DNA of 64,000 nucleotides from Polyangium jinanense (lineage in GTDB: Bacteria > Myxococcota > Polyangia > Polyangiales > Polyangiaceae). Positions within the stretch are counted from its first letter, which is position 1; every line of letters starts with the position of its first letter. The translations under genes and the position numbers were made by a program. Below the pieces are notes generated by a model. That model was not told the origin of the DNA. It saw only the letters and a program-made list of their open reading frames with translations, and did no database searches. The stretch lies in the NCBI RefSeq assembly GCF_028435365.1, contig NZ_JAGTJJ010000005.1, positions 1 through 64,000 of the forward strand. Direction: 5' to 3'. Positions 1-64,000 of the stretch are shown here, in pieces.

Positions 1-242
1 GCACTCCAGCACGCTCGGGTCGCGATGGGCCGACCTTTCGCGTGCCCTTCGCTTTGCTCTTCTCCTTCGTCGTACTGGCCATTCCGGTGCCAGGTGCACT
101 CGGAGCTGCCTCATCCCATCTAGCACGATTCGCGCAGGATGGATGCGAGCCTACCGGGGTTTGTCAGAGTCGAATTCCTTTGCAAAGGACACCACGAGGA
201 GGTAGATGCCGGCAGTTCCAGAAGACATACCGGAGGACCACC

Positions 243-2201
243 ATGGCTGAGAGCCCGCGAGAACCCTACGACGCCATCGTGACGAGCATTGACGACGTGC
301 CGGTTGCACGCGTCACAGCGGACGCTCTCATGCGCCTGCCCGCGCACACGCGCGCGTGGCCCATCGTCGTGTCGGCCGAAGACGTGCAAAGCGCGGTGGA
401 ACAGGCCGTCGCGGGACTGACCGTCGTTCCGCTCTACGAGGGAAAAACCATCGAGGGACTCTCGGACGCCGAGTCCGCGGACCTTCGGGAGATGGCCTCC
501 ACCGTCATCCGTCTGCTCTCCGCCGAGCTGGCGTCGGGGATTTATCGAACGAAACACACGTACGCGTACATCACCGGTTCGCTCGTCGCGACGTCGCACG
601 CCGAAGTTCGGAAGCGCCTCGCCGCCGCGGGGCTTCGCATCGCATCCCTCGCCGAGGTGCTCGCGACCCTGCCGCGGGAGCCGGAGAGCAACGAGGCTGC
701 CGTGGCCTCCGTGGGAAAGACGTTCGAGGCGCCGATGCGCGAATATCTCGCGACCGGGGGTCCCATCTCCGAAGAGCTCCGAGACGCGTCGAAGATGCCC
801 TGGCACGCGTATCTCACGAAGGCGGTCGAGCGATGGAATCCCGAGATTTCCGGTCGAATTCTCGATCTCTGGCTCGCCACGCGCGGCGAAGACGTGCTCG
901 GCACCGCGGGGTATCTCCCGCTGGAGGAGGACGCGAAAGCGCCCGAGCTCGGGTTCGACAGGACGCAAGCTCTCGCCGACATGCTCGCGGCGCGTGGGCT
1001 CTCGCCCGTCCTTTCGGGCCTCACCGCAGCGCGGGCGATGCTCGGGCCGTCGGCGGACTTGCTCTGTGCTCGATGGCTCGCGAACCCGGCATCCTTCTCC
1101 GTCGACGCGCTCGGACTCCCGCTTGCGCAGGCCGCACTCGCGGCGGCGGTAGGCACCCTGCTGCGCGCGGCGCCGTCCGTTCGCGCGCGCGTCGAGCCGC
1201 TCCTCGCCGAGCACCACCCGGCCTTCGGGCTGGAGGCGTTGAAGCGGCTCCTCGACTACGACGACGGCCATTATGCGAAGCGTCTCGACGACGCGCACCT
1301 GGCGACGGCCGCGAACGGCGCGAAGCTCGTCGATCTCCTCAACCTCGCGAGCAAAGTCGATGAGCTACGCGGCACCACGGCCAAAGAGCGCTCCGCGAAA
1401 TCGTTTGTGCTCGAAGCATGGGGGAAGACGGTCACGACCGGTGCGTTCGCGCAGGGCGTCAGCGATGCGCTCGGACGCCTCGACAAGGGCGTGATCGACA
1501 GCCAGGTGGTCTGGGAGGCGCTCACGCGCGGCTTCCAGGATGCGCCGCACGATCCGCTCGGGATCGGCGACGCACCGCCCTTCGCGCTGTATCTCATCGT
1601 GCGACAGCTCGCGAAGCCGAAGGGCGCCGCCAAATCGAAGCTCGTCGCGTGGTGCGAGGCGCACCCGAATGGCCTCGGAGCGTACACGGCGACGTTCGCG
1701 AAGAAGGTCGGCGACGCGGAGAAGCCCGCGCCGCCACCGTACGATCCTGCCGATCTCGCCGGCCTTCCGTCGGCGCTCGCCAAAGCGTGGAAGTCGGCGC
1801 GCGAGAAGAGCTGGAAAGTCGGGGTCCGTCTCCCGGCCGGCGCATCGGCGAAGATTCTCGCCGCCGCCGAAAAGGCGTTCGAGGCGCCTCTGCCCGAGGA
1901 TGTGCGCTCGTTCTACGTCCTGCACGACGGCGCGGGCGAAGACGAGTGCTTCCGTAGCTGCCGCCTCTACTCCATGGCCGAGGCGCTCGAGGAGCGCGCC
2001 ATGCTGCGCTCGCTCGCGGACGTGACATCGTTTCCGGCCGAGTGGCTCCCGGTCACCGACGACGGCGCCGGCAATCATGCATGCGTCGTCATGCGCGGGA
2101 AAAACGTGGGCGAAGTGTTCGACTTCGACCACGAGACCGGCCCGGGTCGCAGGCTCGCGAAGAGCTTTGCGAGCTTCGTCGAGCGCGGCGACTGGGAGTG
2201 A
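243..2201 (+). CDS. SMI1/KNR4-domain protein with long helical N-terminal region
   Basis: About 652 residues. The last ~120 residues read as an SMI1/KNR4 fold: a PLPEDVRSFYVLHDGAGED segment, then a strand-rich part with LPVTDDGAGNHACVVM and a closing VFDFDHETGP...FASFVE stretch. The rest is Ala/Leu-rich and helical, solenoid-like, and I do not recognise it. SMI1 folds are known as immunity or partner-binding modules in bacteria, so an immunity-type role is possible but unproven. The start at 243 is chosen because GGAGG lies at 232-236; the reading frame is open back to position 42, but that extension is poorly composed and would have no such ribosome site. No toxin gene is visible next to it inside the window. 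Confidence 0.75.
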   Translation: MAESPREPYDAIVTSIDDVPVARVTADALMRLPAHTRAWPIVVSAEDVQSAVEQAVAGLTVVPLYEGKTIEGLSDAESADLREMASTVIRLLSAELASGIYRTKHTYAYITGSLVATSHAEVRKRLAAAGLRIASLAEVLATLPREPESNEAAVASVGKTFEAPMREYLATGGPISEELRDASKMPWHAYLTKAVERWNPEISGRILDLWLATRGEDVLGTAGYLPLEEDAKAPELGFDRTQALADMLAARGLSPVLSGLTAARAMLGPSADLLCARWLANPASFSVDALGLPLAQAALAAAVGTLLRAAPSVRARVEPLLAEHHPAFGLEALKRLLDYDDGHYAKRLDDAHLATAANGAKLVDLLNLASKVDELRGTTAKERSAKSFVLEAWGKTVTTGAFAQGVSDALGRLDKGVIDSQVVWEALTRGFQDAPHDPLGIGDAPPFALYLIVRQLAKPKGAAKSKLVAWCEAHPNGLGAYTATFAKKVGDAEKPAPPPYDPADLAGLPSALAKAWKSAREKSWKVGVRLPAGASAKILAAAEKAFEAPLPEDVRSFYVLHDGAGEDECFRSCRLYSMAEALEERAMLRSLADVTSFPAEWLPVTDDGAGNHACVVMRGKNVGEVFDFDHETGPGRRLAKSFASFVERGDWE

Positions 2202-2236
2202 ACCACGAGCCGAGCCACGAGACGCTCCTCGCTCCT

Positions 2237-2773
2237 TCACGCCCGCAGCGCCCGCTCACTCTCTTCCGCCCAGGTTAGCCACGCGCGCTCGCGCGTGATG
2301 CCGAGGCGCAGCGTCAGATAGATCAACTTCTTCCACCGCGGCATCTCATCGATCGGCTCCGCATAATACTTCGCCTCGATCGCCTCGAACGTGGCGAGCA
2401 GCGCCGCATGGCGTTCGCGCGCGAGCGCAAGCTGGGCGCGCAGATCCTCGATGCCGACGAGTTCGGCCGCGAAAAACTTGATCATCAGCGGGTCGGCGTG
2501 ACGGGGCGCCTCGGGCGGCTCGCGGAACCAGTCGGCGAAGGCACGCCGGCCTTTCGCCGTGATCGTGTACACCTTCTTGTCCGGCTTGCCCTGCTGCTCG
2601 ACTTCCTTGAACCGCACGAGCCCCGCCTCGGCGAGCGTCGCGAGCTCGCGGTACACCTGCTGGTGCGTCGCGCGCCAGTAGAAGCCGGCGACCTCGTCGA
2701 ACTCCTTGGTGATCTCGTAGCCCGTGGCCGGGTGCGTGCCGACGATGGCCAGGATCAAGTGCTTCAGGGACAC
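2237..2773 (-). CDS. PadR-family transcriptional regulator
   Basis: 178 residues. The N-terminus (SLKHLILAIVGTHPATGYEI, then QQVYRELATLAEAGLV) is a typical PadR winged helix, and the C-terminal half is the helical dimerisation domain of the longer PadR subfamily (Vir_act_alpha_C type). The start is GTG, with a strong GGAGGAG about seven bases upstream. It is transcribed divergently from the Lnt-like gene at 2869, and two palindromes in the shared gap (2800-2817, 2839-2860) are the obvious binding sites. Inference: it represses itself and the divergent membrane enzyme, and is released by a ligand that the sequence does not reveal. Confidence 0.92.
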   Translation of the reverse strand: MSLKHLILAIVGTHPATGYEITKEFDEVAGFYWRATHQQVYRELATLAEAGLVRFKEVEQQGKPDKKVYTITAKGRRAFADWFREPPEAPRHADPLMIKFFAAELVGIEDLRAQLALARERHAALLATFEAIEAKYYAEPIDEMPRWKKLIYLTLRLGITRERAWLTWAEESERALRA

Positions 2774-2799
2774 GGCGAGACTCCTCCGATCGACCTACC

Positions 2800-2817
2800 T
2801 ATGCACATGGTTGCATA
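2800..2817. promoter_or_regulatory. palindromic operator 1, probable PadR site
   Basis: TATGCA and TGCATA arms form a perfect 6-bp inverted repeat around a 6-bp centre, 27 bp upstream of the padR GTG start. The same arms recur in the second site 41 bp away centre to centre (about four helical turns). PadR proteins are known to bind such dyads near their own gene; assignment to this PadR is inference from position. Confidence 0.7.
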
Positions 2818-2838
2818 TCCCAACGCTGGATGCTAGGA

Positions 2839-2860
2839 CCTATGCAACACGGTGCATAGG
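2839..2860. promoter_or_regulatory. palindromic operator 2, probable PadR site
   Basis: CCTATGCA and TGCATAGG arms form a perfect 8-bp inverted repeat with a 6-bp centre. The inner six bases of each arm equal those of the site at 2800-2817. It ends 8 bp before the ATG at 2869, so bound protein would cover the start region of the divergent Lnt-like gene. Confidence 0.72.
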
Positions 2861-2868
2861 TGGTCACG

Positions 2869-4356
2869 ATGCCTTCGCTGAAGATGCTGTCCTCCGAGCG
2901 CATGCGCTGGGCGATCCTCGCCCTCGGCGCGGTGGCGCTCTGCTTCTCGAACGGCGTTCACGCCAACGTCTTCGCCGCTTGGGTCGCGCCGGCCTTCCTG
3001 TTGCGCTTCGTGATGATGTCGCCGCCGCTCTCCGGTTTCGCCGCGACGGCGGCCGCGTGTGGCGTCGCCTCCTTCGTCACGTTTCGAGGCGCCATTCCCA
3101 TGCCGGACGCGGAGTACGCCGTCACGAGCGCGATCTCCGGCATCCTCGGCGCGATTCCTTGCTTGTTGCACCGTCTCGCGGCCCCGCGGCTCGGAGGCGT
3201 GCCGGGCTCGCTCGTGTTCCCTACAGCGAGCGTCACGCTTCTCTATGTGACCTCTCTCGGCAGCCCGTTCGGCACGTGGGGGAACGACGCGTACGTCGAG
3301 CTCGATTTCCCGCTGCTACCGGAGCTCGCCTCGGTGACGGGGCTGTGGGGCGTCGCGTTCTTCGTCCCGTGGTTCGCCAGCGCGGTGCAGGGGCTTTTCG
3401 AATCGCGCGCGCCTCGCGCCAATCCAGCGCTCGTGGCGTTCGGCGTATGCTTGACCCTCGCGCTCGGCTACGGCGCCTGGGCCCGCTACGCGCCTTCGCC
3501 CGCGCGTCAAACCGTGCGCGTCGCGGCGCTCAACAATCCTGCTTCCCTGAGCCATCTCTTCTTCGAAGGCTGCCCCGGGCGCGAGGACATCACCTGCCGC
3601 ACCGAAAACAGCCGCGCACGTCTCGACGCCCTGTTCGCGACGTCCAAAACCGCAGCCCAGAACGGCGCGCGGGTGATCGTCTGGTACGAGGGCGCGGCGC
3701 AATACGACGAAGGATTCGAGCCCGAGTTCGTCACGCGCGCACAGGACTTCACCCGCCAGCACGACGTCTACCTCGTCGCCGGCGCCCTCCAGGTCCCCCG
3801 GGATCCCGGCGCGCTGATGACCAACAAGGCAATGGTCTTCACGCCCGAGGGCCGCCTCGCGTTCGAATATGTGAAGTCGATTCCCGTGCCTGGCGAGCCC
3901 ATCGTCGCGGGCAATGGCCAGGTGCAAACGCTCGACACGCCGTACGGACGCATCGGCGTGATCATCTGCTTCGACGCCGATTTCCCCGCGCTCGGTCGCC
4001 AGGCTGCGCTGCGGGGCGTCGATCTGCTGCTCGTGCCAGCCAACGATTGGCGCGCGATCACGCCGCTGCACGGAGAGATGACGGTGTTCCGCGCGATCGA
4101 GGGTGGCTTCAGTCTCATGCGGGCGGCGAGCAACGGTTTGTCGGTCGCAACCGACGCGCGCGGCGTGCGCCTCGGGTCGAACGATTCTTTCGCGTCGCCG
4201 GGCACCGTCCTGTACGCCGACATGCCGATCGCGGGCCACGTGACCGTGCACGCCAAATACGGCGACTTCTTCGCTTACCTCTGCGCGCTTTCTCTCGCAG
4301 CCCTCATGGCCGGCGCGATCTGGTCGGCGCGGCGGCGCGTGTCACAAGCTCGGTGA
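2869..4356 (+). CDS. Apolipoprotein N-acyltransferase-like membrane carbon-nitrogen hydrolase
   Basis: About 495 residues: roughly six hydrophobic segments in the first 210 residues, a periplasmic nitrilase-fold domain, and one more membrane segment at the C-terminus, the Lnt layout. The nitrilase Glu-Lys-Cys triad is visible as E274 (VIVWYEGA), K336 (FEYVKS) and C367 (GVIICFDADFP). In Lnt these residues take an acyl chain from a phospholipid and put it on the N-terminal Cys of lipoproteins. The divergent PadR gene and operators suggest this copy is inducible, unlike a housekeeping Lnt, so it may be an accessory paralogue with another amide or acyl substrate. GTG at 2860 is an alternative start; ATG 2869 has AGGTGG just upstream. 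Confidence 0.8.
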   Translation: MPSLKMLSSERMRWAILALGAVALCFSNGVHANVFAAWVAPAFLLRFVMMSPPLSGFAATAAACGVASFVTFRGAIPMPDAEYAVTSAISGILGAIPCLLHRLAAPRLGGVPGSLVFPTASVTLLYVTSLGSPFGTWGNDAYVELDFPLLPELASVTGLWGVAFFVPWFASAVQGLFESRAPRANPALVAFGVCLTLALGYGAWARYAPSPARQTVRVAALNNPASLSHLFFEGCPGREDITCRTENSRARLDALFATSKTAAQNGARVIVWYEGAAQYDEGFEPEFVTRAQDFTRQHDVYLVAGALQVPRDPGALMTNKAMVFTPEGRLAFEYVKSIPVPGEPIVAGNGQVQTLDTPYGRIGVIICFDADFPALGRQAALRGVDLLLVPANDWRAITPLHGEMTVFRAIEGGFSLMRAASNGLSVATDARGVRLGSNDSFASPGTVLYADMPIAGHVTVHAKYGDFFAYLCALSLAALMAGAIWSARRRVSQAR

Positions 4357-4366
4357 TGTACCCGCT

Positions 4367-4801
4367 TCAGTCCACCGGCAAAAACTCCGCATTGTAGACC
4401 ACCTCCCACAAGTGCCCGTCCGGGTCTTCGAAGTAGCCGGCATAGCCGCCCCAGAACGTCTTTTGCGCCGGCTTCACGATGCGGGCGCCGGCTCGGGCCG
4501 CCTGGGCCATCACGTCGTCCACCTCCTGCTCGCTGCGCACGTTGTGGCCGATCGTGAAGTCGGCGGCGGGCCGGGCTTGGGGTCGGGCCATGCCGGTGTC
4601 GTGGGCCATGTCCTCGCGCGACCAGAGCGCGAGCCTCAGGCCTGACTGCAGGTCGAAGAAGGCGACGGCGCCGTGCTCGAACTCGCGGCCCATGATGCCT
4701 TGCGTGGGCAGGCCGAGGCCGTCACGGTAAAAGGCGAGGGACTTCTCCAGGTCATCCACGCACACGGTGAGGACCGAAATTCTGGGCTTCATGCCGCCCA
4801 T
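4367..4801 (-). CDS. VOC (glyoxalase/bleomycin resistance) superfamily protein
   Basis: About 144 residues. It shows the paired beta-alpha-beta-beta-beta modules of the VOC fold: SVLTVCVDDLEKSLAFYRDGLG at the start and YAGYFEDPDGHLWEVVYN near the end, which is the usual C-terminal metal-side motif. Members are metal-dependent lyases, isomerases or antibiotic-binding proteins; the substrate cannot be read here. The chosen ATG has GGAGGAAAG directly upstream, whereas the frame stays open to 4876 without a ribosome site. It is divergent from the AraC-type gene starting 10 bp away at 4812. Confidence 0.85.
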   Translation of the reverse strand: MGGMKPRISVLTVCVDDLEKSLAFYRDGLGLPTQGIMGREFEHGAVAFFDLQSGLRLALWSREDMAHDTGMARPQARPAADFTIGHNVRSEQEVDDVMAQAARAGARIVKPAQKTFWGGYAGYFEDPDGHLWEVVYNAEFLPVD

Positions 4802-4811
4802 CTTTCCTCCG

Positions 4812-5624
4812 ATGACGAGCCCCGTCTTGAACAAAACGGACACGCGCGCGGACTCGGTGGATCTGGCCCAGGCCACTGGCCACTATGCCGAGGCGCCGGT
4901 GCCGCCGGCGCTGCGCGAGGTGTTCGCCTGCCGGTGGATCCACCGCATGCCGGCGCATGACGCGGCGCCGGTGCTGGTGGTGCCCGATGGCTGCATGGAT
5001 CTGCAATTCATGCATGACGGGCGACTGCGCGTGGCCGGGCCCGACCGCGAGCCGCAGACCGAGGTCCTGCCGGCCGGTGCGGTGGTGGTAGGCTACCGTT
5101 TTCGCCCGGGCGCGGCGGCGGCGTGGCTTGGCGTGCCGGCGCATGTGCTGCTGAACCAGCGCGTCGCGCTGAACGATCTATGGGGCAACGCCAAGGCGGC
5201 TCGATGGGCGGTGGACGACCTCGCTGCCCTGGAGCAGCGGCTCGCAGCCCATCGGCCGCACACCTTTCGGATCGACGCGTCGATGGACGAAGCTTTTCGC
5301 CTGCTCCGCGGAGCAGACGCGCCGCCGGGCGAGCCGCTGGTTCGCTGGCTTTGCGATCGGCTCTCGCTTTGCGAACGCACCTTGCGCCGGCGCTTCGACG
5401 ATCACTTCGGTTATGGGCCCAAGACGCTGGACAGGATTCTACGATATCAGCGCTTTCTGCGGCTCGTACGTAGGAAACCACCCGCATCGATGGCCGCGTG
5501 GGCCGCCGAGGCCGGTTATGCCGACCAGCCTCACCTGGTGCGCGAAAGCCGACGCCTTGCCCGCCGCACGCCGGGCGACGTGCTGGCGGCGATGCTCGGT
5601 GATGGCCGAGCAGCTCGACGATGA
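4812..5624 (+). CDS. AraC-type regulator with DUF6597-like N-terminal domain
   Basis: 270 residues from this start. The N-terminal half (APVLVVPDGCMDLQFMHDGRL... LPAGAVVVGYRFRPGAAAAWLGVPA) matches the sensor domain often placed before an AraC HTH. The C-terminal part holds LCERTLRRRFDDHFGYGPKTLDRILRYQRFL and AAEAGYADQPHLVRESRRL, the two AraC helix-turn-helix units. Divergent arrangement with the VOC gene makes that gene its likely target. ATG at 4767 in the same frame is an alternative start that would overlap the VOC 5' end. The GCG/GCC-heavy codon style resembles that of the MFS/LysR pair at 53.9-56.1 kb and may point to transfer from a proteobacterium. Confidence 0.85.
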   Translation: MTSPVLNKTDTRADSVDLAQATGHYAEAPVPPALREVFACRWIHRMPAHDAAPVLVVPDGCMDLQFMHDGRLRVAGPDREPQTEVLPAGAVVVGYRFRPGAAAAWLGVPAHVLLNQRVALNDLWGNAKAARWAVDDLAALEQRLAAHRPHTFRIDASMDEAFRLLRGADAPPGEPLVRWLCDRLSLCERTLRRRFDDHFGYGPKTLDRILRYQRFLRLVRRKPPASMAAWAAEAGYADQPHLVRESRRLARRTPGDVLAAMLGDGRAARR

Positions 5625-5698
5625 CACCCCCTGTGGATGAAGCCGAGAGACCCCTCCCCTCCCCGCATCTGCGCGCCGGACTCCCATGAGATCATCTT

Positions 5699-5714
5699 AT
5701 ACCGCATTCGGTAT
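5699..5714. promoter_or_regulatory. 16-bp palindrome, possible operator
   Basis: ATACCGCATTCGGTAT is a perfect 6-4-6 inverted repeat in a locally AT-rich stretch between the AraC-type gene and the nucleotidyltransferase gene. Dyads of this shape are common TetR-type operators, but no TetR gene is visible in the window. Confidence 0.45.
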
Positions 5715-5778
5715 GCCCCTACCTCATGAGCGCTTCACTGGCGTGTCATCGATGCATTATCACTTTGTTCTGGTTTGA

Positions 5779-5798
5779 GAGCCGTCCCAAGACGGCTC
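5779..5798. terminator. 8-bp stem, 4-nt loop hairpin
   Basis: GAGCCGTC and GACGGCTC pair perfectly around a CCAA loop. It sits about 155 bp after the AraC-type stop codon and ~70 bp before the next gene. No T run follows on the + strand, so terminator function is only probable. Confidence 0.4.
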
Positions 5799-5867
5799 CG
5801 GGGCGTTGAGCCGGGCCGCATGGCAAACGTTGCGACGGGACCCGCTTGGTGCCATCATCATCCACAA

Positions 5868-6698
5868 ATGATGGACGATCCGGTTCTTGTCCGTGTGGTC
5901 GAAGCGCTCCGGGCCGTCGAAAACCTGTCCGCGCTCGTACTCGGCGGCTCACGCGCGCGGGGAACGGCCGGGCCCAAGTCCGACTACGACATCGGCCTCT
6001 ACTACGAGCCGAATGCGCCATTGCAAGTAGAGGCCCTGCGCTCGGCCGTCGCACCGCTGGTGGACGACCCTTCCTCGACGGTGACCCAGATCGGCGAATG
6101 GGGCCCTTGGATCAACGGAGGCGGCTGGCTCAGCATCGGCGGCGTCGAGGTCGATCTCCTCTACCGCGACCTCGGCGGCGTGCGCGCCGCCATCGCCGAC
6201 GCGCGGCAGGGCCGCTTCTCGATGAACTACCAAACGGGGCACCCCCACGGGTTCTGCTCGACCATCTGGATGGGCGAAGTCGCAATTTGCCGGCCGCTCC
6301 TCGATCCATTCGGCCTCATCGCCGAGCTGAAGAGCCAAACGTGGCCGTATCCGGAGGCGCTGAAGGACGCGCTGATCACCCGCTTCGGCTGGGAGGTGGG
6401 CTTCGCCATCGAAAATGCCGAGATAGCGGCCAGGCGCGCCGAGCGCACGCACATCGCGGGCTGCGCCTACCGGGCGCTGTGCTGCGCGGCCCAGGTGCTG
6501 TTTGCCCTGAACGGCCGCTACCTGATCAACGAAAAGGGCGCCGTCGCCGAAGCCGCGACCTACCCGATCACGATCGAGGGCTTGGCCGAGACGGAGGCCG
6601 CGATCTGGAGGGACATCGGCGGCGGGGATCACGAGCGCGCGCTGGACCGCTTGCGCGCCATGTCCGCAAGCCTGCGCGCCATCCTTCAGCGAGCGTGA
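5868..6698 (+). CDS. Nucleotidyltransferase-fold protein (MNT/kanamycin nucleotidyltransferase type)
   Basis: 276 residues. The N-terminal domain carries the pol-beta type signature: GGSRARG at residues 26-32, the DYDIG pair D39/D41, and a third acidic residue D96 in GGVEVDLLY. The C-terminal half is helical, like the substrate-binding domain of aminoglycoside nucleotidyltransferases. The family moves NMP groups onto small molecules or proteins; the acceptor is unknown. Start choice is uncertain (ATG 5868, ATG 5871, or in-frame ATG 5820), because none has a clear ribosome site. It stands alone between a regulator and an orphan gene. Confidence 0.78.
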   Translation: MMDDPVLVRVVEALRAVENLSALVLGGSRARGTAGPKSDYDIGLYYEPNAPLQVEALRSAVAPLVDDPSSTVTQIGEWGPWINGGGWLSIGGVEVDLLYRDLGGVRAAIADARQGRFSMNYQTGHPHGFCSTIWMGEVAICRPLLDPFGLIAELKSQTWPYPEALKDALITRFGWEVGFAIENAEIAARRAERTHIAGCAYRALCCAAQVLFALNGRYLINEKGAVAEAATYPITIEGLAETEAAIWRDIGGGDHERALDRLRAMSASLRAILQRA

Positions 6699-6750
6699 AT
6701 GAAGGGGTGCCCCCCGCCCCCGCCCGAGGACGTGCTAGGGTCCGCCCCCC

Positions 6751-9096
6751 ATGGATACCCATGCCGCGTTGCACGACGCCCTTGCCGAGTTTTTCGGGGT
6801 CTTTTCATCGAATTTTCTCCAAGGACAGCGAGACGTCCCCCCGTTCACTGCGAGGCTCGTGGGGGCGTCGATCGAAGTGCCCCTCAAGGTCGGCGAAGGC
6901 GAGCCGATCGTCCTCCGCCAGCGGGGCTCCGCCCTCTACCTCCTCGCCGGACGGTTCTGGGCCGCGGCCCGCGCGAGCGAGGGGCACGGCCAGCGTTGCC
7001 TGCTGCCGACGCTCACCCCCTATCCCCTCAGCTTCTCGACGCAATGGAAGAACTGGCAGGACCTCCAACAGGCGGCGCTGCCCGCGGTGGGCCGAATCGC
7101 GTTGGCGCTTGATAACGATGCGCACGAAGAGGCGGTCCTCCTCGTCCGGCACATCCTCGACGTCGACGCCGGCTATTGGCTCGAGCTCGAGCGCGCCGTG
7201 CCAAACGAGCTTCGGAAGGAGGTGCTCGCGAAGCTGTCCGAACTCAAGGAGCGGACCCATTCGACCTCCTCGCTCGGCGGCCACCTGAAAGTGCTTGCGT
7301 CTCATACCGGGAGCAGCGATCCGCGCGAGCGCCTCTTCGTGGCCAAGCATTATCGATACACCACGAAACACCTCTCGAGCGACAATCACCTCACGTTCCT
7401 CAAAAACATCCAGCCTGCGCTCGAGGCGTGGCTGAAAGAAGAGGACGGCGCCATCTTCGAAACGGCGGTCGGGATCGCCGAGATGCTCGGGTACAAGCTG
7501 TTCGAGCGCGGCGCCTACGCCGAGGCCGAGCCCTTGCTGTCGGCGGCGCTCGACGCGGGGATTGCCGGCGCGGAGCTCTTGCGCGCTCGCTGGGAATGCC
7601 GGCTCTACCGCGGCGATGAGCGCGCCGCCGCGGAGGATTGGCGCGCGGCCGAGCCGATCGACGACCCGGCGCAAGGGCTCTCGCTCGGCTTCTTTTATCG
7701 GGGCGACCGGCAGGATCGAAAGGCGATAGGGCTCGGGCGGGTGGCGCGATCCCTCGGGAAGCTCGCGAGCGGGGAAGACCCGTGCCGCGACCGGCCGAAA
7801 ACCAAAAAAGCCAAGGCCATCTCCGAGACAGAGCGTTCGTCGCACCTCGCGAGGGCGCGCGTGTTCGCCGACGACGCGGTTGCCCTCGTCGACGAGCGCG
7901 CTCGAGGCGACGAGGCGCGCGCCCGCGCCGGCCAGGGAGTCACGGATCGCGGCTTCGAGACGCGCATCTTCGCCGCGCGGGCCTTGGTCCGCGAAGGATT
8001 GGGAGACACCGCCGGCGCGCTCGACGATTATCGCCGGGCGCGGACGCTCGCCACCGCCGCCGGGCTTTCCTGGCAAGGCGACCTCCATGGAGACGACATC
8101 CGGCGCCTCGAGGGTGCGGGCAAGGGCAAGGAGAATGGAGGCGCGATCCCGGAGAGCTTCGACCCCAAATGGTTCCTCGCGAGCGAGCGCGGCGACGACG
8201 AACGCAGCCGAGCGGCCGCCGTCTGGTGCGCAGAGCCCTGGCGGGTGGTCCCCGACGCTCGCCAGCGCGGCACGTCGATTCCGATCGCCTTCGCTTTGGT
8301 CAAGGCCATCGTCGATCACTCGGCGGCCCTGTGGAAGCTCGGCGAGGCGGACGGCGTGAAACTGCCTGATCGGCTCGAATTCGTGCAGCGGGCCCGGCCG
8401 CTCCTCGATCGTTATGCCGACCGGCGCGACGCCGACCGTCTGGAAAGCGTCCTCGACGACGCGCACGAGATCGCGTTCGATGTCTTTCCCCGCCATGAAA
8501 AGGCCGAGCGTGCGCCTTTCTTCGTTTTCCTGCGCGCCATCGGCGACGCCGAGACGATCGACGAGGCGCGTGTCCTCTCCGCGCTCGACGACGACGCGTG
8601 GAGCCGCTTGCGGCGGCATCTCGAGGCCAAGCTCGACGAGCTCGACCCGCTGCGTGACGTCTTCGATGCGACCGTGCGCACCGGCGCGCCCATGGATGCG
8701 GTCGTCGCGGCGCTTGCCGCCTACCAAGAGCTCTTCCGGAACGATTGGGGATCCTTCGCCACGCCGCGGCCGGCCTGGGAGAAGCTCGCCAAGCCGCTCG
8801 AGCGGGCGGACGGCGCGAAGCTCGCCCCGGCGCTGATCGAATTCATCCGCCGCGAACAATCCGTGCCTGGTCATTACGGCCTGACGCGCCTGCCGGCGAA
8901 GTCCCTCTGGCCGCTCTTCTACGCATGGCACCCCTCGACCGAGGCATTCCTGCTCGAGGCGCTCGCGGGGAAACTCGACCATGGAAAGAGCCTCTCCGCG
9001 ACGCAACGCAAGACGCGCCACGAATGCCTCACCTGGTTTGCCAACGAGAAGAAGCTCGCCAAGCTCGGCGCGGCGCTGGCGAAGAGACGCCGGTAG
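6751..9096 (+). CDS. Large helical protein of unknown function
   Basis: 781 residues, no signal peptide, no membrane segment. Residues ~70-110 contain aromatic-rich FWAAARASEGHGQR and LSFSTQWKNWQDL pieces; the remainder is helix after helix, with TPR-like pairs near residues 230-300 (FERGAYAEAEPLLSAALDAGI... LLRARWECRLYRGDERAAAEDW). I do not recognise the family. Like the SMI1/KNR4 protein at 243 it may belong to the solenoid proteins that myxobacteria keep in small accessory clusters. A run of C residues (6711-6724, 6742-6750) precedes the ATG, with no good ribosome site. Confidence 0.7.
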   Translation: MDTHAALHDALAEFFGVFSSNFLQGQRDVPPFTARLVGASIEVPLKVGEGEPIVLRQRGSALYLLAGRFWAAARASEGHGQRCLLPTLTPYPLSFSTQWKNWQDLQQAALPAVGRIALALDNDAHEEAVLLVRHILDVDAGYWLELERAVPNELRKEVLAKLSELKERTHSTSSLGGHLKVLASHTGSSDPRERLFVAKHYRYTTKHLSSDNHLTFLKNIQPALEAWLKEEDGAIFETAVGIAEMLGYKLFERGAYAEAEPLLSAALDAGIAGAELLRARWECRLYRGDERAAAEDWRAAEPIDDPAQGLSLGFFYRGDRQDRKAIGLGRVARSLGKLASGEDPCRDRPKTKKAKAISETERSSHLARARVFADDAVALVDERARGDEARARAGQGVTDRGFETRIFAARALVREGLGDTAGALDDYRRARTLATAAGLSWQGDLHGDDIRRLEGAGKGKENGGAIPESFDPKWFLASERGDDERSRAAAVWCAEPWRVVPDARQRGTSIPIAFALVKAIVDHSAALWKLGEADGVKLPDRLEFVQRARPLLDRYADRRDADRLESVLDDAHEIAFDVFPRHEKAERAPFFVFLRAIGDAETIDEARVLSALDDDAWSRLRRHLEAKLDELDPLRDVFDATVRTGAPMDAVVAALAAYQELFRNDWGSFATPRPAWEKLAKPLERADGAKLAPALIEFIRREQSVPGHYGLTRLPAKSLWPLFYAWHPSTEAFLLEALAGKLDHGKSLSATQRKTRHECLTWFANEKKLAKLGAALAKRRR

Positions 9097-9285
9097 CAGG
9101 GACAGTCGATTTTTCCCGTGATGGAGGAGGACGTGCGTCCCTTGTCTTCATGGGACCCGCGAAAAAACGCGAGCACCGCGGACCGTTCTCCGGCAAGGTG
9201 CGTGTTTAGAGGTCCCCGGAGCAGCATTGTCCCTGCGGCTCGGGAAAACGTCTCGTTCTTTCACCACGAAACAGAGGTCCTTTTT

Positions 9286-10455
9286 ATGAACATCGTTCAT
9301 CGAGGAACGTCCGGCGGGATCCTCATCGCCGCGCTGGCGACGCTCATGGCGTGCGGCGGCGGCAGCAGCGACCCCGGCGCCGGTGGCTCGGGCGGCACCG
9401 GCGGCACCGGCGGCGCTGGCGGAATGGGTGCCGGGGGCAGCGCCGGCATGGGCGGCGGTGGGGGCGACATGCCCGACGCGGGGCCCGATGCATCGACGGG
9501 TGGAGGCACGCCCGGCGGCACCGTCGAAGTGCTCGCGGGCGCGGTGGGCGAGGCGGGAAACGTCAATGGCCCCAAGGGCACCTCCCGGCTCCGCGATGTC
9601 GGAGGGATGGTCTATATCGCGCCGACGCTTTATGTCGCCGACCGCCGTGATGCCATCCACAAAATCGATGTGAACACCGGCGTCATGACCACCGCCCCCA
9701 ACGACGACGGCATAGACGCCGAGTTCTTTCAGCCGATCGCGCTGGCGACCGGCGGCGGGAACTCGCTCTACGTGCTCCAGGGGCTCAAGACCATGAATGG
9801 CGTCGTGGGGCAGGTCTCTCGGTACAACGTGGGGAGCGGCGTCATCGAGTCTGAGATCACGCCCGATTCTTACCAGGATCTCCCTTATGAGCTGATCAAC
9901 CCGGTGCCCTTCGCGGTCGAGCCGTCCGGGAATGTCCTCGTCGGGGAGAAGGCGCGCGTCTCGCCTTCGACGCTCATGGTCTCGGATATCGGGATCCGGG
10001 AGGTCTGGGGCACGAGCGCGACGCTGACCGCGTGGGTGCCGGCGAATGGCACGACGTACACGGTGCATCGATTGCCATCGTTCGTGCTCGAGAGCGATCT
10101 CGCCGCCAAGACCTGGAAGCTCGTCGCCGGCACCGACATGAACCAGGCCGAGCCGGCCGCCGACGGCCCCAAGGAAACGGCGCGATTCTCCAATCGTGCT
10201 GGCGGCGCGACCTATGACGGCAATGGGCACCTCTACGTCGCTGACACCAACGCGAACGCCGTACGCAAGGTGGATCTGGCGACTGGAGCGATCACCACCG
10301 TCATCGGCGAGCTCTCGCCCGTCGGAACCATCGTGACCGGCGACCTGAAAACAGCGCGTTTGCACCACCCGCAATGGGTGACGTGGCTCGGCGACGGCAA
10401 GCTCGCCATCGGCTGCCCCGAGGATTTCGTCGTGCTGATCGCCAGCGGCCTCTGA
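9286..10455 (+). CDS. NHL-repeat beta-propeller lipoprotein
   Basis: 389 residues. A lipoprotein signal peptide ends in ATLMAC with the lipid-carrying Cys at residue 23. A Gly-rich spacer (residues ~24-75, built from GGTGGTGG-type runs) follows. The rest is a propeller made of NHL-type units, for example GLYVADRR-like YVADRRDAIHKIDVNTG and LYVADTNANAVRKVDLATGAITTVIG. Such proteins sit on the outer membrane surface or periplasmic side and bind ligands; no enzyme motif is visible. ATG 9286 is preferred over the upstream open frame because the signal peptide starts exactly there. Confidence 0.85.
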   Translation: MNIVHRGTSGGILIAALATLMACGGGSSDPGAGGSGGTGGTGGAGGMGAGGSAGMGGGGGDMPDAGPDASTGGGTPGGTVEVLAGAVGEAGNVNGPKGTSRLRDVGGMVYIAPTLYVADRRDAIHKIDVNTGVMTTAPNDDGIDAEFFQPIALATGGGNSLYVLQGLKTMNGVVGQVSRYNVGSGVIESEITPDSYQDLPYELINPVPFAVEPSGNVLVGEKARVSPSTLMVSDIGIREVWGTSATLTAWVPANGTTYTVHRLPSFVLESDLAAKTWKLVAGTDMNQAEPAADGPKETARFSNRAGGATYDGNGHLYVADTNANAVRKVDLATGAITTVIGELSPVGTIVTGDLKTARLHHPQWVTWLGDGKLAIGCPEDFVVLIASGL

Positions 10456-10547
10456 CGGAGTCGCGCCTTCTCTTTACGGCATCACGGGCTGCAGTACAAT
10501 CGGAGGCTTAAACGTCCATCCCGGTCACGCAGCGCGGAGCCCGATTC

Positions 10548-11432
10548 ATGACGAACCTCAGCCCCAGCCTGCACGCCCACCGTCACCTGCGCGCCGCGAT
10601 GACCCTGTCGAGCTGGGAGGCGGGCTGGCGCTCGCTCCTGCTGCGCGGGTACGTCGATCCGCCCGAGGTCGAGGAGTTCAAAACGCCGGCCACGGCCGAT
10701 CATCTCATCGTGCTCGTCACGGGCGGCGCCTGCGACATCGAGGTGCGTTATGGCGGACACTGGCAGTCGATGCATTACGAGCCGGGTCACATCGGCATGA
10801 CCGCCCCCGGCCAGGAGGCGACGCTCCGCTGGCACGGCCAGACCACGCACAGCACGCTGCAACTGCACCTGCCCACGCCGACGCTCCAGCGCGTATTCAG
10901 CGATCTCTCCGCCGGTGATCCCGAACGACTCGAGATGCCGAGTATGCTGGGGAGCGTCGATCCGCTCGTGGAGCAGATCATGCTCGGCCTCGCGCGCGCC
11001 CTTTCGGCCGGCGTGCCCGATCTTTATGCGGAATCGGCCGGCGAGCTTTTGGCCGCGCACCTTTTGGTCCACCACGCACGTCGGCCGGCGCCGCGACCGG
11101 TGACCGCGCGCGATACGCTGCGGCTGCGTCGGGTCGAAGCGTTCATGCGCGAGCACCTCGGCGAACCGCTCTCCCTGGAGACGCTCGCGGAGCAAGCGGG
11201 CGTGAGCCGCTTCCATTTGCTGCGGCTGTTCAAACGCGCGAACGGGGAGACGCCGTTCGCCCGCCTGACGCGGCTGCGCATCGAGGAGGCGCAGTCCCTC
11301 CTCGCGCGCGGCCGCCAGTCGGTGACGGAGATCGCGCTCGCCTGCGGCTATCAGAATCCGGCGCACTTCGCCTCCGCATTCCGCCGGCTGGTCGGCGTGT
11401 CCCCCACAGACTATCGGCGCAGCGCCCGCTAG
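10548..11432 (+). CDS. AraC-family transcriptional regulator
   Basis: 294 residues. The N-terminal ~170 residues form a cupin-like sensor domain (DHLIVLVTGGACDIEVRYGG). The C-terminus has both AraC HTH units: EPLSLETLAEQAGVSRFHLLRLFKRANGETP and VTEIALACGYQNPAHFASAFRRLVGVSP. It lies 148 bp upstream of, and in the same direction as, a short-chain dehydrogenase gene, a common pairing in which the regulator activates the dehydrogenase in response to a small aromatic or aldehyde compound. The inducer is not visible from sequence. Confidence 0.9.
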   Translation: MTNLSPSLHAHRHLRAAMTLSSWEAGWRSLLLRGYVDPPEVEEFKTPATADHLIVLVTGGACDIEVRYGGHWQSMHYEPGHIGMTAPGQEATLRWHGQTTHSTLQLHLPTPTLQRVFSDLSAGDPERLEMPSMLGSVDPLVEQIMLGLARALSAGVPDLYAESAGELLAAHLLVHHARRPAPRPVTARDTLRLRRVEAFMREHLGEPLSLETLAEQAGVSRFHLLRLFKRANGETPFARLTRLRIEEAQSLLARGRQSVTEIALACGYQNPAHFASAFRRLVGVSPTDYRRSAR

Positions 11433-11580
11433 CCGGTCCTCTCGCGCGCGTCGTGCCGGCGGGCTCACGCATGGCAATCACGCGGTGCTCCACGGCAATC
11501 CTGCGAATGCCCCCGTGCGCGTGCGGACGTAGAATCCTCTCGTCGAGACGTGACAAGCGCTCGATCAGGAGAAGGACGAC

Positions 11581-12315
11581 ATGGCAACCGAGAGAGTGGC
11601 GATCGTGACGGGTGCGTCTCGCGGCATTGGCGAGGCGGTCGCGAAGCGTCTGGCGCGGGACGGCTTCAGCGTCACCATCAACTACGCCGGCGAGGCGGCG
11701 GCCGCCGAGGCGCTTGCGCAGTCCATCGAAGCGGCGGGCGGCCGCGCGCGGGCCATCCAGGCGGACGTGAGCGATCCGGCCGCGGTGCGCGCGCTGTTCG
11801 ACGCGACGGAGGCGGCGTTCGGCGGCGTCGACGTGCTGGTGAACAACGCCGGCATCATGGTGCTCGGCGCGATCGCCGACGTCGATGATGCGACGTTCGC
11901 GCGGCAGGTGGCCATCAATCTCCAGGGCACGTTCAACACGCTGCGCGAAGCTGCGCGGCGTCTGCGAAGTGGCGGCCGCATCATCAACTTCTCCTCGAGC
12001 GTGGTCGGCCTGCTCCAGCCGACCTACGGCGTGTACGCGGCGACCAAGGCGGGCGTGGAGGCGCTGACCAGCATCCTGGCCAAGGAGCTGCGCGGCCGCA
12101 ACATCTGCGTCAACGCGATTGCACCGGGCCCGACCGCGACGCGACTGTTCCTCGACGGCAAGTCGCAGGAGGCGATCGATCGGCTCGCGAAGCTCGCGCC
12201 GCTGGAGCGGCTCGGGCAGCCGGAGGACATCGCGGCGGCGGTCTCGTTCCTCGCGGGGCCGGATGGGGCGTGGATCAACGGGCAAACGCTGCGCGCCAAT
12301 GGCGGGATCATCTGA
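11581..12315 (+). CDS. Short-chain dehydrogenase/reductase (SDR)
   Basis: 244 residues, classical SDR length. NAD(P)-binding GASRGIGE at residues 11-18, NNAG in DVLVNNAGIM, catalytic Ser in NFSSSVVG, and Y152/K156 in YAATK. FabG-like; substrate unknown. AGGAGAAGG precedes the ATG. It is separated from the next two dehydrogenase genes by ~220 bp that hold no convincing gene (see rejected small frame), and probably responds to the AraC regulator just upstream. Confidence 0.92.
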   Translation: MATERVAIVTGASRGIGEAVAKRLARDGFSVTINYAGEAAAAEALAQSIEAAGGRARAIQADVSDPAAVRALFDATEAAFGGVDVLVNNAGIMVLGAIADVDDATFARQVAINLQGTFNTLREAARRLRSGGRIINFSSSVVGLLQPTYGVYAATKAGVEALTSILAKELRGRNICVNAIAPGPTATRLFLDGKSQEAIDRLAKLAPLERLGQPEDIAAAVSFLAGPDGAWINGQTLRANGGII

Positions 12316-12537
12316 AGGAGGACAACCGATTGCCCGCTCTCCAGCACGTGCGAGACCATGGAAGGCCACGGCGAACCGGTGTTGCTCATGGCCCCCAAGC
12401 AGCTACGGATCGTGCGACGCTCGTTTGGGAAAAAGGCGCGCCGAGGAATCCGCCCAACGCTTCATCGAAGCGTGAAGCTGACGCCACCGGAACTCGATTG
12501 ACGTGGACGCCCACGCGTGGTAACGCGTCTTCCCTTC

Positions 12538-13248
12538 ATGTTACCCGGAATTCGAGACAAAGTCGCCATCGTCACTGGACATCGCAGTGGTATCGGCAAA
12601 GCGGTGGCGTCGTTGCTCAAGGAGCACGGCGCGCGTGTTCACGGCTTCGACCTCCCCGACGTCGACCTGCGTGATCTCAAGGCCATCGACGCCCACGTGA
12701 CGCGCGTCGCCACGCTCGAGGGGCGGATCGACATTCTCGTCAACAATGCCGGCGTCACGCACCTCGGCAACCTCGTGGACACGTCGCTCGAGGCGATCGA
12801 CGACGTGCTCACCGTGAACCTCAAGGCGCCCTTCCTGCTCATGCAATCCGTGATTCCCATCATGTTGCAGAATGGCGGCGGCGCGATCGTCAACAACGCG
12901 AGTGATCAGGCCTTCATCGGCAAGCGCGACAGCGCGATTTACGGCGCGTCGAAGGCGGCCATCGCGCAGCTCACGAAGAGCGCTGCCCTCGACTGGGGCC
13001 CCCGCGGCATTCGCGTCAACTGCGTCGCGCCGGGCAGCACCGATACCCCGATGCTGCGCCAGGTGCTCTCCGTGCTCTCCGAACGAATGAAGGTGACGAG
13101 CGACGACGTCTACAAGGCCGCCGTCCCGCTCGGCCGTTTCGCGGATCCGAGCGAGATCGCCTGGGCCATCACGTTCCTCGCCTCGGACGCGGCGTCTTTC
13201 ATGACGGGCGTCGTCATGCCCGTCGACGGCGGCGGGGTGGCGCAATGA
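12538..13248 (+). CDS. Short-chain dehydrogenase/reductase (SDR)
   Basis: 236 residues from the ATG. It has the glycine-rich GHRSGIGKA near the start (the first Gly motif reads TGHRSGIG rather than TGASRGIG), DILVNNAGVT, a Ser in NNASDQAF, and Y135/K139 in YGASK. The C-terminus ends VVMPVDGGG as in most family members. An upstream GTG at 12517 in frame is an alternative start. Its stop overlaps the start of the next dehydrogenase by four bases (ATGA at 13245-13248), so the two are translationally coupled. Confidence 0.9.
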   Translation: MLPGIRDKVAIVTGHRSGIGKAVASLLKEHGARVHGFDLPDVDLRDLKAIDAHVTRVATLEGRIDILVNNAGVTHLGNLVDTSLEAIDDVLTVNLKAPFLLMQSVIPIMLQNGGGAIVNNASDQAFIGKRDSAIYGASKAAIAQLTKSAALDWGPRGIRVNCVAPGSTDTPMLRQVLSVLSERMKVTSDDVYKAAVPLGRFADPSEIAWAITFLASDAASFMTGVVMPVDGGGVAQ

Positions 13249-13958
13249 GCGCGCGTGTCGCCCTCGTCACGGGCGCGTCGAGGGGAATCGGCGCGGCCCT
13301 CGTCGAGCGATTTCACGAAGGAGGGTTTTCCGTCGCGGCCCTCGCGCGATCCCGCGTGGATTCACCTCACGCGGCGGAGAGCTACGTTTGCGACGTCAGC
13401 GACGCGGGCGCGGTCGCGGCGACCGTACGCGCCGTCCTCGCGCGCTTCGGTCGTATCGACGTGCTTGTGAACAACGCGGGGCTCGCCGGGGCAAACTCCC
13501 TCGATCCCGAGGGCGACGACGCGTTCTGGCACCAGGTCCTCGCGGTCAACCTGAATGGCACCTATTACCTGTGCAAGCAGGTGCTTCCTCACCTGCCCGA
13601 TGGGGCTGGGCGGATCATCAATATCTCGTCGGTGCTGGGGCTCAAGGGCGCGCCGGATCAAACGGCGTACACCGCGGCCAAACACGGCGTGATTGGCTTC
13701 ACGCGGGCCCTCGCGCTGCACGCCGCTCCGCGCCGCATCACCGTCAATGCGATTTGCCCCGGCTGGACACGCACGGCAATGGCCGAAGGCCGCATGCGCG
13801 AGCTCGGCCTGGACGAGGCGGCGCTGGGGAAAAGCGTGCCCCTCGGCCGCATGATCGAGCCACGCGAGGTGGCGAACCTGGCGTTCCATCTGGCGTCGGA
13901 AGATTCCGCCGGTATCACGGGGCAGGCCATCGTGATTGATGGAGGGGCCCTCGTTTAG
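13245..13958 (+). CDS. Short-chain dehydrogenase/reductase (SDR)
   Basis: 237 residues. GASRGIGAA at residues ~9-17, DVLVNNAGLA, Ser in INISSVLG, Y142/K146 in YTAAK, and the terminal IVIDGGA. FabG/acetoacetyl-CoA reductase-like. Co-translated with the preceding dehydrogenase through an ATGA overlap; two coupled oxidoreductases of the same fold suggest successive or heterodimeric steps of one pathway. A pair of hairpins follows 70 bp after the stop. Confidence 0.92.
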   Translation: MSARVALVTGASRGIGAALVERFHEGGFSVAALARSRVDSPHAAESYVCDVSDAGAVAATVRAVLARFGRIDVLVNNAGLAGANSLDPEGDDAFWHQVLAVNLNGTYYLCKQVLPHLPDGAGRIINISSVLGLKGAPDQTAYTAAKHGVIGFTRALALHAAPRRITVNAICPGWTRTAMAEGRMRELGLDEAALGKSVPLGRMIEPREVANLAFHLASEDSAGITGQAIVIDGGALV

Positions 13959-14027
13959 GCCCTGGGACGAACTCCGTCGACGAATCCGGTTCGAAGTCTA
14001 CGGGAAGAGCGCTCTCGCACGTCGCAG

Positions 14028-14048
14028 GGGTGATCGATCCGATCACCC
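14028..14048. terminator. 9-bp stem hairpin after the dehydrogenase pair
   Basis: GGGTGATCG and CGATCACCC pair around a 3-base loop; with one bulged G the stem extends through GCA/TGC. It is 70 bp after the dehydrogenase stop codon and abuts a second inverted repeat. No T run follows, as is common in GC-rich genomes, so terminator or operator are both open. Confidence 0.5.
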
Positions 14049-14067
14049 TGCGATCGAGCGGATCGCA
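14049..14067. repeat. 7-bp inverted repeat adjoining the preceding hairpin
   Basis: TGCGATC and GATCGCA flank a GAGCG centre. Its left arm starts where the preceding stem ends, and the TGC is shared with the extended form of that stem, so the two structures could compete or stack. Confidence 0.45.
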
Positions 14068-14203
14068 GGCCTCTCGCGGGGCCGCTGACGATCCCCTCGA
14101 ATCCCCGGTGCTCTTGAGGGCTTTGGGCATGGCACGAGAGCTGCTCAGGCTCCGCGGCACGACGCCGGCCCGGAGCGGGCCGCCCGAGCCCAAGGAGCCT
14201 CCC

Positions 14204-16123
14204 ATGAAGACGAATCGTGCCCTCTTCCACCTCGTGACGTGCAGCCTCCTCGCGGCGACCACGGCGATCGGCTGCGGCGATATGGATGCGACCGAGCTCG
14301 ACGAGGACGTGTGGGAGGCCGAGAGCCTGCTCATGGCGCCGAGCCAGGCCGACGCCGACAGCGCAATCAACAGCGCTTACAGCGCGTGGAAGACCAAATA
14401 CGTCACGTCCTCGGGAGCGGGCGGCTTCCTGCGCGTGCAGCGGCCCGAGAACGCGAACGATACCGTCTCGGAGGGCATCGCGTACGGCATGATCCTCGCA
14501 GCATACCTGGGCGACAAACCCACGTTCGACGGCCTGTGGAGTTATGCGAAGAGTCATCTCGACGGCAATGGGCTCATGCACTGGCAGATCAACGCGAGCA
14601 ACTCGGTCATCGGCTGGAACGCGGCCACCGACTCGGACGAGGACATGGCGCTCGCGCTCATCGTGGCGGAAAAGGCCTGGGGCGCGGCGTACGGGGTCGA
14701 GGCGAAGACGCTGCTCGGGCGCATTCTGCAGCACGAGGTGGAGAGCGGGACGAACGTGCTCAAGCCCGGCGACGCGTGGGGCGGCTCCTCCGTGACGAAC
14801 CCGAGTTATTTCGCGCCCGGCTATTACAGGGCATTCAAGGCCTACACGGGCGATGCGCGGTGGGAGAGCGTGGCGGCGTCGTGTTATCAGATCATCGCGA
14901 ACCTGAATGCGAGCACGGGCGCGGGCAACACGGGCCTCTTGCCCGACTGGACGACCGCGGCGGGCGGTCAGGCCTCGGGGATGGGCTTCGATTACAGATA
15001 CGACGCGGCGCGCGTACCGTGGCGCCTCGCGGTCGACGCGGTCTGGTACGGGACGCCGCAGGCGATCGCGCAGCTCGACAAGCTGAACACGTTCTGGAAG
15101 GGCGTGGGCGTCGGGAACATCAAAGACGGGTATACCGTGTCCGGGAACCTCATCGGGCAATGGCACAACGCGACGTTCGTCGGAATGGCGGCGGCCGGGG
15201 CGGCCGTGTCGCCCGACGCGGCCTTCAAGGCGGCGATGTGGAACGAGACGAAGAATTTCCAGAGCGAGAATTATTATAACGACTCGCTCCGCGTGCTCGC
15301 GCTTCTTTTCATGGGCGACCGAATGCCGAACCCGGTCGGCGGGAGCACGCCGCCGCCTTCGCAGAACGCGGCGCCCTCGGTGAGCGTCACGGCCCCCTCG
15401 AACGGCGGCTCGTTCACGACACCCGCGAGCATTTCGATCCAGGCGACGGCGAGCGACAGCGACGGGACGGTGAGCAAGGTGGAGTTCTTCGCGGGCGCGG
15501 TGAAACTCGGGGAGGACACGACGGCCCCGTACGCGTATACGTGGAGCAACGTCGCGGCAGGCTCGTACGCGATCACGGCAAAGGCGACCGACAATGCGGG
15601 CGCGACGACGACGTCGAGCGTGGTGGCCGTGACGGTGAATGACCCTGGCCAGCCGCCGGTCGGGGGCGGTTCGCTGTCGGTGCAGTACAGGGCGGGGGAC
15701 ACGAACGCGAGCGATAACCAGATCAGGCCTCATCTCAATATCGTGAATACCGGGGCGAGCAGCGTGCCGCTGAGCGAGCTCAAGATCCGGTACTGGTACA
15801 CGAGCGACGGCGCGAACGGGCAGCAGTCGGCATGTGATTACGCGGTGGTAGGAAGCTCGAACGTGACGCGGCAATTCTCGGCGGTGAGCCCCGCGCGGAC
15901 CGGGGCCGACACGTACGCCGAGGTGGGCTTCACGGCGGCGGCGGGGAGCGTCCCGGCAGGCGGGCAGAGCGGTGAGATTCAGCTTCGGTTCAACAAGGAC
16001 AACTGGTCCAATTACAACGAGGCGAATGATTACTCGTGCGATCCGGCGAAGACGAGCTTCGCAAATCACACGAAGGTGACGCTCTACAGGAACGGCGCGC
16101 TCGTGTGGGGGACGGAGCCGTAA
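14204..16123 (+). CDS. GH8 beta-glucanase with Ig-like and CBM3 domains, secreted
   Basis: 639 residues. A signal peptide ends ATTAIGC, compatible with lipid attachment at Cys24 though the -3 residue is Ala. Residues ~45-370 are a GH8 catalytic domain: VSEGIAYGM places the general acid at E90, and ATDSDEDMALAL (D145 region) holds the conserved Asp. An Ig-like domain follows (~residues 385-480, PSVSVTAPSNGGSF... VAVTVN), then a CBM3 cellulose-binding module to the C-terminus (GGSLSVQYRAGD... FNKDNWSNYNEANDYS). GH8 enzymes cut cellulose, chitosan, lichenan or xylan; CBM3 favours cellulose. AAGGAG precedes the ATG. The gene is monocistronic, with hairpins on both sides. Confidence 0.9.
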   Translation: MKTNRALFHLVTCSLLAATTAIGCGDMDATELDEDVWEAESLLMAPSQADADSAINSAYSAWKTKYVTSSGAGGFLRVQRPENANDTVSEGIAYGMILAAYLGDKPTFDGLWSYAKSHLDGNGLMHWQINASNSVIGWNAATDSDEDMALALIVAEKAWGAAYGVEAKTLLGRILQHEVESGTNVLKPGDAWGGSSVTNPSYFAPGYYRAFKAYTGDARWESVAASCYQIIANLNASTGAGNTGLLPDWTTAAGGQASGMGFDYRYDAARVPWRLAVDAVWYGTPQAIAQLDKLNTFWKGVGVGNIKDGYTVSGNLIGQWHNATFVGMAAAGAAVSPDAAFKAAMWNETKNFQSENYYNDSLRVLALLFMGDRMPNPVGGSTPPPSQNAAPSVSVTAPSNGGSFTTPASISIQATASDSDGTVSKVEFFAGAVKLGEDTTAPYAYTWSNVAAGSYAITAKATDNAGATTTSSVVAVTVNDPGQPPVGGGSLSVQYRAGDTNASDNQIRPHLNIVNTGASSVPLSELKIRYWYTSDGANGQQSACDYAVVGSSNVTRQFSAVSPARTGADTYAEVGFTAAAGSVPAGGQSGEIQLRFNKDNWSNYNEANDYSCDPAKTSFANHTKVTLYRNGALVWGTEP

Positions 16124-16147
16124 TCACGCGCGTTCCCGCTCCTGTCA

Positions 16148-16161
16148 GCAGCGAATGCTGC
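16148..16161. repeat. small GCAGC/GCTGC hairpin
   Basis: GCAGC, GAAT, GCTGC forms a 5-bp stem 24 bp after the GH8 stop codon, just ahead of the stronger hairpin at 16177. Confidence 0.4.
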
Positions 16162-16176
16162 CACGCGACCGCTCGG

Positions 16177-16215
16177 CGACGAGCAGGGTACGTACCTACG
16201 GCCCCCTGCTCGTCG
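16177..16215. terminator. 12-bp perfect inverted repeat after the GH8 gene
   Basis: CGACGAGCAGGG and CCCTGCTCGTCG are perfect complements across a 15-base loop that contains GTAC palindromes. Position (54 bp after the GH8 stop, 157 bp before the first NACHT gene) and strength make it the best transcription-termination structure in this stretch, although no T tract follows. Confidence 0.6.
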
Positions 16216-16372
16216 ATGCCCTCGAGCACGCAGAACGTCCCATCCCCGCCAAGCTGAACGCCCCTCGGGCGTTGATTGCGCTTCCCTCGCTCGCACAGGC
16301 TTAGTACGCTTCCGCGATGGCGCGCGGGGAGTCGCCCGAGGTTCGTCGCGAGCCGAGCGAGGCTTCTCCATC

Positions 16373-19300
16373 ATGCCCATCGCCATGCCCTCCAAGATTC
16401 GCATCCTCTTCCTCGGAGCGAACCCTTCCGATACCACACGCTTGGCGCTGGGGCGCGAGGTCCGCGAGATCACGCAGCGCCTTCGCGCAACGCACGAGGG
16501 CGAGCGCTTCGAGATCGTGCAGGAGTGGGCCGTTCGCGTCAGCGATCTTCAAGCGGCGCTGCTTCGGCACAGGCCGCAGATCGTCCACTTCTCCGGGCAT
16601 GGTCGAGGCGCCCTTGGCGATCGATCCCCCGATTCGGTCCGCGTCGGCCGGGAGATGTTGCCCGCCGACGAGCCGCGCGCGGAGGATCTCGATGGCGAGA
16701 TCCTGGTCGAGGACGATGCGGGCAGAGCCAAGCCGATCCCTGCGTCTGCATTGGCAAACCTGTTCGGGATCATGGGCGGTGTTCGTTGTGTCGTGCTGAA
16801 CGCCTGCCATTCTGCCGCGCAGGCGGAGGCGATCCAGCAGCACGTGGATGCCGTGATCGGCATGAGCCGCAAGATCGAGGATGCAGCGGCCATCAACTTC
16901 GCGTGGGCGTTTTATCAGGGGCTCGGGTTCGGGGAGTCGCTGAGCAATGCATTCGAGCTGGGCAAGAACCAGATCGAGCTCGCCGGATTCGGGGATGGTG
17001 AGGTCCCGAGGCTCCTGACACGAGAGGTCCCGAGCCGTGCAGGCGTTGTCGTGGCCGACGCGCGTCCCAGGGCGAGCCGCGACGTGGAGGAGGAGCGCGT
17101 CGATCCGTTCCTCGCGAGTGTCGAGCGCGTGGCACGCTTGCGTCACGCGGGGGCGCGCATCACGCGGCACGAGGGGCCCGCGCCATGGGCGGGCACGCTC
17201 GACATCGAAGTGCAGGAAGGAGCGATCTTCGAGCTTCGTGTCGTCGGCGCCGTCGACAGGCCGATCACGGAAGAGCTTTTGACGCAATATATCAAAGAGG
17301 TGGTGCAGCCGCTCCGGCAGCGCGATCCCTACGGGGGAAAACCCACGCTGGTTCACGCGGGTGCGTCCGCCGCTTATGCCTTTCAGATGGAGGCAGCTCG
17401 CCGAGGTGTGCTCCTCAAGAGCTTCTCCGAGTACCAGGGTCTTCTCGATTTCACACGTTACCTCGAACGACAAACGGAGCGCCTGGAGAGCGACGGCATT
17501 TATCCCCCGTGGCTTTACGTCGATCAGCCCGCGCGCGTGAGCCTCGCGGGGGCTCGCGAGGAGAGGCGGGTCGAGAGCGCGCTCGCGACTTTGTGGCAGG
17601 AGCTCGACACGCCCCTCCATCCGCGGTTTGCCCTCGTGCTGGGCGATTTCGGGGCCGGCAAGACGTTCCTTCTCCACGAGCTCGCGCGCCGCATGGCGAC
17701 GGAGAAGCATCCGCTCGTCCCGGTGCTCGTCGAGATGAGCAAGCTCGAGAAGGCGCAGACGCTGAAGACCTTGCTCGCGCAGCATTTCGCGGCGGCGGAC
17801 ATGGCCGGCTTCGATTTCGATGCGTTCCAGTACATGCTCGCCGAGGGGCGGATCGCGCTCCTGTTCGACGGCTTCGACGAGCTCGCGTTGCGGCTGCCCT
17901 ACGACCGAGCGGTGCAGCATTTCGAGACGGTCTTGCAGGCGGCGCACGGGCTCGCGAAGGTGGTCGTGACGAGCCGGCGGCAGCATTTTCTGACGGATCA
18001 CGACGTCAAACGCGCCCTGGCGGAGCAGGCGGAGCGGACGCAGGGGTATCGGTTTTTCCTTCTCGATCGATTCGAGGAGCCGCAGATCCGCCGATTCTTG
18101 CAGAACACGCTGCGAGATCCGGTGGAGGCCGACGCGCGTTACCGGCAGCTCGACAACGTGAAGGACCTGCTCGGGCTCTCGCACAACCCGCGCATGCTTG
18201 GGTTCATCGCGAAGATCGACAAGCAGAAGCTCCGGCGGGCGGAGGAGAACGACGAGGAGGTCACGGCGGCGAAGCTCTACGAGTGGCTCGTCGATCAATG
18301 GCTCGATTTCGAGTACGAGCGGGCAAACCCGCCAGGCGCGCCGCGGGGCGTGTCGCGCAAGGCGCTGCGAACCGTGATGTCCGATCTCGCGCTGCTCTTG
18401 TGGGATCGGCCCGTCAAGACGGTCGAGATTCAAGAGATTCGCGAGTGCGTGGTGTCCAGGATGCGGGCGCTCGGCGAGCCGGTGCTCGATGCGGGCATTC
18501 TGGAGCATCTCTTCGGGTCGGGGTCGCTCTTCGTGCGGGATCGGGACGGTGTTTTTCAATTCGTCCACCGCTCCGTGCTGGAGTGGCTCGTCGCGGAGGT
18601 GGCGGCGCGGGACGTCGTGAGGAAAGGGGATTCGAGCGCGCTCGCGCTGGACGAGATGAGCGAGCTCATGGCGGATTTCTTCGCCTCGATGGTGGGGAAA
18701 GACGCCGCGCTGGATTGGGCGTCGGGCAAGCTGTCGGGCGCGGCCGAGGGGCATGCCAAGAAAAACGCGGCGCTCTTGCTGAAGCGAATCGAGAAGACCT
18801 GGGGGCCGCTGCCGGAGGTGGATGTCCCGGTGACGCTGGACCTCGTAGGCCAGGATTTGCGGGGCGGGGACTATTCGGGGGTCGATTGGAGCGAGGCGAA
18901 CCTGGCGGGGGCGGATCTGCAGGGCGCGACGCTCGTTGGGGCGAAGTTGTGGGGGGCGTCGCTGGCCTACGCCGACCTGTCTCGAGCGGATCTGCGGGGC
19001 GCAGATCTTTCGAGGGTGGACCTCACGGCGGCGGATCTATCGTTCGTCCGAGCGGTGGGCGCGGATTTGACGATGGCGGGGCCCATCGAACCGGCGCGGT
19101 GGCGGGGGGCCAATCTGCTCCGGGCAAAGGGAATCCAGAACGAATGGCTGGAACCGCTGATCGCGGAAGGCGCCGTTCCGCCATCTTTGCGGCAGGTCGA
19201 GCCCATGTGGCTCTCCGCTTCCCGGTGCTCGAGCGTCGCGTTCTGTGCGGATGGCAATATGCTTGCCGCGGGGCACGTCGATGGGACGGTATGGCTCGTG

Positions 19301-21160
19301 GATGCGAGGAGAGGAAAGGTGCTGCGGGTCTTGCTCGGCCACACCGGAGAGGCGCGATCCGTGGCGTTCTCCGCGGATTGCAAGAGGATCGCGTCAGGCT
19401 CGTCCGACACGACCATTCGGGTCTGGGACGTCGCGACCGGCCGCATTTCGAGTATCCTCGAAGGGCACGTGGGTGCGGTGAACAGCGTCGTCTTCGCCGC
19501 TGACGACGAGGTGCTCGTCTCCGGCTCCGAGGACAAGAGCATTCGTCTCTGGGATGTCGACGCGGGGCGCCAGATGGGCGTCTTTCAATGGCTTCGAGGG
19601 GCGGTCACGAGCTTGGCTCTCTCGCCGGATGGGAAAACCCTCGCCTCCGGTTCGTCCGACAAACTCATCGGGTTGTGGGATTTCGTGACGATCGGGTCGA
19701 GCACCATGATCGCCGCTCTCCGGGGGCACACGGATGTCGTCCGGAGCGTCGCGTTCGCGCCCGATGGCAAGACGCTCGCCTCGGGTTCGGCTGACAAGAC
19801 CATTCGACTCTGGGACGTCGAGACGAGGCGCACCGTATCCATTCTCCACGGGCATGCAAAAGCGGTCACGAGCGTCGCATTTGCCCCTGATGGCAAGAAT
19901 CTCGCGTCGGGTTCGTCCGACCATACCGCTCGGCTTTGGAACAGTCATACCGGACGCGAGACGGGTCGCATCGTGGATCATGAAAATTCGGTCATGAGCG
20001 TCGCTTTTGCGCCCGATGGCACGAGGTTCGCCGTCGGCTCGTGGGATACGACCCTCCGGCTGTGGGACGTTCGGACGGGGCGCCCGATACACGTCTTCGA
20101 GCGGCGTCCGCATTCGGTGACGAGCGTCGCGTTCGCGCCCGACGGCAAGACCCTCGCATCCGGTTCGGACGACCGGACGGTTCGGCTCTGGGATCTGGAG
20201 ACGGGGCGCCGTCTTCGTACCCTCGAAGGGCACCTTTTATCGGTGACGAGCGTCGCGTTCGCGCCCGATGGCAGGACCCTGGCGTCGGTCTCGGGCGACA
20301 ACCTCATTCGACTGTGGGACGTCAAAACGGAAGGGGTCTTCCGCGCCCTCGTGGGACACGGCAACGTCGTGACGAGCGTCGCGTTTTCCCCGGATGGAAT
20401 GACGCTCGCCACGGGCTCCCATGACGACTCCGTGCGGCTCTGGGACGTCGCCACGGGTCGTGAAATCCGCACGTTCCAGAGTCATGAAGGGCCGGTGACG
20501 AGCGTCGCCTTTGCGCCGGATGGCAGGACGCTGGCCTCGAGCTCGAGTGACTTGACCATTCTTCTTTGGGATCTCTTGAGGAGACAGACGATACGCATCT
20601 TCGCGGGGCATAAGGATGTCGTGACGAGCGTCGCCTTTGCTCCGGATGGCAAGGCGCTCGTCTCCGCTTCCCAGGACAAGACGGTGCGGTTGTGGGACGT
20701 CTCGGCAGGACTCGAAGCCCGGATCTTGGAGGGGCACACGGATTTCGTGACGAGCGTCGCATTCACGCCCGACGGCCAGACGATCGCCTCCGGTTCGGCA
20801 GACAATACGCTCAGGCTCTGGGATGTCGGGACCGGTCGAGCCATAGGTATTTTGAAGCGGCACGCGTCTCCGGTGACGAGCGTCGCGTTCTCCCCTGACG
20901 GCCGAACCCTCGCCTCTGCCTCCGCAGACGGCACCATTCACCTCTGGGACCCGTCCACGGCCCGCTGCATCGCCATTCTCCTCACCACCCCTGAAGGCTG
21001 GGTCGCCTTCACCCCCGATGGCCGCTACAAGCTCGGCGGCGACATCGGCGGCTCCTTCTGGCACGTCGCGGGCCTGTGCCGATTCGAACCCGGCGAGATC
21101 GACCCATACCTCGATCTCCGCCTCCGAGACCGCACGAGTATCCTCCCCGCCAAACCCTGA
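16373..21160 (+). CDS. NLR-like protein 1: CHAT protease-NACHT-pentapeptide-WD40
   Basis: 1595 residues. (1) Residues ~5-215: CHAT/caspase-like domain, with His76 in IVHFSGHGRG and Cys145 in VVLNACHSAAQA as the expected dyad. (2) ~230-380: an alpha/beta linker domain ending RRGVLLKSFSEYQGLLDF, not assigned. (3) ~400-790: NACHT NTPase, with P-loop GDFGAGKT at 424-431, Walker B LLFDGFDEL with D499-E503, and sensor VVVTSRRQHF. (4) ~822-902: pentapeptide repeats of the A(D/N)LxG type. (5) ~945-1545: 14 WD40 blades of ~42 residues, enough for two 7-blade propellers, then a conserved cap ending LPAKP. Family knowledge: in such STAND proteins the propeller senses, NACHT oligomerises and the N-terminal protease acts. 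A defence or regulated-death role is inference. The paralogue starts 11 bp downstream. Confidence 0.9.
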   Translation: MPIAMPSKIRILFLGANPSDTTRLALGREVREITQRLRATHEGERFEIVQEWAVRVSDLQAALLRHRPQIVHFSGHGRGALGDRSPDSVRVGREMLPADEPRAEDLDGEILVEDDAGRAKPIPASALANLFGIMGGVRCVVLNACHSAAQAEAIQQHVDAVIGMSRKIEDAAAINFAWAFYQGLGFGESLSNAFELGKNQIELAGFGDGEVPRLLTREVPSRAGVVVADARPRASRDVEEERVDPFLASVERVARLRHAGARITRHEGPAPWAGTLDIEVQEGAIFELRVVGAVDRPITEELLTQYIKEVVQPLRQRDPYGGKPTLVHAGASAAYAFQMEAARRGVLLKSFSEYQGLLDFTRYLERQTERLESDGIYPPWLYVDQPARVSLAGAREERRVESALATLWQELDTPLHPRFALVLGDFGAGKTFLLHELARRMATEKHPLVPVLVEMSKLEKAQTLKTLLAQHFAAADMAGFDFDAFQYMLAEGRIALLFDGFDELALRLPYDRAVQHFETVLQAAHGLAKVVVTSRRQHFLTDHDVKRALAEQAERTQGYRFFLLDRFEEPQIRRFLQNTLRDPVEADARYRQLDNVKDLLGLSHNPRMLGFIAKIDKQKLRRAEENDEEVTAAKLYEWLVDQWLDFEYERANPPGAPRGVSRKALRTVMSDLALLLWDRPVKTVEIQEIRECVVSRMRALGEPVLDAGILEHLFGSGSLFVRDRDGVFQFVHRSVLEWLVAEVAARDVVRKGDSSALALDEMSELMADFFASMVGKDAALDWASGKLSGAAEGHAKKNAALLLKRIEKTWGPLPEVDVPVTLDLVGQDLRGGDYSGVDWSEANLAGADLQGATLVGAKLWGASLAYADLSRADLRGADLSRVDLTAADLSFVRAVGADLTMAGPIEPARWRGANLLRAKGIQNEWLEPLIAEGAVPPSLRQVEPMWLSASRCSSVAFCADGNMLAAGHVDGTVWLVDARRGKVLRVLLGHTGEARSVAFSADCKRIASGSSDTTIRVWDVATGRISSILEGHVGAVNSVVFAADDEVLVSGSEDKSIRLWDVDAGRQMGVFQWLRGAVTSLALSPDGKTLASGSSDKLIGLWDFVTIGSSTMIAALRGHTDVVRSVAFAPDGKTLASGSADKTIRLWDVETRRTVSILHGHAKAVTSVAFAPDGKNLASGSSDHTARLWNSHTGRETGRIVDHENSVMSVAFAPDGTRFAVGSWDTTLRLWDVRTGRPIHVFERRPHSVTSVAFAPDGKTLASGSDDRTVRLWDLETGRRLRTLEGHLLSVTSVAFAPDGRTLASVSGDNLIRLWDVKTEGVFRALVGHGNVVTSVAFSPDGMTLATGSHDDSVRLWDVATGREIRTFQSHEGPVTSVAFAPDGRTLASSSSDLTILLWDLLRRQTIRIFAGHKDVVTSVAFAPDGKALVSASQDKTVRLWDVSAGLEARILEGHTDFVTSVAFTPDGQTIASGSADNTLRLWDVGTGRAIGILKRHASPVTSVAFSPDGRTLASASADGTIHLWDPSTARCIAILLTTPEGWVAFTPDGRYKLGGDIGGSFWHVAGLCRFEPGEIDPYLDLRLRDRTSILPAKP
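19201..21000 (+). repeat. WD40-coding tandem repeat array of protein 1 (14 units)
   Basis: Fourteen ~126-bp units coding VTSVAFAPDGKTLASGSSD...LWD blocks. Units 8-14 share long stretches at DNA level (for example gtgacgagcgtcgc recurs at each unit start), pointing to recent internal amplification or conversion. Confidence 0.85.
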
Positions 21161-21171
21161 CGGGTCCCATC

Positions 21172-24100
21172 ATGACCATCGCGATGCCCTCCAAGATTCG
21201 GATCCTCTTCCTCGGAGCGAACCCTTCCGATACCACACGCTTGGCGCTGGAGCGGGAGGTCCGCGAGATCACGCAGCGCCTTCACGGAACACCCAAGGGC
21301 GAGCGTTTCGAGATCATGCAGGCGTGGGCCGTTCGTGTCAGCGATCTTCAAGCGGAGCTGCTTCGGCACAGGCCGCAGATCGTCCATTTCTCCGGGCACG
21401 GTCGAGGCGACCGGAGCAGTCGCTCCCTCGATTCGGTCGACGTCCGCCGGGAGATGTTGCCCGCCGACGAGCCGCGCGCGGAGGATCTCGATGGCGAAAT
21501 CCTGGTCGAGGACGATGCGGGCAGAGCCAAACCGATCCCGGCGTCTGCATTGGCAAACCTGTTCCGGATCGTGGGCGGTGTCCGTTGCGTCGTGCTGAAC
21601 GCCTGCCATTCTGCCGCGCAGGCGGAGGCGATCCGGCAACACGTGGATGCCGTGGTCGGCATGAGCCGCACGATCGAGGATGCGGCGGCCATCAACTTCG
21701 CGTGGGCGTTTTATCAGGGGCTCGGGTTCGGGGAGACGCTGAGCAATGCGTTCGAACTGGGCAAGAACCAGATCGAGCTCTCCGGATTCGGGGATGGGGA
21801 GGTCCCAAGGTTCCTGACCCGCAAGGCCCCGAGTATGCCCAGCAATTCCGGCGCCGCCGACTCCGTACCAGCTCCACATTCGTATGACGGGCCGGTTTCG
21901 AGGCGTGCCATGGGTCGCGAGGAGGATATCGTCGATCCTTTCCTCGCGCGTGTCGAGCGCATTGCGAAGCTGCGCCACCCGGGCGCGCGGATCACGCGCG
22001 GAGATACGCCTCCGCCGTTCGCGGGCGTGCTCGAAGTCGAGGTCGATGCTGGCGGTTTTTTCCGGGTGAGCCTCGTCGCCGCGCTGGACCACGAGATCAC
22101 GGAGGAGCTCGCGGCGCGTTTTTCCGCGGAGATTGACGGGCCCTTCCGCCGGGACCATCCGCTGCTCCGCTCGACGCTGGTGCATCGGGGCCAGGCCGCG
22201 CCCGTCGCCCTGCGCGCAGAGCTCGATCGCCGGGGGATCGAGCTCAAGACGTTCGACGGGTACCAGGGTCTCTTCGACCTCGAACCTTATCTCGCCTGGC
22301 AAACGCGCGAGCTCGAGAAAAGCCCGGCGTACATCCCGACCGCTTACGTCGATCCGCCAGCGTGGATCAAGGTCGCGGGCAATCGCGAGCTCCAGCACAC
22401 CGAGAACGCGCTGCAGTCGATGTGGGATCTGCTCGCGACGCCGGCGCAGCGGCGCTTTTTGCTCGTGCTCGGGGAGTTCGGGGCGGGCAAGACGTTTTTG
22501 CTCCGCGAACTCTGCCGGCAGATGGTGAAGGACAAGCACCCCGTTTTGCCCGTGCTGCTCGAAATGAGCAAGCTCGAAAAACAGCACAGCCTCGCGGAGC
22601 TCATCGGCGCGCATTTCTCGCGCGCGGACGTATCCGGGTACAACTACAAGGCTTTCGAATACATGCTCGAAGAGGGGCGCGTTGCGCTGTTCTTCGACGG
22701 GTTCGACGAGCTTGCGGACAAGGTCACGTACGACAGCGCGACCGGGCACCTCGAAACGGTGCTCTCGGCCGCCCGAGGGCAGGCGAAGGTGGTGCTCTCC
22801 AGCCGGCGCCAGCATTTCTTGACGGAGGGCGAGATTCACAAGGCTGTGGAGCGTGAGTTCGCGCGGAAGGCCGAGAGCGCGGTGCAAGGCGGATATCGGC
22901 TCGTCATGCTGGAGCCGTTCGGCGAGCCGCAGATCCGAAGGTATCTGCGCAACGTGCTCGCGTCGGCGGAGGCGGCGGACGCCCGGTATCGGTTGATCGA
23001 CGAGGTGAAGGATCTGCTCGGGCTCTCGCACAATCCGCGCATGCTCTCGTTCATCGCAGAGATTCCGGAGGAGTCGCTGCGGGAGGCGAAGAAAGAATGG
23101 GGCGAGATCACCTCGGCGAAGCTCTACGAGCTGCTCGTGAAGCAATGGCTCGACTTCGAGCACGAGCGCTCGCGGCGGCAAGGCTGGTCGAAGGGCATTT
23201 CGCGGGAGGCGCTCTCGCGGGGCGTGGCTTCGCTCGCTCTATCCATGTGGCATGCGCGGGTGAAGACGGTTTCGGTGGACGAGATTCACGAAGGGCTCGG
23301 GCAGGCACTCGCAGCGCTCGGGGAGCCGGCCTTCGATCCGGCGGTGCTCACGCACGTGTTCGGGTCGGGATCGCTGCTCGTGCGGGACGGGGAGGGTCGG
23401 TTCTCGTTCGTGCATCGGTCGGTGATGGAGTGGCTCGTCGCGAAACAAGCGGCCGACGAGCTCGTTCGTGGTCAGGATCCGCCGGCGCTCGTGGTGGACG
23501 AGATGAGCGCGCTGATGGCGGATTTCTTCGCGGCGATGGCAGGACGCGAGCACGCTGTAACGTGGGCGCAGGAGAAGATGGCGGGTGCCGACGAGGGCAT
23601 CAGTCGAAAAAATGCAGCGCTCTTGCTCACGCGAATGAAGGAGCGGTTCGAGCGGGTGAATTTCGAGGGGCAAGATCTCCGCGGGCGAGACTTCTCCGGG
23701 GTGGATTGGCGCGGCGCGAACCTTCGTGGGACGGACCTGCGCGGGGCGATGCTGAAGGGAGCTGACTTGCAGGGGGCGTCGCTCGTCGGGGCGGCCCTGT
23801 CGCACGCGGACCTGCGAGGCGCGAGCCTCTCGCGGGTGGACCTGACGGAGGCCGATCTCTCGTTCGTCCGGGCGGAAGGCGTCGATCTGTCGATGGCAGG
23901 GCCCCTCGACCCGGCTCGATTCCGCGGCGCGAACCTGCTCCAGGCAAAGGGTATCCCGGACGAACGGCACGACGCTTTGCTCCGGGTGGGCGCGGTCCCG
24001 CCCGTTCTGCGTCATGTCGAGCCGATGTATGCAGCCGCATCTCCATGCAAGAGCGTCGCCTGGGACCCGTCCGGCTCGATACTCGCGACGGCGCATGGGG

Positions 24101-26010
24101 ATGGCGCAATTTGGCTCGTGGACACGGTCGCGGGCAAGGTCCTGCGTATCCTGTCGGGACACGCCGGTAGAGTCCGCAGCGTCTCATTCTCTCCCGATGG
24201 CAAGATGCTCGCCTCCTGCTCGGAGGACAAGACCGTTCGGCTCTGGGACGTCGTGACCGGCCGCGTCCTGCGCGTCCTCGAGGGGCATACGTCGGCTGTG
24301 CGAAGCGTCCGGTTTTCCCCCGACGGAGAGACGCTCGTCTCCGGTTCGGACGACACGACCATCAAGCTCTGGAACGTCGCGACCGTTCGTGCTTCACGCA
24401 CCTTCGTGGGATTCGAAGGGCATACGGCTGCCGTGAGGAGCGTCGCGTTTTCCCCCGATGGCAAGACGCTCGCCTCCGCTTCTAACGACAGGACCGTCCG
24501 AATCTGGGATGTCGCCACGGGCCGCGCCCTGCAGGTCTTCAGGGAGCATACGCATGCCGTCTTGAGCGTGACGTTTTCCCCCGACGGCAAGACGCTCGCC
24601 TCCAGCTCGGACGACAGCACCGTTCAGCTCTGGGACATCGCGGCCGGCCGTGCCCTGCACGCATTCGAGGGCCAGACGAACGCGCTGTACAGCTCCGCGT
24701 TCGAAGGGCATGCGGACGCGGTGTACGCGGCGGCGTTTTCCCCCGATGGAAAGACGCTCGCCTCCGGCTCGCATGACATGACCATTCGGCTCTGGGACGT
24801 CACGACGGGCCGCACCCTGCGGACCTTCGAGGGACATACGCATGCGGTGAGAAGCGTCGCCTTTTCCCCGGATGGCAAGACCCTCGCCTCCGGTTCGGAC
24901 GACAACACGGCTCGGCTCTGGGATGTCGCCACGGGCCGCGCCCTGCGCACCTTCGAGGGGTATGCGCCTTTCGTGCTGAGCGTCGCGTTTTCCCCCGACG
25001 GCAAGACGCTCGCCTCCGGTTCGAACGATAAAACCGTTCGGCTATGGGACATCGCCACGGGTCGCTCCCGGCCCCCCTTCGAGGAGCATGCGTCTGCGGT
25101 GAAGTGTCTCGCGTTTTCCCCGGATGGCAAGACCCTCGCCTCCGCTTCCTCCGACAGGACGGTTCGGCTCCGGGATGTCGCGACGGGCCGCACCTTGCGT
25201 ACGTTCGAGGGGCACACGGATGCGGTATACAGCGTCGCGTTTTCCCCCGATGGCAGGACGCTCGCCTCGGCCTCGTATGACAGGACCGTCCGGCTCTGGG
25301 ACGTCGTGAGTCGCGCCCTGCGGGTCTTCGAGGGGCATGCGCTGGCGGCCTACAGCATCGCGTTTTCCCCCGATGGCAGGACGCTCGCCTCTGGTTCGTC
25401 CGACAATACGGTCCGGCTTTGGGACGTCGTGGCGGGCCGCGTCCTGCACGTCTTCGAGGGGCATACATCCGCGGTGCTCGGCGTCGCGTTTTCCCCCGAT
25501 GGCAGGACGCTCGCGTCCGGTTCGTACGACCATACCGTTCGGCTCTGGGAGGTCGCCACGGGACGCGCCTTGCGCGCATTCGCCCGGGGCGCGGCGGTGA
25601 ATAGCGTCGCATTCGCCCCCGATGGCAAGCTCCTCGCCTCCGGTTCGGATGACAATACCATTCGACTCTGGGACGTCGCCACGTTCCGCCCCCTGCGGGT
25701 CTTCGAGGGGCACGTATCGGCGGTGTTGAGCGTGGGCTTCGCGCCTGATGGCAAGACGCTCGCCTCCGGCTCCTATGACAATAGGGTCCGGCTCTGGGAC
25801 GTCGAGACGGGCCAATGCCTTGCCATTCTCCTCGCTACCCGTGAAGGCTGGGTCGCCTTCACCCCCGACGGCCGCTACAAGCTTGGCGGCGACATCGCCA
25901 GCTCCTTCTGGCACGTCGCCGGCCTCTGCCGATTCGAGCCCGGCGAGCTCGACGAATACCTCGATCTCCGCCTCCCCGACGACGCGCCCTTTCTCCCTGC
26001 CAAGGTTTGA
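21172..26010 (+). CDS. NLR-like protein 2: CHAT protease-NACHT-pentapeptide-WD40 paralogue
   Basis: 1612 residues with the same order of domains as the gene 11 bp upstream: CHAT His76 and Cys145, unassigned middle domain (ends RRGIELKTFDGYQGLFDL), P-loop GEFGAGKT at 434-441, Walker B LFFDGFDEL around D509-E513, pentapeptide repeats near 825-905, and 14 WD40 blades. The first ~215 residues are almost identical to the paralogue, while the middle domain and NACHT differ widely, so the protease part has been kept uniform by recent duplication or gene conversion while the middle has diverged. Blade 5 carries an extra half unit (FEGQTNALYSSAFEGHADA). The ATG is chosen by homology to the paralogue start (xIAMPSKIRILFLG); the frame is open upstream. 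Probably co-transcribed with protein 1. Confidence 0.9.
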   Translation: MTIAMPSKIRILFLGANPSDTTRLALEREVREITQRLHGTPKGERFEIMQAWAVRVSDLQAELLRHRPQIVHFSGHGRGDRSSRSLDSVDVRREMLPADEPRAEDLDGEILVEDDAGRAKPIPASALANLFRIVGGVRCVVLNACHSAAQAEAIRQHVDAVVGMSRTIEDAAAINFAWAFYQGLGFGETLSNAFELGKNQIELSGFGDGEVPRFLTRKAPSMPSNSGAADSVPAPHSYDGPVSRRAMGREEDIVDPFLARVERIAKLRHPGARITRGDTPPPFAGVLEVEVDAGGFFRVSLVAALDHEITEELAARFSAEIDGPFRRDHPLLRSTLVHRGQAAPVALRAELDRRGIELKTFDGYQGLFDLEPYLAWQTRELEKSPAYIPTAYVDPPAWIKVAGNRELQHTENALQSMWDLLATPAQRRFLLVLGEFGAGKTFLLRELCRQMVKDKHPVLPVLLEMSKLEKQHSLAELIGAHFSRADVSGYNYKAFEYMLEEGRVALFFDGFDELADKVTYDSATGHLETVLSAARGQAKVVLSSRRQHFLTEGEIHKAVEREFARKAESAVQGGYRLVMLEPFGEPQIRRYLRNVLASAEAADARYRLIDEVKDLLGLSHNPRMLSFIAEIPEESLREAKKEWGEITSAKLYELLVKQWLDFEHERSRRQGWSKGISREALSRGVASLALSMWHARVKTVSVDEIHEGLGQALAALGEPAFDPAVLTHVFGSGSLLVRDGEGRFSFVHRSVMEWLVAKQAADELVRGQDPPALVVDEMSALMADFFAAMAGREHAVTWAQEKMAGADEGISRKNAALLLTRMKERFERVNFEGQDLRGRDFSGVDWRGANLRGTDLRGAMLKGADLQGASLVGAALSHADLRGASLSRVDLTEADLSFVRAEGVDLSMAGPLDPARFRGANLLQAKGIPDERHDALLRVGAVPPVLRHVEPMYAAASPCKSVAWDPSGSILATAHGDGAIWLVDTVAGKVLRILSGHAGRVRSVSFSPDGKMLASCSEDKTVRLWDVVTGRVLRVLEGHTSAVRSVRFSPDGETLVSGSDDTTIKLWNVATVRASRTFVGFEGHTAAVRSVAFSPDGKTLASASNDRTVRIWDVATGRALQVFREHTHAVLSVTFSPDGKTLASSSDDSTVQLWDIAAGRALHAFEGQTNALYSSAFEGHADAVYAAAFSPDGKTLASGSHDMTIRLWDVTTGRTLRTFEGHTHAVRSVAFSPDGKTLASGSDDNTARLWDVATGRALRTFEGYAPFVLSVAFSPDGKTLASGSNDKTVRLWDIATGRSRPPFEEHASAVKCLAFSPDGKTLASASSDRTVRLRDVATGRTLRTFEGHTDAVYSVAFSPDGRTLASASYDRTVRLWDVVSRALRVFEGHALAAYSIAFSPDGRTLASGSSDNTVRLWDVVAGRVLHVFEGHTSAVLGVAFSPDGRTLASGSYDHTVRLWEVATGRALRAFARGAAVNSVAFAPDGKLLASGSDDNTIRLWDVATFRPLRVFEGHVSAVLSVGFAPDGKTLASGSYDNRVRLWDVETGQCLAILLATREGWVAFTPDGRYKLGGDIASSFWHVAGLCRFEPGELDEYLDLRLPDDAPFLPAKV
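24040..25840 (+). repeat. WD40-coding tandem repeat array of protein 2 (14 units)
   Basis: Fourteen ~126-bp units with the recurring DNA core ttttcccccgatggcaagacgctcg-like segments; blade 5 is followed by a partial extra unit at about 24661-24725. Homogeneity exceeds that of the paralogue's array, which suggests ongoing unit exchange. Confidence 0.85.
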
Positions 26011-26026
26011 AAGACTGACCCCACCA

Positions 26027-27835
26027 TCACCGCATTCGGGCGAGCGCCGCGCGGCCCGCGTCCACGAAGGTCGCTACCCAGCGCTCGACCTCGTCGCGCG
26101 ACACGCCCATCCGTGAGGCCACCGTCGCCGCGGTCGCCATGCCCCGCAGCACCGCGAGCACAGCGTCTTCCCTGCGAACGCTCTCCTCCGTGCTCCTCGA
26201 TGCCGCTCCTCCTGGCGCCGCATGTCGAATGCCCGCGGGGCATCGCGCAATGGGAAGCCGCGCGGCCGGGTCGCCGAGGAGCACGTACGCCGAAAGATCC
26301 TGTCGTTGCATCCAGAGGTTGGCACGACGTACCCGGCTCGCCTGGTCCTCCACGAAATCGGAGGAAAGGCTCGCCCGATGAGCGTGCTCCTCATCGAAAA
26401 TCGTGACCTCCGTGCTCACCGAACGAAAGAACCGCGCGAGCTCGTGGTGCGCGACGCCGAACCGATGCCCGTTCACGAAGGCCTGCAGGATCCCCTGGAA
26501 GCGCTCGGCGCGGCTCTTCGGGACGAAGGCTCCGCCCTCGATGTCGTAGTCGAGAAAGCTCCAGGTCCATGCGAGATCCACGTGCCCCACCACGCCGAGT
26601 GGACCGTCGGGATTCGCGAGCGCGGCCTGCGGCAGGGCCGCGACGAAGGGCGAATCGCCGCCTCGGGGCAATGCGGCAAGCACCTCGTCCGCGGCGCTCC
26701 CGATGACGCCGAGCTCGTGGAGCCTGCTCAGCCAAGGGAAATACGCGCTGCGCGAAGGGGTACCGGCACCATAACAAGCGAACATGAACCAGACGCCGCC
26801 GGGCAAAAACGGGCCGCGACGAATGTCGTTTGCCGTGAGGAGGTCCCCCTCGCGGCCGAGGACCATCGCGCCTTGGTGGGCGTATTGCTCCTCGAGGGAT
26901 CGCCATCCCGCCTTCGGGATCCCCGCGCCGTGGCTCATGGTGAAGAGCATCCCGCCGCGCGTGCGTGCCGCCTCGCGGAGCAAGACGCCGGCGGCGCTCG
27001 ACAGGTCGAGCGTGGTGCCCGCGGGATCCGTCGGGATCTCGACGATTTCATCGGCGTCGAACGTGCCCGCGGCCTGGCCCTGCCGCGCGATCGCGAGGCT
27101 CGGCTGCACGAGGTGACGATCTCCCTCCTGCATCGCCCGCGTGCCGTCCAGCACCGCATGATAAAGGGCCCGCGCGCGCGGGGCCTCCATCACATCCGCC
27201 CAGCGGAGCGCCTTGTCGACGTAGGCCTCGTATCCAAGGTCGTCCCTGAATGCGAGTCGACCGACGAACGCCTCGCCGCAGAGCATCCGTTGGAGGTCCC
27301 ACGAGATGAGCTCGGGGCCTCCAAGCAGGAGGAGATATCGAGGCCGCTCTACCTCGCGCCGACGAACGGCGTCGCGATATTCTTTTTGAATCCAGGCCCC
27401 GGCCGCGACGGGATCCATTCCGGGTTCGACGCGGTACACGAGCGCCTCTTCCCCCTGTTCTTCCTCACGCTTTTTTCGGAGCGGCGCGAGGAGCGAGAGC
27501 AGGCGATCGCCCGCCGGGCCTTTGGGGGCGACAAGGGCCCAGCGCTGCTCCGGAAGCGCGTCCGACGGCGCGTGGACGTTGGCCACGCGCCGCAGAACCT
27601 CGGGCGGCGCGTCGAGCCCGGGCGCGTCGAGGGTCGCGGCGAGCGGGAGGCCGCCGTCGAGGACGGGGCGTTGATCGTCGGCGTGGGCGAGGAAGAGCTG
27701 GAGTTCGTTCAAGGGGCCCTCGAATGGAAGGCACATCGTCGTCGAGACGGGCGGCGCGCGCAACCGCTTCGTGGGGGACCGCGGAAGCCCGAACCTCGGG
27801 CGCCCGCGGTCCCCCATTGCACGGAGGCCGTGCAT
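26027..27835 (-). CDS. Caspase/gingipain-like protease with C-terminal winged-helix segment
   Basis: 602 residues from the ATG at 27835, which overlaps the upstream lipoprotein stop as TGATG. The core (~residues 200-480) has a His in LFTMSHGAG (H302) and a Cys in VWFMFACYGAG (C354), each at the end of a hydrophobic strand, as in caspase-fold (C14/C25/CHAT) peptidases. The last ~50 residues (RREDAVLAVLRGMATAATVASRMGVSRDEVERWVATFV) look like a helix-turn-helix. The N-terminal ~35 residues are Arg/Pro-rich and may not be coding; ATG 27817 and 27736 are alternatives and none has a ribosome site. Transcribed behind the lipoprotein gene, so under its sigma-54-type promoter. Role inferred, not shown: protease arm of the same system. 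Confidence 0.72.
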   Translation of the reverse strand: MHGLRAMGDRGRPRFGLPRSPTKRLRAPPVSTTMCLPFEGPLNELQLFLAHADDQRPVLDGGLPLAATLDAPGLDAPPEVLRRVANVHAPSDALPEQRWALVAPKGPAGDRLLSLLAPLRKKREEEQGEEALVYRVEPGMDPVAAGAWIQKEYRDAVRRREVERPRYLLLLGGPELISWDLQRMLCGEAFVGRLAFRDDLGYEAYVDKALRWADVMEAPRARALYHAVLDGTRAMQEGDRHLVQPSLAIARQGQAAGTFDADEIVEIPTDPAGTTLDLSSAAGVLLREAARTRGGMLFTMSHGAGIPKAGWRSLEEQYAHQGAMVLGREGDLLTANDIRRGPFLPGGVWFMFACYGAGTPSRSAYFPWLSRLHELGVIGSAADEVLAALPRGGDSPFVAALPQAALANPDGPLGVVGHVDLAWTWSFLDYDIEGGAFVPKSRAERFQGILQAFVNGHRFGVAHHELARFFRSVSTEVTIFDEEHAHRASLSSDFVEDQASRVRRANLWMQRQDLSAYVLLGDPAARLPIARCPAGIRHAAPGGAASRSTEESVRREDAVLAVLRGMATAATVASRMGVSRDEVERWVATFVDAGRAALARMR

Positions 27836-28605
27836 CAGCCGCAAAAACCGCTCCAGGATGACATGATGCCCGGAGGCGAGACGGACGCCGCGGACGAGCA
27901 GCTCGCGCCGTAGGTGCCGCTCTGCGTCACGCCATAGGTCCACGGGGTCGAGCAGACGAAGCGCGACGAGGAATAGACCGGCGAGCAGCCGAAGTTCGTG
28001 CAGGCTTGCGCCGAAATCGTGAACATCTCACAGCCGCCGGTGCACGAGACCTGCGCGAGCGCCGCCGCGCCGTAAGAACCCGAGACGGGCGAGCTCGGGC
28101 CGGTATAAAACCCGATGTTGCACGAGACCGTCAGCGACGCAGGGGCGGCCGCGATGTTCTTCGCGGTCTCCTGGAGGTTCGCAAGCTGCGCCTGGAGACG
28201 CTCGATCTCGTCGTTCACCGCGGGATCCTCGTCCGCCTGCGAGGCGCTCCGCGCCTGGAGCTCCGAGAGCTCCTTTTCGGCTTGCTCGATCGCCCATTTG
28301 TGCCCCTCGGCGCCGGCGATGATGCGGCCTGCGCCTTCCTGCTCCCCGTTCTCCCAGACGCCCGGAGCGAGCTCCTTCCACGCCGCATTGGGCACGAGCG
28401 CGAGGGAATCACCCGCCCGCTCCAGTTGCATTTCGTTCTGCCCGGGGATGGACAGCGCCCCGCTCTCGTCGATGAGCGCCTGCTCGACGCTTTCGGCAGC
28501 TTCCTCGGACTCCGAGGAGGCCACACACCCGGCCATCACGAAGCTGCCGGCGACGAGGGCCACGGAGAAGAAACGGACGGCGAAGATCGAATGTGCATTG
28601 TTCAT
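27835..28605 (-). CDS. Lipoprotein with coiled coil and Cys-rich C-terminus
   Basis: 256 residues. Signal peptide with lipobox FVMAGC (Cys27), an acidic Ser/Glu stretch, then a probable coiled coil at ~100-150 (EQAEKELSELQARSASQADEDPA... IERLQAQLANLQETAK), and a C-terminal ~100 residues with about nine Cys and many Ser/Gly/Tyr, likely a disulfide-bonded surface domain. No family recognised. AGGAG lies upstream of the ATG. Promoter evidence: a -24/-12 element at 28661-28676 and palindromes at 28735 and 28776. The downstream caspase-like gene starts inside its stop codon. Confidence 0.8.
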   Translation of the reverse strand: MNNAHSIFAVRFFSVALVAGSFVMAGCVASSESEEAAESVEQALIDESGALSIPGQNEMQLERAGDSLALVPNAAWKELAPGVWENGEQEGAGRIIAGAEGHKWAIEQAEKELSELQARSASQADEDPAVNDEIERLQAQLANLQETAKNIAAAPASLTVSCNIGFYTGPSSPVSGSYGAAALAQVSCTGGCEMFTISAQACTNFGCSPVYSSSRFVCSTPWTYGVTQSGTYGASCSSAASVSPPGIMSSWSGFCG

Positions 28606-28660
28606 GGCTGGACTCCTATTTTTGGCTCGGCCGTGGTTGCGACCGCGTATCCCTCCTATG

Positions 28661-28676
28661 TGCAGCGACCGTGCCA
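28661..28676 (-). promoter_or_regulatory. sigma-54 (-24/-12) promoter for the lipoprotein/protease operon
   Basis: Read on the minus strand: TGGCACGGTCGCTGCA, matching TGGCACG-N4-TTGCW except one T to C, with the exact 10-base gap between GG and GC. Predicted start of transcription ~28650, 45 nt before the ATG. Confidence 0.75.
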
Positions 28677-28734
28677 GCCCTGCCGGGCACGCCGCCGTCC
28701 CTTTTCGTGCGCGCGACAGCCCTGACGCCTGGCG

Positions 28735-28746
28735 CTGACGCGTCAG
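28735..28746. promoter_or_regulatory. activator palindrome CTGACGCGTCAG, centred near -90
   Basis: A perfect 12-bp palindrome about 90 bp upstream of the predicted start at 28650. The identical 12-mer occurs again only at 30564 and 33379, each time next to a -24/-12 promoter. Confidence 0.75.
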
Positions 28747-28775
28747 GAGCCGAAATGGACGTCTGTCGGGGAAGA

Positions 28776-28787
28776 TTGTCGCGTCAG
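28776..28787. promoter_or_regulatory. second activator site (10/12), near -131
   Basis: TTGTCGCGTCAG differs from CTGACGCGTCAG at two positions; it is 41 bp upstream of the perfect site, the same spacing as the pair at 30564/30604. Confidence 0.5.
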
Positions 28788-28806
28788 CGCGCGCGGACGC
28801 GTGGAG

Positions 28807-30498
28807 TCAGGTGAGGCCGAGCTCGCGCACGCGGCGCAAGAGCGCCCGCTCGGAGACCTCGAGCCGCTCCGCCATCCGCGGGAGATCACCGCCGAGCTCA
28901 CGGTGGCATTGGGCGATCTCCTGCTCCGTGAGGTCACCCGCGGTGCGAAACCCGGGGAATCGCTCGATGAGCAGGTACAGAGATGCCCGCGAAATGCCGA
29001 GTTTCTCCGCGGTGGCGGCGAGATCCCAGCGACACATGCGCAAGGTCTCGCGGAGCTCGGCCTCGGTGACGTCGGCGGGCCTTCGCCGAGCGGGAAGTCG
29101 TGAAGCAGACGAGGAATCGTCGTTCGGGGCCTTGGCGGCGGCCGGCGGCGGATCGGGGACGTGGACTTGTGGAGGATCCGGCAGCGCCGGCTCGATGGGC
29201 CGCGGGTTTTCCGCCTCGCGCGGAGGTTGTCTCACGAGAAGCCGCTCGACGGCAGGCGTCATCTCTGCGCGATTGCGTCCACGATTGCCGATGACGAGCT
29301 GCCGAACGACGTTCCGGAGCTGCCGCACGTTGCCCGGCCAGTCGTACTCGGCGAGGCGCGCGACGAGAGACGCGGGGAGCCACGGCTTCGCGTCGCCGGC
29401 CGGAAGCGCGAGGCGGTGCGATTCCCCGATCTCCGTGAGCTCCTCGCGCAAAAACCGCACGAGGAGGCGCCCGATGTCGTCCCGACGGTCGCGCAGCGGC
29501 GGGATCCATATCTCGTACGCCGCGAGTCGGTTGAGCAGCGGCGCGCGAAACGAACCCGTCGCGACCTTTCCTTCGAGATCGGCGTCCGTCGCGGCGACGA
29601 CACGCACGTCGGTTTTCCGGAGCTGCGTGGAGCCCACGGTCTGGATCTCCCCCGTCTCCAGCGTGCGCAAGAGCGCGACCTGGAGCTCGACCGGAGCCTC
29701 GCCAATCTCGTCGAGGAAGAGCGTGCCGCCGTGCGCCTGCTCGAAATACCCAACCCGACGCTTCTCCGCTCCGGTGTACGCGCCCTTCTCCGCGCCAAAA
29801 AGCTCAGCGACGGCGAGCGATGGCGGAATGGCGCCCAGGTTGACCGGGACGAACGGCTTGTCACGCCGCAGGCTCGCCCGGTGAATCGCGCGGGCGACGA
29901 GCTCCTTGCCGCTGCCGGTCTCCCCACGAAGCAGGACCGGCAGATCGAGGTCGGCAATGCTGCGGATGTCCCAGAGCACACGGCGGAGGCCGTCGCTCGC
30001 GCCGGCGAGCTCGCGAGCATCGTCGTCCGCGCCGCCGTCGAGGACGTACTCGGATGTGCCCGCGTGATGTGCGAGAAGGACAATCCGATGGCCGAGTTCG
30101 AGCACGACCCCGCGGGCGAGCTCCTTGGCCGAGAGCATGGCGCTGCCGAGGAGCCGCTGGCCACGTAGATTCAACGCGGTGCTGCTGTCGCCGACATCGA
30201 TGCGCAGGCCGCCGTCGGGGGCGGCCGTGAAGTGGATGGGTTTGCGGCTGAGATGCTCGTCGCCGAGGGGCTCGCCTTCACCGGGGGTGGAAGGAGGCGC
30301 GAACACAGGCTCGGCGCGGGAGAGGGCGAAGGGCCGACCGGGAGAGTCGTCGATGAGGACGCGATCACCGACGCGCTCGAGGACGGGGTGGTAGAGGATG
30401 GTCAACGCAAGGGCGGGAGCGTCGTCGCCGGATGCGGTGGCGGTGCCACGGCCCACGAGGGTGGTGCGGTTGAATCCGGTATTCCTGCCAGGAGGCAT
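28807..30498 (-). CDS. FHA-domain sigma-54-dependent transcriptional activator with two C-terminal HTH units
   Basis: 563 residues. Residues ~30-150 form a FHA-like domain (TLVGRG..., ALNLRGQRLLG...), the phosphothreonine-binding sensor common in myxobacterial activators. ~165-400: AAA+ domain with Walker A GETGSGKE (192-199), the sigma-54-contact loop GAYTGA (239-244), and Walker B LFLDEIG. A Pro-rich linker follows, then two Fis-like units: EAELRETLRMCRWDLAATAEKLGISRASLYLLIE and EQEIAQCHRELGGDLPRMAERLEVSERALLRRVRELGL. The GAYTGA loop means it can act on sigma-54 polymerase. Nearby palindromes and -24/-12 promoters are its likely targets, and the kinase at 34206 a possible input. The frame opens at a TTG (30537); ATG 30498 is preferred. 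Confidence 0.92.
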   Translation of the reverse strand: MPPGRNTGFNRTTLVGRGTATASGDDAPALALTILYHPVLERVGDRVLIDDSPGRPFALSRAEPVFAPPSTPGEGEPLGDEHLSRKPIHFTAAPDGGLRIDVGDSSTALNLRGQRLLGSAMLSAKELARGVVLELGHRIVLLAHHAGTSEYVLDGGADDDARELAGASDGLRRVLWDIRSIADLDLPVLLRGETGSGKELVARAIHRASLRRDKPFVPVNLGAIPPSLAVAELFGAEKGAYTGAEKRRVGYFEQAHGGTLFLDEIGEAPVELQVALLRTLETGEIQTVGSTQLRKTDVRVVAATDADLEGKVATGSFRAPLLNRLAAYEIWIPPLRDRRDDIGRLLVRFLREELTEIGESHRLALPAGDAKPWLPASLVARLAEYDWPGNVRQLRNVVRQLVIGNRGRNRAEMTPAVERLLVRQPPREAENPRPIEPALPDPPQVHVPDPPPAAAKAPNDDSSSASRLPARRRPADVTEAELRETLRMCRWDLAATAEKLGISRASLYLLIERFPGFRTAGDLTEQEIAQCHRELGGDLPRMAERLEVSERALLRRVRELGLT

Positions 30499-30563
30499 GC
30501 ACCGCCGATGGTAAGACGGGGCGTGCGGCGGGGGCAAGGGGAAGAGGAGCCCTCACGCCATCT

Positions 30564-30575
30564 CTGACGCGTCAG
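30564..30575. promoter_or_regulatory. activator palindrome CTGACGCGTCAG, centred near -130
   Basis: Perfect copy of the 12-bp palindrome, in the gap between the divergent activator gene and the small lipoprotein gene at 30734. It lies ~130 bp upstream of the predicted start at 30700, and ~70 bp upstream of the activator's own ATG, so it might also serve autoregulation. Confidence 0.7.
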
Positions 30576-30603
30576 CCCGCCCCTCCGCTGTCAGGTCCGT
30601 CCA

Positions 30604-30615
30604 CGAACGCGTCAG
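30604..30615. promoter_or_regulatory. activator site (10/12), centred near -90
   Basis: CGAACGCGTCAG matches 10 of 12 palindrome positions and is centred 90 bp upstream of the predicted start at 30700, 40 bp from the perfect site. Confidence 0.55.
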
Positions 30616-30673
30616 CAATCACTGGACGCGCCTCCTCGTGGTGCTCGGGCCCGAAAAACCATCGCGACCTGCC

Positions 30674-30689
30674 AGGCACGGAAGCTGCT
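30674..30689 (+). promoter_or_regulatory. sigma-54 (-24/-12) promoter for the gene at 30734
   Basis: AGGCACGGAAGCTGCT keeps the GG-N10-GC spacing and the GGCACG core. Predicted start ~30700, leaving a 34-nt leader that ends in GAGAGG before the ATG. Confidence 0.7.
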
Positions 30690-30733
30690 CAGGGGGATGG
30701 TCGCAACGACAGCCCCGTTCTTCGAGAGGTTTT

Positions 30734-31237
30734 ATGCTCCACGACATTCGCAACCCGATGATGCTCCTCTGTGCCTCCTTCGCCGCGCTGGCGACGGGCT
30801 GCGGTACGACCGCCACCATTTCGCGGTTCAACGAGCCCGAGATCGAGGGGAAGATCGTCGCCGCCGACGACGGCATCCTCATGGTCGAGACCCGGGCGGG
30901 AAATGATTCGATTGCGCTCCAGAGCGTCACGGACATCGATCATCCTGGAAACGTCGCCGGCACGATCGGCACCGTGCTCACCGGCTACGGCATCGCGAAC
31001 ATCGCCATCGGCGCAGAGGATTGCGAAAGGGGCGGGGCCGCATACTGCCTGGGCGTCTTCCTGCCGGCGGCGATCGGAGTTCCGCTGATGGCGTGGGGCT
31101 TCGCGACATGGGGCAGGTCGGTCTACGCCGCGAGCCCAAGGTCGAAGAGCAATGAGGTGAGCTTTACCGTGCTGCCGACGGCGGCGATTCAGAAGAATGA
31201 CAAGTTTTTGGGTGTGAACGCGACGGTCACGTACTGA
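30734..31237 (+). CDS. Small lipoprotein with two membrane segments
   Basis: 167 residues. Lipobox ALATGC (Cys23) after a short hydrophobic leader, a beta-rich region (EIEGKIVAADDGILMVETRAGNDSIALQSVTDIDH), then two hydrophobic stretches (NVAGTIGTVLTGYGIANIAIG and CLGVFLPAAIGVPLMAWGFA) separated by a Cys pair. Function unknown. Its promoter shows the same -24/-12 plus palindrome layout as the caspase-like genes on either side, so it belongs to the same regulon. It converges on the metacaspase gene, whose stop lies 12 bp beyond its own. Confidence 0.78.
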   Translation: MLHDIRNPMMLLCASFAALATGCGTTATISRFNEPEIEGKIVAADDGILMVETRAGNDSIALQSVTDIDHPGNVAGTIGTVLTGYGIANIAIGAEDCERGGAAYCLGVFLPAAIGVPLMAWGFATWGRSVYAASPRSKSNEVSFTVLPTAAIQKNDKFLGVNATVTY

Positions 31238-31249
31238 GCCGCTCTCGGC

Positions 31250-33271
31250 CTACGGCCCTCCAATGCCCCGCACGATCTCCACCGTCACGAGCGTCGCCGT
31301 CCATCGCTCCGCCGGCGCTTCCTCGTCCGGCATCATTTCCCTCGTCGACCTGCCGATCGCCTCCGCGAACGATTCTTTGACCCGCAAGAAGCGCAGATCC
31401 ACCTCCGGCGACGCCGTCCCCACGACGACCAGCCGGTCCACATTGGATTCCCGCCCGGCCGATACCCTGCACGGAAACGCTCGCCCGAGGTGCCCGCTCA
31501 TCCAGAACGTCTGCCGCCGCCACGGCGCAATCTCGAGCTGCGTCGTCCCGAGGATCTCCACCCTCCCGCTCGACGCGCAATTGAGCACCTGCGCATACAT
31601 CGGCTCGCTCGAACGATTCTCCACGGAAAAACACACCGGCTGCCCGTCGAGCAATCGATAACGATACCGCCCGTCCGGGTCCGGCTCCGCCTCGGGGAGC
31701 GGCGGGTCCGCGAGCTCTTCCAGATCGAGCCTCCCCACGTCCCGCGCGTCGAGCACCCGCACGCGCAGCACGCCCGGCCAATCACGACATCGGCGCACGA
31801 GGCGCAGCGGCAACTTGTATCGTGCATGATGCAAAAGCCCTTGGACGAGCGCCGCGCGATCCCCTGCCGGCACCCAGGCGAGCGGCGCCTGGTCCCCGGA
31901 TGCACCTGCCCCGAACCCGTGCACGTCGTCTCCGATCCAGAAACGCCCATCCGGCGCGCGCCCCACGACCGCCTCCACCTCGCGCTCGCCATGTGCAGAG
32001 ACGGCCGCGACCGAAAAGAGCGACGCCTCCGCCGAAAGCCATCGCGAAAGATCGGCGTCGAACGGGTCGAGCCCCACGACCAAGGCGTCGCCTTTCCCGG
32101 GTGCCACGAGGCGTCCCCGCGCCGCCTCGTCAAGGACGAATGCGGCTCCCACGGACGAGGCCAGCGCCGATGACGCGGTCGCGCTCTCGACCTGCAGGAG
32201 CCCGCGCCGAGCGGCGCGATCCTCCGGGGAATGGAGCGGCGGGAAAAACTCCGGGCTCGGCCCGTACACGGCGACCTTGGCCCCCGCTGTGAGCCCTACC
32301 ATCGTGCCCGCGTGGATACGATAACGCTCGCCTTCCCGGGTGATCGCATACCCGGGATCCTGCCTCCGAAATGGCCCCCCGAACAGGCGCCGCTCGGACC
32401 GACCGAGGAGACACGGATGCTGGCCCGGAAATGCAGACGTGACCCGCGCGCGGAGGTTCTGCCAGAGATCTGCCCATCGCAGGACGCGGAGCCTCTCGTC
32501 GGACTCCGCGGCGAGCAGGTCGAGCAGCCCCGCGGTGAATGCGCCGTGACGAACCCCGCCCGCGGTTTTCCCCTCGCTGGCGGCTTCACCCGATTGTGCG
32601 GATGCGACGACCAAGAAGCCTGGATCCGAAGGATCGAAGGATGCGAAGAGCCCCGCGCGGGCCTCGCCGCCACTCCGCGAGGAGACCGAGGGGAGCATCT
32701 GCAGCTCTTCGATCGAGCAAAACCGAACCGCGCTCTCCCGTGGGCGCCACGCGCTGCGCGTCGCGCCCGCAGAACAGCAGCAATCGAGGACGACGGTGAG
32801 ATCGTCCGTCCGCGCGGCGATGCGGCGCAAGACGTCATTGATCCAGTGGTCGAACAAGAGCTCCCCGCCCGCGAGCGCGTCGACCGGGACGAGCGCCTCG
32901 CGCGCGGTCCGCGTGCCCCGCGGGAGCACCTGCGTGCCGTGGCCCGAATAATGGATGAAGACACGATCGCCCGGACGAACCCCCTCCCCTGCGAGCGCTT
33001 CGAGCGCGGCGCGAAGGTTCTCCGACGTCGGTTCGCCTTCCGGAAGGCGCGGTCGCCTCGACGACCCTGGATGAGGCGCGACGAGCTTCGTGATCGAATC
33101 GGCCGGGACCGAGAGTCGGTCGAGGAGGAGCGCCTCCAAGGCGTCGACATCGTTGACGCAGCCGTAGAGCGGATCGACGCGTGGATAGGCATCGATGCCG
33201 ACGAGCAGGACGTGGAAGCGGGGGGATGCCTCGCTGGCGTCACCCGCTCGCGTTCGGTCGAACACGGTCAT
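31250..33271 (-). CDS. Metacaspase-like (peptidase C14) protein with large C-terminal region
   Basis: 673 residues. The N-terminal ~290 residues are a caspase domain: FHVLLVGIDAYPRVDPLYGCVNDV at the start, His111 in FIHYSGHGTQ, and the catalytic Cys in LTVVLDCCCSAGA (C165 by alignment to the DxCxSG motif, where the usual His after Cys is replaced by Cys). Acidic/Arg pockets of metacaspases (cleavage after Arg/Lys) cannot be confirmed. The C-terminal ~370 residues are beta-rich, with an NRSSEPMYAQVLNCASSGRVEIL segment typical of a domain found behind bacterial caspases (DUF4384-like). A -24/-12 element lies only ~4 nt upstream of the ATG by prediction, so translation may be nearly leaderless, or begin at GTG 33265. 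Confidence 0.88.
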   Translation of the reverse strand: MTVFDRTRAGDASEASPRFHVLLVGIDAYPRVDPLYGCVNDVDALEALLLDRLSVPADSITKLVAPHPGSSRRPRLPEGEPTSENLRAALEALAGEGVRPGDRVFIHYSGHGTQVLPRGTRTAREALVPVDALAGGELLFDHWINDVLRRIAARTDDLTVVLDCCCSAGATRSAWRPRESAVRFCSIEELQMLPSVSSRSGGEARAGLFASFDPSDPGFLVVASAQSGEAASEGKTAGGVRHGAFTAGLLDLLAAESDERLRVLRWADLWQNLRARVTSAFPGQHPCLLGRSERRLFGGPFRRQDPGYAITREGERYRIHAGTMVGLTAGAKVAVYGPSPEFFPPLHSPEDRAARRGLLQVESATASSALASSVGAAFVLDEAARGRLVAPGKGDALVVGLDPFDADLSRWLSAEASLFSVAAVSAHGEREVEAVVGRAPDGRFWIGDDVHGFGAGASGDQAPLAWVPAGDRAALVQGLLHHARYKLPLRLVRRCRDWPGVLRVRVLDARDVGRLDLEELADPPLPEAEPDPDGRYRYRLLDGQPVCFSVENRSSEPMYAQVLNCASSGRVEILGTTQLEIAPWRRQTFWMSGHLGRAFPCRVSAGRESNVDRLVVVGTASPEVDLRFLRVKESFAEAIGRSTREMMPDEEAPAERWTATLVTVEIVRGIGGP

Positions 33272-33285
33272 TTGTGTTCGATGGA

Positions 33286-33301
33286 AGCAAAGGACGAGCC
33301 T
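33286..33301 (-). promoter_or_regulatory. sigma-54 (-24/-12) promoter for the metacaspase gene
   Basis: Read on the minus strand: AGGCTCGTCCTTTGCT, with GG-N10-GC spacing and an intact TTTGC. Predicted start ~33275, only 4 nt before the annotated ATG, which is unusual and lowers confidence. Confidence 0.55.
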
Positions 33302-33356
33302 CTCGTAAAGGAGGAGGCTGCGTCAATCCGCAGTGCGTTGACACACATTGACATCG

Positions 33357-33368
33357 CTGACACGTCAA
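33357..33368. promoter_or_regulatory. activator site CTGACACGTCAA, near -90 of both divergent genes
   Basis: Ten of twelve positions match the palindrome. Its centre is about 88 bp from the predicted metacaspase start and 92 bp from the predicted start of the opposite gene, so one site could serve both. Confidence 0.55.
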
Positions 33369-33378
33369 ACGTCAACCT

Positions 33379-33390
33379 CTGACGCGTCAG
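33379..33390. promoter_or_regulatory. activator palindrome CTGACGCGTCAG between divergent genes
   Basis: Third perfect copy of the 12-bp palindrome, 22 bp (two helical turns) from the site at 33357. It lies ~110 bp upstream of the metacaspase start and ~70 bp upstream of the start for the gene at 33507. Confidence 0.75.
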
Positions 33391-33427
33391 CCGGGGCCGC
33401 GCAGACCGCGTTCCTGGGTGACAATCC

Positions 33428-33443
33428 AGGCACGAACGCTGCA
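33428..33443 (+). promoter_or_regulatory. sigma-54 (-24/-12) promoter for the gene at 33507
   Basis: AGGCACGAACGCTGCA, nearly the same as the element at 30674, with exact GG-N10-GC spacing. Predicted start ~33454, 53 nt before the ATG. Confidence 0.7.
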
Positions 33444-33506
33444 TGATGGGCCATTCAGACACGCCGCGGGATGCAGACGCGACCACGTGCCGAACAGGAG
33501 ATGGAC

Positions 33507-34160
33507 ATGACGACGACGGGCCTGCTCGATCTCGGCGCTTCCGAGATCGTCGATCGAAATACGGGGGAGCTCCTCGGGTACGCATTCACCGTGGAAAGCG
33601 GCAAGGGACAGCTCCAGCGCTGGCTTTTGTTCCGGCACCCGCAGAACGAGCTCGAGATCCGGCCGCCCGCCCCCGCCATGGCAACCTGGTCCCTCGCGGA
33701 CTGGCAGGCGAACGTGCCCAGCCTTTGGAGGCCCAACGGATTTTACGTTTGGGCGCAGGCCGACGTGTATCGGCACGGCGAAACGTACGACGGCGTGACC
33801 TGGGCGCAGATCCCGTCCGTCTCGCAGCTTCCCAAACCCACGTTCCCCGAACTCCCCGGGAGCAACTATCAGCTCGATTACACGGGCAAGGTCGCCGACG
33901 TGCTTCAGGAAAATTGGCGCGGCCGTGCGTTCGTCGTCCGCGGGTTGACGCAAGCATCGAGCATCGAGTACTGGTCGCTGCCGGCGCGTTATCAGCCGGC
34001 AGGCAGCAGGGGTACCACCACCGTCACCGTCGGCACGGAGGAAGCTTCCTCGCTCGATGCGTTCGTCGAGCACAGCAACAGGACGTGGAGCACCGGTAGC
34101 ACGTTCGTCATCACCGGCTGCGCCAACTACCACGGCTCCGCGACGCCCTTCGCGCCCTGA
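33507..34160 (+). CDS. Protein of unknown function in the sigma-54 regulon
   Basis: 217 residues, soluble, no signal peptide. Tryptophan/tyrosine-rich and mostly beta by appearance (YAFTVESGKGQLQRWLLFRHP, WRPNGFYVWAQADVYRHGETYDGVTW, SSIEYWSLPARYQPAG). I do not recognise it. AGGAG lies six bases before this ATG, whereas ATG 33501 would have none at proper distance. It is divergent from the metacaspase and shares its palindromes, so co-expression with it is expected; a secreted or inhibitor-like partner role would be speculation. Confidence 0.75.
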   Translation: MTTTGLLDLGASEIVDRNTGELLGYAFTVESGKGQLQRWLLFRHPQNELEIRPPAPAMATWSLADWQANVPSLWRPNGFYVWAQADVYRHGETYDGVTWAQIPSVSQLPKPTFPELPGSNYQLDYTGKVADVLQENWRGRAFVVRGLTQASSIEYWSLPARYQPAGSRGTTTVTVGTEEASSLDAFVEHSNRTWSTGSTFVITGCANYHGSATPFAP

Positions 34161-34205
34161 CAGGCCCCCGTTGCATCGACCGCCCGAGGCAAGTACCCTC
34201 GGGGC

Positions 34206-37200
34206 ATGCCGGCGGGGGTCGATGCAGCCGCGACGCACACGGAGAACGAGCCTCTCGAGGAGGCCTCGTTTGTCGCGGCTCGGGCCGAAGAATCGGCGCT
34301 GATAGAGTCCACCTGCCCCGCCGATCCGCCAGAGCATTCCGAAGACGACGCCTCGAACGTCGACGAACCGGGACGCATCCTCGAGGGTCGTTATACGCTC
34401 GTCCGACGCATCGGCGGCGGCGCACACGGCGACGTCTGGGCCGCCGACGATCGCATCCTCGGCGAGCGCGTCGCACTCAAGTGGATGCGCGTGGCCCACG
34501 GATCCATGCTGGCCCGGATCCGGCGCGAGATCACGACGCTGCGCATGCTGCGTTTTCCCGGCGTCGTGCGGCTCATCGACGATGGCGTCGCGGACGGGAG
34601 GCCTTTCCTCGCGATGGAGCTCGTCGAAGGCCGGCCGTTCCCGGGCACGGAGAAGCCCCCCGGTACGCCTCGCCGCATGGCATGGCAAACCCTCGCGGGT
34701 CCGACGCTCGCGCTCCTTGCGGCCCTCTCGCACGTCCACGCCGCCGGCGTCGTGCACAGGGACCTCAAGCCCGAAAATGTCCTCGTGCGTCCCGACGGGC
34801 GCCCCGTCGTGCTCGACTTCGGCATTTCCCAGCTTCAGGCGACGGGCTCCGAACGCCTGACGGGCGCCGGGCAGCTCGTCGGCACGCCGCTTTATGTCGC
34901 GCCCGAGCAGATCCTCGGTCGTACCGTGGATGCGCGGACGGACCTGTACGCCATCGGCGTGATGCTCTACGAATCGCTCACGGGCCGCGTGCCCCACGAA
35001 GCGCCGGACGTCCCTTCGATGCTGCGTGCCCGCCTCATGAAGCCGGCACTGCACGTGCAAGAGCTCGCTCCGGATCTGCCTGCCGTCGTGGCTCGGGTCA
35101 TCGATCGATTGCTCGCCACACGAATCGAGGATCGATTCGGCTCTGCTGCGGAGGTGCTGGCAGCGCTTCGAGGCGAATCGATGAACGCTTCCGCAACGCT
35201 CCCGTGGCTCGGGAGCCGAAGTACCGTGCACGAGGTCGTCGGTGCCGTGCAGGCAGGGCGCTCCGTCGATATCATCGGCCCGCGCGGCTCGGGACGATCG
35301 CGTTGCATGCACGAGGCGGCCGATGCGCTCGCGGCCGGAGGTCGGTCCGTGCTGTGGACGCGTCCTTCCCGGGCGCCGCTCGGAAGTGTCCTCCCCTTCC
35401 TGGGGGAACCCCCCGGGGAAGCCGAGCTGCGGCTCGAAGGCGTGCTCGCGTGGGCAAACGACGCGCTGTCGAGGGCACTCGGCGAACGAACCGTCCTCTT
35501 CGCCGACGACGCAGAGCAACTCGACCCCTGGTCCGCAACGATCCTTGCGCGGCATCGAAAGGGCCCGGGCGTGATCGTCCGCGCCTTCGCGTCGCGGCCT
35601 TCCGGAATATCGGAAGGCGAGATCGTGGAGGTGCCGCCGCTCGATGAAGCCGCGCTCGCGCCGCTTTTCGCTGGCCCCGACAAACTATTTCATCTGCGGA
35701 AGGACGCAGCGCGGGCGTTGTGGGCGCGGACCGACGGGCTTCCCGCGCGCATCGAGGCGGAGCTCCTCACGTGGACGCGGCTCGGCCTCGCTCGCCGCGA
35801 GGGCCCGCTTTTCGCGGTCGATCGTGACGCCCTGAGCCGGCTCGACGCGGGGCTCGTGGTGATTCCGAGCGCGACCACGACGGCGCAAGGCCTCGACGAG
35901 ACGTTGCACGCCGAGGAGGCGCTGCGCTGGCTCTCGCTCGCCGGTCGCCCCATGACCATTTTGCAGCTCGCGCATGTCATGCAATATGCGCCCTGGCGCA
36001 TCGAGGCAGCTTGTGATTCGCTCGTGACGCTCGGGGCAGCCAAGCGCCGCGGGCACGAATGCTTCGAGGGGCGCGGGCGCGTGGATTTGCCCTGGAACGA
36101 GCAGCAACGCGCAGAGGCGCATCGAGCCATCGCCGCCGTCCTCGAGCCCGGCGACGAGGGACGGCTCCATCACCTGCTCTCCGCGGGGCTCGCCCGAGAC
36201 GCCGCGCGAGACGCAGCCGTCGCCGCGTGGCGATACGCGGTCGAAGGAGATCTGGGCGCCGCGGCGGCGGCGCTCGCCGAAGGTCTCCGCGCAGCGCGTG
36301 AACAGGGCGCCGCACAAGAAGAAGTGGAAATCCTGTCGACATGGGCGAAGATCGCCTTCGCGCAGTACACACCGCGCGCGCTCGATCGTGTGCTCTACGA
36401 GCTCACGCGCGCACATGCACGCGGTGCGGGGCTCGAGCGGCTCGAATCTTTGCTCCGCGCGGCGCTCGCTGCACCGTGCGCAGCCGGGCTCAATGCCCTC
36501 GAAATGGCGGACGACATCGAACCGTTCCAGGATCCGGAGCTCGAGCGGCGACGGCATCGAATACGCATCACGGCGGTGGCGGCACGCGCGTCGGCTTCGC
36601 TCCTCGCAGAGGTGCTCGAGGAGGTGGAGACATGGGCGGAGGAGAGCGCTCATCCGCTCGCTCGGCTCAGCCTCGCCGAGGGGCGCGCGCTCCAGCGATA
36701 CCACGAGGGTCGTTTTCAGGAAGCAGCGGCACTCCATGCCCAGGCCGCGACGCTCGAGCCGTGGAAGACGGGGCGCATTTCGTTGATGCTCAACAGCGCT
36801 TCCGCATTGCTGGAAGCATTTCGCCACGCCGAGGCAGCCGAGCGCGCCACGGAGGCGCGGGAGCTCGCAGCGCAATGCCGAGACCCCTACTGGGAAGGGC
36901 GCGCCGAATGGTTGATTCGCGCGGCTCGATATCGAATGGGGACGCTTCCGGGTCCCGATCTCGAGTTCGTGGACGCCATTGCCCGTGTAGGAGCGCTGGA
37001 CCTGGAAGCGCTGGTTTGTCTGAACGAGGCCGCAGCGGCCATGCGCGCGGGAATGCAGGGCGAGGGCGCGGCGCTCGCGAAGCGGGCGGCTTCGGTATGG
37101 CACGGGATGGGACGGCCCTTCGCGACGATGCTGGCCCGCGCGCTCGCCATCGCATGCGGCGAGACCGCGGACGTGGGAGAGGTGGAGATGCTCGCGGAGC

Positions 37201-37409
37201 GGGCGGTGGCATGCAAAGGCCCTGGCCTCGGAATCCAGGCGCTCGGCCTGCTCGGTCGCGTGTTTCCTGCCATGAGAGGTCGATGGCAGGATGCCGTCGC
37301 GGGGCTCGTGCGCGACATCCCGAGGGCGAATTGGGATCGGTGGATGGATGTGCTTTCCGTGAACGAGTCGCTGGAGGGAGCGGTCGAGAGGCCGGGCGAG
37401 TCGTTATGA
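34206..37409 (+). CDS. Cytosolic Ser/Thr protein kinase fused to ATPase and helical repeat region
   Basis: 1067 residues. Kinase domain at ~60-330: IGGGAHGDV loop, K92 in VALKWM, HRDLKPEN with D186, DFG with D204, and an APE-like APEQIL. A P-loop ATPase follows from ~340: GPRGSGRS (the Lys of the P-loop is Arg) and TVLFADDAEQLD as Walker B. The remaining ~450 residues are helical, TPR-like, with no HTH at the end. This kinase-ATPase-repeat order is a known myxobacterial signalling type. No membrane segment. It lies 45 bp downstream of the orphan gene at 33507 in the same direction and may be read through from that sigma-54 promoter. Phosphorylation of, or binding to, the FHA activator is an attractive but untested link. 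Confidence 0.9.
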   Translation: MPAGVDAAATHTENEPLEEASFVAARAEESALIESTCPADPPEHSEDDASNVDEPGRILEGRYTLVRRIGGGAHGDVWAADDRILGERVALKWMRVAHGSMLARIRREITTLRMLRFPGVVRLIDDGVADGRPFLAMELVEGRPFPGTEKPPGTPRRMAWQTLAGPTLALLAALSHVHAAGVVHRDLKPENVLVRPDGRPVVLDFGISQLQATGSERLTGAGQLVGTPLYVAPEQILGRTVDARTDLYAIGVMLYESLTGRVPHEAPDVPSMLRARLMKPALHVQELAPDLPAVVARVIDRLLATRIEDRFGSAAEVLAALRGESMNASATLPWLGSRSTVHEVVGAVQAGRSVDIIGPRGSGRSRCMHEAADALAAGGRSVLWTRPSRAPLGSVLPFLGEPPGEAELRLEGVLAWANDALSRALGERTVLFADDAEQLDPWSATILARHRKGPGVIVRAFASRPSGISEGEIVEVPPLDEAALAPLFAGPDKLFHLRKDAARALWARTDGLPARIEAELLTWTRLGLARREGPLFAVDRDALSRLDAGLVVIPSATTTAQGLDETLHAEEALRWLSLAGRPMTILQLAHVMQYAPWRIEAACDSLVTLGAAKRRGHECFEGRGRVDLPWNEQQRAEAHRAIAAVLEPGDEGRLHHLLSAGLARDAARDAAVAAWRYAVEGDLGAAAAALAEGLRAAREQGAAQEEVEILSTWAKIAFAQYTPRALDRVLYELTRAHARGAGLERLESLLRAALAAPCAAGLNALEMADDIEPFQDPELERRRHRIRITAVAARASASLLAEVLEEVETWAEESAHPLARLSLAEGRALQRYHEGRFQEAAALHAQAATLEPWKTGRISLMLNSASALLEAFRHAEAAERATEARELAAQCRDPYWEGRAEWLIRAARYRMGTLPGPDLEFVDAIARVGALDLEALVCLNEAAAAMRAGMQGEGAALAKRAASVWHGMGRPFATMLARALAIACGETADVGEVEMLAERAVACKGPGLGIQALGLLGRVFPAMRGRWQDAVAGLVRDIPRANWDRWMDVLSVNESLEGAVERPGESL

Positions 37410-38666
37410 GCTGACGCCGCGCCGAGGCGAGGACGCCCGTCCTTTTCCTCGCACCGCGTAGGCAATGCCGTCCTGCAGCGACGCGAGCGTCACCACGCCG
37501 CCGAGATCGGCGCCGAGCTCGACCAGCGCCTGGGCTACGGCAGGCCGGATTCCCGTCATGATCACCTCCGCGCCGAGCAGCTTCGCCGCCCGCGCGGCGC
37601 GCACGAGCACCTCGGCCACGTGCGTGTCGACCGTATTCACGCCGGTCACGTCGACGACGACGATATGCGCCCCGCGCTCCTCCACCCCGCGCAGCATCGT
37701 CTCCACGAAATGCGCGGCGCGCACCTCGTCGATGGCCCCGATCAGCGGAATGGCCACCGCCGCGTTCGTGAGCGGGACGAGCGGCGTCCCGATCTCCTGG
37801 ATGGCCAGGCGCTGCGCCTCGATGACCTGCTCCTGGAGCCGCCGCTGCTCCTGCGCGGCGCGCCTCTGTTCGGTCACGTCGCGCCCATAAATCGCGAGGC
37901 GCGCGAGTGGTCCGTCACCGCTCTGCACCGGATACGCGGTCACCTCGAACCAGCGGTCGTCACGCGCGGCGTCGAAGTGCGCAGGCGTGCCCGTGCGCCG
38001 TATCTCCTCCACCAAAGAGGCCCGACGGGCTGGCTCGTCGAGCGGGAACACGTCGCGCATCCCGGCCACCTCCGCCGGGGTGCATCCAAGCCGCCCCGCG
38101 GCCGCCTGATTGGCCACGACGACCACGCCCTCGAGGTCCACGAGCAGGAGCAGGTCCGTCGACGCGTCGAGCATGGCCTGTGCGTGCGCCTGGCTCTCGC
38201 GCAGCCGCGCGTCGGCCCGGCGCTCGGCCGTCACGTTCGTGGCGATGCCGCCGATCCAGCGAATGGTCCCCTCGCTGTCGCGTACGGGGAACTTGATGGA
38301 TTGGTAGAAGTGAATGCCGTCTTCCCTCGGGCCAGATTCCTCTGCCACGATGGCTTCGCCCTTCGCGGCGACGAGGCGATTGTTCTCCCGCCAGGAATCG
38401 AATACCTCGGGAGGAAAGAACTCCCTGGCGTTGTGCCCGACGATCTCGGAGACCTCCTTCCGGCCCATGAAAATCGCGCAGGATTGGTTGGTGTGACTGT
38501 ACGTGTCCTCGAGATCCATCACGAAGATGAGCGCCGGGATGTGGTCGATGACCGTCTGCATGACCCGATCTCGTTGCCGGACGGTCTCCTCGAGCTCGGC
38601 CACGCGCTTGCGCAGCGCATCATTCTCGACCGTCAACCTCTCGACGGTTTCCGTCTCTTTCGTCAT
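37404..38666 (-). CDS. PAS-PAS-STAS regulator, RsbR-like
   Basis: 420 residues. A short coiled coil (ERLTVENDALRKRVAELEETVRQRD), PAS 1 (~35-150, VIDHIPALIFVMDLEDTYSHTN), PAS 2 (~160-275, MLDASTDLLLLVDLEGVVVVANQAA), and a C-terminal STAS domain (~290-400) with IVVVDVTGVNTVDTHVAEVLVRAARAAKLLGAEVIMTGI, closely like RsbR, where the Thr residues of this loop are phosphorylated by RsbT kinases. It would act in a stressosome-type complex, with the PAS domains taking in a redox or ligand signal. GGGAG stands before the ATG. Its 3' end overlaps the kinase gene's stop by six bases tail to tail. No RsbS/RsbT is seen beside it. Confidence 0.9.
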   Translation of the reverse strand: MTKETETVERLTVENDALRKRVAELEETVRQRDRVMQTVIDHIPALIFVMDLEDTYSHTNQSCAIFMGRKEVSEIVGHNAREFFPPEVFDSWRENNRLVAAKGEAIVAEESGPREDGIHFYQSIKFPVRDSEGTIRWIGGIATNVTAERRADARLRESQAHAQAMLDASTDLLLLVDLEGVVVVANQAAAGRLGCTPAEVAGMRDVFPLDEPARRASLVEEIRRTGTPAHFDAARDDRWFEVTAYPVQSGDGPLARLAIYGRDVTEQRRAAQEQRRLQEQVIEAQRLAIQEIGTPLVPLTNAAVAIPLIGAIDEVRAAHFVETMLRGVEERGAHIVVVDVTGVNTVDTHVAEVLVRAARAAKLLGAEVIMTGIRPAVAQALVELGADLGGVVTLASLQDGIAYAVRGKGRASSPRRGVSS

Positions 38667-39176
38667 CACATCTCCCGAGATGATGACTTTACCAGGCCCT
38701 TTCCCGACGCGACAGAGCGTAGATCGCGAGTGCGTTGCCCTTGTGCTGGCGAGGCATCCGTCATTGGAAGGGCCCGCACAGCCAACCCTCGCGGGTGTGT
38801 TTGCGCGGCCGCCACCTCATTTCTGCGTGCAGAATTTCTTCGTGACCCATCGGCGCTTGACGGTACGCATGGCCTACGTATTTACCCGTCATCGATACGT
38901 CATCGTCGCGAGAGCCACGCGCTCTCTGCCGGCAGGGTGTGATCATGTCATCGGTCGTCACGGGAGCTGGAAATACACGCGGACGGATCTCGCTGCGAGA
39001 TCGAGGATGTATCCGAGCACGAGGAATGGACCATGAAGCAAAGCATGACGGGGGGAGTATTCTCGCTCGGGATCGACGGGAGGGAGAGTACGGGGCGCAA
39101 GAAATTGAAACGCGGGGACACGGACTACGGGTGAAGCCAAGAGAGGCTGACCTCGTCGTCCGGGCAGAGGTCAGTC
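38667..39176. other. 510-bp stretch without a convincing gene
   Basis: Short frames here are compositionally poor and lack family signatures. The only structure noted is a 7-bp perfect inverted repeat at 38986-39002 (GATCTCG, CTG, CGAGATC). It probably holds the promoter of the PAS-STAS gene at its left end. Confidence 0.5.
38986..39002. repeat. GATCTCG/CGAGATC hairpin
   Basis: Perfect 7-bp stem with a CTG loop in the gene-free stretch; role unknown. Confidence 0.4.
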
Positions 39177-39596
39177 ATGGGCGAGAGCCGCGACATAGAG
39201 CGGAGGTTGCAGGAGGCGAAAGGCTTTTACGACGAGCTCGTAGGAATGCCGACGACCCGTCAGGGAACGATCTCGATTGCCTTGCGGATGGCGGCGCGGT
39301 TCGGGCCGGCCTGCTTGGTGATCGTGATTTCCGTCATCGCCTACGTCATCCTGGGGGTCTCGAGGACGACCTGCTTGTTGCCCTATGGCGGCATTCTAGC
39401 AATGGCAGTGTCCTTCGTGTTCGTCGAGGCCATTGCACGAGGGAAAAGACATGGCGAGAATGGCCAGCAAAGACGAAAAAGTTCGGCTCAACCTGGAAGT
39501 TCCCAAGCGCGTGCGAGAGCGGCTCGAGCGCGTGCAGGAAATGAGCGAGGCGGACAGCCTCACCGAGGTGATTCGGCGGGCGCTGACCCTGTATGA
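39177..39596 (+). CDS. Small two-helix membrane protein (3' end doubtful)
   Basis: 139 residues as read. Residues ~40-90 give two convincing membrane helices (FGPACLVIVISVIAYVILGV and GGILAMAVSFVFVEAIA). The last ~45 residues (SSAQPGSSQARARAARARAGN) are low-complexity and lie over the start of the RHH gene at 39451 in another frame. Either the overlap is real, or a small frameshift near 39440 has removed the natural stop. A weak ribosome site precedes the ATG. Function unknown; the overlap suggests it is co-expressed with the RHH protein. Confidence 0.5.
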   Translation: MGESRDIERRLQEAKGFYDELVGMPTTRQGTISIALRMAARFGPACLVIVISVIAYVILGVSRTTCLLPYGGILAMAVSFVFVEAIARGKRHGENGQQRRKSSAQPGSSQARARAARARAGNERGGQPHRGDSAGADPV

Positions 39597-39684
39597 CGCG
39601 CTGCTCACCACGGCGCGCGAAGACAAGGGCAAGCTCCTGGTTCGATACGAGGATGGGTCCGAGCGCGAGCTGATGCTCGTCTGA
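39451..39684 (+). CDS. Ribbon-helix-helix protein
   Basis: 77 residues. EKVRLNLEVPKRVRERLERVQEMSEADSLTEVIRRALTLYDALL fits the ribbon-helix-helix fold: one beta strand followed by two helices with the SLTEVIRRA turn. The tail (GKLLVRYEDGSERELMLV) is beta-like. RHH proteins bind DNA as dimers and often regulate neighbours or act as antitoxins; no toxin gene follows it here. GAGGG lies 8-10 bases ahead of this ATG; ATG 39460 is an alternative. Confidence 0.8.
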   Translation: MARMASKDEKVRLNLEVPKRVRERLERVQEMSEADSLTEVIRRALTLYDALLTTAREDKGKLLVRYEDGSERELMLV

Positions 39685-39772
39685 GCGACCTTGCAAGCAT
39701 AGCCGCGACGTCGAAGCCCGCACCGGTCCCCGCCGGTGGCGGGCTCGACGCTTTGGAACGCTTTCGTGAGGG

Positions 39773-42280
39773 TCAGGACCCGGCTTGCCGAGGCGGCGCC
39801 GCCGAGGGCTCGGAAGGGCGTTCGGCGGCGTCGGCGACGCGGGGCAGCGCCTTCCAGGAGGGGAGCAGCGCGAGCAAGGCCGGGAGCAGCACCACACAGG
39901 CGACGAGGTTCACGCCGAGGCCAAGCAGCGACAGCTTGCCAACGCTGGCAAGGCCCGGGTGCGTCGCCAGCGCGAGCACGCCAAAGCCAAAGCCGTCGGT
40001 GAGAATGGCGCCGGCGACGTCCCAACCAGTGTGTTGCCACACTTTTTCGAGCGACTCGCCCGCGTCCACGCGCGCGAGCAGGTGCGCGCCGTCGTCCACG
40101 CCGATCCCGAGAAGGATCGGCAGCACGATCATGTTCAAGTAATTCAGCTCGGCGCCGAAGACGGGGAGCAGCGCGATCGTCACCACAAGGCAGAGCAGAG
40201 CCGGCCCGAGCGCGAGCAGCGCGAGCCGGAGACGGCCGAGAGTAAAGTACAGTACAAGGAAGACGAGCACGCCGGTGGTCACGAGGATACGCGGGGCGTC
40301 GCGCTCGATCGTCTCGAGCATGTCGGCGAGCACCATCGGCTCGCCGGCGGCCGCGCGCACCTCGCCGCCAGGCAGATCGATGCGGCGGAGCTGCGCCGCG
40401 AGCCGCTTGATCGCGGCGGCGTCGGCCATGCTCACCGTGGGGTAGAGCAGCACGAAGTGCACGGGGTCGGCGCCGGGCTTGGGCTCGAAGGTATGGCGCA
40501 GCGCGGGCGGTAGGTCGGCAGGGCCGAAGGGCTCGGCCGCGGCCATGCGCCGGAGGCGCTCGAGTCGGCCGCGCGTTTCCTCGTCGAGGCTCTCGGGGCG
40601 GATCCGGGAGGTGATCTTGGCGATCTCGCGCAGAAGCGGGCGCTTCGCCTCCTGGCCCGCCGGGAGCAAGTCGGCGCGCGTGGCGGTCAGGCCGATGGTG
40701 GCGTCGGGGCCAAGCGCAGTCATGCGCGCGCGCACGGCGGCGGAGACGTCACGCGCCTCGACCTCGCTGCGGGCGAGCACCACGAGTGGAGTCTGCGAGC
40801 GGCCGAGCAACGCGTTCACCTCGCGGTCGCGGCGGAAGCTCGGCAGGTCGGCGTCGTCGAGGTGGGAGAAGTCGGCGTCGAAGCGGGCGTGGGGGAGCTG
40901 GGTGAGCGCGAGGGCGCACGCGACGAGGAGGCCGCCGAAGAGCGCCGGGGCCGCGCGGTGCATGAAGCGCACGCCGGGGAGCGCCACGCCGGCGCGCACG
41001 GGCGAGAGGCGTGGAGCGTGGCGCGCGAGCACGCCGAGCAGCGCGGGAAGCAACGTCAGGTAGGCGAGCAGGACGAGGAGCGTGCCCAGCGCGGCGAGTA
41101 GGCCGAACTCGCGGAAGGCGCGGAAGTCGGTCCAGGTGAGGCAGCAGAACGCCGCGGCGGTGGTCAGCGCGGCGGCGAGCGAGACGCGACCGGCCTCGCC
41201 GAAGGCGCGACGGATCGCCTCCTCCTCGGCCACGCCGGCGCGACGCTCCTCCTCGTAGCGGCCGAGGAGGTGGACGCCGTGGTCCATGCCGATGCCGACC
41301 AGGATGGCGCCGATGAAGGCGGTGAGGATGTTGAGCGTTCCGAAGAGCGCGCCCGCGGCGCCGTACGCCAGCGCGAGGCCCGCGTAGAGCGGCGCGAGCA
41401 CCAGGCCGATGGCGAGCAGGCGTCGAAAATGGAAGGCCAGGTAGGCGACGACCAGGCCGAGCGCGAGCGCGGAGGTCAGCGCGAGGTCGCTCCCGAGCAC
41501 CGCCTGGAGGTCGACACGCTTCGGGTACCGGCCAGTGAGCTCGACGCGGAGGTCCGGCGCGTAGGCCGTGGGCTCGGCCTCGCGGAGCACGCGCTCGACG
41601 TCGGCGACGACCTGCTTCGCGAAGGTGAGGTCGGAGGCCAGTCGGGTCGGGCGGACGAGGATGGCCAGGGTGCTGCCGGTCTCGTCCTCGTGGTACGGCC
41701 CGCGCCGCGCGCCGCCGTTGTCTTCGAGGCGCTTGCGGTACTTGGCTTCGAGGTCCGCGACCTCGACCGGAGGCGGCTCGTCGTCGAGGTCGATGTAGGA
41801 GCGCTCGATCTCCCAGCGCTGGCGCGCCGCGAGGCGATCCCGGAGCGCCGTGAGGTCGGCCGGGTCCGCGAAGTAGAGGCCACGATCTTCGAAAAACTCC
41901 GCCGGGAAGCGGTGATCGACGTACTGCACCGTCTCGAGCTTTTCGAGGCGGGGCGCGATCTCGTCCGCGAAGCGCCGCCGCGCGGCCTGATCCCCGCCCT
42001 CGACGAGGAGCACCACGTACCCCACCCCGCCGAAGCGCGCCCGCAGCGCCTCGATGCCTTGTACGCTCGGGTAGCTCGGCGGCAGGAGCTGGGTGATGTC
42101 GGGGTCGAGCTTGAGCCGGCCGGCGGACCAGGTGCCGAGCGCGGCGGCGAGGGCGACCAGCACGATGGCGAGGGCGGCGTGTCGAAAGGCGGCCACCGCC
42201 ACGCGCGCGAGGACGGCGCGGATGGCGGCGGGCACGGAGCCGAGGCGCGCGTCTCCGTCGTGATCAGGCGCGGCTGACAT
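39773..42280 (-). CDS. RND/MMPL-family exporter, last gene of the inositol lipid operon
   Basis: 835 residues. Two copies of the RND half: one membrane helix, a ~200-residue periplasmic domain, then five or six helices. The signature of HpnN/MMPL-type lipid exporters appears in each half: ILVGIGMDHGVHLLGRYEEE and LLGIGVDDGAHLLAR. GGGAG precedes the ATG. The start overlaps the end of the CDP-alcohol phosphotransferase gene by 17 bases. Its position last in a lipid-synthesis operon makes an inositol lipid the likely cargo, moved from inner membrane toward the outer membrane; this is inference. Confidence 0.9.
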   Translation of the reverse strand: MSAAPDHDGDARLGSVPAAIRAVLARVAVAAFRHAALAIVLVALAAALGTWSAGRLKLDPDITQLLPPSYPSVQGIEALRARFGGVGYVVLLVEGGDQAARRRFADEIAPRLEKLETVQYVDHRFPAEFFEDRGLYFADPADLTALRDRLAARQRWEIERSYIDLDDEPPPVEVADLEAKYRKRLEDNGGARRGPYHEDETGSTLAILVRPTRLASDLTFAKQVVADVERVLREAEPTAYAPDLRVELTGRYPKRVDLQAVLGSDLALTSALALGLVVAYLAFHFRRLLAIGLVLAPLYAGLALAYGAAGALFGTLNILTAFIGAILVGIGMDHGVHLLGRYEEERRAGVAEEEAIRRAFGEAGRVSLAAALTTAAAFCCLTWTDFRAFREFGLLAALGTLLVLLAYLTLLPALLGVLARHAPRLSPVRAGVALPGVRFMHRAAPALFGGLLVACALALTQLPHARFDADFSHLDDADLPSFRRDREVNALLGRSQTPLVVLARSEVEARDVSAAVRARMTALGPDATIGLTATRADLLPAGQEAKRPLLREIAKITSRIRPESLDEETRGRLERLRRMAAAEPFGPADLPPALRHTFEPKPGADPVHFVLLYPTVSMADAAAIKRLAAQLRRIDLPGGEVRAAAGEPMVLADMLETIERDAPRILVTTGVLVFLVLYFTLGRLRLALLALGPALLCLVVTIALLPVFGAELNYLNMIVLPILLGIGVDDGAHLLARVDAGESLEKVWQHTGWDVAGAILTDGFGFGVLALATHPGLASVGKLSLLGLGVNLVACVVLLPALLALLPSWKALPRVADAAERPSEPSAAPPRQAGS

Positions 42281-43532
42281 CACGCTCCCTCGGGCCACTC
42301 AGGGGAACCGCGTCGTTCGTTTCGTTCGCGGCGGGCGCGACCGGGAACACGTGGTTGCGCAGCAGCGGGTAGTTCCAGGTCGCGAAGACGACGAGGCGCG
42401 TGAGAGCCCACGCGATGCGGTCGTCCATGGAGGGCAAGAGGAGGAGCACGGCGACGCCGCCGGCGTTGAGGGCAGCGCTCGAACCGGAGACGAACACGAA
42501 ACGCGCGGCCTGGCTGGCTCGCGGGCCGGCGTCGGCCTCGAAGGCCCACGCGCGCGAGAGGGTGAAGGCCACGACCCCACCCGCGACGCAACCCGCGCCC
42601 GTGGCGAGCGGCGGCGGCGCGCCGGTCCCGATTACGAGCACCTGCACCACCACGAAGTCGAGCGCCGTGGCGAGCGCGCTCACGGCGATGGCGCGCGGCA
42701 GCGCCCGGCGGTCGTCGCGTGGCAACTTGCCGCCGAGCGCGCGGACCAGGAAGGCGAGCCGCTGGAACGCGGTCGCGTGCGAGGTGAGCGCGATGAGGGT
42801 GACGCCGGCGGCCGCGATCCAGTGCGGCGGGCGCGGGTCCTCCGGCGAGACGATGGCCTCCAGGATGGGGCTCAGCGCGACCGAGAGGCCGAGCACGAGG
42901 ATGCGCTCGGCGCGCTGCATGAAGCCCACGTCCTTCATGGTGGCGCCGAGCGCCTCGCCGCGGGCGCGCACGTACGGGACGAAGAGCGAGCCGGTGAGCG
43001 CGAACAAGCAGGGCAAGAGCACCCAGCTCTCGCGGTAGTACCAGGCGAGGCCCACGAGCACGGCCGACTCGCAGTAGCGATCGAGGACCGAGTCGAGCGC
43101 GGCGCCGCTTGGCGAGGCCTGCCCGGTGGCGCGCGCGACCCGCCCGTCCAGGTAATCGAGCGCGCCCGCGCTGACGTAGAGCCATCCGCCCAGCGCGAAG
43201 CGGCCCGCCGCGATGGCGACGCCCCCGCCCGCCGCGAGGCCCACCGCCAGTGTGGTGATGGCGTTGGCAGGCACCCCGGCGGCGGCGAGCCCCTGCCAGA
43301 ACGGGCGCATCAGCCAGGCGAAGAAGTGGCGCGCACGCGCGGTGGTGAGCCCGCCGAGCCCGCGGCCGTCGGCCTCCTCGTCGTGGAAGCGGCCAAAGGC
43401 CAGGGTGCGCACCGCATAGGCGGCGAGGCCGATCAGCGCGTACGCGATGAGCAGCAGCGCAGGCGCGGCCGCGGTCCAGATGCGCTGGGCGGCCGAGAGG
43501 CTGCCGGTAAGCAAGTCGGAGAGCGGGTTCAT
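42264..43532 (-). CDS. CDP-alcohol phosphotransferase fused to GtrA-like membrane domain
   Basis: 422 residues. The full CDP-alcohol phosphotransferase motif DG-x2-AR-x8-G-x3-D-x3-D is present at D129, G130, A133, R134, G143, D147 and D151, so the domain should be active. The second half (~270-400) is a four-helix GtrA-type domain (AIAVSALATALDFVVVQVLVI... RFVFVSGSSAALNAGGV... WNYPLLRNHVFP), a family linked to flipping of polyprenyl-sugar lipids. With inositol phosphate made by the operon's first enzyme, formation of phosphatidylinositol phosphate is the best guess. GGAGG stands seven bases before ATG 43532, and the ATG overlaps the previous gene's stop (ATGA). The frame is open far upstream but that part is antisense-like noise. 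Confidence 0.88.
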   Translation of the reverse strand: MNPLSDLLTGSLSAAQRIWTAAAPALLLIAYALIGLAAYAVRTLAFGRFHDEEADGRGLGGLTTARARHFFAWLMRPFWQGLAAAGVPANAITTLAVGLAAGGGVAIAAGRFALGGWLYVSAGALDYLDGRVARATGQASPSGAALDSVLDRYCESAVLVGLAWYYRESWVLLPCLFALTGSLFVPYVRARGEALGATMKDVGFMQRAERILVLGLSVALSPILEAIVSPEDPRPPHWIAAAGVTLIALTSHATAFQRLAFLVRALGGKLPRDDRRALPRAIAVSALATALDFVVVQVLVIGTGAPPPLATGAGCVAGGVVAFTLSRAWAFEADAGPRASQAARFVFVSGSSAALNAGGVAVLLLLPSMDDRIAWALTRLVVFATWNYPLLRNHVFPVAPAANETNDAVPLSGPRERDVSRA

Positions 43533-44458
43533 ACCGAGACCTCCGGGGCGGCGCCGCCCTTGCGTGGCGCCGGATCGAGCAATGCGCGTTGCGCGAAGAG
43601 GACCGCGCGATCGGCGGCGAGGGCCACCGCGGCGCCGGCAAGGATGTCGAGGATGTAATGGTGCCGGAGGTACATGGCGGAGAACGCCATGAGCGCGGCC
43701 CAAGCAATGGTGAACACGCGCAGCCGGCCGCCCAGCGACCACGAGGCGAGCGCAGGCAGCACGGCATACCCTACGTGCAGCGAGGGCATGGCCCCGAACA
43801 CGTTGGAGCTGCGGGCATAAAACGCGTGGAAGATGTGGACGCCGAACAGGGCGTCGAAGCGCGCCCCCCCCGCCGGATTCGAGGGCGCGTCGAGCACGGC
43901 GGGACCTGCGCCGTAAAGGTCGACGTACCAAGGCGGCGCCGCGGGCCAGGCGATCCAGATGATCCAGCCGAGCAGGCTCGCGGCCGCGAACCCCCACGAA
44001 AGCCGCTGCATGCGCTCCTGATCACGAAAATACAGGTACGCCCCGACCGCGAAGACCTGGATCAGATAGAGGAGGTACACGACGCCGGTGAGCGCATCGA
44101 GCGCCGGGTGCGTCGCATGCGCGACGAGCTCCGAAATCGGCACCTTCCCCGCGCTCGTGCTCACGCCGAAGAGCGCGCGCTCGGCCTCGAAAAGATCGGC
44201 CACGTGGATCTCCCCGCGCAGGTGGATGAACAGGCGCAGGAAATCGTAGGCGAGCCCGGTGAACACGAAGGGCGCGGCGATCGCCGCGAAGCGCCGCGCG
44301 CGCGGCCCGGTCCAGACGAGGGCCACGAACATGCCCACGAAGACGAAATGCTCGGGCCGGAGCCCCAGCGTCGTATGGATCAGCAGGAGCAGGAGCGGGG
44401 CGCCCCCGAGGGACGCCCACGCCCACGTGCTCCCGTCGCCCCTCGGCCGCAGCTTCAT
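43529..44458 (-). CDS. PAP2-superfamily enzyme, AUR1/inositol phosphorylceramide synthase-like
   Basis: 309 residues, about six membrane helices. The catalytic motifs GAMPSLHVGY (H228) and YLRHHYILDI (H267, D271) match the AUR1/IPC synthase type of the PAP2 fold rather than simple phosphatases. Such enzymes move phosphoinositol from phosphatidylinositol to ceramide. In this operon the next step up is inositol phosphate supply and the next down is CDP-alcohol transfer, so a bacterial inositol phosphosphingolipid or related lipid is likely. Start chosen at ATG 44458 (MKLRPRG); an ATG at 44473 is in frame. The stop overlaps the next start by four bases. Confidence 0.85.
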   Translation of the reverse strand: MKLRPRGDGSTWAWASLGGAPLLLLLIHTTLGLRPEHFVFVGMFVALVWTGPRARRFAAIAAPFVFTGLAYDFLRLFIHLRGEIHVADLFEAERALFGVSTSAGKVPISELVAHATHPALDALTGVVYLLYLIQVFAVGAYLYFRDQERMQRLSWGFAAASLLGWIIWIAWPAAPPWYVDLYGAGPAVLDAPSNPAGGARFDALFGVHIFHAFYARSSNVFGAMPSLHVGYAVLPALASWSLGGRLRVFTIAWAALMAFSAMYLRHHYILDILAGAAVALAADRAVLFAQRALLDPAPRKGGAAPEVSV

Positions 44459-44486
44459 CGCTCGCCTCGCCACGTCACCGACGGGA

Positions 44487-45803
44487 TCAGTCGTAGTACT
44501 CGTTGCCGAGGTGGGTGATGAGCTCCTCGCCGATCATCCACCGCAGCGTGTTCTTGAGCTTCATCGATTGGATGAAGAGGTCGTGCTCCGGGTAGAGCTC
44601 CGGCGCCGTCATCGGGCTCTTGAAATAGAAGCTCAGCCACTCCTGCGTCCCGCGCATCGACGCGCGCGCCGCGAGGTCGAGCAAAAGCGCCAGATCGAGC
44701 ACGATGGGCGCCGCGAGGATCGAGTCCCGGCAGAGGAAGTTGACCTTTATCTGCATCGGGTAACCGAGCCACCCGAAGATATCGAGGTTGTCCCAGCCCT
44801 CCTTGGCATCGCCGCGCGGCGGGTAATACTCGATACGGACCTTGTGGTAGATCTCGCCATAAAGGTCCGGATACCGCTGGGGCTGGAGGATCTGCTCGAG
44901 CACGCCGAGCTTGGAGACCTCCTTCGTCTTGAAGCTGTTCGGGTCGTCGAGCACCTCGCCGTCACGATTGCCGAGGATGTTGGTGGAGAACCACCCCTGC
45001 AATCCCAAGCTGCGGGCCTTGAGCCCCGGGGCGAGGATGGTCTTCATGAGCGTTTGTCCCGTCTTGAAGTCCTTGCCCGCGATGGGCACGCCCATCTCCC
45101 GCGCGAGCTGCCAAGCGGCGGGGAAATCGACGCAGAGATTGGGCGCCCCGTTCGCGAAGGGGACCCGCTCCTTGAGGCAGGCCCAGGCATAGATCTGGGA
45201 GCTCGAAATGCTCGGATCGTCCGCGGCGAGGCCCGCCTCGAACGCCGCAATGCTCTGGTGCACCGCGCCGGGGGCGATGAAGACCTCGGTGCTGCCGCAC
45301 CAGATCGCCACGGCGCGCTCGGCCCCATGGCGGCGGACAAACTGCCGGATGTCTTCACGGACCTGCTCGACCATCTCCGCCTTGGACCGGGCCGCCTTGA
45401 CGTGCGTGCCGTGGAGGCGGCGCACGTATTCCGGGTAAAAGGCGCCGCGCATGGGCTCGATCTGCGCAAGCTCCGCGGCGACCGCGTCGATGTGCCGCGC
45501 TTCGAGCACCTCCGCGTGCCGCGCGACCTCGAGCGCGTTATCGGGAAAAATGTCCCAGGCGCCGAACACGAGGTCGTCGAGCGATGCCAAGGGGAAGGCC
45601 TCGCGGACGAGCGGGGAGCGGTCCTCGGTGCGTTTGCCGAGGCGAATGGTGCCCATTTGCGTGAGCGAGCCGATCGGCTTTTCGAGCCCCTTGCGGGCGA
45701 GGAGCACGCCGGCGATGAAGGTGGTGGCCACGGCGCCGAGGCCGGGAAGCAATACGGCGAGCTTGCCGGTGGCGGGGCGAATCGTCTGCGGGCGTTCTCT
45801 CAC
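44487..45803 (-). CDS. ino1: Inositol-3-phosphate synthase (myo-inositol-1-phosphate synthase)
   Basis: 438 residues. It converts glucose 6-phosphate to 1D-myo-inositol 3-phosphate with NAD. The nucleotide site near the start reads LLPGLGAVATTF. Family landmarks follow: WCGSTEVF, IAGKDFKTGQTLMKT (with the catalytic Lys region), GLQGWFSTNILGNRDGEVL, and DNLDIFGWLGYPMQIKVNFLCRDSILAAPIVLDL. The start is GTG with GAGGAG upstream; the 50 extra residues of open frame before it are Ser/Arg-rich and not conserved in style. First gene of a tight four-gene operon (28-bp gap, then overlaps) for inositol lipid synthesis and export. Confidence 0.93.
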   Translation of the reverse strand: MRERPQTIRPATGKLAVLLPGLGAVATTFIAGVLLARKGLEKPIGSLTQMGTIRLGKRTEDRSPLVREAFPLASLDDLVFGAWDIFPDNALEVARHAEVLEARHIDAVAAELAQIEPMRGAFYPEYVRRLHGTHVKAARSKAEMVEQVREDIRQFVRRHGAERAVAIWCGSTEVFIAPGAVHQSIAAFEAGLAADDPSISSSQIYAWACLKERVPFANGAPNLCVDFPAAWQLAREMGVPIAGKDFKTGQTLMKTILAPGLKARSLGLQGWFSTNILGNRDGEVLDDPNSFKTKEVSKLGVLEQILQPQRYPDLYGEIYHKVRIEYYPPRGDAKEGWDNLDIFGWLGYPMQIKVNFLCRDSILAAPIVLDLALLLDLAARASMRGTQEWLSFYFKSPMTAPELYPEHDLFIQSMKLKNTLRWMIGEELITHLGNEYYD

Positions 45804-46087
45804 GGCTCTCCTCGATCCTTGGCAGCGGCGCAGCCAGGCACGTTCGATTTCAGGCGGGTGGTTTGCCGAAGTTCTCGGTGCGCAAGATGCACGCGCGGCC
45901 GGGGCCCGGGGACTTCGATCCGACGAGCCGTTCGATCCCTCCGACGAGGCCATGCATTTGGACCACGAACCAGCAGGCAGAGTGGATGACCTTCAGGGCG
46001 CTTGCTCGACATGTGGGTCGCCTCGTCCGTCTCCCCCCGCCCACCTCCTTGCCCGCTCCGCGCCGAACCCTTCGCCAAAAAGCCGCG

Positions 46088-47284
46088 TCAGTTTCCTGCC
46101 ATGCGTTGCGCATCGGCGCGATGCGCCCCCTTCGGCCGCGTGGCGAGGTATCGCTTGGCAGCGGCAACGGCCTCTGCGGTACGGCCCGCGCGCTGGAGTG
46201 CGACGGCTCGCAGATAATCCGCCTCGTCCGCCCGCGCATCCGCCGGGTACGTCGAGACGAACCACTCGAACTTGTCGGCGCCGGCGGCGTAATCGCCCCG
46301 ACGGAGTGAATCCATCGCGTCGGCAAACGCGCGCGACGCGGCCGAAGGGACGCGCGCCGGCGGCGGAGGCACGAACGTAGGCGCGGAAGGCGGCGTCGCT
46401 GCCTCGGGGCTCTCTTCCGAGGCAGATTCGCTCGGGGCTTCCGGGAAGCGCTCGGGCGGTCGTCCGTTTCCGCGCACGACCGCGGCGCGCGACGACGTTT
46501 TCTCTTTGGCAGGCGCGCTCGGGACGACCGCGGACGACGTGGTGTCCGGCGCGGCCTTCTCGACGGGTTTTTCCTTTTCGAACGCCTCGTCCGTCGCCCG
46601 CCAGGATCCACCTGCCGGAATCACCGCCGTGAATCCCGCATACTGGACCTCGGCCGTGCCTTGCTCCACGGCCACGCGGAGGATCCGGCCCTCCTTTGCC
46701 TCGACCCGAAACGTGGTCGCGCGGACCTCGATTTGCGCGTCTTTCGTGCGCACGACGAACCGCTCCCCCGCGCCGAGCTGATTTTGCGCCACATCGAGGG
46801 CGCCGTCCTCGAGGATCACCTCGTCGAGCCCCGCGCTTCGATTGCGCGTGAAGCGGGCATCGTCCGACGGGCGCAACTGCGGCTCGGACGCCCCTTGCAG
46901 GCGCGGCGGCGCGGTCATGTGCTGCGCGGCTTCGATCCGGTTTGTCGCGGCGCTCCACTTCCCGCCGAAAAATCCGAGCGCCACCGCCATGGTCAGCGTC
47001 GCCGCCGCGAGCAGAAGCCGCGTCTTTTCGAACGAGGCACCTGGGGTCGGGAGCGCCGTCGCGCGCTCCAGAATGCCCACACGCGCGCGCTGGTGCGAAA
47101 GCGGCGTCACCCGATCGCGTGGCGCGCGTACGGCATCTCCGATTCGATGGAGGTCGCGCGCGAGGCCCGTGCACACGGCGCAGCCTTTGAGATGGCGCTC
47201 CATCGACGCCGCCTCCTGCGGGCCGAGCCGCCCGTCACGCAGGGCCTCTACGAGATTCATCCACGGGCAGCCCGTAGACGTCAT
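46088..47284 (-). CDS. Anti-sigma/FecR-like membrane protein with zinc-finger and TPR ends
   Basis: 398 residues. N-terminal HC2-type zinc-binding anti-sigma module (CPWMNLVEALRDGRL... MERHLKGCAVC: Cys, then HxxxCxxC), one membrane helix at ~100 (TRLLLAAATLTMAVALGFFGG), a FecR-like domain (~145-240, GERFVVRTKDAQIEVRATTFRVEAKEGRILRVAVEQGTAEV), a Pro/Ala/Ser-rich linker, and a TPR-like end (FADAMDSLRRGDYAAGADKFEWFVSTYPADARADEADYL). It should hold the ECF sigma factor encoded just before, whose stop overlaps this ATG (ATGA at 47281-47284), and sense a periplasmic event. Confidence 0.88.
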   Translation of the reverse strand: MTSTGCPWMNLVEALRDGRLGPQEAASMERHLKGCAVCTGLARDLHRIGDAVRAPRDRVTPLSHQRARVGILERATALPTPGASFEKTRLLLAAATLTMAVALGFFGGKWSAATNRIEAAQHMTAPPRLQGASEPQLRPSDDARFTRNRSAGLDEVILEDGALDVAQNQLGAGERFVVRTKDAQIEVRATTFRVEAKEGRILRVAVEQGTAEVQYAGFTAVIPAGGSWRATDEAFEKEKPVEKAAPDTTSSAVVPSAPAKEKTSSRAAVVRGNGRPPERFPEAPSESASEESPEAATPPSAPTFVPPPPARVPSAASRAFADAMDSLRRGDYAAGADKFEWFVSTYPADARADEADYLRAVALQRAGRTAEAVAAAKRYLATRPKGAHRADAQRMAGN

Positions 47285-47862
47285 CGCATCCCCCTTTCCA
47301 GCGTTCGCCGAAGCTCGGCCCGCGCCTCGTGCAGGCGCCGCCAGACCGTGCCGACCGGCGTGCCGAGGATCTGCGCGACCTCGGGACCGGACATGCCATT
47401 GTATTCGACCATCACCAGCACGATCCGCTTCTCGTCGGAGAGGCGCGCGATGGCCGCCTGCAGGAGCGCCTCCTCCTCGGCCTGGTTCACGTGCTCCTCC
47501 GGGCTCGGCCGAGACGCCGTGGGGGCCGCGCAAAAGGCATCGTAGAGCGCGCGCAGCCGCGCGAACGTGCGCTTGCGCCGCCGGAGGAGCTGCACGGCGA
47601 TGCCCATCAAAAAAGGCAATGCCGAGGCACGCCCGTCGAACGAGGCGGCCGCGCGGGTCGCCGTGAGAAACGTCTCCTGCACGAGATCGTCGACGTCCGA
47701 GGCATTGGGCGCGGCGCGCAGGAGGAACTGGCGAACGGGTTCGTGGTAACGATCGAAGAGAATGCCCAGCGGCCCGAGCTCGCCTTGGGCGATTGCAACG
47801 AGCAGCTCCGCGTCGCTGAGAGCGGGGGCATTCGAGAGACGCTTGGGGGCGAGCGTCGTCAT
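47281..47862 (-). CDS. ECF-type RNA polymerase sigma factor
   Basis: 193 residues. Region 2 (ILFDRYHEPVRQFLLRAAPNASDVDDLVQETFLTATRAAASFDG) and region 4 (AIARLSDEKRIVLVMVEYNGMSGPEVAQILGTPVGTVWRRLHEARAELRR) are both present, spaced as in ECF sigma factors. Translation is coupled on both sides by ATGA overlaps: with the outer-membrane-like protein upstream (47859-47862) and the anti-sigma/FecR protein downstream. The target promoters cannot be read from this window. Confidence 0.92.
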   Translation of the reverse strand: MTTLAPKRLSNAPALSDAELLVAIAQGELGPLGILFDRYHEPVRQFLLRAAPNASDVDDLVQETFLTATRAAASFDGRASALPFLMGIAVQLLRRRKRTFARLRALYDAFCAAPTASRPSPEEHVNQAEEEALLQAAIARLSDEKRIVLVMVEYNGMSGPEVAQILGTPVGTVWRRLHEARAELRRTLERGMR

Positions 47863-48746
47863 GGAATCGCCACCTCGAGCCCGACCCCGAGGCCGAGCGT
47901 GTAGCCCGGGAAAGGCACCGACGCCCACGCGCGCCCGCTCGGCGCGACTTCGCCGTCGACGGCGATCACGGCACGGAACGCGCCGGAGATCGGGACGACG
48001 ACCTGCGTCTCCAGGCCGAGCCGGAAATAAAGCCGCGTATCCTGGTCGAACTTCTTGTCGCCTTCGAGCTCCTCCTCCGGCACCACGCTCGACACCACTG
48101 CGAGGGAAGGCCGAAGCGCGGGCCTGAGCTCGATGGATCCCACGGTAAAAGAGCGAAATGCCGAGGCGCCAATGCATAGCTCCGCCGTCTGCGGCAGCCC
48201 CTCGACAAACGACATTGAAAAACCATCTTGACGGATCCAAACCCCACCCCCCCACGATCGGAAGGGCACCGCTGCCGAGAGGGTCACCCCACCCCAGATC
48301 CGATGCGCCGGCCCCGCGTACCGGGGCCCGACGGCAATGCCCAAGAGCACACGCGGTTCGCGTGGCTGCGGATCCTTCTGCGGCGTGGAAGGCGTCTCGG
48401 GGCTCGGAGGCAGCGGCTTGGCGAGGAGCGCCTCGCCGAGCGGCCCGACTTCGTCCGGCGACTCGACCTCGCGCGTGACGGTATGCCCGTCCGCGTCGAC
48501 GACGGTCACCTGAGCCACGTCCGTGCTGACGACCAGATCGACCTCGCCGCCCACACAGCTCCAGGGCTGCCCCGCTGTGCCGGTCGCCGCGACCAGGTCC
48601 TCGACGGCGCGTCGCCATGCCTCAGGCTGGGCGGAGACGTTTGCCCCGAGGCGCGCCGGCGTACATGGCTGCGGGGGCGCCGCGCTCGCCGCAGTGGGGA
48701 GCATCGCCGAGAGGGTCAGGCCGAGGAACGTCGTGCGCAGCGTCAA
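47859..48746 (-). CDS. Secreted/outer-membrane protein, first gene of the ECF operon
   Basis: 295 residues, starting at a TTG (48746) with GGAG upstream. Signal peptide (FLGLTLSAMLPTAASA). The N-terminal periplasmic part (~25-130) reads like the small substrate/peptidoglycan-linked domain that precedes many myxobacterial outer-membrane proteins (VDLVVSTDVAQVTVVDADGHTV). The C-terminal ~160 residues alternate polar and hydrophobic residues and end in VGLEVAIP, suggesting a small beta-barrel. Probable role: surface sensor or structural client of the ECF/FecR-like pair. No named family recognised. Confidence 0.75.
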   Translation of the reverse strand: MTLRTTFLGLTLSAMLPTAASAAPPQPCTPARLGANVSAQPEAWRRAVEDLVAATGTAGQPWSCVGGEVDLVVSTDVAQVTVVDADGHTVTREVESPDEVGPLGEALLAKPLPPSPETPSTPQKDPQPREPRVLLGIAVGPRYAGPAHRIWGGVTLSAAVPFRSWGGGVWIRQDGFSMSFVEGLPQTAELCIGASAFRSFTVGSIELRPALRPSLAVVSSVVPEEELEGDKKFDQDTRLYFRLGLETQVVVPISGAFRAVIAVDGEVAPSGRAWASVPFPGYTLGLGVGLEVAIP

Positions 48747-48940
48747 GAGGCGAGGACTCCACCCCTCCTTGCCCGCTCGTCGGCGGACCCTTCGGAGAAA
48801 AATCGCACGGGCGTGGGAGCCGGGTCAAGCGGGGTCCCCTTCCATACATTGGAAAAACCGCGGTATTCGTGTCCTGGCCCTCTCGCAGGCGCCGGCCGAT
48901 CCGTGGCTGCATATATGTAGGGAATGGTGTAGACCCACGC

Positions 48941-50035
48941 ATGCCTGCTGTTTGCCGCCGCGCCCTCGCGGCCATTGCCATGTGCGCCCTGTTCACGTCG
49001 CTCGGCTGCTCGCCGGTTTTGCCGACCCCTCGCTCGGACGTCGAAAAAACCGACGTCCCCCGCCCCGCGCCTCGCTGGGGAATCGTCATTCACGGAGGCG
49101 CGGGCGTCCTGGATCGCGCCTCGCTCTCCCCCGAACGCGAGGCCGAGACACGCGCGGTTCTCACGGCGTCGCTCGAGGCAGGGCACGGGATCCTCGCGAA
49201 GGGCGGCAGCAGCCTGGACGCCGTCACGGCGGCCATTCGTATCCTCGAGGATTCGCCCCTCTTCAATGCCGGCAAGGGCGCGGTCTTCACGCACGACGGC
49301 ACGAACGAGCTCGACGCGGCCCTCATGAACGGCCACACGCGCGAGGCGGGCGCGGTGGCGGGGCTACGCCACGTGCGAAACCCCATCGCGCTCGCGCGCG
49401 CCGTGATGGAGAAATCACCACACGTGATGATGATTGGCGAGGGCGCCGAGCGCTTCGCCGAGCAAGAGGGGCTCGCGCTCGTGCCCGAGAGTTATTTCTA
49501 CACGGAGGAGCGCTGGCAGGCGCTCCAGCGCGCCCTCGCGGCGGAGAAAAAGGCGCCTCCGCCGCCGCAGCAGGGCAAACCACAGAGCTTCTGGGAGAGC
49601 CCCGCGGGGCGTGATTCCAAATTCGGCACGGTCGGCGCGGTGGCGCTCGACCAGGCGGGCCACCTCGCGGCGGGGACGTCGACGGGCGGGATGACGAACA
49701 AGCGGTTCGGGCGCGTCGGGGATTCGCCGATCATCGGCGCGGGGACGTACGCGGACGAGGGCTGCGCGGTGTCCGCGACGGGGCACGGGGAATATTTCAT
49801 CCGGTACACGGTGGCTCGCGACGTGTGCGCCCGGGTCGAGTATTCGGGAATGGGGCTCGGGGCGGCGGCGGATCGGGTGGTCATGGACATCCTGGTGAAG
49901 GCCGGGGGCGAGGGAGGCATCATCGCCATGGACGCACAGGGAAACGTGGCCATGCCGTTCAATTCGAAGGGGATGTACCGCGGAACCATGGGAGCGGACG
50001 GGATCGCATCGGTGGCGATTTTCCGGGATCCGTGA
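48941..50035 (+). CDS. Isoaspartyl peptidase/L-asparaginase, lipoprotein form
   Basis: 364 residues. A signal peptide ends with lipobox TSLGC (Cys23), so this is a surface or periplasmic form. The Ntn-hydrolase core follows: WGIVIHGGAGVLD at the start, LFNAGKGAVFTHDGTNELDAALM, and the autocleavage site SKFGTVGAVALD with nucleophile T230. Family enzymes cut themselves before this Thr and then remove isoaspartyl residues or hydrolyse asparagine. A substrate-binding stretch STGGMTNKRFGRVGDSPIIGAGTYAD is intact. The frame is open to 48617 but the signal peptide fixes the likely ATG. Divergent from the ECF operon, sharing a ~195-bp gap. Confidence 0.92.
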   Translation: MPAVCRRALAAIAMCALFTSLGCSPVLPTPRSDVEKTDVPRPAPRWGIVIHGGAGVLDRASLSPEREAETRAVLTASLEAGHGILAKGGSSLDAVTAAIRILEDSPLFNAGKGAVFTHDGTNELDAALMNGHTREAGAVAGLRHVRNPIALARAVMEKSPHVMMIGEGAERFAEQEGLALVPESYFYTEERWQALQRALAAEKKAPPPPQQGKPQSFWESPAGRDSKFGTVGAVALDQAGHLAAGTSTGGMTNKRFGRVGDSPIIGAGTYADEGCAVSATGHGEYFIRYTVARDVCARVEYSGMGLGAAADRVVMDILVKAGGEGGIIAMDAQGNVAMPFNSKGMYRGTMGADGIASVAIFRDP

Positions 50036-50112
50036 GCCCCATGAGCAAGCGAGCCGAGACAACCGTGCAGGAGCGGCGTGACGGCTCGTGATTCGTGTCT
50101 AGACTTCCCTTC

Positions 50113-51093
50113 ATGAGGCTCGTCGGACAGATCCACGTGACGCTCCGGGGCGAGGTCATCCATCGGGAGCCGAGCGTCTGGGAGAAAATCAAGCAACGGC
50201 TCGGCGGCTCGCCGGGCCTCGCCACGGACCGCGTGCGCGTGGCGTTCGAGGCGAGCTCGCTCGTCGACGCGATCAAGCGCGCGCTCGTGAGCCTGGGGTT
50301 CGACAACGCCGTGTCGCTCGTGGTCGACGATACCGTCGTTTTTCAGGACACGGACGGCAAGGCGGGGGATCTGCCGGATCTCATGATCGCGATGTCGGAC
50401 CACACATCGCTCTTCGGCAGTGGATTCCGCGAGCTAAGGCTGGCGCTCGAGCATGAGGAGGCCGGCTTGCACCTGCTCGTCGAGACGCGCGCGTTCACCG
50501 AGCACCACGCGGGAGAGCCCTCGGCGTATGTCTCGATCGGCGGCCGCCTCCAGGATCTCGAACCCAGGCGCGGCGAGTCCGCGGAGGAATACCGAAATCG
50601 TGTCGCGCCGCTCGTCACGGACACGACGCGCCTCGAGGGCGCGCGGCTGCAGTTCGAATCGTTCGTCACGCGCCTCGAGGACGCCTTGCGGGCCACGATG
50701 CCCGAGGCGATCATCTCGCAAAAGCGCGCCGAGGCGCTCGTCGTGCGGCCGTCGCGCGAGCCGGAGCAGGAGACGAGGCTCGAACCTTCGAACCCGGCCT
50801 ACGACCCTTACGCGCGGTATTACCCGAGCCCGATGGGGATGATGCTCGACGTCATGCTGATCTCGTCGTTCATGCACATGATGCATGCACCGATGATCCA
50901 CGTGGTGAACCCGTCCGGAGCGCATGTCGGATCGGCCGCGGACGTCTCGCAAAACCCTGGGCTCGCGGAGGCCGATTCCACAGATACGGGGGACGGCGGG
51001 GACGTCGGCCACGAGGACGGCGGAGGCGACGATTTCGGGGGCGGCGACTTCGGGGGCGACGACTTCGGCGGGGATTTCGGCGGGTTCGACTGA
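50113..51093 (+). CDS. Protein of unknown function with Gly/Asp-rich tail
   Basis: 326 residues. No signal peptide. The first ~210 residues are a mixed alpha/beta domain (RLVGQIHVTLRGEVIHREPSVWEKIKQRL... LVETRAFTEHHAGEPSAYVSIGGRL). A Met/His-rich hydrophobic stretch (MGMMLDVMLISSFMHMMHAPMIHVV) follows at ~240-265, and the end is a GGDFGGDDFGG-type repeat. I do not recognise it. The Gly/Asp tail resembles those after short hydrophobic segments in some membrane-associated proteins. ATG 50113 is chosen; GTG 50095 is in frame. Tail to tail with the next gene at 3 bp. Confidence 0.7.
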   Translation: MRLVGQIHVTLRGEVIHREPSVWEKIKQRLGGSPGLATDRVRVAFEASSLVDAIKRALVSLGFDNAVSLVVDDTVVFQDTDGKAGDLPDLMIAMSDHTSLFGSGFRELRLALEHEEAGLHLLVETRAFTEHHAGEPSAYVSIGGRLQDLEPRRGESAEEYRNRVAPLVTDTTRLEGARLQFESFVTRLEDALRATMPEAIISQKRAEALVVRPSREPEQETRLEPSNPAYDPYARYYPSPMGMMLDVMLISSFMHMMHAPMIHVVNPSGAHVGSAADVSQNPGLAEADSTDTGDGGDVGHEDGGGDDFGGGDFGGDDFGGDFGGFD

Positions 51094-51096
51094 TTC

Positions 51097-52227
51097 TCAC
51101 GGGTCATCATCGAGTAGCCAAACCGCCGAGCTCTGCTCGACAGGCTCGCCGACGAGCTCCGCTGCAGAATCGAGGATCTCGGGCCACGTCGACGCGGCAT
51201 ACCCAGCACGACGCGCCAGATCGGCGCCCCGCGCCGCGACGATCAAAGCGTGCGCGGCGGGCACATTGTAGCCCGCCGCATAAAGCGGGTTGAGCTCGAG
51301 CACCACCGGCCCCCCACCACGAACGAAGGCGAGATCCGCCACGTAACTTGGCGGAAAATCCGCCCCGAGCAGGGCCGGCGCGAGCGAGCGCACGGCGTCG
51401 ACAACGATTTCACGGCGATCGGCAAGCGCGCTTTCGAGGGCGCGCCGCGGTTCGTCGGCGAGAACCTCGAACGGGCCATGATAACTGGCCATCAGGACGC
51501 GACCGCACAGCACCGTGAGCCGCACCTCGAAGGGTACACGAACGGCATCACGCGCGCCCGGGAGCGCCGGCAGCTCGATCCGCTCGAGCTCGAGATGCTC
51601 GCGCAATGCGAGGCCGCCGACGTCGAGAGATACGCGCAGGCGGCGGATCACTTCGAAGACGGTCGCCTCGATGTCCGCCTGGTTGCTGCCGAAGTAATGC
51701 TCCGGGTTGGTCGACTTGGTCGACGTGTAGAAGCCACGAATGAAGATGCCTTCATGCGGCTCGATCTCCGCATCGAAGAGGGCATTGTAGATCGTCTCGG
51801 TCAACAGGTTACGCACGGCCGCTGGTGAATCGATGGCCGCGGCGCATGCGTCGTCCACCGGCAAAAAGGCCGTCCGCGGCGTGGGAATGCCGGCGCGCAC
51901 GAGGACCGGGTACGAACGATCGAGCCCGAGGACCCGCTCCACGTCGTCGGGAGGGTCGAGGACACACGCGGGCAGAAGGGCGAAGGCGCGATCGAAGACG
52001 GTCCGATACCTCTCTCGCGGCAGCATGGGCAGATCGATCCAGCACACGCTGCCGCGCACGTCGCCCGCGTCCAGCGCGTTCGCGTGACGGATGGCGATGT
52101 CCCAGCCTTGCAGGCGTGCGAGCTCGGTCCAGAAGGCGTGGCGGCGCTTGATCATGGCCACGTTCCGAGGGTCGGCGTGGGGATCGAAGGCGCGGTCGAG
52201 GTCGGAGATCAGCGCGATGCGGGGCAC
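51097..52227 (-). CDS. ATP-grasp-fold protein
   Basis: 376 residues with a GTG start. N-terminal Rossmann-like part (IALISDLDRAFDPHADPRNVAMIKRRHAFWTELARLQGWDIAIRH), then an ATP-grasp-like C-terminal half: VPFEVRLTVLCGRVLMASYHGP, and PSYVADLAFVRGGGPVVLELNPLYAAGYNVPAA, in which the Asp and the ExN of LELNP are placed like the metal-binding residues of ATP-grasp ligases. These enzymes make amide or ester bonds through an acyl phosphate. The substrate is unknown, and it stands alone. Confidence 0.68.
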   Translation of the reverse strand: MPRIALISDLDRAFDPHADPRNVAMIKRRHAFWTELARLQGWDIAIRHANALDAGDVRGSVCWIDLPMLPRERYRTVFDRAFALLPACVLDPPDDVERVLGLDRSYPVLVRAGIPTPRTAFLPVDDACAAAIDSPAAVRNLLTETIYNALFDAEIEPHEGIFIRGFYTSTKSTNPEHYFGSNQADIEATVFEVIRRLRVSLDVGGLALREHLELERIELPALPGARDAVRVPFEVRLTVLCGRVLMASYHGPFEVLADEPRRALESALADRREIVVDAVRSLAPALLGADFPPSYVADLAFVRGGGPVVLELNPLYAAGYNVPAAHALIVAARGADLARRAGYAASTWPEILDSAAELVGEPVEQSSAVWLLDDDP

Positions 52228-52307
52228 GGCTCAAGCTTCGCACATTTCGAGTAGCCGGGCCCTTCCGGGATCGCCCAGACGTGGTACACCTCAGCGTTCG
52301 TCTTGCA

Positions 52308-53282
52308 TCATTTGCAGCTCATGGTGACGCCTGCGCCCGCCACCCGGGCGGTCCAATACACGTGCGTGGCATCGACCGCCACGTCGAACGCGCTTATCTG
52401 CGGGCCGCGCGCCACATTGGCCACGTCGCCGCCCTCCTTGGGTACACGAATGACGCCGCGCTCGTCGAGCGAGCCGCCATCCTTGCTGCGCAGCGTGACG
52501 TAGACGTCATCGCCGTCCAGCGTGAGGCTCACGGGATCGGCAAGGTCCTTGGCCAGCACGACCGGCGTGCCACCGGCCTTGGGGGCCTTCATCAGCGTGC
52601 CGGCCGAGGGCTCGACCCAGTAGACGTTCGTCCCGTCCACCTCGAGCTCGTGGAAAAAAATATGGTATGTGACGGTGGTGGGAGGCGCGATCTCCTCGAT
52701 CTCGCCGCCTGCCTTGGGCACGCGCACGGTGCGGCCCGAGAGGTCGTCCGCGTTGCCGATGGTGCGCACGTAGACGAACGCGTCGTCGACCGCGATGGAG
52801 CCCGCGCCCGAAATCGACGCGAGGGATTCGACCTTGGACATGTCCTTGGGCGTCCGGAAGAGGCCTGCCGTCGACGTGAAATAGACGCTGCTCTCATCCA
52901 CCGCGACCACGCTGATCGAATCCTGTGCGAGGACCACCGCCCCGCTGCCGTCCTTGTTCATCCGCACGAGCTTCTCGGCGTAATCCACGACGTACAGCGC
53001 CTCGTCATCCATGGCCAGCGTGTACGCCAGATTGAATCCCTGCGCGAGGCGCTTCGGCGACGTGCCGCCCGGATCCGCTCGCCATACCGAGTCATCGCGG
53101 GTCCAGTAGACGCCGCTCTCATCCGCGACGATACCGTTCACCGCGCTCTCGTCCACGCCCTCGTTGAACGTGACCAGAGGGCATCCACCAGGGCCGTAGC
53201 TCGTATTCGGTGGATCGTTCGTTGCCTGATCGCTGCACCCGACGAGGAGCAGGGTCACCAATACCGAAGAAATTGCACGCAC
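52308..53282 (-). CDS. Beta-propeller lipoprotein
   Basis: 324 residues from a GTG start that has AGGAGG seven bases upstream; the open frame before it is discarded. Lipobox LLLVGC (Cys16). Repeated blocks of the type GVYWTRDDSVWRADPGGTSPKRL, ALYVVDYAEKLVRMNKDGSG, NVYWVEPSAGTLMKAPKAGG and HVYWTARV build a six- or seven-bladed propeller, a pattern very common in myxobacterial surface lipoproteins. No catalytic motif; probable ligand-binding or scaffold role. Confidence 0.85.
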   Translation of the reverse strand: MRAISSVLVTLLLVGCSDQATNDPPNTSYGPGGCPLVTFNEGVDESAVNGIVADESGVYWTRDDSVWRADPGGTSPKRLAQGFNLAYTLAMDDEALYVVDYAEKLVRMNKDGSGAVVLAQDSISVVAVDESSVYFTSTAGLFRTPKDMSKVESLASISGAGSIAVDDAFVYVRTIGNADDLSGRTVRVPKAGGEIEEIAPPTTVTYHIFFHELEVDGTNVYWVEPSAGTLMKAPKAGGTPVVLAKDLADPVSLTLDGDDVYVTLRSKDGGSLDERGVIRVPKEGGDVANVARGPQISAFDVAVDATHVYWTARVAGAGVTMSCK

Positions 53283-53475
53283 GTTTATCCTCCTGGAAGG
53301 AAGCGGGCCCGCGCCATGCACACAACGTGCCAGCAATTCATTCCGCGGAGAATGCTCTCCAACTATGAATAGAGGTTCACAGCCACCCGGGCGAAAGGGT
53401 CATTCTCGTTCCAGGTTTGTGTTGTAGACCTGGATGGTGTATGAGAAATGTACTTCCGTGGTCGGGAGGGACAAC

Positions 53476-53850
53476 ATGAACCGCACGAGACCCCTGATAT
53501 CGGAAGAAGACACCAGGCGCCTCGTCGAGGAGGCCGTGCGCAAGACCAGCGCGGAGCACCCCGGCGACGCCGAGGCCATGAAAGCCGCGCTGCACGACGT
53601 GTGGCGTGTATGGTCAAGGGACTGGGTGACCAGCATCATGGGCGGCGACGGCGGCACGACCGTCTTCGCGGAGCGCGGCGCGCTGTACATCGGATACCGG
53701 TGGCTCGGGCGCGACTGGGAATCCAAGTTCGAATGGCGTGAGGGGCAGTGGGTCGAGACGGAGGCGTACGACGGCTACCTCGAGGGCTGGGGGCTCGTGG
53801 ACGCGTTCATGTCGGGGTTGCATTTCGATTCTCCCAACGCGTACCTTTGA
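53476..53850 (+). CDS. Small soluble protein of unknown function
   Basis: 124 residues. Helical N-terminal half (EEDTRRLVEEAVRKTSAEHPGDAEAMKAALHDVWRVWSRDW) and a beta-like C-terminal half (ALYIGYRWLGRDWESKFEWREGQWVETEAYDG). Not recognised. GGGAGGG precedes the ATG. It is convergent with the MFS gene at 47 bp. Confidence 0.65.
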   Translation: MNRTRPLISEEDTRRLVEEAVRKTSAEHPGDAEAMKAALHDVWRVWSRDWVTSIMGGDGGTTVFAERGALYIGYRWLGRDWESKFEWREGQWVETEAYDGYLEGWGLVDAFMSGLHFDSPNAYL

Positions 53851-53896
53851 GCGCATCGCCGCGTGAGCAACGTGGCCCAACAGCGATTGAGCCGGT

Positions 53897-55117
53897 TCAC
53901 GCCGTCGCCGCTCGACGTACCATCCGCACGACCAGCGCGGCGGTCGAAGTCGCCGTCGCCAGCGCGACGACGCCCATCCAGCCCCATTGCGCCAGTGCCA
54001 AGCTGGCGAGCGCGGCGCCCCCAGCCATGCCGATGAACATACCGGTGAACAGCAGCGCATTCAGACGGCTGCGCGCGCCGGGTTCGATGCCATACACCAG
54101 GGTTTGGTGCGCGACCAGCGTCGCCTGAACACCGAAATCGAAGCCGATCGCGGCGACGACGATCAGGCCCAGTTGCGCCGAGGCCGGCAGCAGCGGTGAA
54201 AGCACCATGGTCGCGAACGAAACCGCGGTCAGCCCTGCGCCAAGACGCGTGACGAGCTCCGGTCCGCGTCGGTCGGCCAAACGCCCGGCCAGCGGTGCGG
54301 CCAGCGCGCCGGCCGCGCCGGCCAGCCCAAAAGCGCCGGCGGCGGCACTGCCCAGGTGGAAGCTGCCGTGTAGCATGACCGCCAGCGTCGACCAGAAGCC
54401 ACCAAAACCGAGCGCCAGCAATCCCTGCGCGAGCGTCGCCTGCCGCAACGCCGGATAACGGCGCCATAACGCAACCAGCGAACCCATCAAGGCGCGGTAG
54501 CCTAGCTGGGTCGTGGGCTCAAAGCGCGGCAATCCCTGCCAGGCGACCACGCCGATCAACGCCATGGCGCCCGCGGCCGCCGTATACACGGCGCGCCAGC
54601 CAAAATGCTCGGCCACGAAGCCGCTGACCACGCGCGACAGCAGGATGCCCAAAAGCAGGCCGGTCATCACCGTACCCACCACCTTGCCGCGCTGCGATTC
54701 CGGCGCCAGCGTCGCGGCAGCCGGCACGATGTCCTGCGCCAGCGTCGCCGTCAGCCCGACGGCCAAGCTGGCCCCGAGCAGCCAGCCAATCCCCGGGGCG
54801 AAGCCGCAGAGCAGCAGTGAAAGCGAAAGCAGCGCTGCCTTGACCAGAATGATGCTGCGCCGATCGTATCTATCCCCGAGCGGGGCGAGCAGCAGAATCC
54901 CCAGGGCATACCCCAGTTGCGTCGACGTGGGCACCAGGCCCAGAAGCCAGTCGCCAGCTTGGAGGTCCGGGCCGAGCACCCCCAGCATCGGCTGGCTGTA
55001 ATAGAGCGACGCAACGCTCAGTCCGGCGCCGGTGGCCAGCAGAAGCACGAGCGAGCGGGAGAGCCCGCCCTGGGCAGGGGCGGTGACGGTGACATGCGTG
55101 ACCTGAATGGATGCCAT
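53897..55117 (-). CDS. MFS transporter
   Basis: 406 residues, twelve predicted helices. LGDRYDRRSIILVKAALLSL between helices 2 and 3 is the MFS motif A region, and GRLADRRGPELVTRLG its counterpart in the second half. The sequence resembles the YnfM/small-molecule efflux branch. It is divergent from the LysR gene at 55213, 95 bp away, so drug- or metabolite-responsive control by that regulator is likely. Codon style (many GCG/CAG/GGC triplets, fewer of the GTC/ACG/AAG choices of neighbours) suggests acquisition from a proteobacterium. Confidence 0.9.
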   Translation of the reverse strand: MASIQVTHVTVTAPAQGGLSRSLVLLLATGAGLSVASLYYSQPMLGVLGPDLQAGDWLLGLVPTSTQLGYALGILLLAPLGDRYDRRSIILVKAALLSLSLLLCGFAPGIGWLLGASLAVGLTATLAQDIVPAAATLAPESQRGKVVGTVMTGLLLGILLSRVVSGFVAEHFGWRAVYTAAAGAMALIGVVAWQGLPRFEPTTQLGYRALMGSLVALWRRYPALRQATLAQGLLALGFGGFWSTLAVMLHGSFHLGSAAAGAFGLAGAAGALAAPLAGRLADRRGPELVTRLGAGLTAVSFATMVLSPLLPASAQLGLIVVAAIGFDFGVQATLVAHQTLVYGIEPGARSRLNALLFTGMFIGMAGGAALASLALAQWGWMGVVALATATSTAALVVRMVRRAATA

Positions 55118-55212
55118 GGTGGACGCCTCTTCGGTTGACCTGAGGCCATCGTACAAGCCGCTCCGAAGACGTGGTAGCTGCCTCGGGCGCAGACTTGATA
55201 TACGCTGCGCGT

Positions 55213-56133
55213 ATGACCAACCCAGACATGACCGGCATGGACCGGATCGGCCTGATGCAGACCTTCGTGCGCATCGTCGAGGCCGGCAGCCTCTCGGCCG
55301 CGGCCGCGCAACTGGGGACCAGCCAGCCCACCGTGAGCCGGCGCCTGCAGGCGCTCGAGCGCTCCCTGGGCCTCAAGCTGCTGCAGCGCTCGACCCACGT
55401 CATGAAACTCACCGACGATGGCGCGCGCTGCTTCGCGCATGCCAAGACGCTCCTGGATCGCTGGGAGGCGATGACCGCCGACCTGCGCGGGGCCAAGGAC
55501 GCGCCGGAAGGCCATTTACGGGTCCTGGTTCCGCACGCATTCGGGCAGCAGCAGCTCATCGCGCCGTTGACGGCGTACCTGAAGCGTCATCCGCTTGTCA
55601 CGGTCGAATGGCTGCTCCACGATCGGCGTCCCGATTTCATTGCCGAGGGCATCGATTGCGCCGTGCAGGTCGGCGCGGTGGACGATCCTTCCGTGGTGGC
55701 CGTTCGCTTGGCCGAGGTGCCGCGCATCGTCGTGGCCGCCCCGGACTTGTTCCGCGAGCGGCCGCTTCCGCGGCAGCCGGACGATCTCGCGGCGCTGCCA
55801 TGGCTTGCGCTGCAGACCTATTATCGCAACGAAGTGGCGCTGGTGCGAAAGGCCGATGGCGTCACGCGCCGCTTTGTGATCCGGCCCCGCCTGAGCACCG
55901 ATAGCCTGTATGCGCTACGCAACGCGATGCTCTCGGGGCTCGGGGCAGGCATCGTCTCTGCGTGGATGGTGACCGACGATCTGGAGCAGGGGCGACTTTT
56001 GCACCTGGCACCCGCGTGGGAAGCGCCGCGGCTGCCCGTCCACCTGGTCTATCCCTATGCGCGCTTCTACCCGGCCCGGCTGCGCGTGTTCCTGGAGGCC
56101 ATGCGCGAAGCGGTGCCGACCATCGCCGGGTAG
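55213..56133 (+). CDS. LysR-family transcriptional regulator
   Basis: 306 residues. N-terminal winged helix (GLMQTFVRIVEAGSLSAAAAQLGTSQPTVSRRLQALERSLGLKLLQRS) and a periplasmic-binding-like co-inducer domain (GHLRVLVPHAFGQQQLIAPL... YARFYPARLRVFLEAMREAVP). It belongs to the CrgA/AaeR-like branch by look. Likely regulator of the divergent MFS gene. An in-frame GTG/ATG at 55171 is an alternative start. Confidence 0.92.
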   Translation: MTNPDMTGMDRIGLMQTFVRIVEAGSLSAAAAQLGTSQPTVSRRLQALERSLGLKLLQRSTHVMKLTDDGARCFAHAKTLLDRWEAMTADLRGAKDAPEGHLRVLVPHAFGQQQLIAPLTAYLKRHPLVTVEWLLHDRRPDFIAEGIDCAVQVGAVDDPSVVAVRLAEVPRIVVAAPDLFRERPLPRQPDDLAALPWLALQTYYRNEVALVRKADGVTRRFVIRPRLSTDSLYALRNAMLSGLGAGIVSAWMVTDDLEQGRLLHLAPAWEAPRLPVHLVYPYARFYPARLRVFLEAMREAVPTIAG

Positions 56134-56303
56134 CTCGAGAACAGGGAAGCGAATCTCGCAGCCTCTCCGCTCCTCCCATTGCCCTGCGCGCGAGAATCGT
56201 GCTGCCGCGCGCCCCGGCGATTCGCTTCTTGTCCCGCTTGCTCCACCTGTGTTAGGGTCCCGACTGTGCACGCACAGTGCGGCACATCCTTAATGGTGAT
56301 ATC

Positions 56304-57608
56304 ATGCAGGTAAAACGGTTACTTGGGGGTTCCTTGGTCTGCCTCGCTCTCGCTCCGGCTGCGGCTCACGCGGAGCCCGTCACCGTGCCGGAGGGCGTCG
56401 CGGACGCCATCGTCGGCGAAGGTACGGGCCTGTGCGCCGCGTCGGCGATAGCGACGAACCCCACAGTGGACTTCGGCCTCCTGAGCCCCGAGAACTTCAC
56501 GGGGGCGGTCGACACGTTCATCGACGCGCACGCGGCCGATCGCGTCGAGTACGTGATCCGATCGCTCTTCGATCTGTCCAACAACAACGCGTCCGGGCTC
56601 CAGGTGAGCTACGGCGATTTCATCGACGCCGCGCTGCCGGATTGCAAGACAGGTGGGTGCGATTTCTTCGTCAACGACGCGACGACGTCCTTCGCCTCGC
56701 GCATGCGCGGCTACTTCAACGTCACGGCCGACCTCGTGAACAAGCCCATCCACTTCGGGGTGTACACGGACGACGCCGTCAGTCTCACGGTGTACGACAA
56801 GGCACTCAATGCATATCCCGTCGTCGTCCGCCCCCCCGAGTTCGGCGCGGCGACATGGCGCGTGACGAACGAGGTCAACTTCTCGACCCCGGGGCTCTAC
56901 CCGATCGAGATTCTCTACACCCAGCTCAAGGAGCACGCCGCGCTCGAGATCTCGTATTTCGTAGGGGACTTCGAGGACTTCGAGCGAGCGGCCAACGCGC
57001 CGCCCGTCGTCAAGCTCAACGACGAGGGATTCACGCTTTTCCCGGCGACCTCGTTTTTCCAGACGCTGAAGGGCAACCCCTCGAACCCGGATCTCGGCGC
57101 CTGCAAGCAATGCGAGCGGCAGTTCGTCAACCAGGCCGGCAACAACGGCTGCGACGCCGGGCAGTACTGCAATGACGCGGCGCTCTGCGCGCCTTGCGAC
57201 ACGGACAAAGCCTGCGGGTCGAGCTGCTCGCCTTGCGGCGGCGAAACCCCATTCTGCGTGGACCTGAACGGCGCCGTCCAGTGCGGCGGTTGCCGCACGG
57301 ACGCTGATTGCCAGAGTGGCGACACCTGCGATCCGAGCACGAAGACCTGCGAGGAATCGTCTTCGCCCGCGGGCTCGGGTGGAGCCGGCGGAAGCGGCGG
57401 CGGTGGCGGCGGCGGTGGCATCGGTGGCGGTGGCACCGGCGGCGGCGGTATCGGCGGCGGCGGCACCGACGGCCTCGAAGGCGGTTGTGCTTGTCGGGCC
57501 GAATCGAGCTCATCGAACCCCGGAGCCGCGGGCATTCTGGGTCTCGCGAGCGCGGCGATGGCTTATGCCCGGTCGCGACGGCGCGTGTCCAAATCCTCGC
57601 GCCGTTGA
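56304..57608 (+). CDS. TraA-like cell-surface protein with Cys-rich region and MYXO-CTERM-type tail
   Basis: 434 residues. Signal peptide ending AAAHA-EP. A distant PA14/lectin-like domain (~100-240: SRMRGYFNVTADLVNKPIHFGVYTDDAVSLTVYD), then a Cys-rich stretch (~265-355, about 18 Cys in CxxC-type spacing), a Gly-rich spacer, and a sorting tail: GGCACRAE, hydrophobic helix, then RSRRR. That layout is the one of TraA, the myxobacterial receptor for outer-membrane exchange, but this protein is shorter and no OmpA-type TraB gene follows. The tail should be cut and lipidated by the myxosortase-type pathway known for such tags. Recognition specificity would lie in the PA14-like part. Confidence 0.68.
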   Translation: MQVKRLLGGSLVCLALAPAAAHAEPVTVPEGVADAIVGEGTGLCAASAIATNPTVDFGLLSPENFTGAVDTFIDAHAADRVEYVIRSLFDLSNNNASGLQVSYGDFIDAALPDCKTGGCDFFVNDATTSFASRMRGYFNVTADLVNKPIHFGVYTDDAVSLTVYDKALNAYPVVVRPPEFGAATWRVTNEVNFSTPGLYPIEILYTQLKEHAALEISYFVGDFEDFERAANAPPVVKLNDEGFTLFPATSFFQTLKGNPSNPDLGACKQCERQFVNQAGNNGCDAGQYCNDAALCAPCDTDKACGSSCSPCGGETPFCVDLNGAVQCGGCRTDADCQSGDTCDPSTKTCEESSSPAGSGGAGGSGGGGGGGGIGGGGTGGGGIGGGGTDGLEGGCACRAESSSSNPGAAGILGLASAAMAYARSRRRVSKSSRR

Positions 57609-57713
57609 CGTTCACGGTCCCACCACAGGCACGTAGCGCCGAGCCACCTCCCAGGACCTCGGCGCCCCCTCCCCCGGCATAATTCTTCTTCGCTTGCTTC
57701 AAGCGGACCCGGC

Positions 57714-58520
57714 GTGTGGCGGCGGGCAACATGTAGCGGGCCGGCAACATCCCTGATCCACGTGTCCTCTGCCGCCGGGAGGCGCGCCGCGCCGAAGGCT
57801 CGCGCCTTCCTCGCCAAGCCACGAAAACACCTCGTGGCATCGACATTGCTTTTCCCGTCCGCATGACGACCACGCTTCGCCTCTCGACGTCCCTCGCTTC
57901 AGCGCTCCTCGTGACCTCGATGGCTTTCCATGCGTCCGCCGCGGAGCCGCGTGAGCACTCGTTGTCGGCGACCATCGGCCTCACGCCCCTTTACTTCGGC
58001 GAGGCGGTGGGTTTTACGGACGGAGGGGGCGATTACTTCGCCTCCGCCAACGAGCCTCTGCTCTTCGGGCTCTCGGCCGATTACATGCGCAGCTACGGCC
58101 TCGTTCGCGTGGGCGTCGGACTGCGATACGAAAGCGTCCAGGACACGAACACCCACTGGTACAGGGACTGGCAGACATTCTCACACGAGCTCGGAATCTC
58201 CGGGCTCCTTTCGCTCGGCGGCACGACCCGCAGTGGCGTGGACATCGCCGCGACGCTCGGCCTCGGGATCGGCCACTCCTGGATACCAAACTTCGATTTG
58301 TACCCCCCGAGCTGGGGCGGAACCGGCGAGCTGCTCGTCTCGGTCGCCATTCCGGTCACCCGGGCCTCCGACTTCTTCCTGCGCAGCGGCATGAGCGTGG
58401 CCTTTTACATCGGCAACATGACCCAGGAGGGGGAGTATCCTCGTCCCGACGCCGTTCTCCGCCGCGCCTACTTCCCCTTCGAGCTGGGCTTCCGCAGACG
58501 CTTTTGACCGCTCCGCAGTC
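57714..58520 (+). repeat. Copy 1 of a duplicated outer-membrane gene cassette
   Basis: Begins GTGTGGCGGCGGGCAACATG and includes ~150 bp of leader, the whole gene at 57863 and the shared end TTTTGACCGCTCCGCAG. The second copy is at 59025-59842 in the same orientation. Because leader and gene are copied together, both copies should have the same promoter. Confidence 0.85.
57863..58507 (+). CDS. Outer-membrane beta-barrel-like protein, copy 1
   Basis: 214 residues. Signal peptide (LASALLVTSMAFHASA). Mature part shows alternating residues and Gly/aromatic pairs of a small barrel (HSLSATIGLTPLYFGEAV, YGLVRVGVGLRYESV, GVDIAATLGLGIGHSWI, PFELGFRRRF with a C-terminal Phe). About 65-70 percent of positions agree by eye with the copy at 59173. 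Function unknown. The C-terminal RRRF fits barrel-assembly signals. Confidence 0.78.
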   Translation: MTTTLRLSTSLASALLVTSMAFHASAAEPREHSLSATIGLTPLYFGEAVGFTDGGGDYFASANEPLLFGLSADYMRSYGLVRVGVGLRYESVQDTNTHWYRDWQTFSHELGISGLLSLGGTTRSGVDIAATLGLGIGHSWIPNFDLYPPSWGGTGELLVSVAIPVTRASDFFLRSGMSVAFYIGNMTQEGEYPRPDAVLRRAYFPFELGFRRRF

Positions 58521-58645
58521 ACGGCACGCTGTCATGCCCGCGTGACACTGTCGCGGCCTCGTAACACGCTTGCGGCTCTTTTCGCGGCTTTTCCCGCCGA
58601 ATTTCCTGGCAAGCTTCTTGCGATTGCGCTCGACGCGACGACACG

Positions 58646-59009
58646 ATGCGCTATTACGTGACCATCCAGAGCGGGGAAGAGAAGGGGCCGTACGAGGAAA
58701 ACGAGGTGCGCGCCTGGCTCGCCGCAGGCACCATGCCGAGGACCGCGCCGACCCGCGCCGAGCAGGAAGCCCTCGCCCGTCCCGCCTGGGAAGTTTTTCC
58801 GGGCGTGGCGCCCGGGGAGCTTCTGGCTCGGGTTTCTCTTCGCCGGGTTCTGCAACATCGCGGCCGTTCTTTACTTGCTTTTCGGGACGGACACCGCCCC
58901 CGAGACCCGTCGCGGGGTCAAATGGGGGCTGTTCGTCGGTTGCGTGGTCCTTCCGATCATCGGCGTCTTCCTCTGGTCGATCAAGCTCATCGCGACCGGC
59001 GAGCCCTGA
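58646..59009 (+). pseudogene. GYF_2-domain membrane protein interrupted by a +1 frameshift
   Basis: The N-terminal ~50 residues (MRYYVTIQSGEEKGPYEENEVRAWLAAG) are a GYF_2 domain. After PAWEV at a T5 run (58794-58798) the natural continuation lies in the next frame: FRAWRPGSFWLGFLFAG..., then two membrane helices (AGFCNIAAVLYLLFG and WGLFVGCVVLPIIGVFLWS), ending at TGA 59007. With one T fewer the frame would be whole and give ~120 residues. As written, frame 0 runs on to 59047 with a meaningless Arg-rich tail. Sequencing error, decay or programmed slippage are all possible. Confidence 0.75.
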
Positions 59010-59024
59010 TCGCGCGCGTCGACC

Positions 59025-59842
59025 GTGTGGCGGCGGGCAACATGTAGCGGGCCGGCAACATCCCTGATCCGCGTGTCCTGCGCGGCCGAAAGGCGCGCTC
59101 GCGCCGAAACCACGCGCCTTCCTCGTGAGCCGCGAAAAACCTCGTGGCATCGACATTGCTTTCCCCGTCCGCATGACGATCATGCTTCGCTTCTCGACGT
59201 CCCTCGCTTCTGCGCTCCTCGTGACTTCGATGGCTCTCCATGCGTCTGCCACGGACCCGCCCGCGCCCGCCAGCGACGCGGAGCCGCGCAAGCACTCCTT
59301 GTCGGTGACCGCCGGCCTGACGCCCCTTTATTTCGGTAGTGGCATAAGTTATGACGATCGAGGGGCCGAGTACGAGAACGAGGTCTACGCCTACAAACCG
59401 CTGCTCGCCGGGCTCTCAGTCGATTACATGCGCAGCTTCGGCCTCGTACGCGCGGGCGTCGGACTGCGCTACATGTACACCCAGGACAACGGGCATACCT
59501 TCGCAAACGAGCTCGGGATCACCGGGCTCTTTTCGCTCGGCGGCACGACCAAGAGCGGCGTGGACATCGCCGCGACGCTCGGCTTCGGAATCGGTCACAC
59601 CTGGGTACGGCGCTACAATTCCCCGGGCTGGGGTGGGACCGGCGAGCTGCTCCTCTCGGTCGCCATTCCGGTCTCCGAGACTTCCGACTTCTTCCTGCGC
59701 AGCGGCCTGAGCATGGCCTATTTCACCGGCAACGCGCCCGAGGTCCCGGAGGGGTACTGGCCTCCGCACGAACCCTACCTCATCCGCGCCTACATCCCCT
59801 TCGAGCTGGGGTTCCGCAGACGCTTTTGACCGCTCCGCAGGT
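59025..59842 (+). repeat. Copy 2 of the duplicated outer-membrane gene cassette
   Basis: Same leader (GTGTGGCGGCGGGCAACATG) and same end as 57714-58520; the two copies stand ~500 bp apart with the frameshifted GYF_2 gene between them. Confidence 0.85.
59173..59829 (+). CDS. Outer-membrane beta-barrel-like protein, copy 2
   Basis: 218 residues, paralogue of 57863. Signal peptide (LASALLVTSMALHASA), then an extra DPPAPASDAE spacer not in copy 1, then the same barrel: HSLSVTAGLTPLYFG, YMRSFGLVRAGVGLRYMYT, GVDIAATLGFGIGHTWV, PFELGFRRRF. The loops between strands differ more than the strands, as expected of surface-exposed parts under diversifying pressure. ATG 59173 aligns with the start of copy 1. 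Confidence 0.78.
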   Translation: MTIMLRFSTSLASALLVTSMALHASATDPPAPASDAEPRKHSLSVTAGLTPLYFGSGISYDDRGAEYENEVYAYKPLLAGLSVDYMRSFGLVRAGVGLRYMYTQDNGHTFANELGITGLFSLGGTTKSGVDIAATLGFGIGHTWVRRYNSPGWGGTGELLLSVAIPVSETSDFFLRSGLSMAYFTGNAPEVPEGYWPPHEPYLIRAYIPFELGFRRRF

Positions 59843-59882
59843 CTGCTACCCTGCCGGTCCCTCTCATCGACATCCTGAGCGC

Positions 59883-60335
59883 ATGACGCCCGTCATCCGG
59901 TTTTACAGCATCCAAGACGCCTACGGCGAGTTTTCCAACTTCGCGCCATACCCCATCCTCCTGGACAAGAAACGCTGGCCGACGTCGGAGCACTATTTTC
60001 AGGCCCAGAAGTTTCTCGACGCCAACGTGCAGGAACGCATTCGCAGCGCATCCACGCCGCTGCTGGCCGCGCGCCTTGGGCGTGACCGAAAACAACGCCT
60101 TCGCGCCGATTGGGAATCGGTGAAGGTTTCCGTGATGCGCCGCGCCGTGGAAGCGAAGTTTCGACAACATGACGACTTGGCCGTGCTTCTCCTCTCCACC
60201 GCCGACGCTCGCATCGTCGAACACACCGACGCCGACGCATTCTGGGGAGATGCAGGCGATGGCTCGGGGAGGAACATGCTTGGGCGTATCCTCATGGACA
60301 TTCGTACGATTTTGCAGACAGAACGGCGGAAGTAA
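59883..60335 (+). CDS. NADAR (YbiA-type) protein
   Basis: 150 residues, usual family length. VIRFYSIQDAYGEFSNFAPYPI at the start, WPTSEHYFQAQKF, and FWGDAGDGSGRNMLGRILMDIR at the end are the conserved NADAR/YbiA blocks. Known members hydrolyse N-glycosidic bonds: YbiA-type in riboflavin intermediates, others remove ADP-ribose from nucleic acid guanine. Which applies is not visible. An AT-rich stretch with promoter-like look follows it. Single gene, no DarT-like partner seen. Confidence 0.9.
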   Translation: MTPVIRFYSIQDAYGEFSNFAPYPILLDKKRWPTSEHYFQAQKFLDANVQERIRSASTPLLAARLGRDRKQRLRADWESVKVSVMRRAVEAKFRQHDDLAVLLLSTADARIVEHTDADAFWGDAGDGSGRNMLGRILMDIRTILQTERRK

Positions 60336-60496
60336 GCCGCCGCTCCGAAAACTTTTGTTATTTGTTGTGGTGGTAAATTCCGGTTTTTGATCGACATCGC
60401 CCTTGACTTCGCGAATCTGTTTGGGCCCACTAGCCGTGTACGCCTGCCCGCTTGGCGACGCTCGTCCGGAAAGACCCCTCACAGAAGGAACACAGG

Positions 60497-61807
60497 ATGA
60501 AGCGACCACCGACCCATCCATTCGCTCCTGCTCGTGCCGCAGCGCTCGCGCTCCTCGTCGTGCTCACCGGCTGCTCCAGCCGCGAGAACACGGGCACCTC
60601 CTCGGGATCGACGACCCCGCCTCCGTCGAACGGCGGCAACGACCCGCCGCCGCCCGTCGTCGAGGGTGCCAATTGCGATAACGGCGCGTTCGAGGTCCGC
60701 TCCATCGGGATGACCGAGCTCGAAGGCGAGACGTACAAGGTCATCCTCGCCACGCCGTGTGAATACGTCCTCTCCCACGTCCAGGGAAAGAAGAACTTTC
60801 CCGTCGAGGAGCGCGAGACGTACTACGTGGCCGACAGCCATTTCGAGCTCCCGTACATCCCTGGCGTCATGGACAACGTCGCCTATACGCCCGGCGAAAA
60901 GAACAAGGGATGGGCGAACGGCATGGATGTCGAGGCCGAGGTGCAGAAGCTCGGCGCGCTTCCCGTCCTTTATCATGTCATTCCTGGGTACGAATACGGC
61001 TACTTCACCAGGTACGACGACGGCCTCGGCGACATCTTCGGCGCTTTCCGGCCCACCTGGCGGTTCATCAAGAACGGCGGCGACGTGAATCTGCTTTTCT
61101 TCGCGCCCCCCGACACCGAGTGGCCGCGTCACCGCGGTGGATGGAATCCGAGGGAGATCAACCAGGAGATCGGCTTCGGTTTTCTCGTCGACACCGACGG
61201 CAAGGTCTACATCCCGAAGGGCGTACCGCTCGGACGACAGGAATGGAACGACGAGCTGCGCTGCGTCGTCATCAACAAGGCGAAGCAGCCGGTGCCGGTG
61301 ACGCGCACCCAGTTCCCCGGCGACGAGTCCTATTACATGGCCGAGACCTTCATGCCGGGATACGCGAGCATCAGCTCGCCCGGCCACCTCTACTGGGGCC
61401 ACAAGGGCAAACCCATGATCGATGTCGCCAAGTGGGATGGCACCTTGCCCGGCAACTTCGACAAACCCTTCACCGCGGGCTGCAGCCCCGACGGCTACAA
61501 CGCCGGCCATGCCGAGGGCTTCACCTGGCCGGAGCTCCGCGAGAAGATGCGCGACGAATACCTGGCCGGCAACATTGACGCGATCCCCAAGGAAAACCTC
61601 TATCGCATCAAGGTCTACCGGAAGGACGATCCGAACGGCGCCGTCGAGCTCCAGGGCGAGCTCTTCTACGAATGGGACGGCGACGAGTGGCTCCCTCGCG
61701 CCACGGGCGAAAAGCTCATCACGATCGACGAGGCCCGGTCGACGTACCGGATCAGCGGGCACCTCGGCGACGGCCAGCGCGCATTCATCGTGATCGAGGA
61801 TCTCTGA
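60497..61807 (+). CDS. Secreted lipoprotein of unknown function
   Basis: 436 residues. Lipobox VLTGC (Cys26), a Pro/Ser/Gly linker, then a ~380-residue globular domain rich in aromatic residues and Asp/Gly (YHVIPGYEYGYFTRYDDGLGDIFGAFRPTWRF, DTEWPRHRGGWNPREINQEIGFGFL, MPGYASISSPGHLYWGHKGKPM). Not recognised. It stands 37 bp upstream of the TOS1-like lipoprotein gene and two genes before a GH128-type glucanase, so joint action on polysaccharide is a reasonable guess only. An AT-rich promoter region (60350-60400) precedes it. Confidence 0.75.
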   Translation: MKRPPTHPFAPARAAALALLVVLTGCSSRENTGTSSGSTTPPPSNGGNDPPPPVVEGANCDNGAFEVRSIGMTELEGETYKVILATPCEYVLSHVQGKKNFPVEERETYYVADSHFELPYIPGVMDNVAYTPGEKNKGWANGMDVEAEVQKLGALPVLYHVIPGYEYGYFTRYDDGLGDIFGAFRPTWRFIKNGGDVNLLFFAPPDTEWPRHRGGWNPREINQEIGFGFLVDTDGKVYIPKGVPLGRQEWNDELRCVVINKAKQPVPVTRTQFPGDESYYMAETFMPGYASISSPGHLYWGHKGKPMIDVAKWDGTLPGNFDKPFTAGCSPDGYNAGHAEGFTWPELREKMRDEYLAGNIDAIPKENLYRIKVYRKDDPNGAVELQGELFYEWDGDEWLPRATGEKLITIDEARSTYRISGHLGDGQRAFIVIEDL

Positions 61808-61844
61808 AACGAGAAGAGGACCGCCTCCCAAAGGAAACGCCACT

Positions 61845-63128
61845 ATGATGAAGCTCTCTCGGCTGTTCGTGCACGCTGCTTTCGGGATCCTCGCCTGCGC
61901 CTGCGGAAGCGCGCGCGACGACGACGGTGGTGGCCAAGGGGGCACCGGCGGGAACGGCGGGAGCGGCGGGACGTCGACGACGAGCGCAGGCCCCGGCGGC
62001 GGCGGCGGAGGCCTGGGCACGCACCCCACGGAGCCGAGCACGCCCACGCGGGGCGGGACCATGACCTTCAAAAATGTCGGCGCGCCCGGGTGGTGGCCGC
62101 GCCGCATCGATCGCGACGCGGGCGATCCGGCCTGTACCTACAAGGACGGGACGGATACCTGGGGCGGGCATTGCTGCATGAAGGAGCAGCACACGACGAG
62201 CACCACGCTCGCGCCTTTCGACGAGGAGATGACCCTCATCATGAAGGCCATCCGCCTGAAGCAGCTCGCCGTCTACCAGCCTTCCGAAAGCGCGTCTTCC
62301 TGGTCGATGATCTCGTCCTGGGACGCGCAGAGCGGCCAGGGATCGAATCTCGTCGTCACCGAAGGGCAGATGACGTCCGCCGACTTCACGGGCGACCTCA
62401 CGAAAAAGGATTGCGTCAACTACTTCATGCAGGAAGCGCAATTCCCGTGTGGCGACGGGAAGGACTATTACTGCCCGAACGACCCGGGCATCAACCACCT
62501 CGGCTGGTCGGGCTCGAAGCTCATCGTCTTCCTCGGGTCGATGACGTTCGACGACGCGGGCGTGACGAAGTGCGACGGCGACGGGCAAGGCCACGCGGGC
62601 CCGTGGGTCGCGTTCGTCGCGTCCGAGCTGATTCGCGACGGCGGCCGCAAGTGGAACGGGCTCTGCAATTGCTACTCGAAAACGGGCACGGTCGGCGACG
62701 GCTGCGGTGAGATCAACGTCTTCGAAGTCGTGCTCGACAACAATCAATACAGCAACCGAGAATTCATGAGCACCGGCGTCCGCTCGTACCAGGCGGGTCA
62801 TGTCGGCGGCAACGTCTGCGGGGAGGGCTGCGACCGCGACGCCTTCGCCGACGATGTCGAGGTCGTCGACGCCTGCGCGAAGAAGGCCTACACGAGCGGC
62901 CCCGAGATCGAAGTCGGCGGCGGCGCGGACGGCTGCCCCGTGTGGCGCCGTCCCATCGGCGATCGGTATTTCATGATCCTGCTCGACGAAAAGCAGCGGG
63001 AGATTCAGGTCGCCGTCATCCACCCCGAAAAGATTCCCGCGGAAGCCGCCGGGATGCTCCCCTTGCTTCCCGGCGCCCTGTCCCGTGACACGATCGATGC
63101 GCTTCTCTCGATGCGTTTGCCCGAGTGA
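61845..63128 (+). CDS. TOS1/DUF2403-DUF2401-like lipoprotein
   Basis: 427 residues. Lipobox ILACAC, Gly-rich linker, then a ~340-residue domain resembling the fungal cell-wall protein TOS1 family: TMTFKNVGAPGWWPRRID at its start, an NHLGWSGSKLIVFLGSM strand, and CGEINVFEVVLDNNQY with E289 in the (E)I(N/D)VFEV motif typical of GH16/GH81-like beta-glucan-acting folds. Many Cys pairs suggest disulfides. Family proteins are linked to beta-1,3-glucan; activity here is not shown. AAAGGA precedes the ATG. Likely co-transcribed with the genes on both sides (37 and 29 bp). Confidence 0.75.
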   Translation: MMKLSRLFVHAAFGILACACGSARDDDGGGQGGTGGNGGSGGTSTTSAGPGGGGGGLGTHPTEPSTPTRGGTMTFKNVGAPGWWPRRIDRDAGDPACTYKDGTDTWGGHCCMKEQHTTSTTLAPFDEEMTLIMKAIRLKQLAVYQPSESASSWSMISSWDAQSGQGSNLVVTEGQMTSADFTGDLTKKDCVNYFMQEAQFPCGDGKDYYCPNDPGINHLGWSGSKLIVFLGSMTFDDAGVTKCDGDGQGHAGPWVAFVASELIRDGGRKWNGLCNCYSKTGTVGDGCGEINVFEVVLDNNQYSNREFMSTGVRSYQAGHVGGNVCGEGCDRDAFADDVEVVDACAKKAYTSGPEIEVGGGADGCPVWRRPIGDRYFMILLDEKQREIQVAVIHPEKIPAEAAGMLPLLPGALSRDTIDALLSMRLPE

Positions 63129-63157
63129 TCGAACCCCACGCGGAGGCGACCCTGTCC

Positions 63158-64000
63158 ATGATTCATGACGCAAGAACTCGATGGCTTTCGGGCGCGGCAG
63201 CGATGGCGGCGCTCGTTTTTGCGGCCTCGTGCGGCTCGAGCGAGCCGTCCCCGGGCTCGGGCTCGGGCTCGGGCGCGGGCTCGGGCTCGGGCAGCGGCGG
63301 TGCCGGCGGGTCGATGGCCGAAAGCTCGAGCTCCAGCTCGACCGGCGGCGGGCCGCCGATCAACCCTTCCACCGGCTGCAAGCGCGGCGTCGCCTATGGT
63401 TACCATTCGAAGGCGGACATGCAGGCGCTCTCGCCGGGGGTATCGTGGTGGTACAACTGGACGCACGTGCCGGACGAGGGCGTGAAGCCGGACGCATACA
63501 AGACGCTCGGCGTCGAGTACGTGCCGATGGTATGGGGCGGCGGCGGCCTCGACAGCATGCGCGCCGCGCAGATCGCCAGCGAGATCCCCGACGAGACGAG
63601 CTTTTTGCTCGGCTTCAACGAGCCGAATTTCGGCGAGCAGGCCAATCTGTCGGCGACCGAAGCCGCGGCGCTCTGGCCCCACGTGGAGGCGGTCGCCGAC
63701 GCGCGCGGCCTCGCGCTGGTATCGCCCGCCGTGAACTTCTGCGGCGGAGCGTGCCAGGAGACGGATCCCTTCAAGTACCTCGACGAATTCTTCGCCGCCT
63801 GCGAGGGGTGCCGCGTCGATTACATCGGCATCCACATCTACACGGCCTGCCAGGGCGACGGGACCAACAAGGCCCGGTGGCTCATCAACCACATCGAAAC
63901 CTACAAAACGCGGTTCGACAAGCCGATCTGGCTGACCGAGTTCGCCTGCGACAATGCAGGCTCGCTCGCCGAGCAAAAAGACTTCATGATCGACGCGCTC
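63158..64000 (+). CDS. GH128-type beta-1,3-glucanase lipoprotein, cut by the window end
   Basis: First 281 residues of an open frame without stop. Lipobox FAASC (Cys25), then a (Gly-Ser)n linker, then the catalytic barrel: GVAYGYHSKADMQALSPGVSWWYNWTHVP, the acid/base in LLGFNEPNF (E155), and the nucleophile in IWLTEFACDN (E261). This pairing of NEPN and TEFA is the GH128 pattern; members cut beta-1,3-glucans such as curdlan or fungal wall glucan. It follows the TOS1-like gene at 29 bp, with GGAGG upstream of the ATG. Confidence 0.88.
   Translation, partial: MIHDARTRWLSGAAAMAALVFAASCGSSEPSPGSGSGSGAGSGSGSGGAGGSMAESSSSSSTGGGPPINPSTGCKRGVAYGYHSKADMQALSPGVSWWYNWTHVPDEGVKPDAYKTLGVEYVPMVWGGGGLDSMRAAQIASEIPDETSFLLGFNEPNFGEQANLSATEAAALWPHVEAVADARGLALVSPAVNFCGGACQETDPFKYLDEFFAACEGCRVDYIGIHIYTACQGDGTNKARWLINHIETYKTRFDKPIWLTEFACDNAGSLAEQKDFMIDAL
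63252..63291 (+). repeat. GGCTCG hexanucleotide repeat coding a Gly-Ser linker
   Basis: Near-perfect tandem GGCTCG units inside the GH128 gene. Such runs can change length by slippage, altering the linker by two residues per unit. Confidence 0.7.

Follow-up and report, generated by a model that had tools for sequence, protein, structure and literature searches.

The window, as we call the whole 64-kb stretch of Polyangium jinanense DNA analysed here, contains the gene of a predicted sigma-54 activator (bEBP) in the midst of genes for two predicted lipoproteins (LipoA and LipoB), two predicted proteases, an orphan protein and a Ser/Thr protein kinase. Copies of a 12-bp palindrome and putative -24/-12 promoter elements accompany these genes (Table 1).

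Table 1. Genes, palindromic sites and predicted sigma-54 promoter elements of the locus (window coordinates)
Feature	Position	Strand	Basis or remark
Predicted gingipain-like-fold (clan CD) protease, C-terminal HTH	26027..27736	-	Foldseek, Pfam, homologues
LipoA, 256-aa predicted lipoprotein	27835..28605	-	ORF, orthologues, lipobox read by eye
-24/-12 element TGGCACGGTCGCTGCA, LipoA promoter	28661..28676	-	Present at all five orthologous loci as well
Exact palindrome CTGACGCGTCAG	28735..28746		About -89 of LipoA promoter
10/12 palindrome	28776..28787		About -130 of LipoA promoter
Sigma-54 activator (bEBP)	28807..30498	-	Pfam, AlphaFold model, AAA+ structure matches, FHA profile match
Exact palindrome CTGACGCGTCAG	30564..30575		About -129 of LipoB promoter; also upstream of activator gene
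10/12 palindrome	30604..30615		About -89 of LipoB promoter
-24/-12 element AGGCACGGAAGCTGCT, LipoB promoter	30674..30689	+	Element scan, alignment of loci
LipoB, 167-aa small predicted lipoprotein	30734..31237	+	Orthologues, lipobox read by eye
Metacaspase-type (C14) predicted protease	31250..33271	-	PF00656, E = 9.6e-19
-24/-12 element AGGCTCGTCCTTTGCT, putative metacaspase promoter	33286..33301	-	Weakest of the four; 5-nt leader
10/12 palindrome	33357..33368		Common to two divergent promoters
Exact palindrome CTGACGCGTCAG	33379..33390		Common to two divergent promoters, at -68 and -108
-24/-12 element AGGCACGAACGCTGCA, orphan-kinase promoter	33428..33443	+	Element scan, alignment of loci
217-aa orphan protein	33507..34160	+	Longer ORF 33471-34160
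Ser/Thr protein kinase, 1067 aa	34206..37409	+	PF00069, E = 1.9e-35

The activator has a divergent FHA-like domain at about residues 27-146, a sigma-54-interacting AAA+ domain (Pfam) at 159-425 and two Fis-type HTH units at 479-513 and 525-559. Its AlphaFold model (pLDDT 82.8) likewise comprises a beta-rich N-terminal domain, the AAA+ domain and two HTH units, and HTH_8 was found in all 55 aligned homologues at E<=1. In full-length fold searches the closest folds were NtrC1 (1ny5), LuxO, NtrX and FleQ, all matching the AAA+ part; this domain filled the listed matches, and none to the N-terminal domain was among those shown. A profile built from 18 activator N-termini matches PDB 3gqs_A (E = 4.8e-5; next match 0.09), which we take to be an FHA domain. 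Pfam and NCBIfam searches of the same 18 N-termini returned no FHA match, and FHA was absent among the first 25 of the 68 families listed for the 55 full-length homologues. R61, S84 and R85 are invariant across these homologues; of the FHA hallmarks, a phosphate-binding Arg and Ser together with SxxH and NG motifs, the His position is Pro here and the Asn is not retained. The sequence-only reading had described an FHA sigma-54 activator with two HTH units. The two C-terminal HTH units hold up in both Pfam and the model, and the FHA domain is better described as divergent and, by sequence, weakly supported.

That reading had also named a lipoprotein plus a caspase-like protease among the regulon's members. 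The lipoprotein stands, as a prediction, and Foldseek corrects the fold of the protease to gingipain-like, with gingipain K (4rbm) matched at E = 1.8e-9, TM 0.39/0.51 and 12% identity. PF01364 (Peptidase C25) falls below its cut-off for this protein (14.2 bits vs 23) and is precomputed on some of the listed homologues. H308 and C360, invariant in 38 homologues, are presumably catalytic. The full ORF of this gene spans 26027-27943, the start used here having been picked by eye from homologue lengths. For the metacaspase-type protease, the 10 solved sequences matched are metacaspases, and its His/Cys dyad (HYSGHG and DCCCS) was read by eye. The orphan protein matches no Pfam family up to E=5 and has 75 homologues among the matches listed.

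Three exact copies of CTGACGCGTCAG were found in the window, vs 0.005-0.013 expected under Markov models of order 1-3. With two mismatches allowed there were 10 matches against 6.5 expected, a number reached by 10 of 100 shuffles. Taken by themselves, the weak copies thus do not exceed chance; what counts in the window is the three exact copies and where the weak ones stand. Among the GG-N10-GC 16-mers, the LipoA element agrees at 11 of 12 scored positions and the other three at 10 each. From the predicted starts, sites lie at -130 and -89 (LipoA), -129 and -89 (LipoB), -108 and -86 (metacaspase) and -90 and -68 (orphan-kinase). All three perfect palindromes, the three 10/12 versions and the four elements had been listed in the sequence-only reading and were recovered at the same places, and its distances (88-92 bp, with a second site at -131, -130, -110 or -70) were reproduced to within about 2 bp. 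Partial sigma-54-like matches with up to three mismatches are common in this DNA (104 in the window, 89 expected), and three further weak (9/12) elements, at 30448, 55397 and 55444, all on the minus strand, also pair with a palindrome-like site. The elements alone therefore prove nothing, and comparison with relatives had to decide.

The nearest relatives of the activator come from the genus Polyangium, at 88% in Polyangium sp. y55x31 and 15x6. An orthologue (81-89%) is encoded in five of six Polyangium genomes, hereafter the carriers (G001, G002, G004, G005 and G006); the sixth, G003, has a 52% paralogue and no orthologue. A close orthologue of the gingipain-fold protein (81-91%) is confined, among the six, to the same five carriers. 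LipoA, the gingipain-fold gene, the activator, LipoB, the metacaspase, the orphan and the kinase occur together in the orthologous loci, those of G005 being distributed over two overlapping stretches of one contig. When the loci are aligned, sites and elements are mostly retained and the spacers drift. In the window, as in each of the five orthologous loci, LipoA has one site at -128 to -131 and another at -88 to -91. The LipoB sites, at -128 to -130 and at -88 to -90, are shared by the window, G001, G002 and G004. In G005, LipoB lies 3' of a DUF5684 gene that bears its own sites at -110 and -69; in G006, LipoB is preceded by a DUF5684 remnant whose element is a weak 8/12 match and whose sites are at -108 and -68. 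The orphan-kinase promoter keeps a site at -67 to -69 in the window and the five loci and a second at -89/-90 in three. GG-N10-GC is thus conserved across loci for three of the four promoters and for the metacaspase promoter in only four of six genomes (the window, G001, G002 and G006); at 9/12 or better no such element was found in G004 or G005, G004 having one 8/12 match. This absence, together with a leader of 5 nt from the predicted start, makes the metacaspase promoter the weakest case among the four.

Genome-wide, the TGACGCGTCA 10-mer is not over-represented, since 15 copies in G001 and 14 in G002 (reversed control 2 and 0) compare with about 20-28 expected in 12.7 Mb from window composition scaled by hand. 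The same estimate gives about 1-2.5 for the exact 12-mer, of which G001 to G006 hold 5, 6, 1, 3, 5 and 5 copies. In the five carriers, 18 of 24 exact 12-mers stand at -60 to -135 of a sigma-54-like element (G001 4/5, G002 6/6, G004 2/3, G005 3/5, G006 3/5), a tally made by hand, the linkage scan itself being based on 10-mers for G001 and G002 and on 12-mers for G003-G006; the single copy in G003 is unlinked (0/1). In the scan, elements of at least 9/12 were linked to 7/15 10-mers in G001, 8/14 in G002 and 8/14 exact 12-mers in G003-G006, against 4.2% of random positions (2088 of 50000), which were drawn without matching for intergenic DNA. With elements of at least 10/12 the counts were 5/15, 5/14 and 7/14, against 1.2% of random positions. 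Fourteen of the 29 10-mers in G001 and G002 are unlinked to a promoter element, and a hand count from the same scan gives 9/23 linked for 10-mers outside the orthologous cluster in these two genomes. In the hand counts, sites that are orthologous among the five genomes, or that pair at one promoter, are not independent observations. Among the six unlinked exact 12-mers, two (L116, L117) are upstream of regulon genes but at distances outside this range, three are inside frames that are coding-like by base composition (L106, L107, L108), and the remaining one is L206.

A combined pattern of site and element was found 19 times in the six Polyangium genomes with a spacer of 35-65 (1 reversed) and five times with a spacer of 66-96 (0 reversed). 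Across 108 family genomes it occurred 18 times in the five carriers and 26 times in the 103 others, with 8 reversed matches overall. Because 13 of the 18 carrier matches sit in or near the orthologous cluster, the excess of distal matches is modest (5 in 5 genomes, all in G001 and G002, vs 26 in 103). What stands out genome-wide is the position of the sites and the longer 12-mer, not the number of 10-mers. The regulon reading survived this check in the six Polyangium genomes, where the palindrome is not abundant and, in the carriers, its exact 12-mers are mostly linked to promoter elements.

A period of 10.35 bp fits 14 site distances taken from eight promoter groups (R=0.78), a fit matched by 1 in 5000 random sets, with the distance range, phasing range and groups picked after data inspection; the sites would thus lie mostly on one face of the helix. 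Paired sites are about two or four helical turns apart, and one pair is separated by three turns. Mostly one representative per promoter group was used, and sites common to divergent promoters were entered a single time. The G005 orphan promoter formed a group of its own, though its orthologues share the metacaspase sites. Omitted were the copy at -87 in the antisense group and that at -96 at the G005 orphan promoter, the -100 site on G001 contig 4, the -119 site of one SBBP promoter (an 11-base alignment gap) and the far sites at -216 and -221.

All five carriers have further predicted regulon members, that of G004 being solely one that reads antisense: there, as in G001, one triple site is oriented antisense to the gene that covers it. 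SBBP-repeat lipoprotein genes stand behind such promoters twice in G001 and twice in G002 (PF06739 tested in one), with homologues so placed in G005 and G006; by alignment, the SBBP promoters are copies of each other. Another small lipoprotein gene (L077) follows such a promoter in G002. Also behind such promoters, in G001 and G005, a 1220-aa lipoprotein gene diverges from a DUF5684 membrane-protein gene (DUF5684 tested in that of G005). These distal lipoprotein assignments are from lipoboxes read by eye. Near the cluster, G005 also has, behind a promoter of this kind, the gene of a 416-aa protein that matches, in its N-terminal part, the CHAT end of the large CHAT protein encoded in the window. 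Genes begin 20-21 bp (SBBP) and 30-34 bp (DUF5684) after the predicted transcription start; in G005 the 1220-aa ORF starts at +22, and its first start codon in G001 is at -3. The sequence-only reading had proposed a compact local regulon. Its genes, sites and promoters are largely conserved, with the reservation on the metacaspase promoter given above, but further predicted members, most of them lipoprotein genes, stand outside the cluster, and "compact" therefore understates the regulon.

We consider it very probable that the locus is a sigma-54 regulon of a bEBP with its own operator code that reaches beyond the cluster. The motif, the promoters, their spacing, their co-conservation and their co-occurrence with the activator are supported by comparative sequence analysis; we infer that the activator itself binds the motif and that the predicted promoters are functional. 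The bEBP, with its FHA-like sensor, AAA+ motor and two Fis-type HTH units, would bind paired CTGACGCGTCAG-like palindromes whose centres lie between 68 and 130 bp upstream of the start, on one helix face, and the bound oligomers would loop to sigma-54 RNA polymerase and open the -24/-12 promoter. Local targets would be LipoA with the gingipain-fold protease, LipoB, the orphan-kinase operon and probably the metacaspase, one common site pair serving the divergent metacaspase and orphan-kinase promoters. The same predicted operator stands before distant lipoprotein genes in relatives. A phosphothreonine signal may switch the activator on through its FHA-like domain, and this signal could come from the regulon's own kinase, giving positive feedback.

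The palindrome might instead be the operator of another protein, either a paralogue of the FHA-type activator or the HTH-bearing gingipain-fold protease, with the neighbouring activator acting elsewhere. Each of the six Polyangium genomes has one to four non-orthologous activator relatives (E <= 1e-60), and related palindromes occur at some of their loci. The 52% paralogue loci (G001, G003, G004) have two or three GACAYGTC-core repeats, spaced by 12 bp, upstream of a divergent element, behind which lies a PF04185 phosphoesterase gene in G004 and, by eye, a homologue in G001. A 56% paralogue in G073 has CTGACATGTCAG and TTGACATGTCAA, 20 bp apart, upstream of it, and the exact palindrome itself stands beside non-orthologous relatives at two loci (L131, L172). 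The gingipain-fold protein, for its part, carries a C-terminal HTH, and its close orthologue is restricted to the carriers. Against another binder, the sites have the enhancer distance, helical phase and position upstream of -24/-12 elements expected for an EBP, and G003, with a paralogue and no orthologue, has one exact 12-mer that is not promoter-linked. We give this alternative a slim chance.

A palindrome beside every paralogue was considered and rejected: at 16 of 22 non-orthologous loci, the scan of the adjoining stretch found no copy that was exact or had one mismatch. At this level none was found at the loci of the 65% and 58% Polyangium paralogues, nor beside the activator orthologue of G005. 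The variants seen at the other paralogue loci suggest a family-level TGAC-N2-GTCA operator code. The orphan protein occurs in six of 108 family genomes, namely the five carriers and the Sorangium-like G102, where activator, orphan and kinase adjoin. No palindrome was found between activator and orphan in G102, a genome that has two TGACGTGTCA sites ahead of sigma-54-like elements; a predicted TPR lipoprotein gene lies at one of the two.

It is very unlikely that the sites serve a repressor or silencer, or autoregulation of the activator gene, instead of activation. The sites at 30564 and 30604 do lie just upstream of the activator gene, whose sole element in the scan is a 9/12 match within the gene (30448). 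A centre at -68 from the start is also about 44 bp upstream of -24, closer than typical enhancer sites, which PMC7910581 puts 80-150 bp upstream of -12/-24 regions. Tandem phased sites upstream of sigma-54-type promoters are nevertheless the usual enhancer layout, and distances reaching -130 fall inside or close to what is typical. That the palindrome is a chance or repeat-element motif with spurious -24/-12 matches is hardly credible: partial sigma-54 matches are frequent, and the exact 10-mer in G001 and G002 is no commoner than composition predicts, with half of its copies unlinked, but sites and elements are conserved against diverged spacers, the carriers' 12-mers are predominantly linked, and the distances are phased.

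Returning to the sigma-54 regulon, its lipoproteins and clan CD proteases would be in keeping with a response to envelope stress or with cell death. We tentatively add a fuller scheme, improbable as a whole, of a kinase-triggered, self-amplifying programme. In it, the regulon's kinase would phosphorylate a partner or the activator and the FHA-like domain would read this mark; the activator would induce clan CD proteases (metacaspase, gingipain-fold and, in one species, CHAT) and envelope lipoproteins in an envelope-stress, defence or cell-death response, and paralogues would read their own TGAC-N2-GTCA variants. An anti-phage function was considered on the PADLOC matches, which were to AAA+ (RtcR/PspF), kinase, caspase and CHAT models; because these models fit general domains, defence was not adopted as the function.

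Jelsbak et al. in 2005 reportedly described FHA-domain sigma-54 enhancer-binding proteins in Myxococcus xanthus. These would be of the same activator class, with sigma-54 promoters and a myxobacterial host; the window activator differs in an FHA-like domain that Pfam misses and in its two HTH units. An AAA+ motor and Fis-type HTH, as in the window activator, are also the parts of NtrC/NifA/PspF-type bEBP regulons, from which it differs in sensor domain, second HTH and targets, including clan CD proteases and lipoproteins. Dimers of the M. xanthus EBP Nla28 bind tandem repeats upstream of -24/-12 promoters, a layout like that seen here; the Nla28 half site is CT(C/G)CG(C/G)AG, in contrast to the TGACGCGTCA palindrome, and the targets described there are natural-product genes (PMC7910581). 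A literature search with thin coverage of subscription journals returned no report of this operator or of a sigma-54 metacaspase regulon. Our analysis proposes an operator code and a target list for a myxobacterial sigma-54 activator, uncharacterised and apparently of FHA type, and would place bacterial caspase-type proteases under a defined, signal-dependent promoter class.

In the Polyangium genome G004, where the metacaspase gene has no sigma-54 element, an inverted repeat, CGTCCTT-CGTA-AAGGACG, lies upstream of this gene; in G005, which also lacks the element, the repeat upstream of the gene is kept only in part. A remnant of the DUF5684 gene (predicted membrane protein) is found in G006, preceded by a weak element and paired sites. 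Palindromes with a -24/-12-like element also lie antisense under a gingipain-like gene, a set conserved between G001 and G004 and positioned between convergent genes in the latter. At three activator-paralogue loci in relatives (L128, L129 and L131), GACAYGTC-core repeats with 12-bp spacing lie upstream of the paralogue; they precede a PF04185 phosphoesterase gene in L131, and the following gene in L129 was judged by eye to be a homologue.

The window palindrome scan found no palindrome-like site near two further sigma-54-like elements. The regulon is adjoined by a tandem pair of large WD40-repeat proteins, convergent with the gingipain-fold gene, the second of which starts N-terminally with CHAT and NACHT-associated inactive-REase domains.

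Features in the window and in stretches (L) of relatives' genomes, each in its own coordinates
Feature	Location	Strand	Basis
Inverted repeat before metacaspase gene	L121 12452-12469; L167 ~6235-6250		G004/G005 loci
Sigma-54-like element, 1 mismatch to searched pattern	window 14130	+	pattern scan
Sigma-54-like element, 1 mismatch to searched pattern	window 53317	-	pattern scan
WD40-repeat protein, first	window 16373-21160	+	domain searches
WD40-repeat protein, second	window 21076-26010	+	domain searches
Antisense palindrome/-24/-12 set	L166 ~9480	+	G001/G004 comparison
Antisense palindrome/-24/-12 set	L135 ~7930	-	G001/G004 comparison
DUF5684 gene remnant	L119 9753-9880		G006
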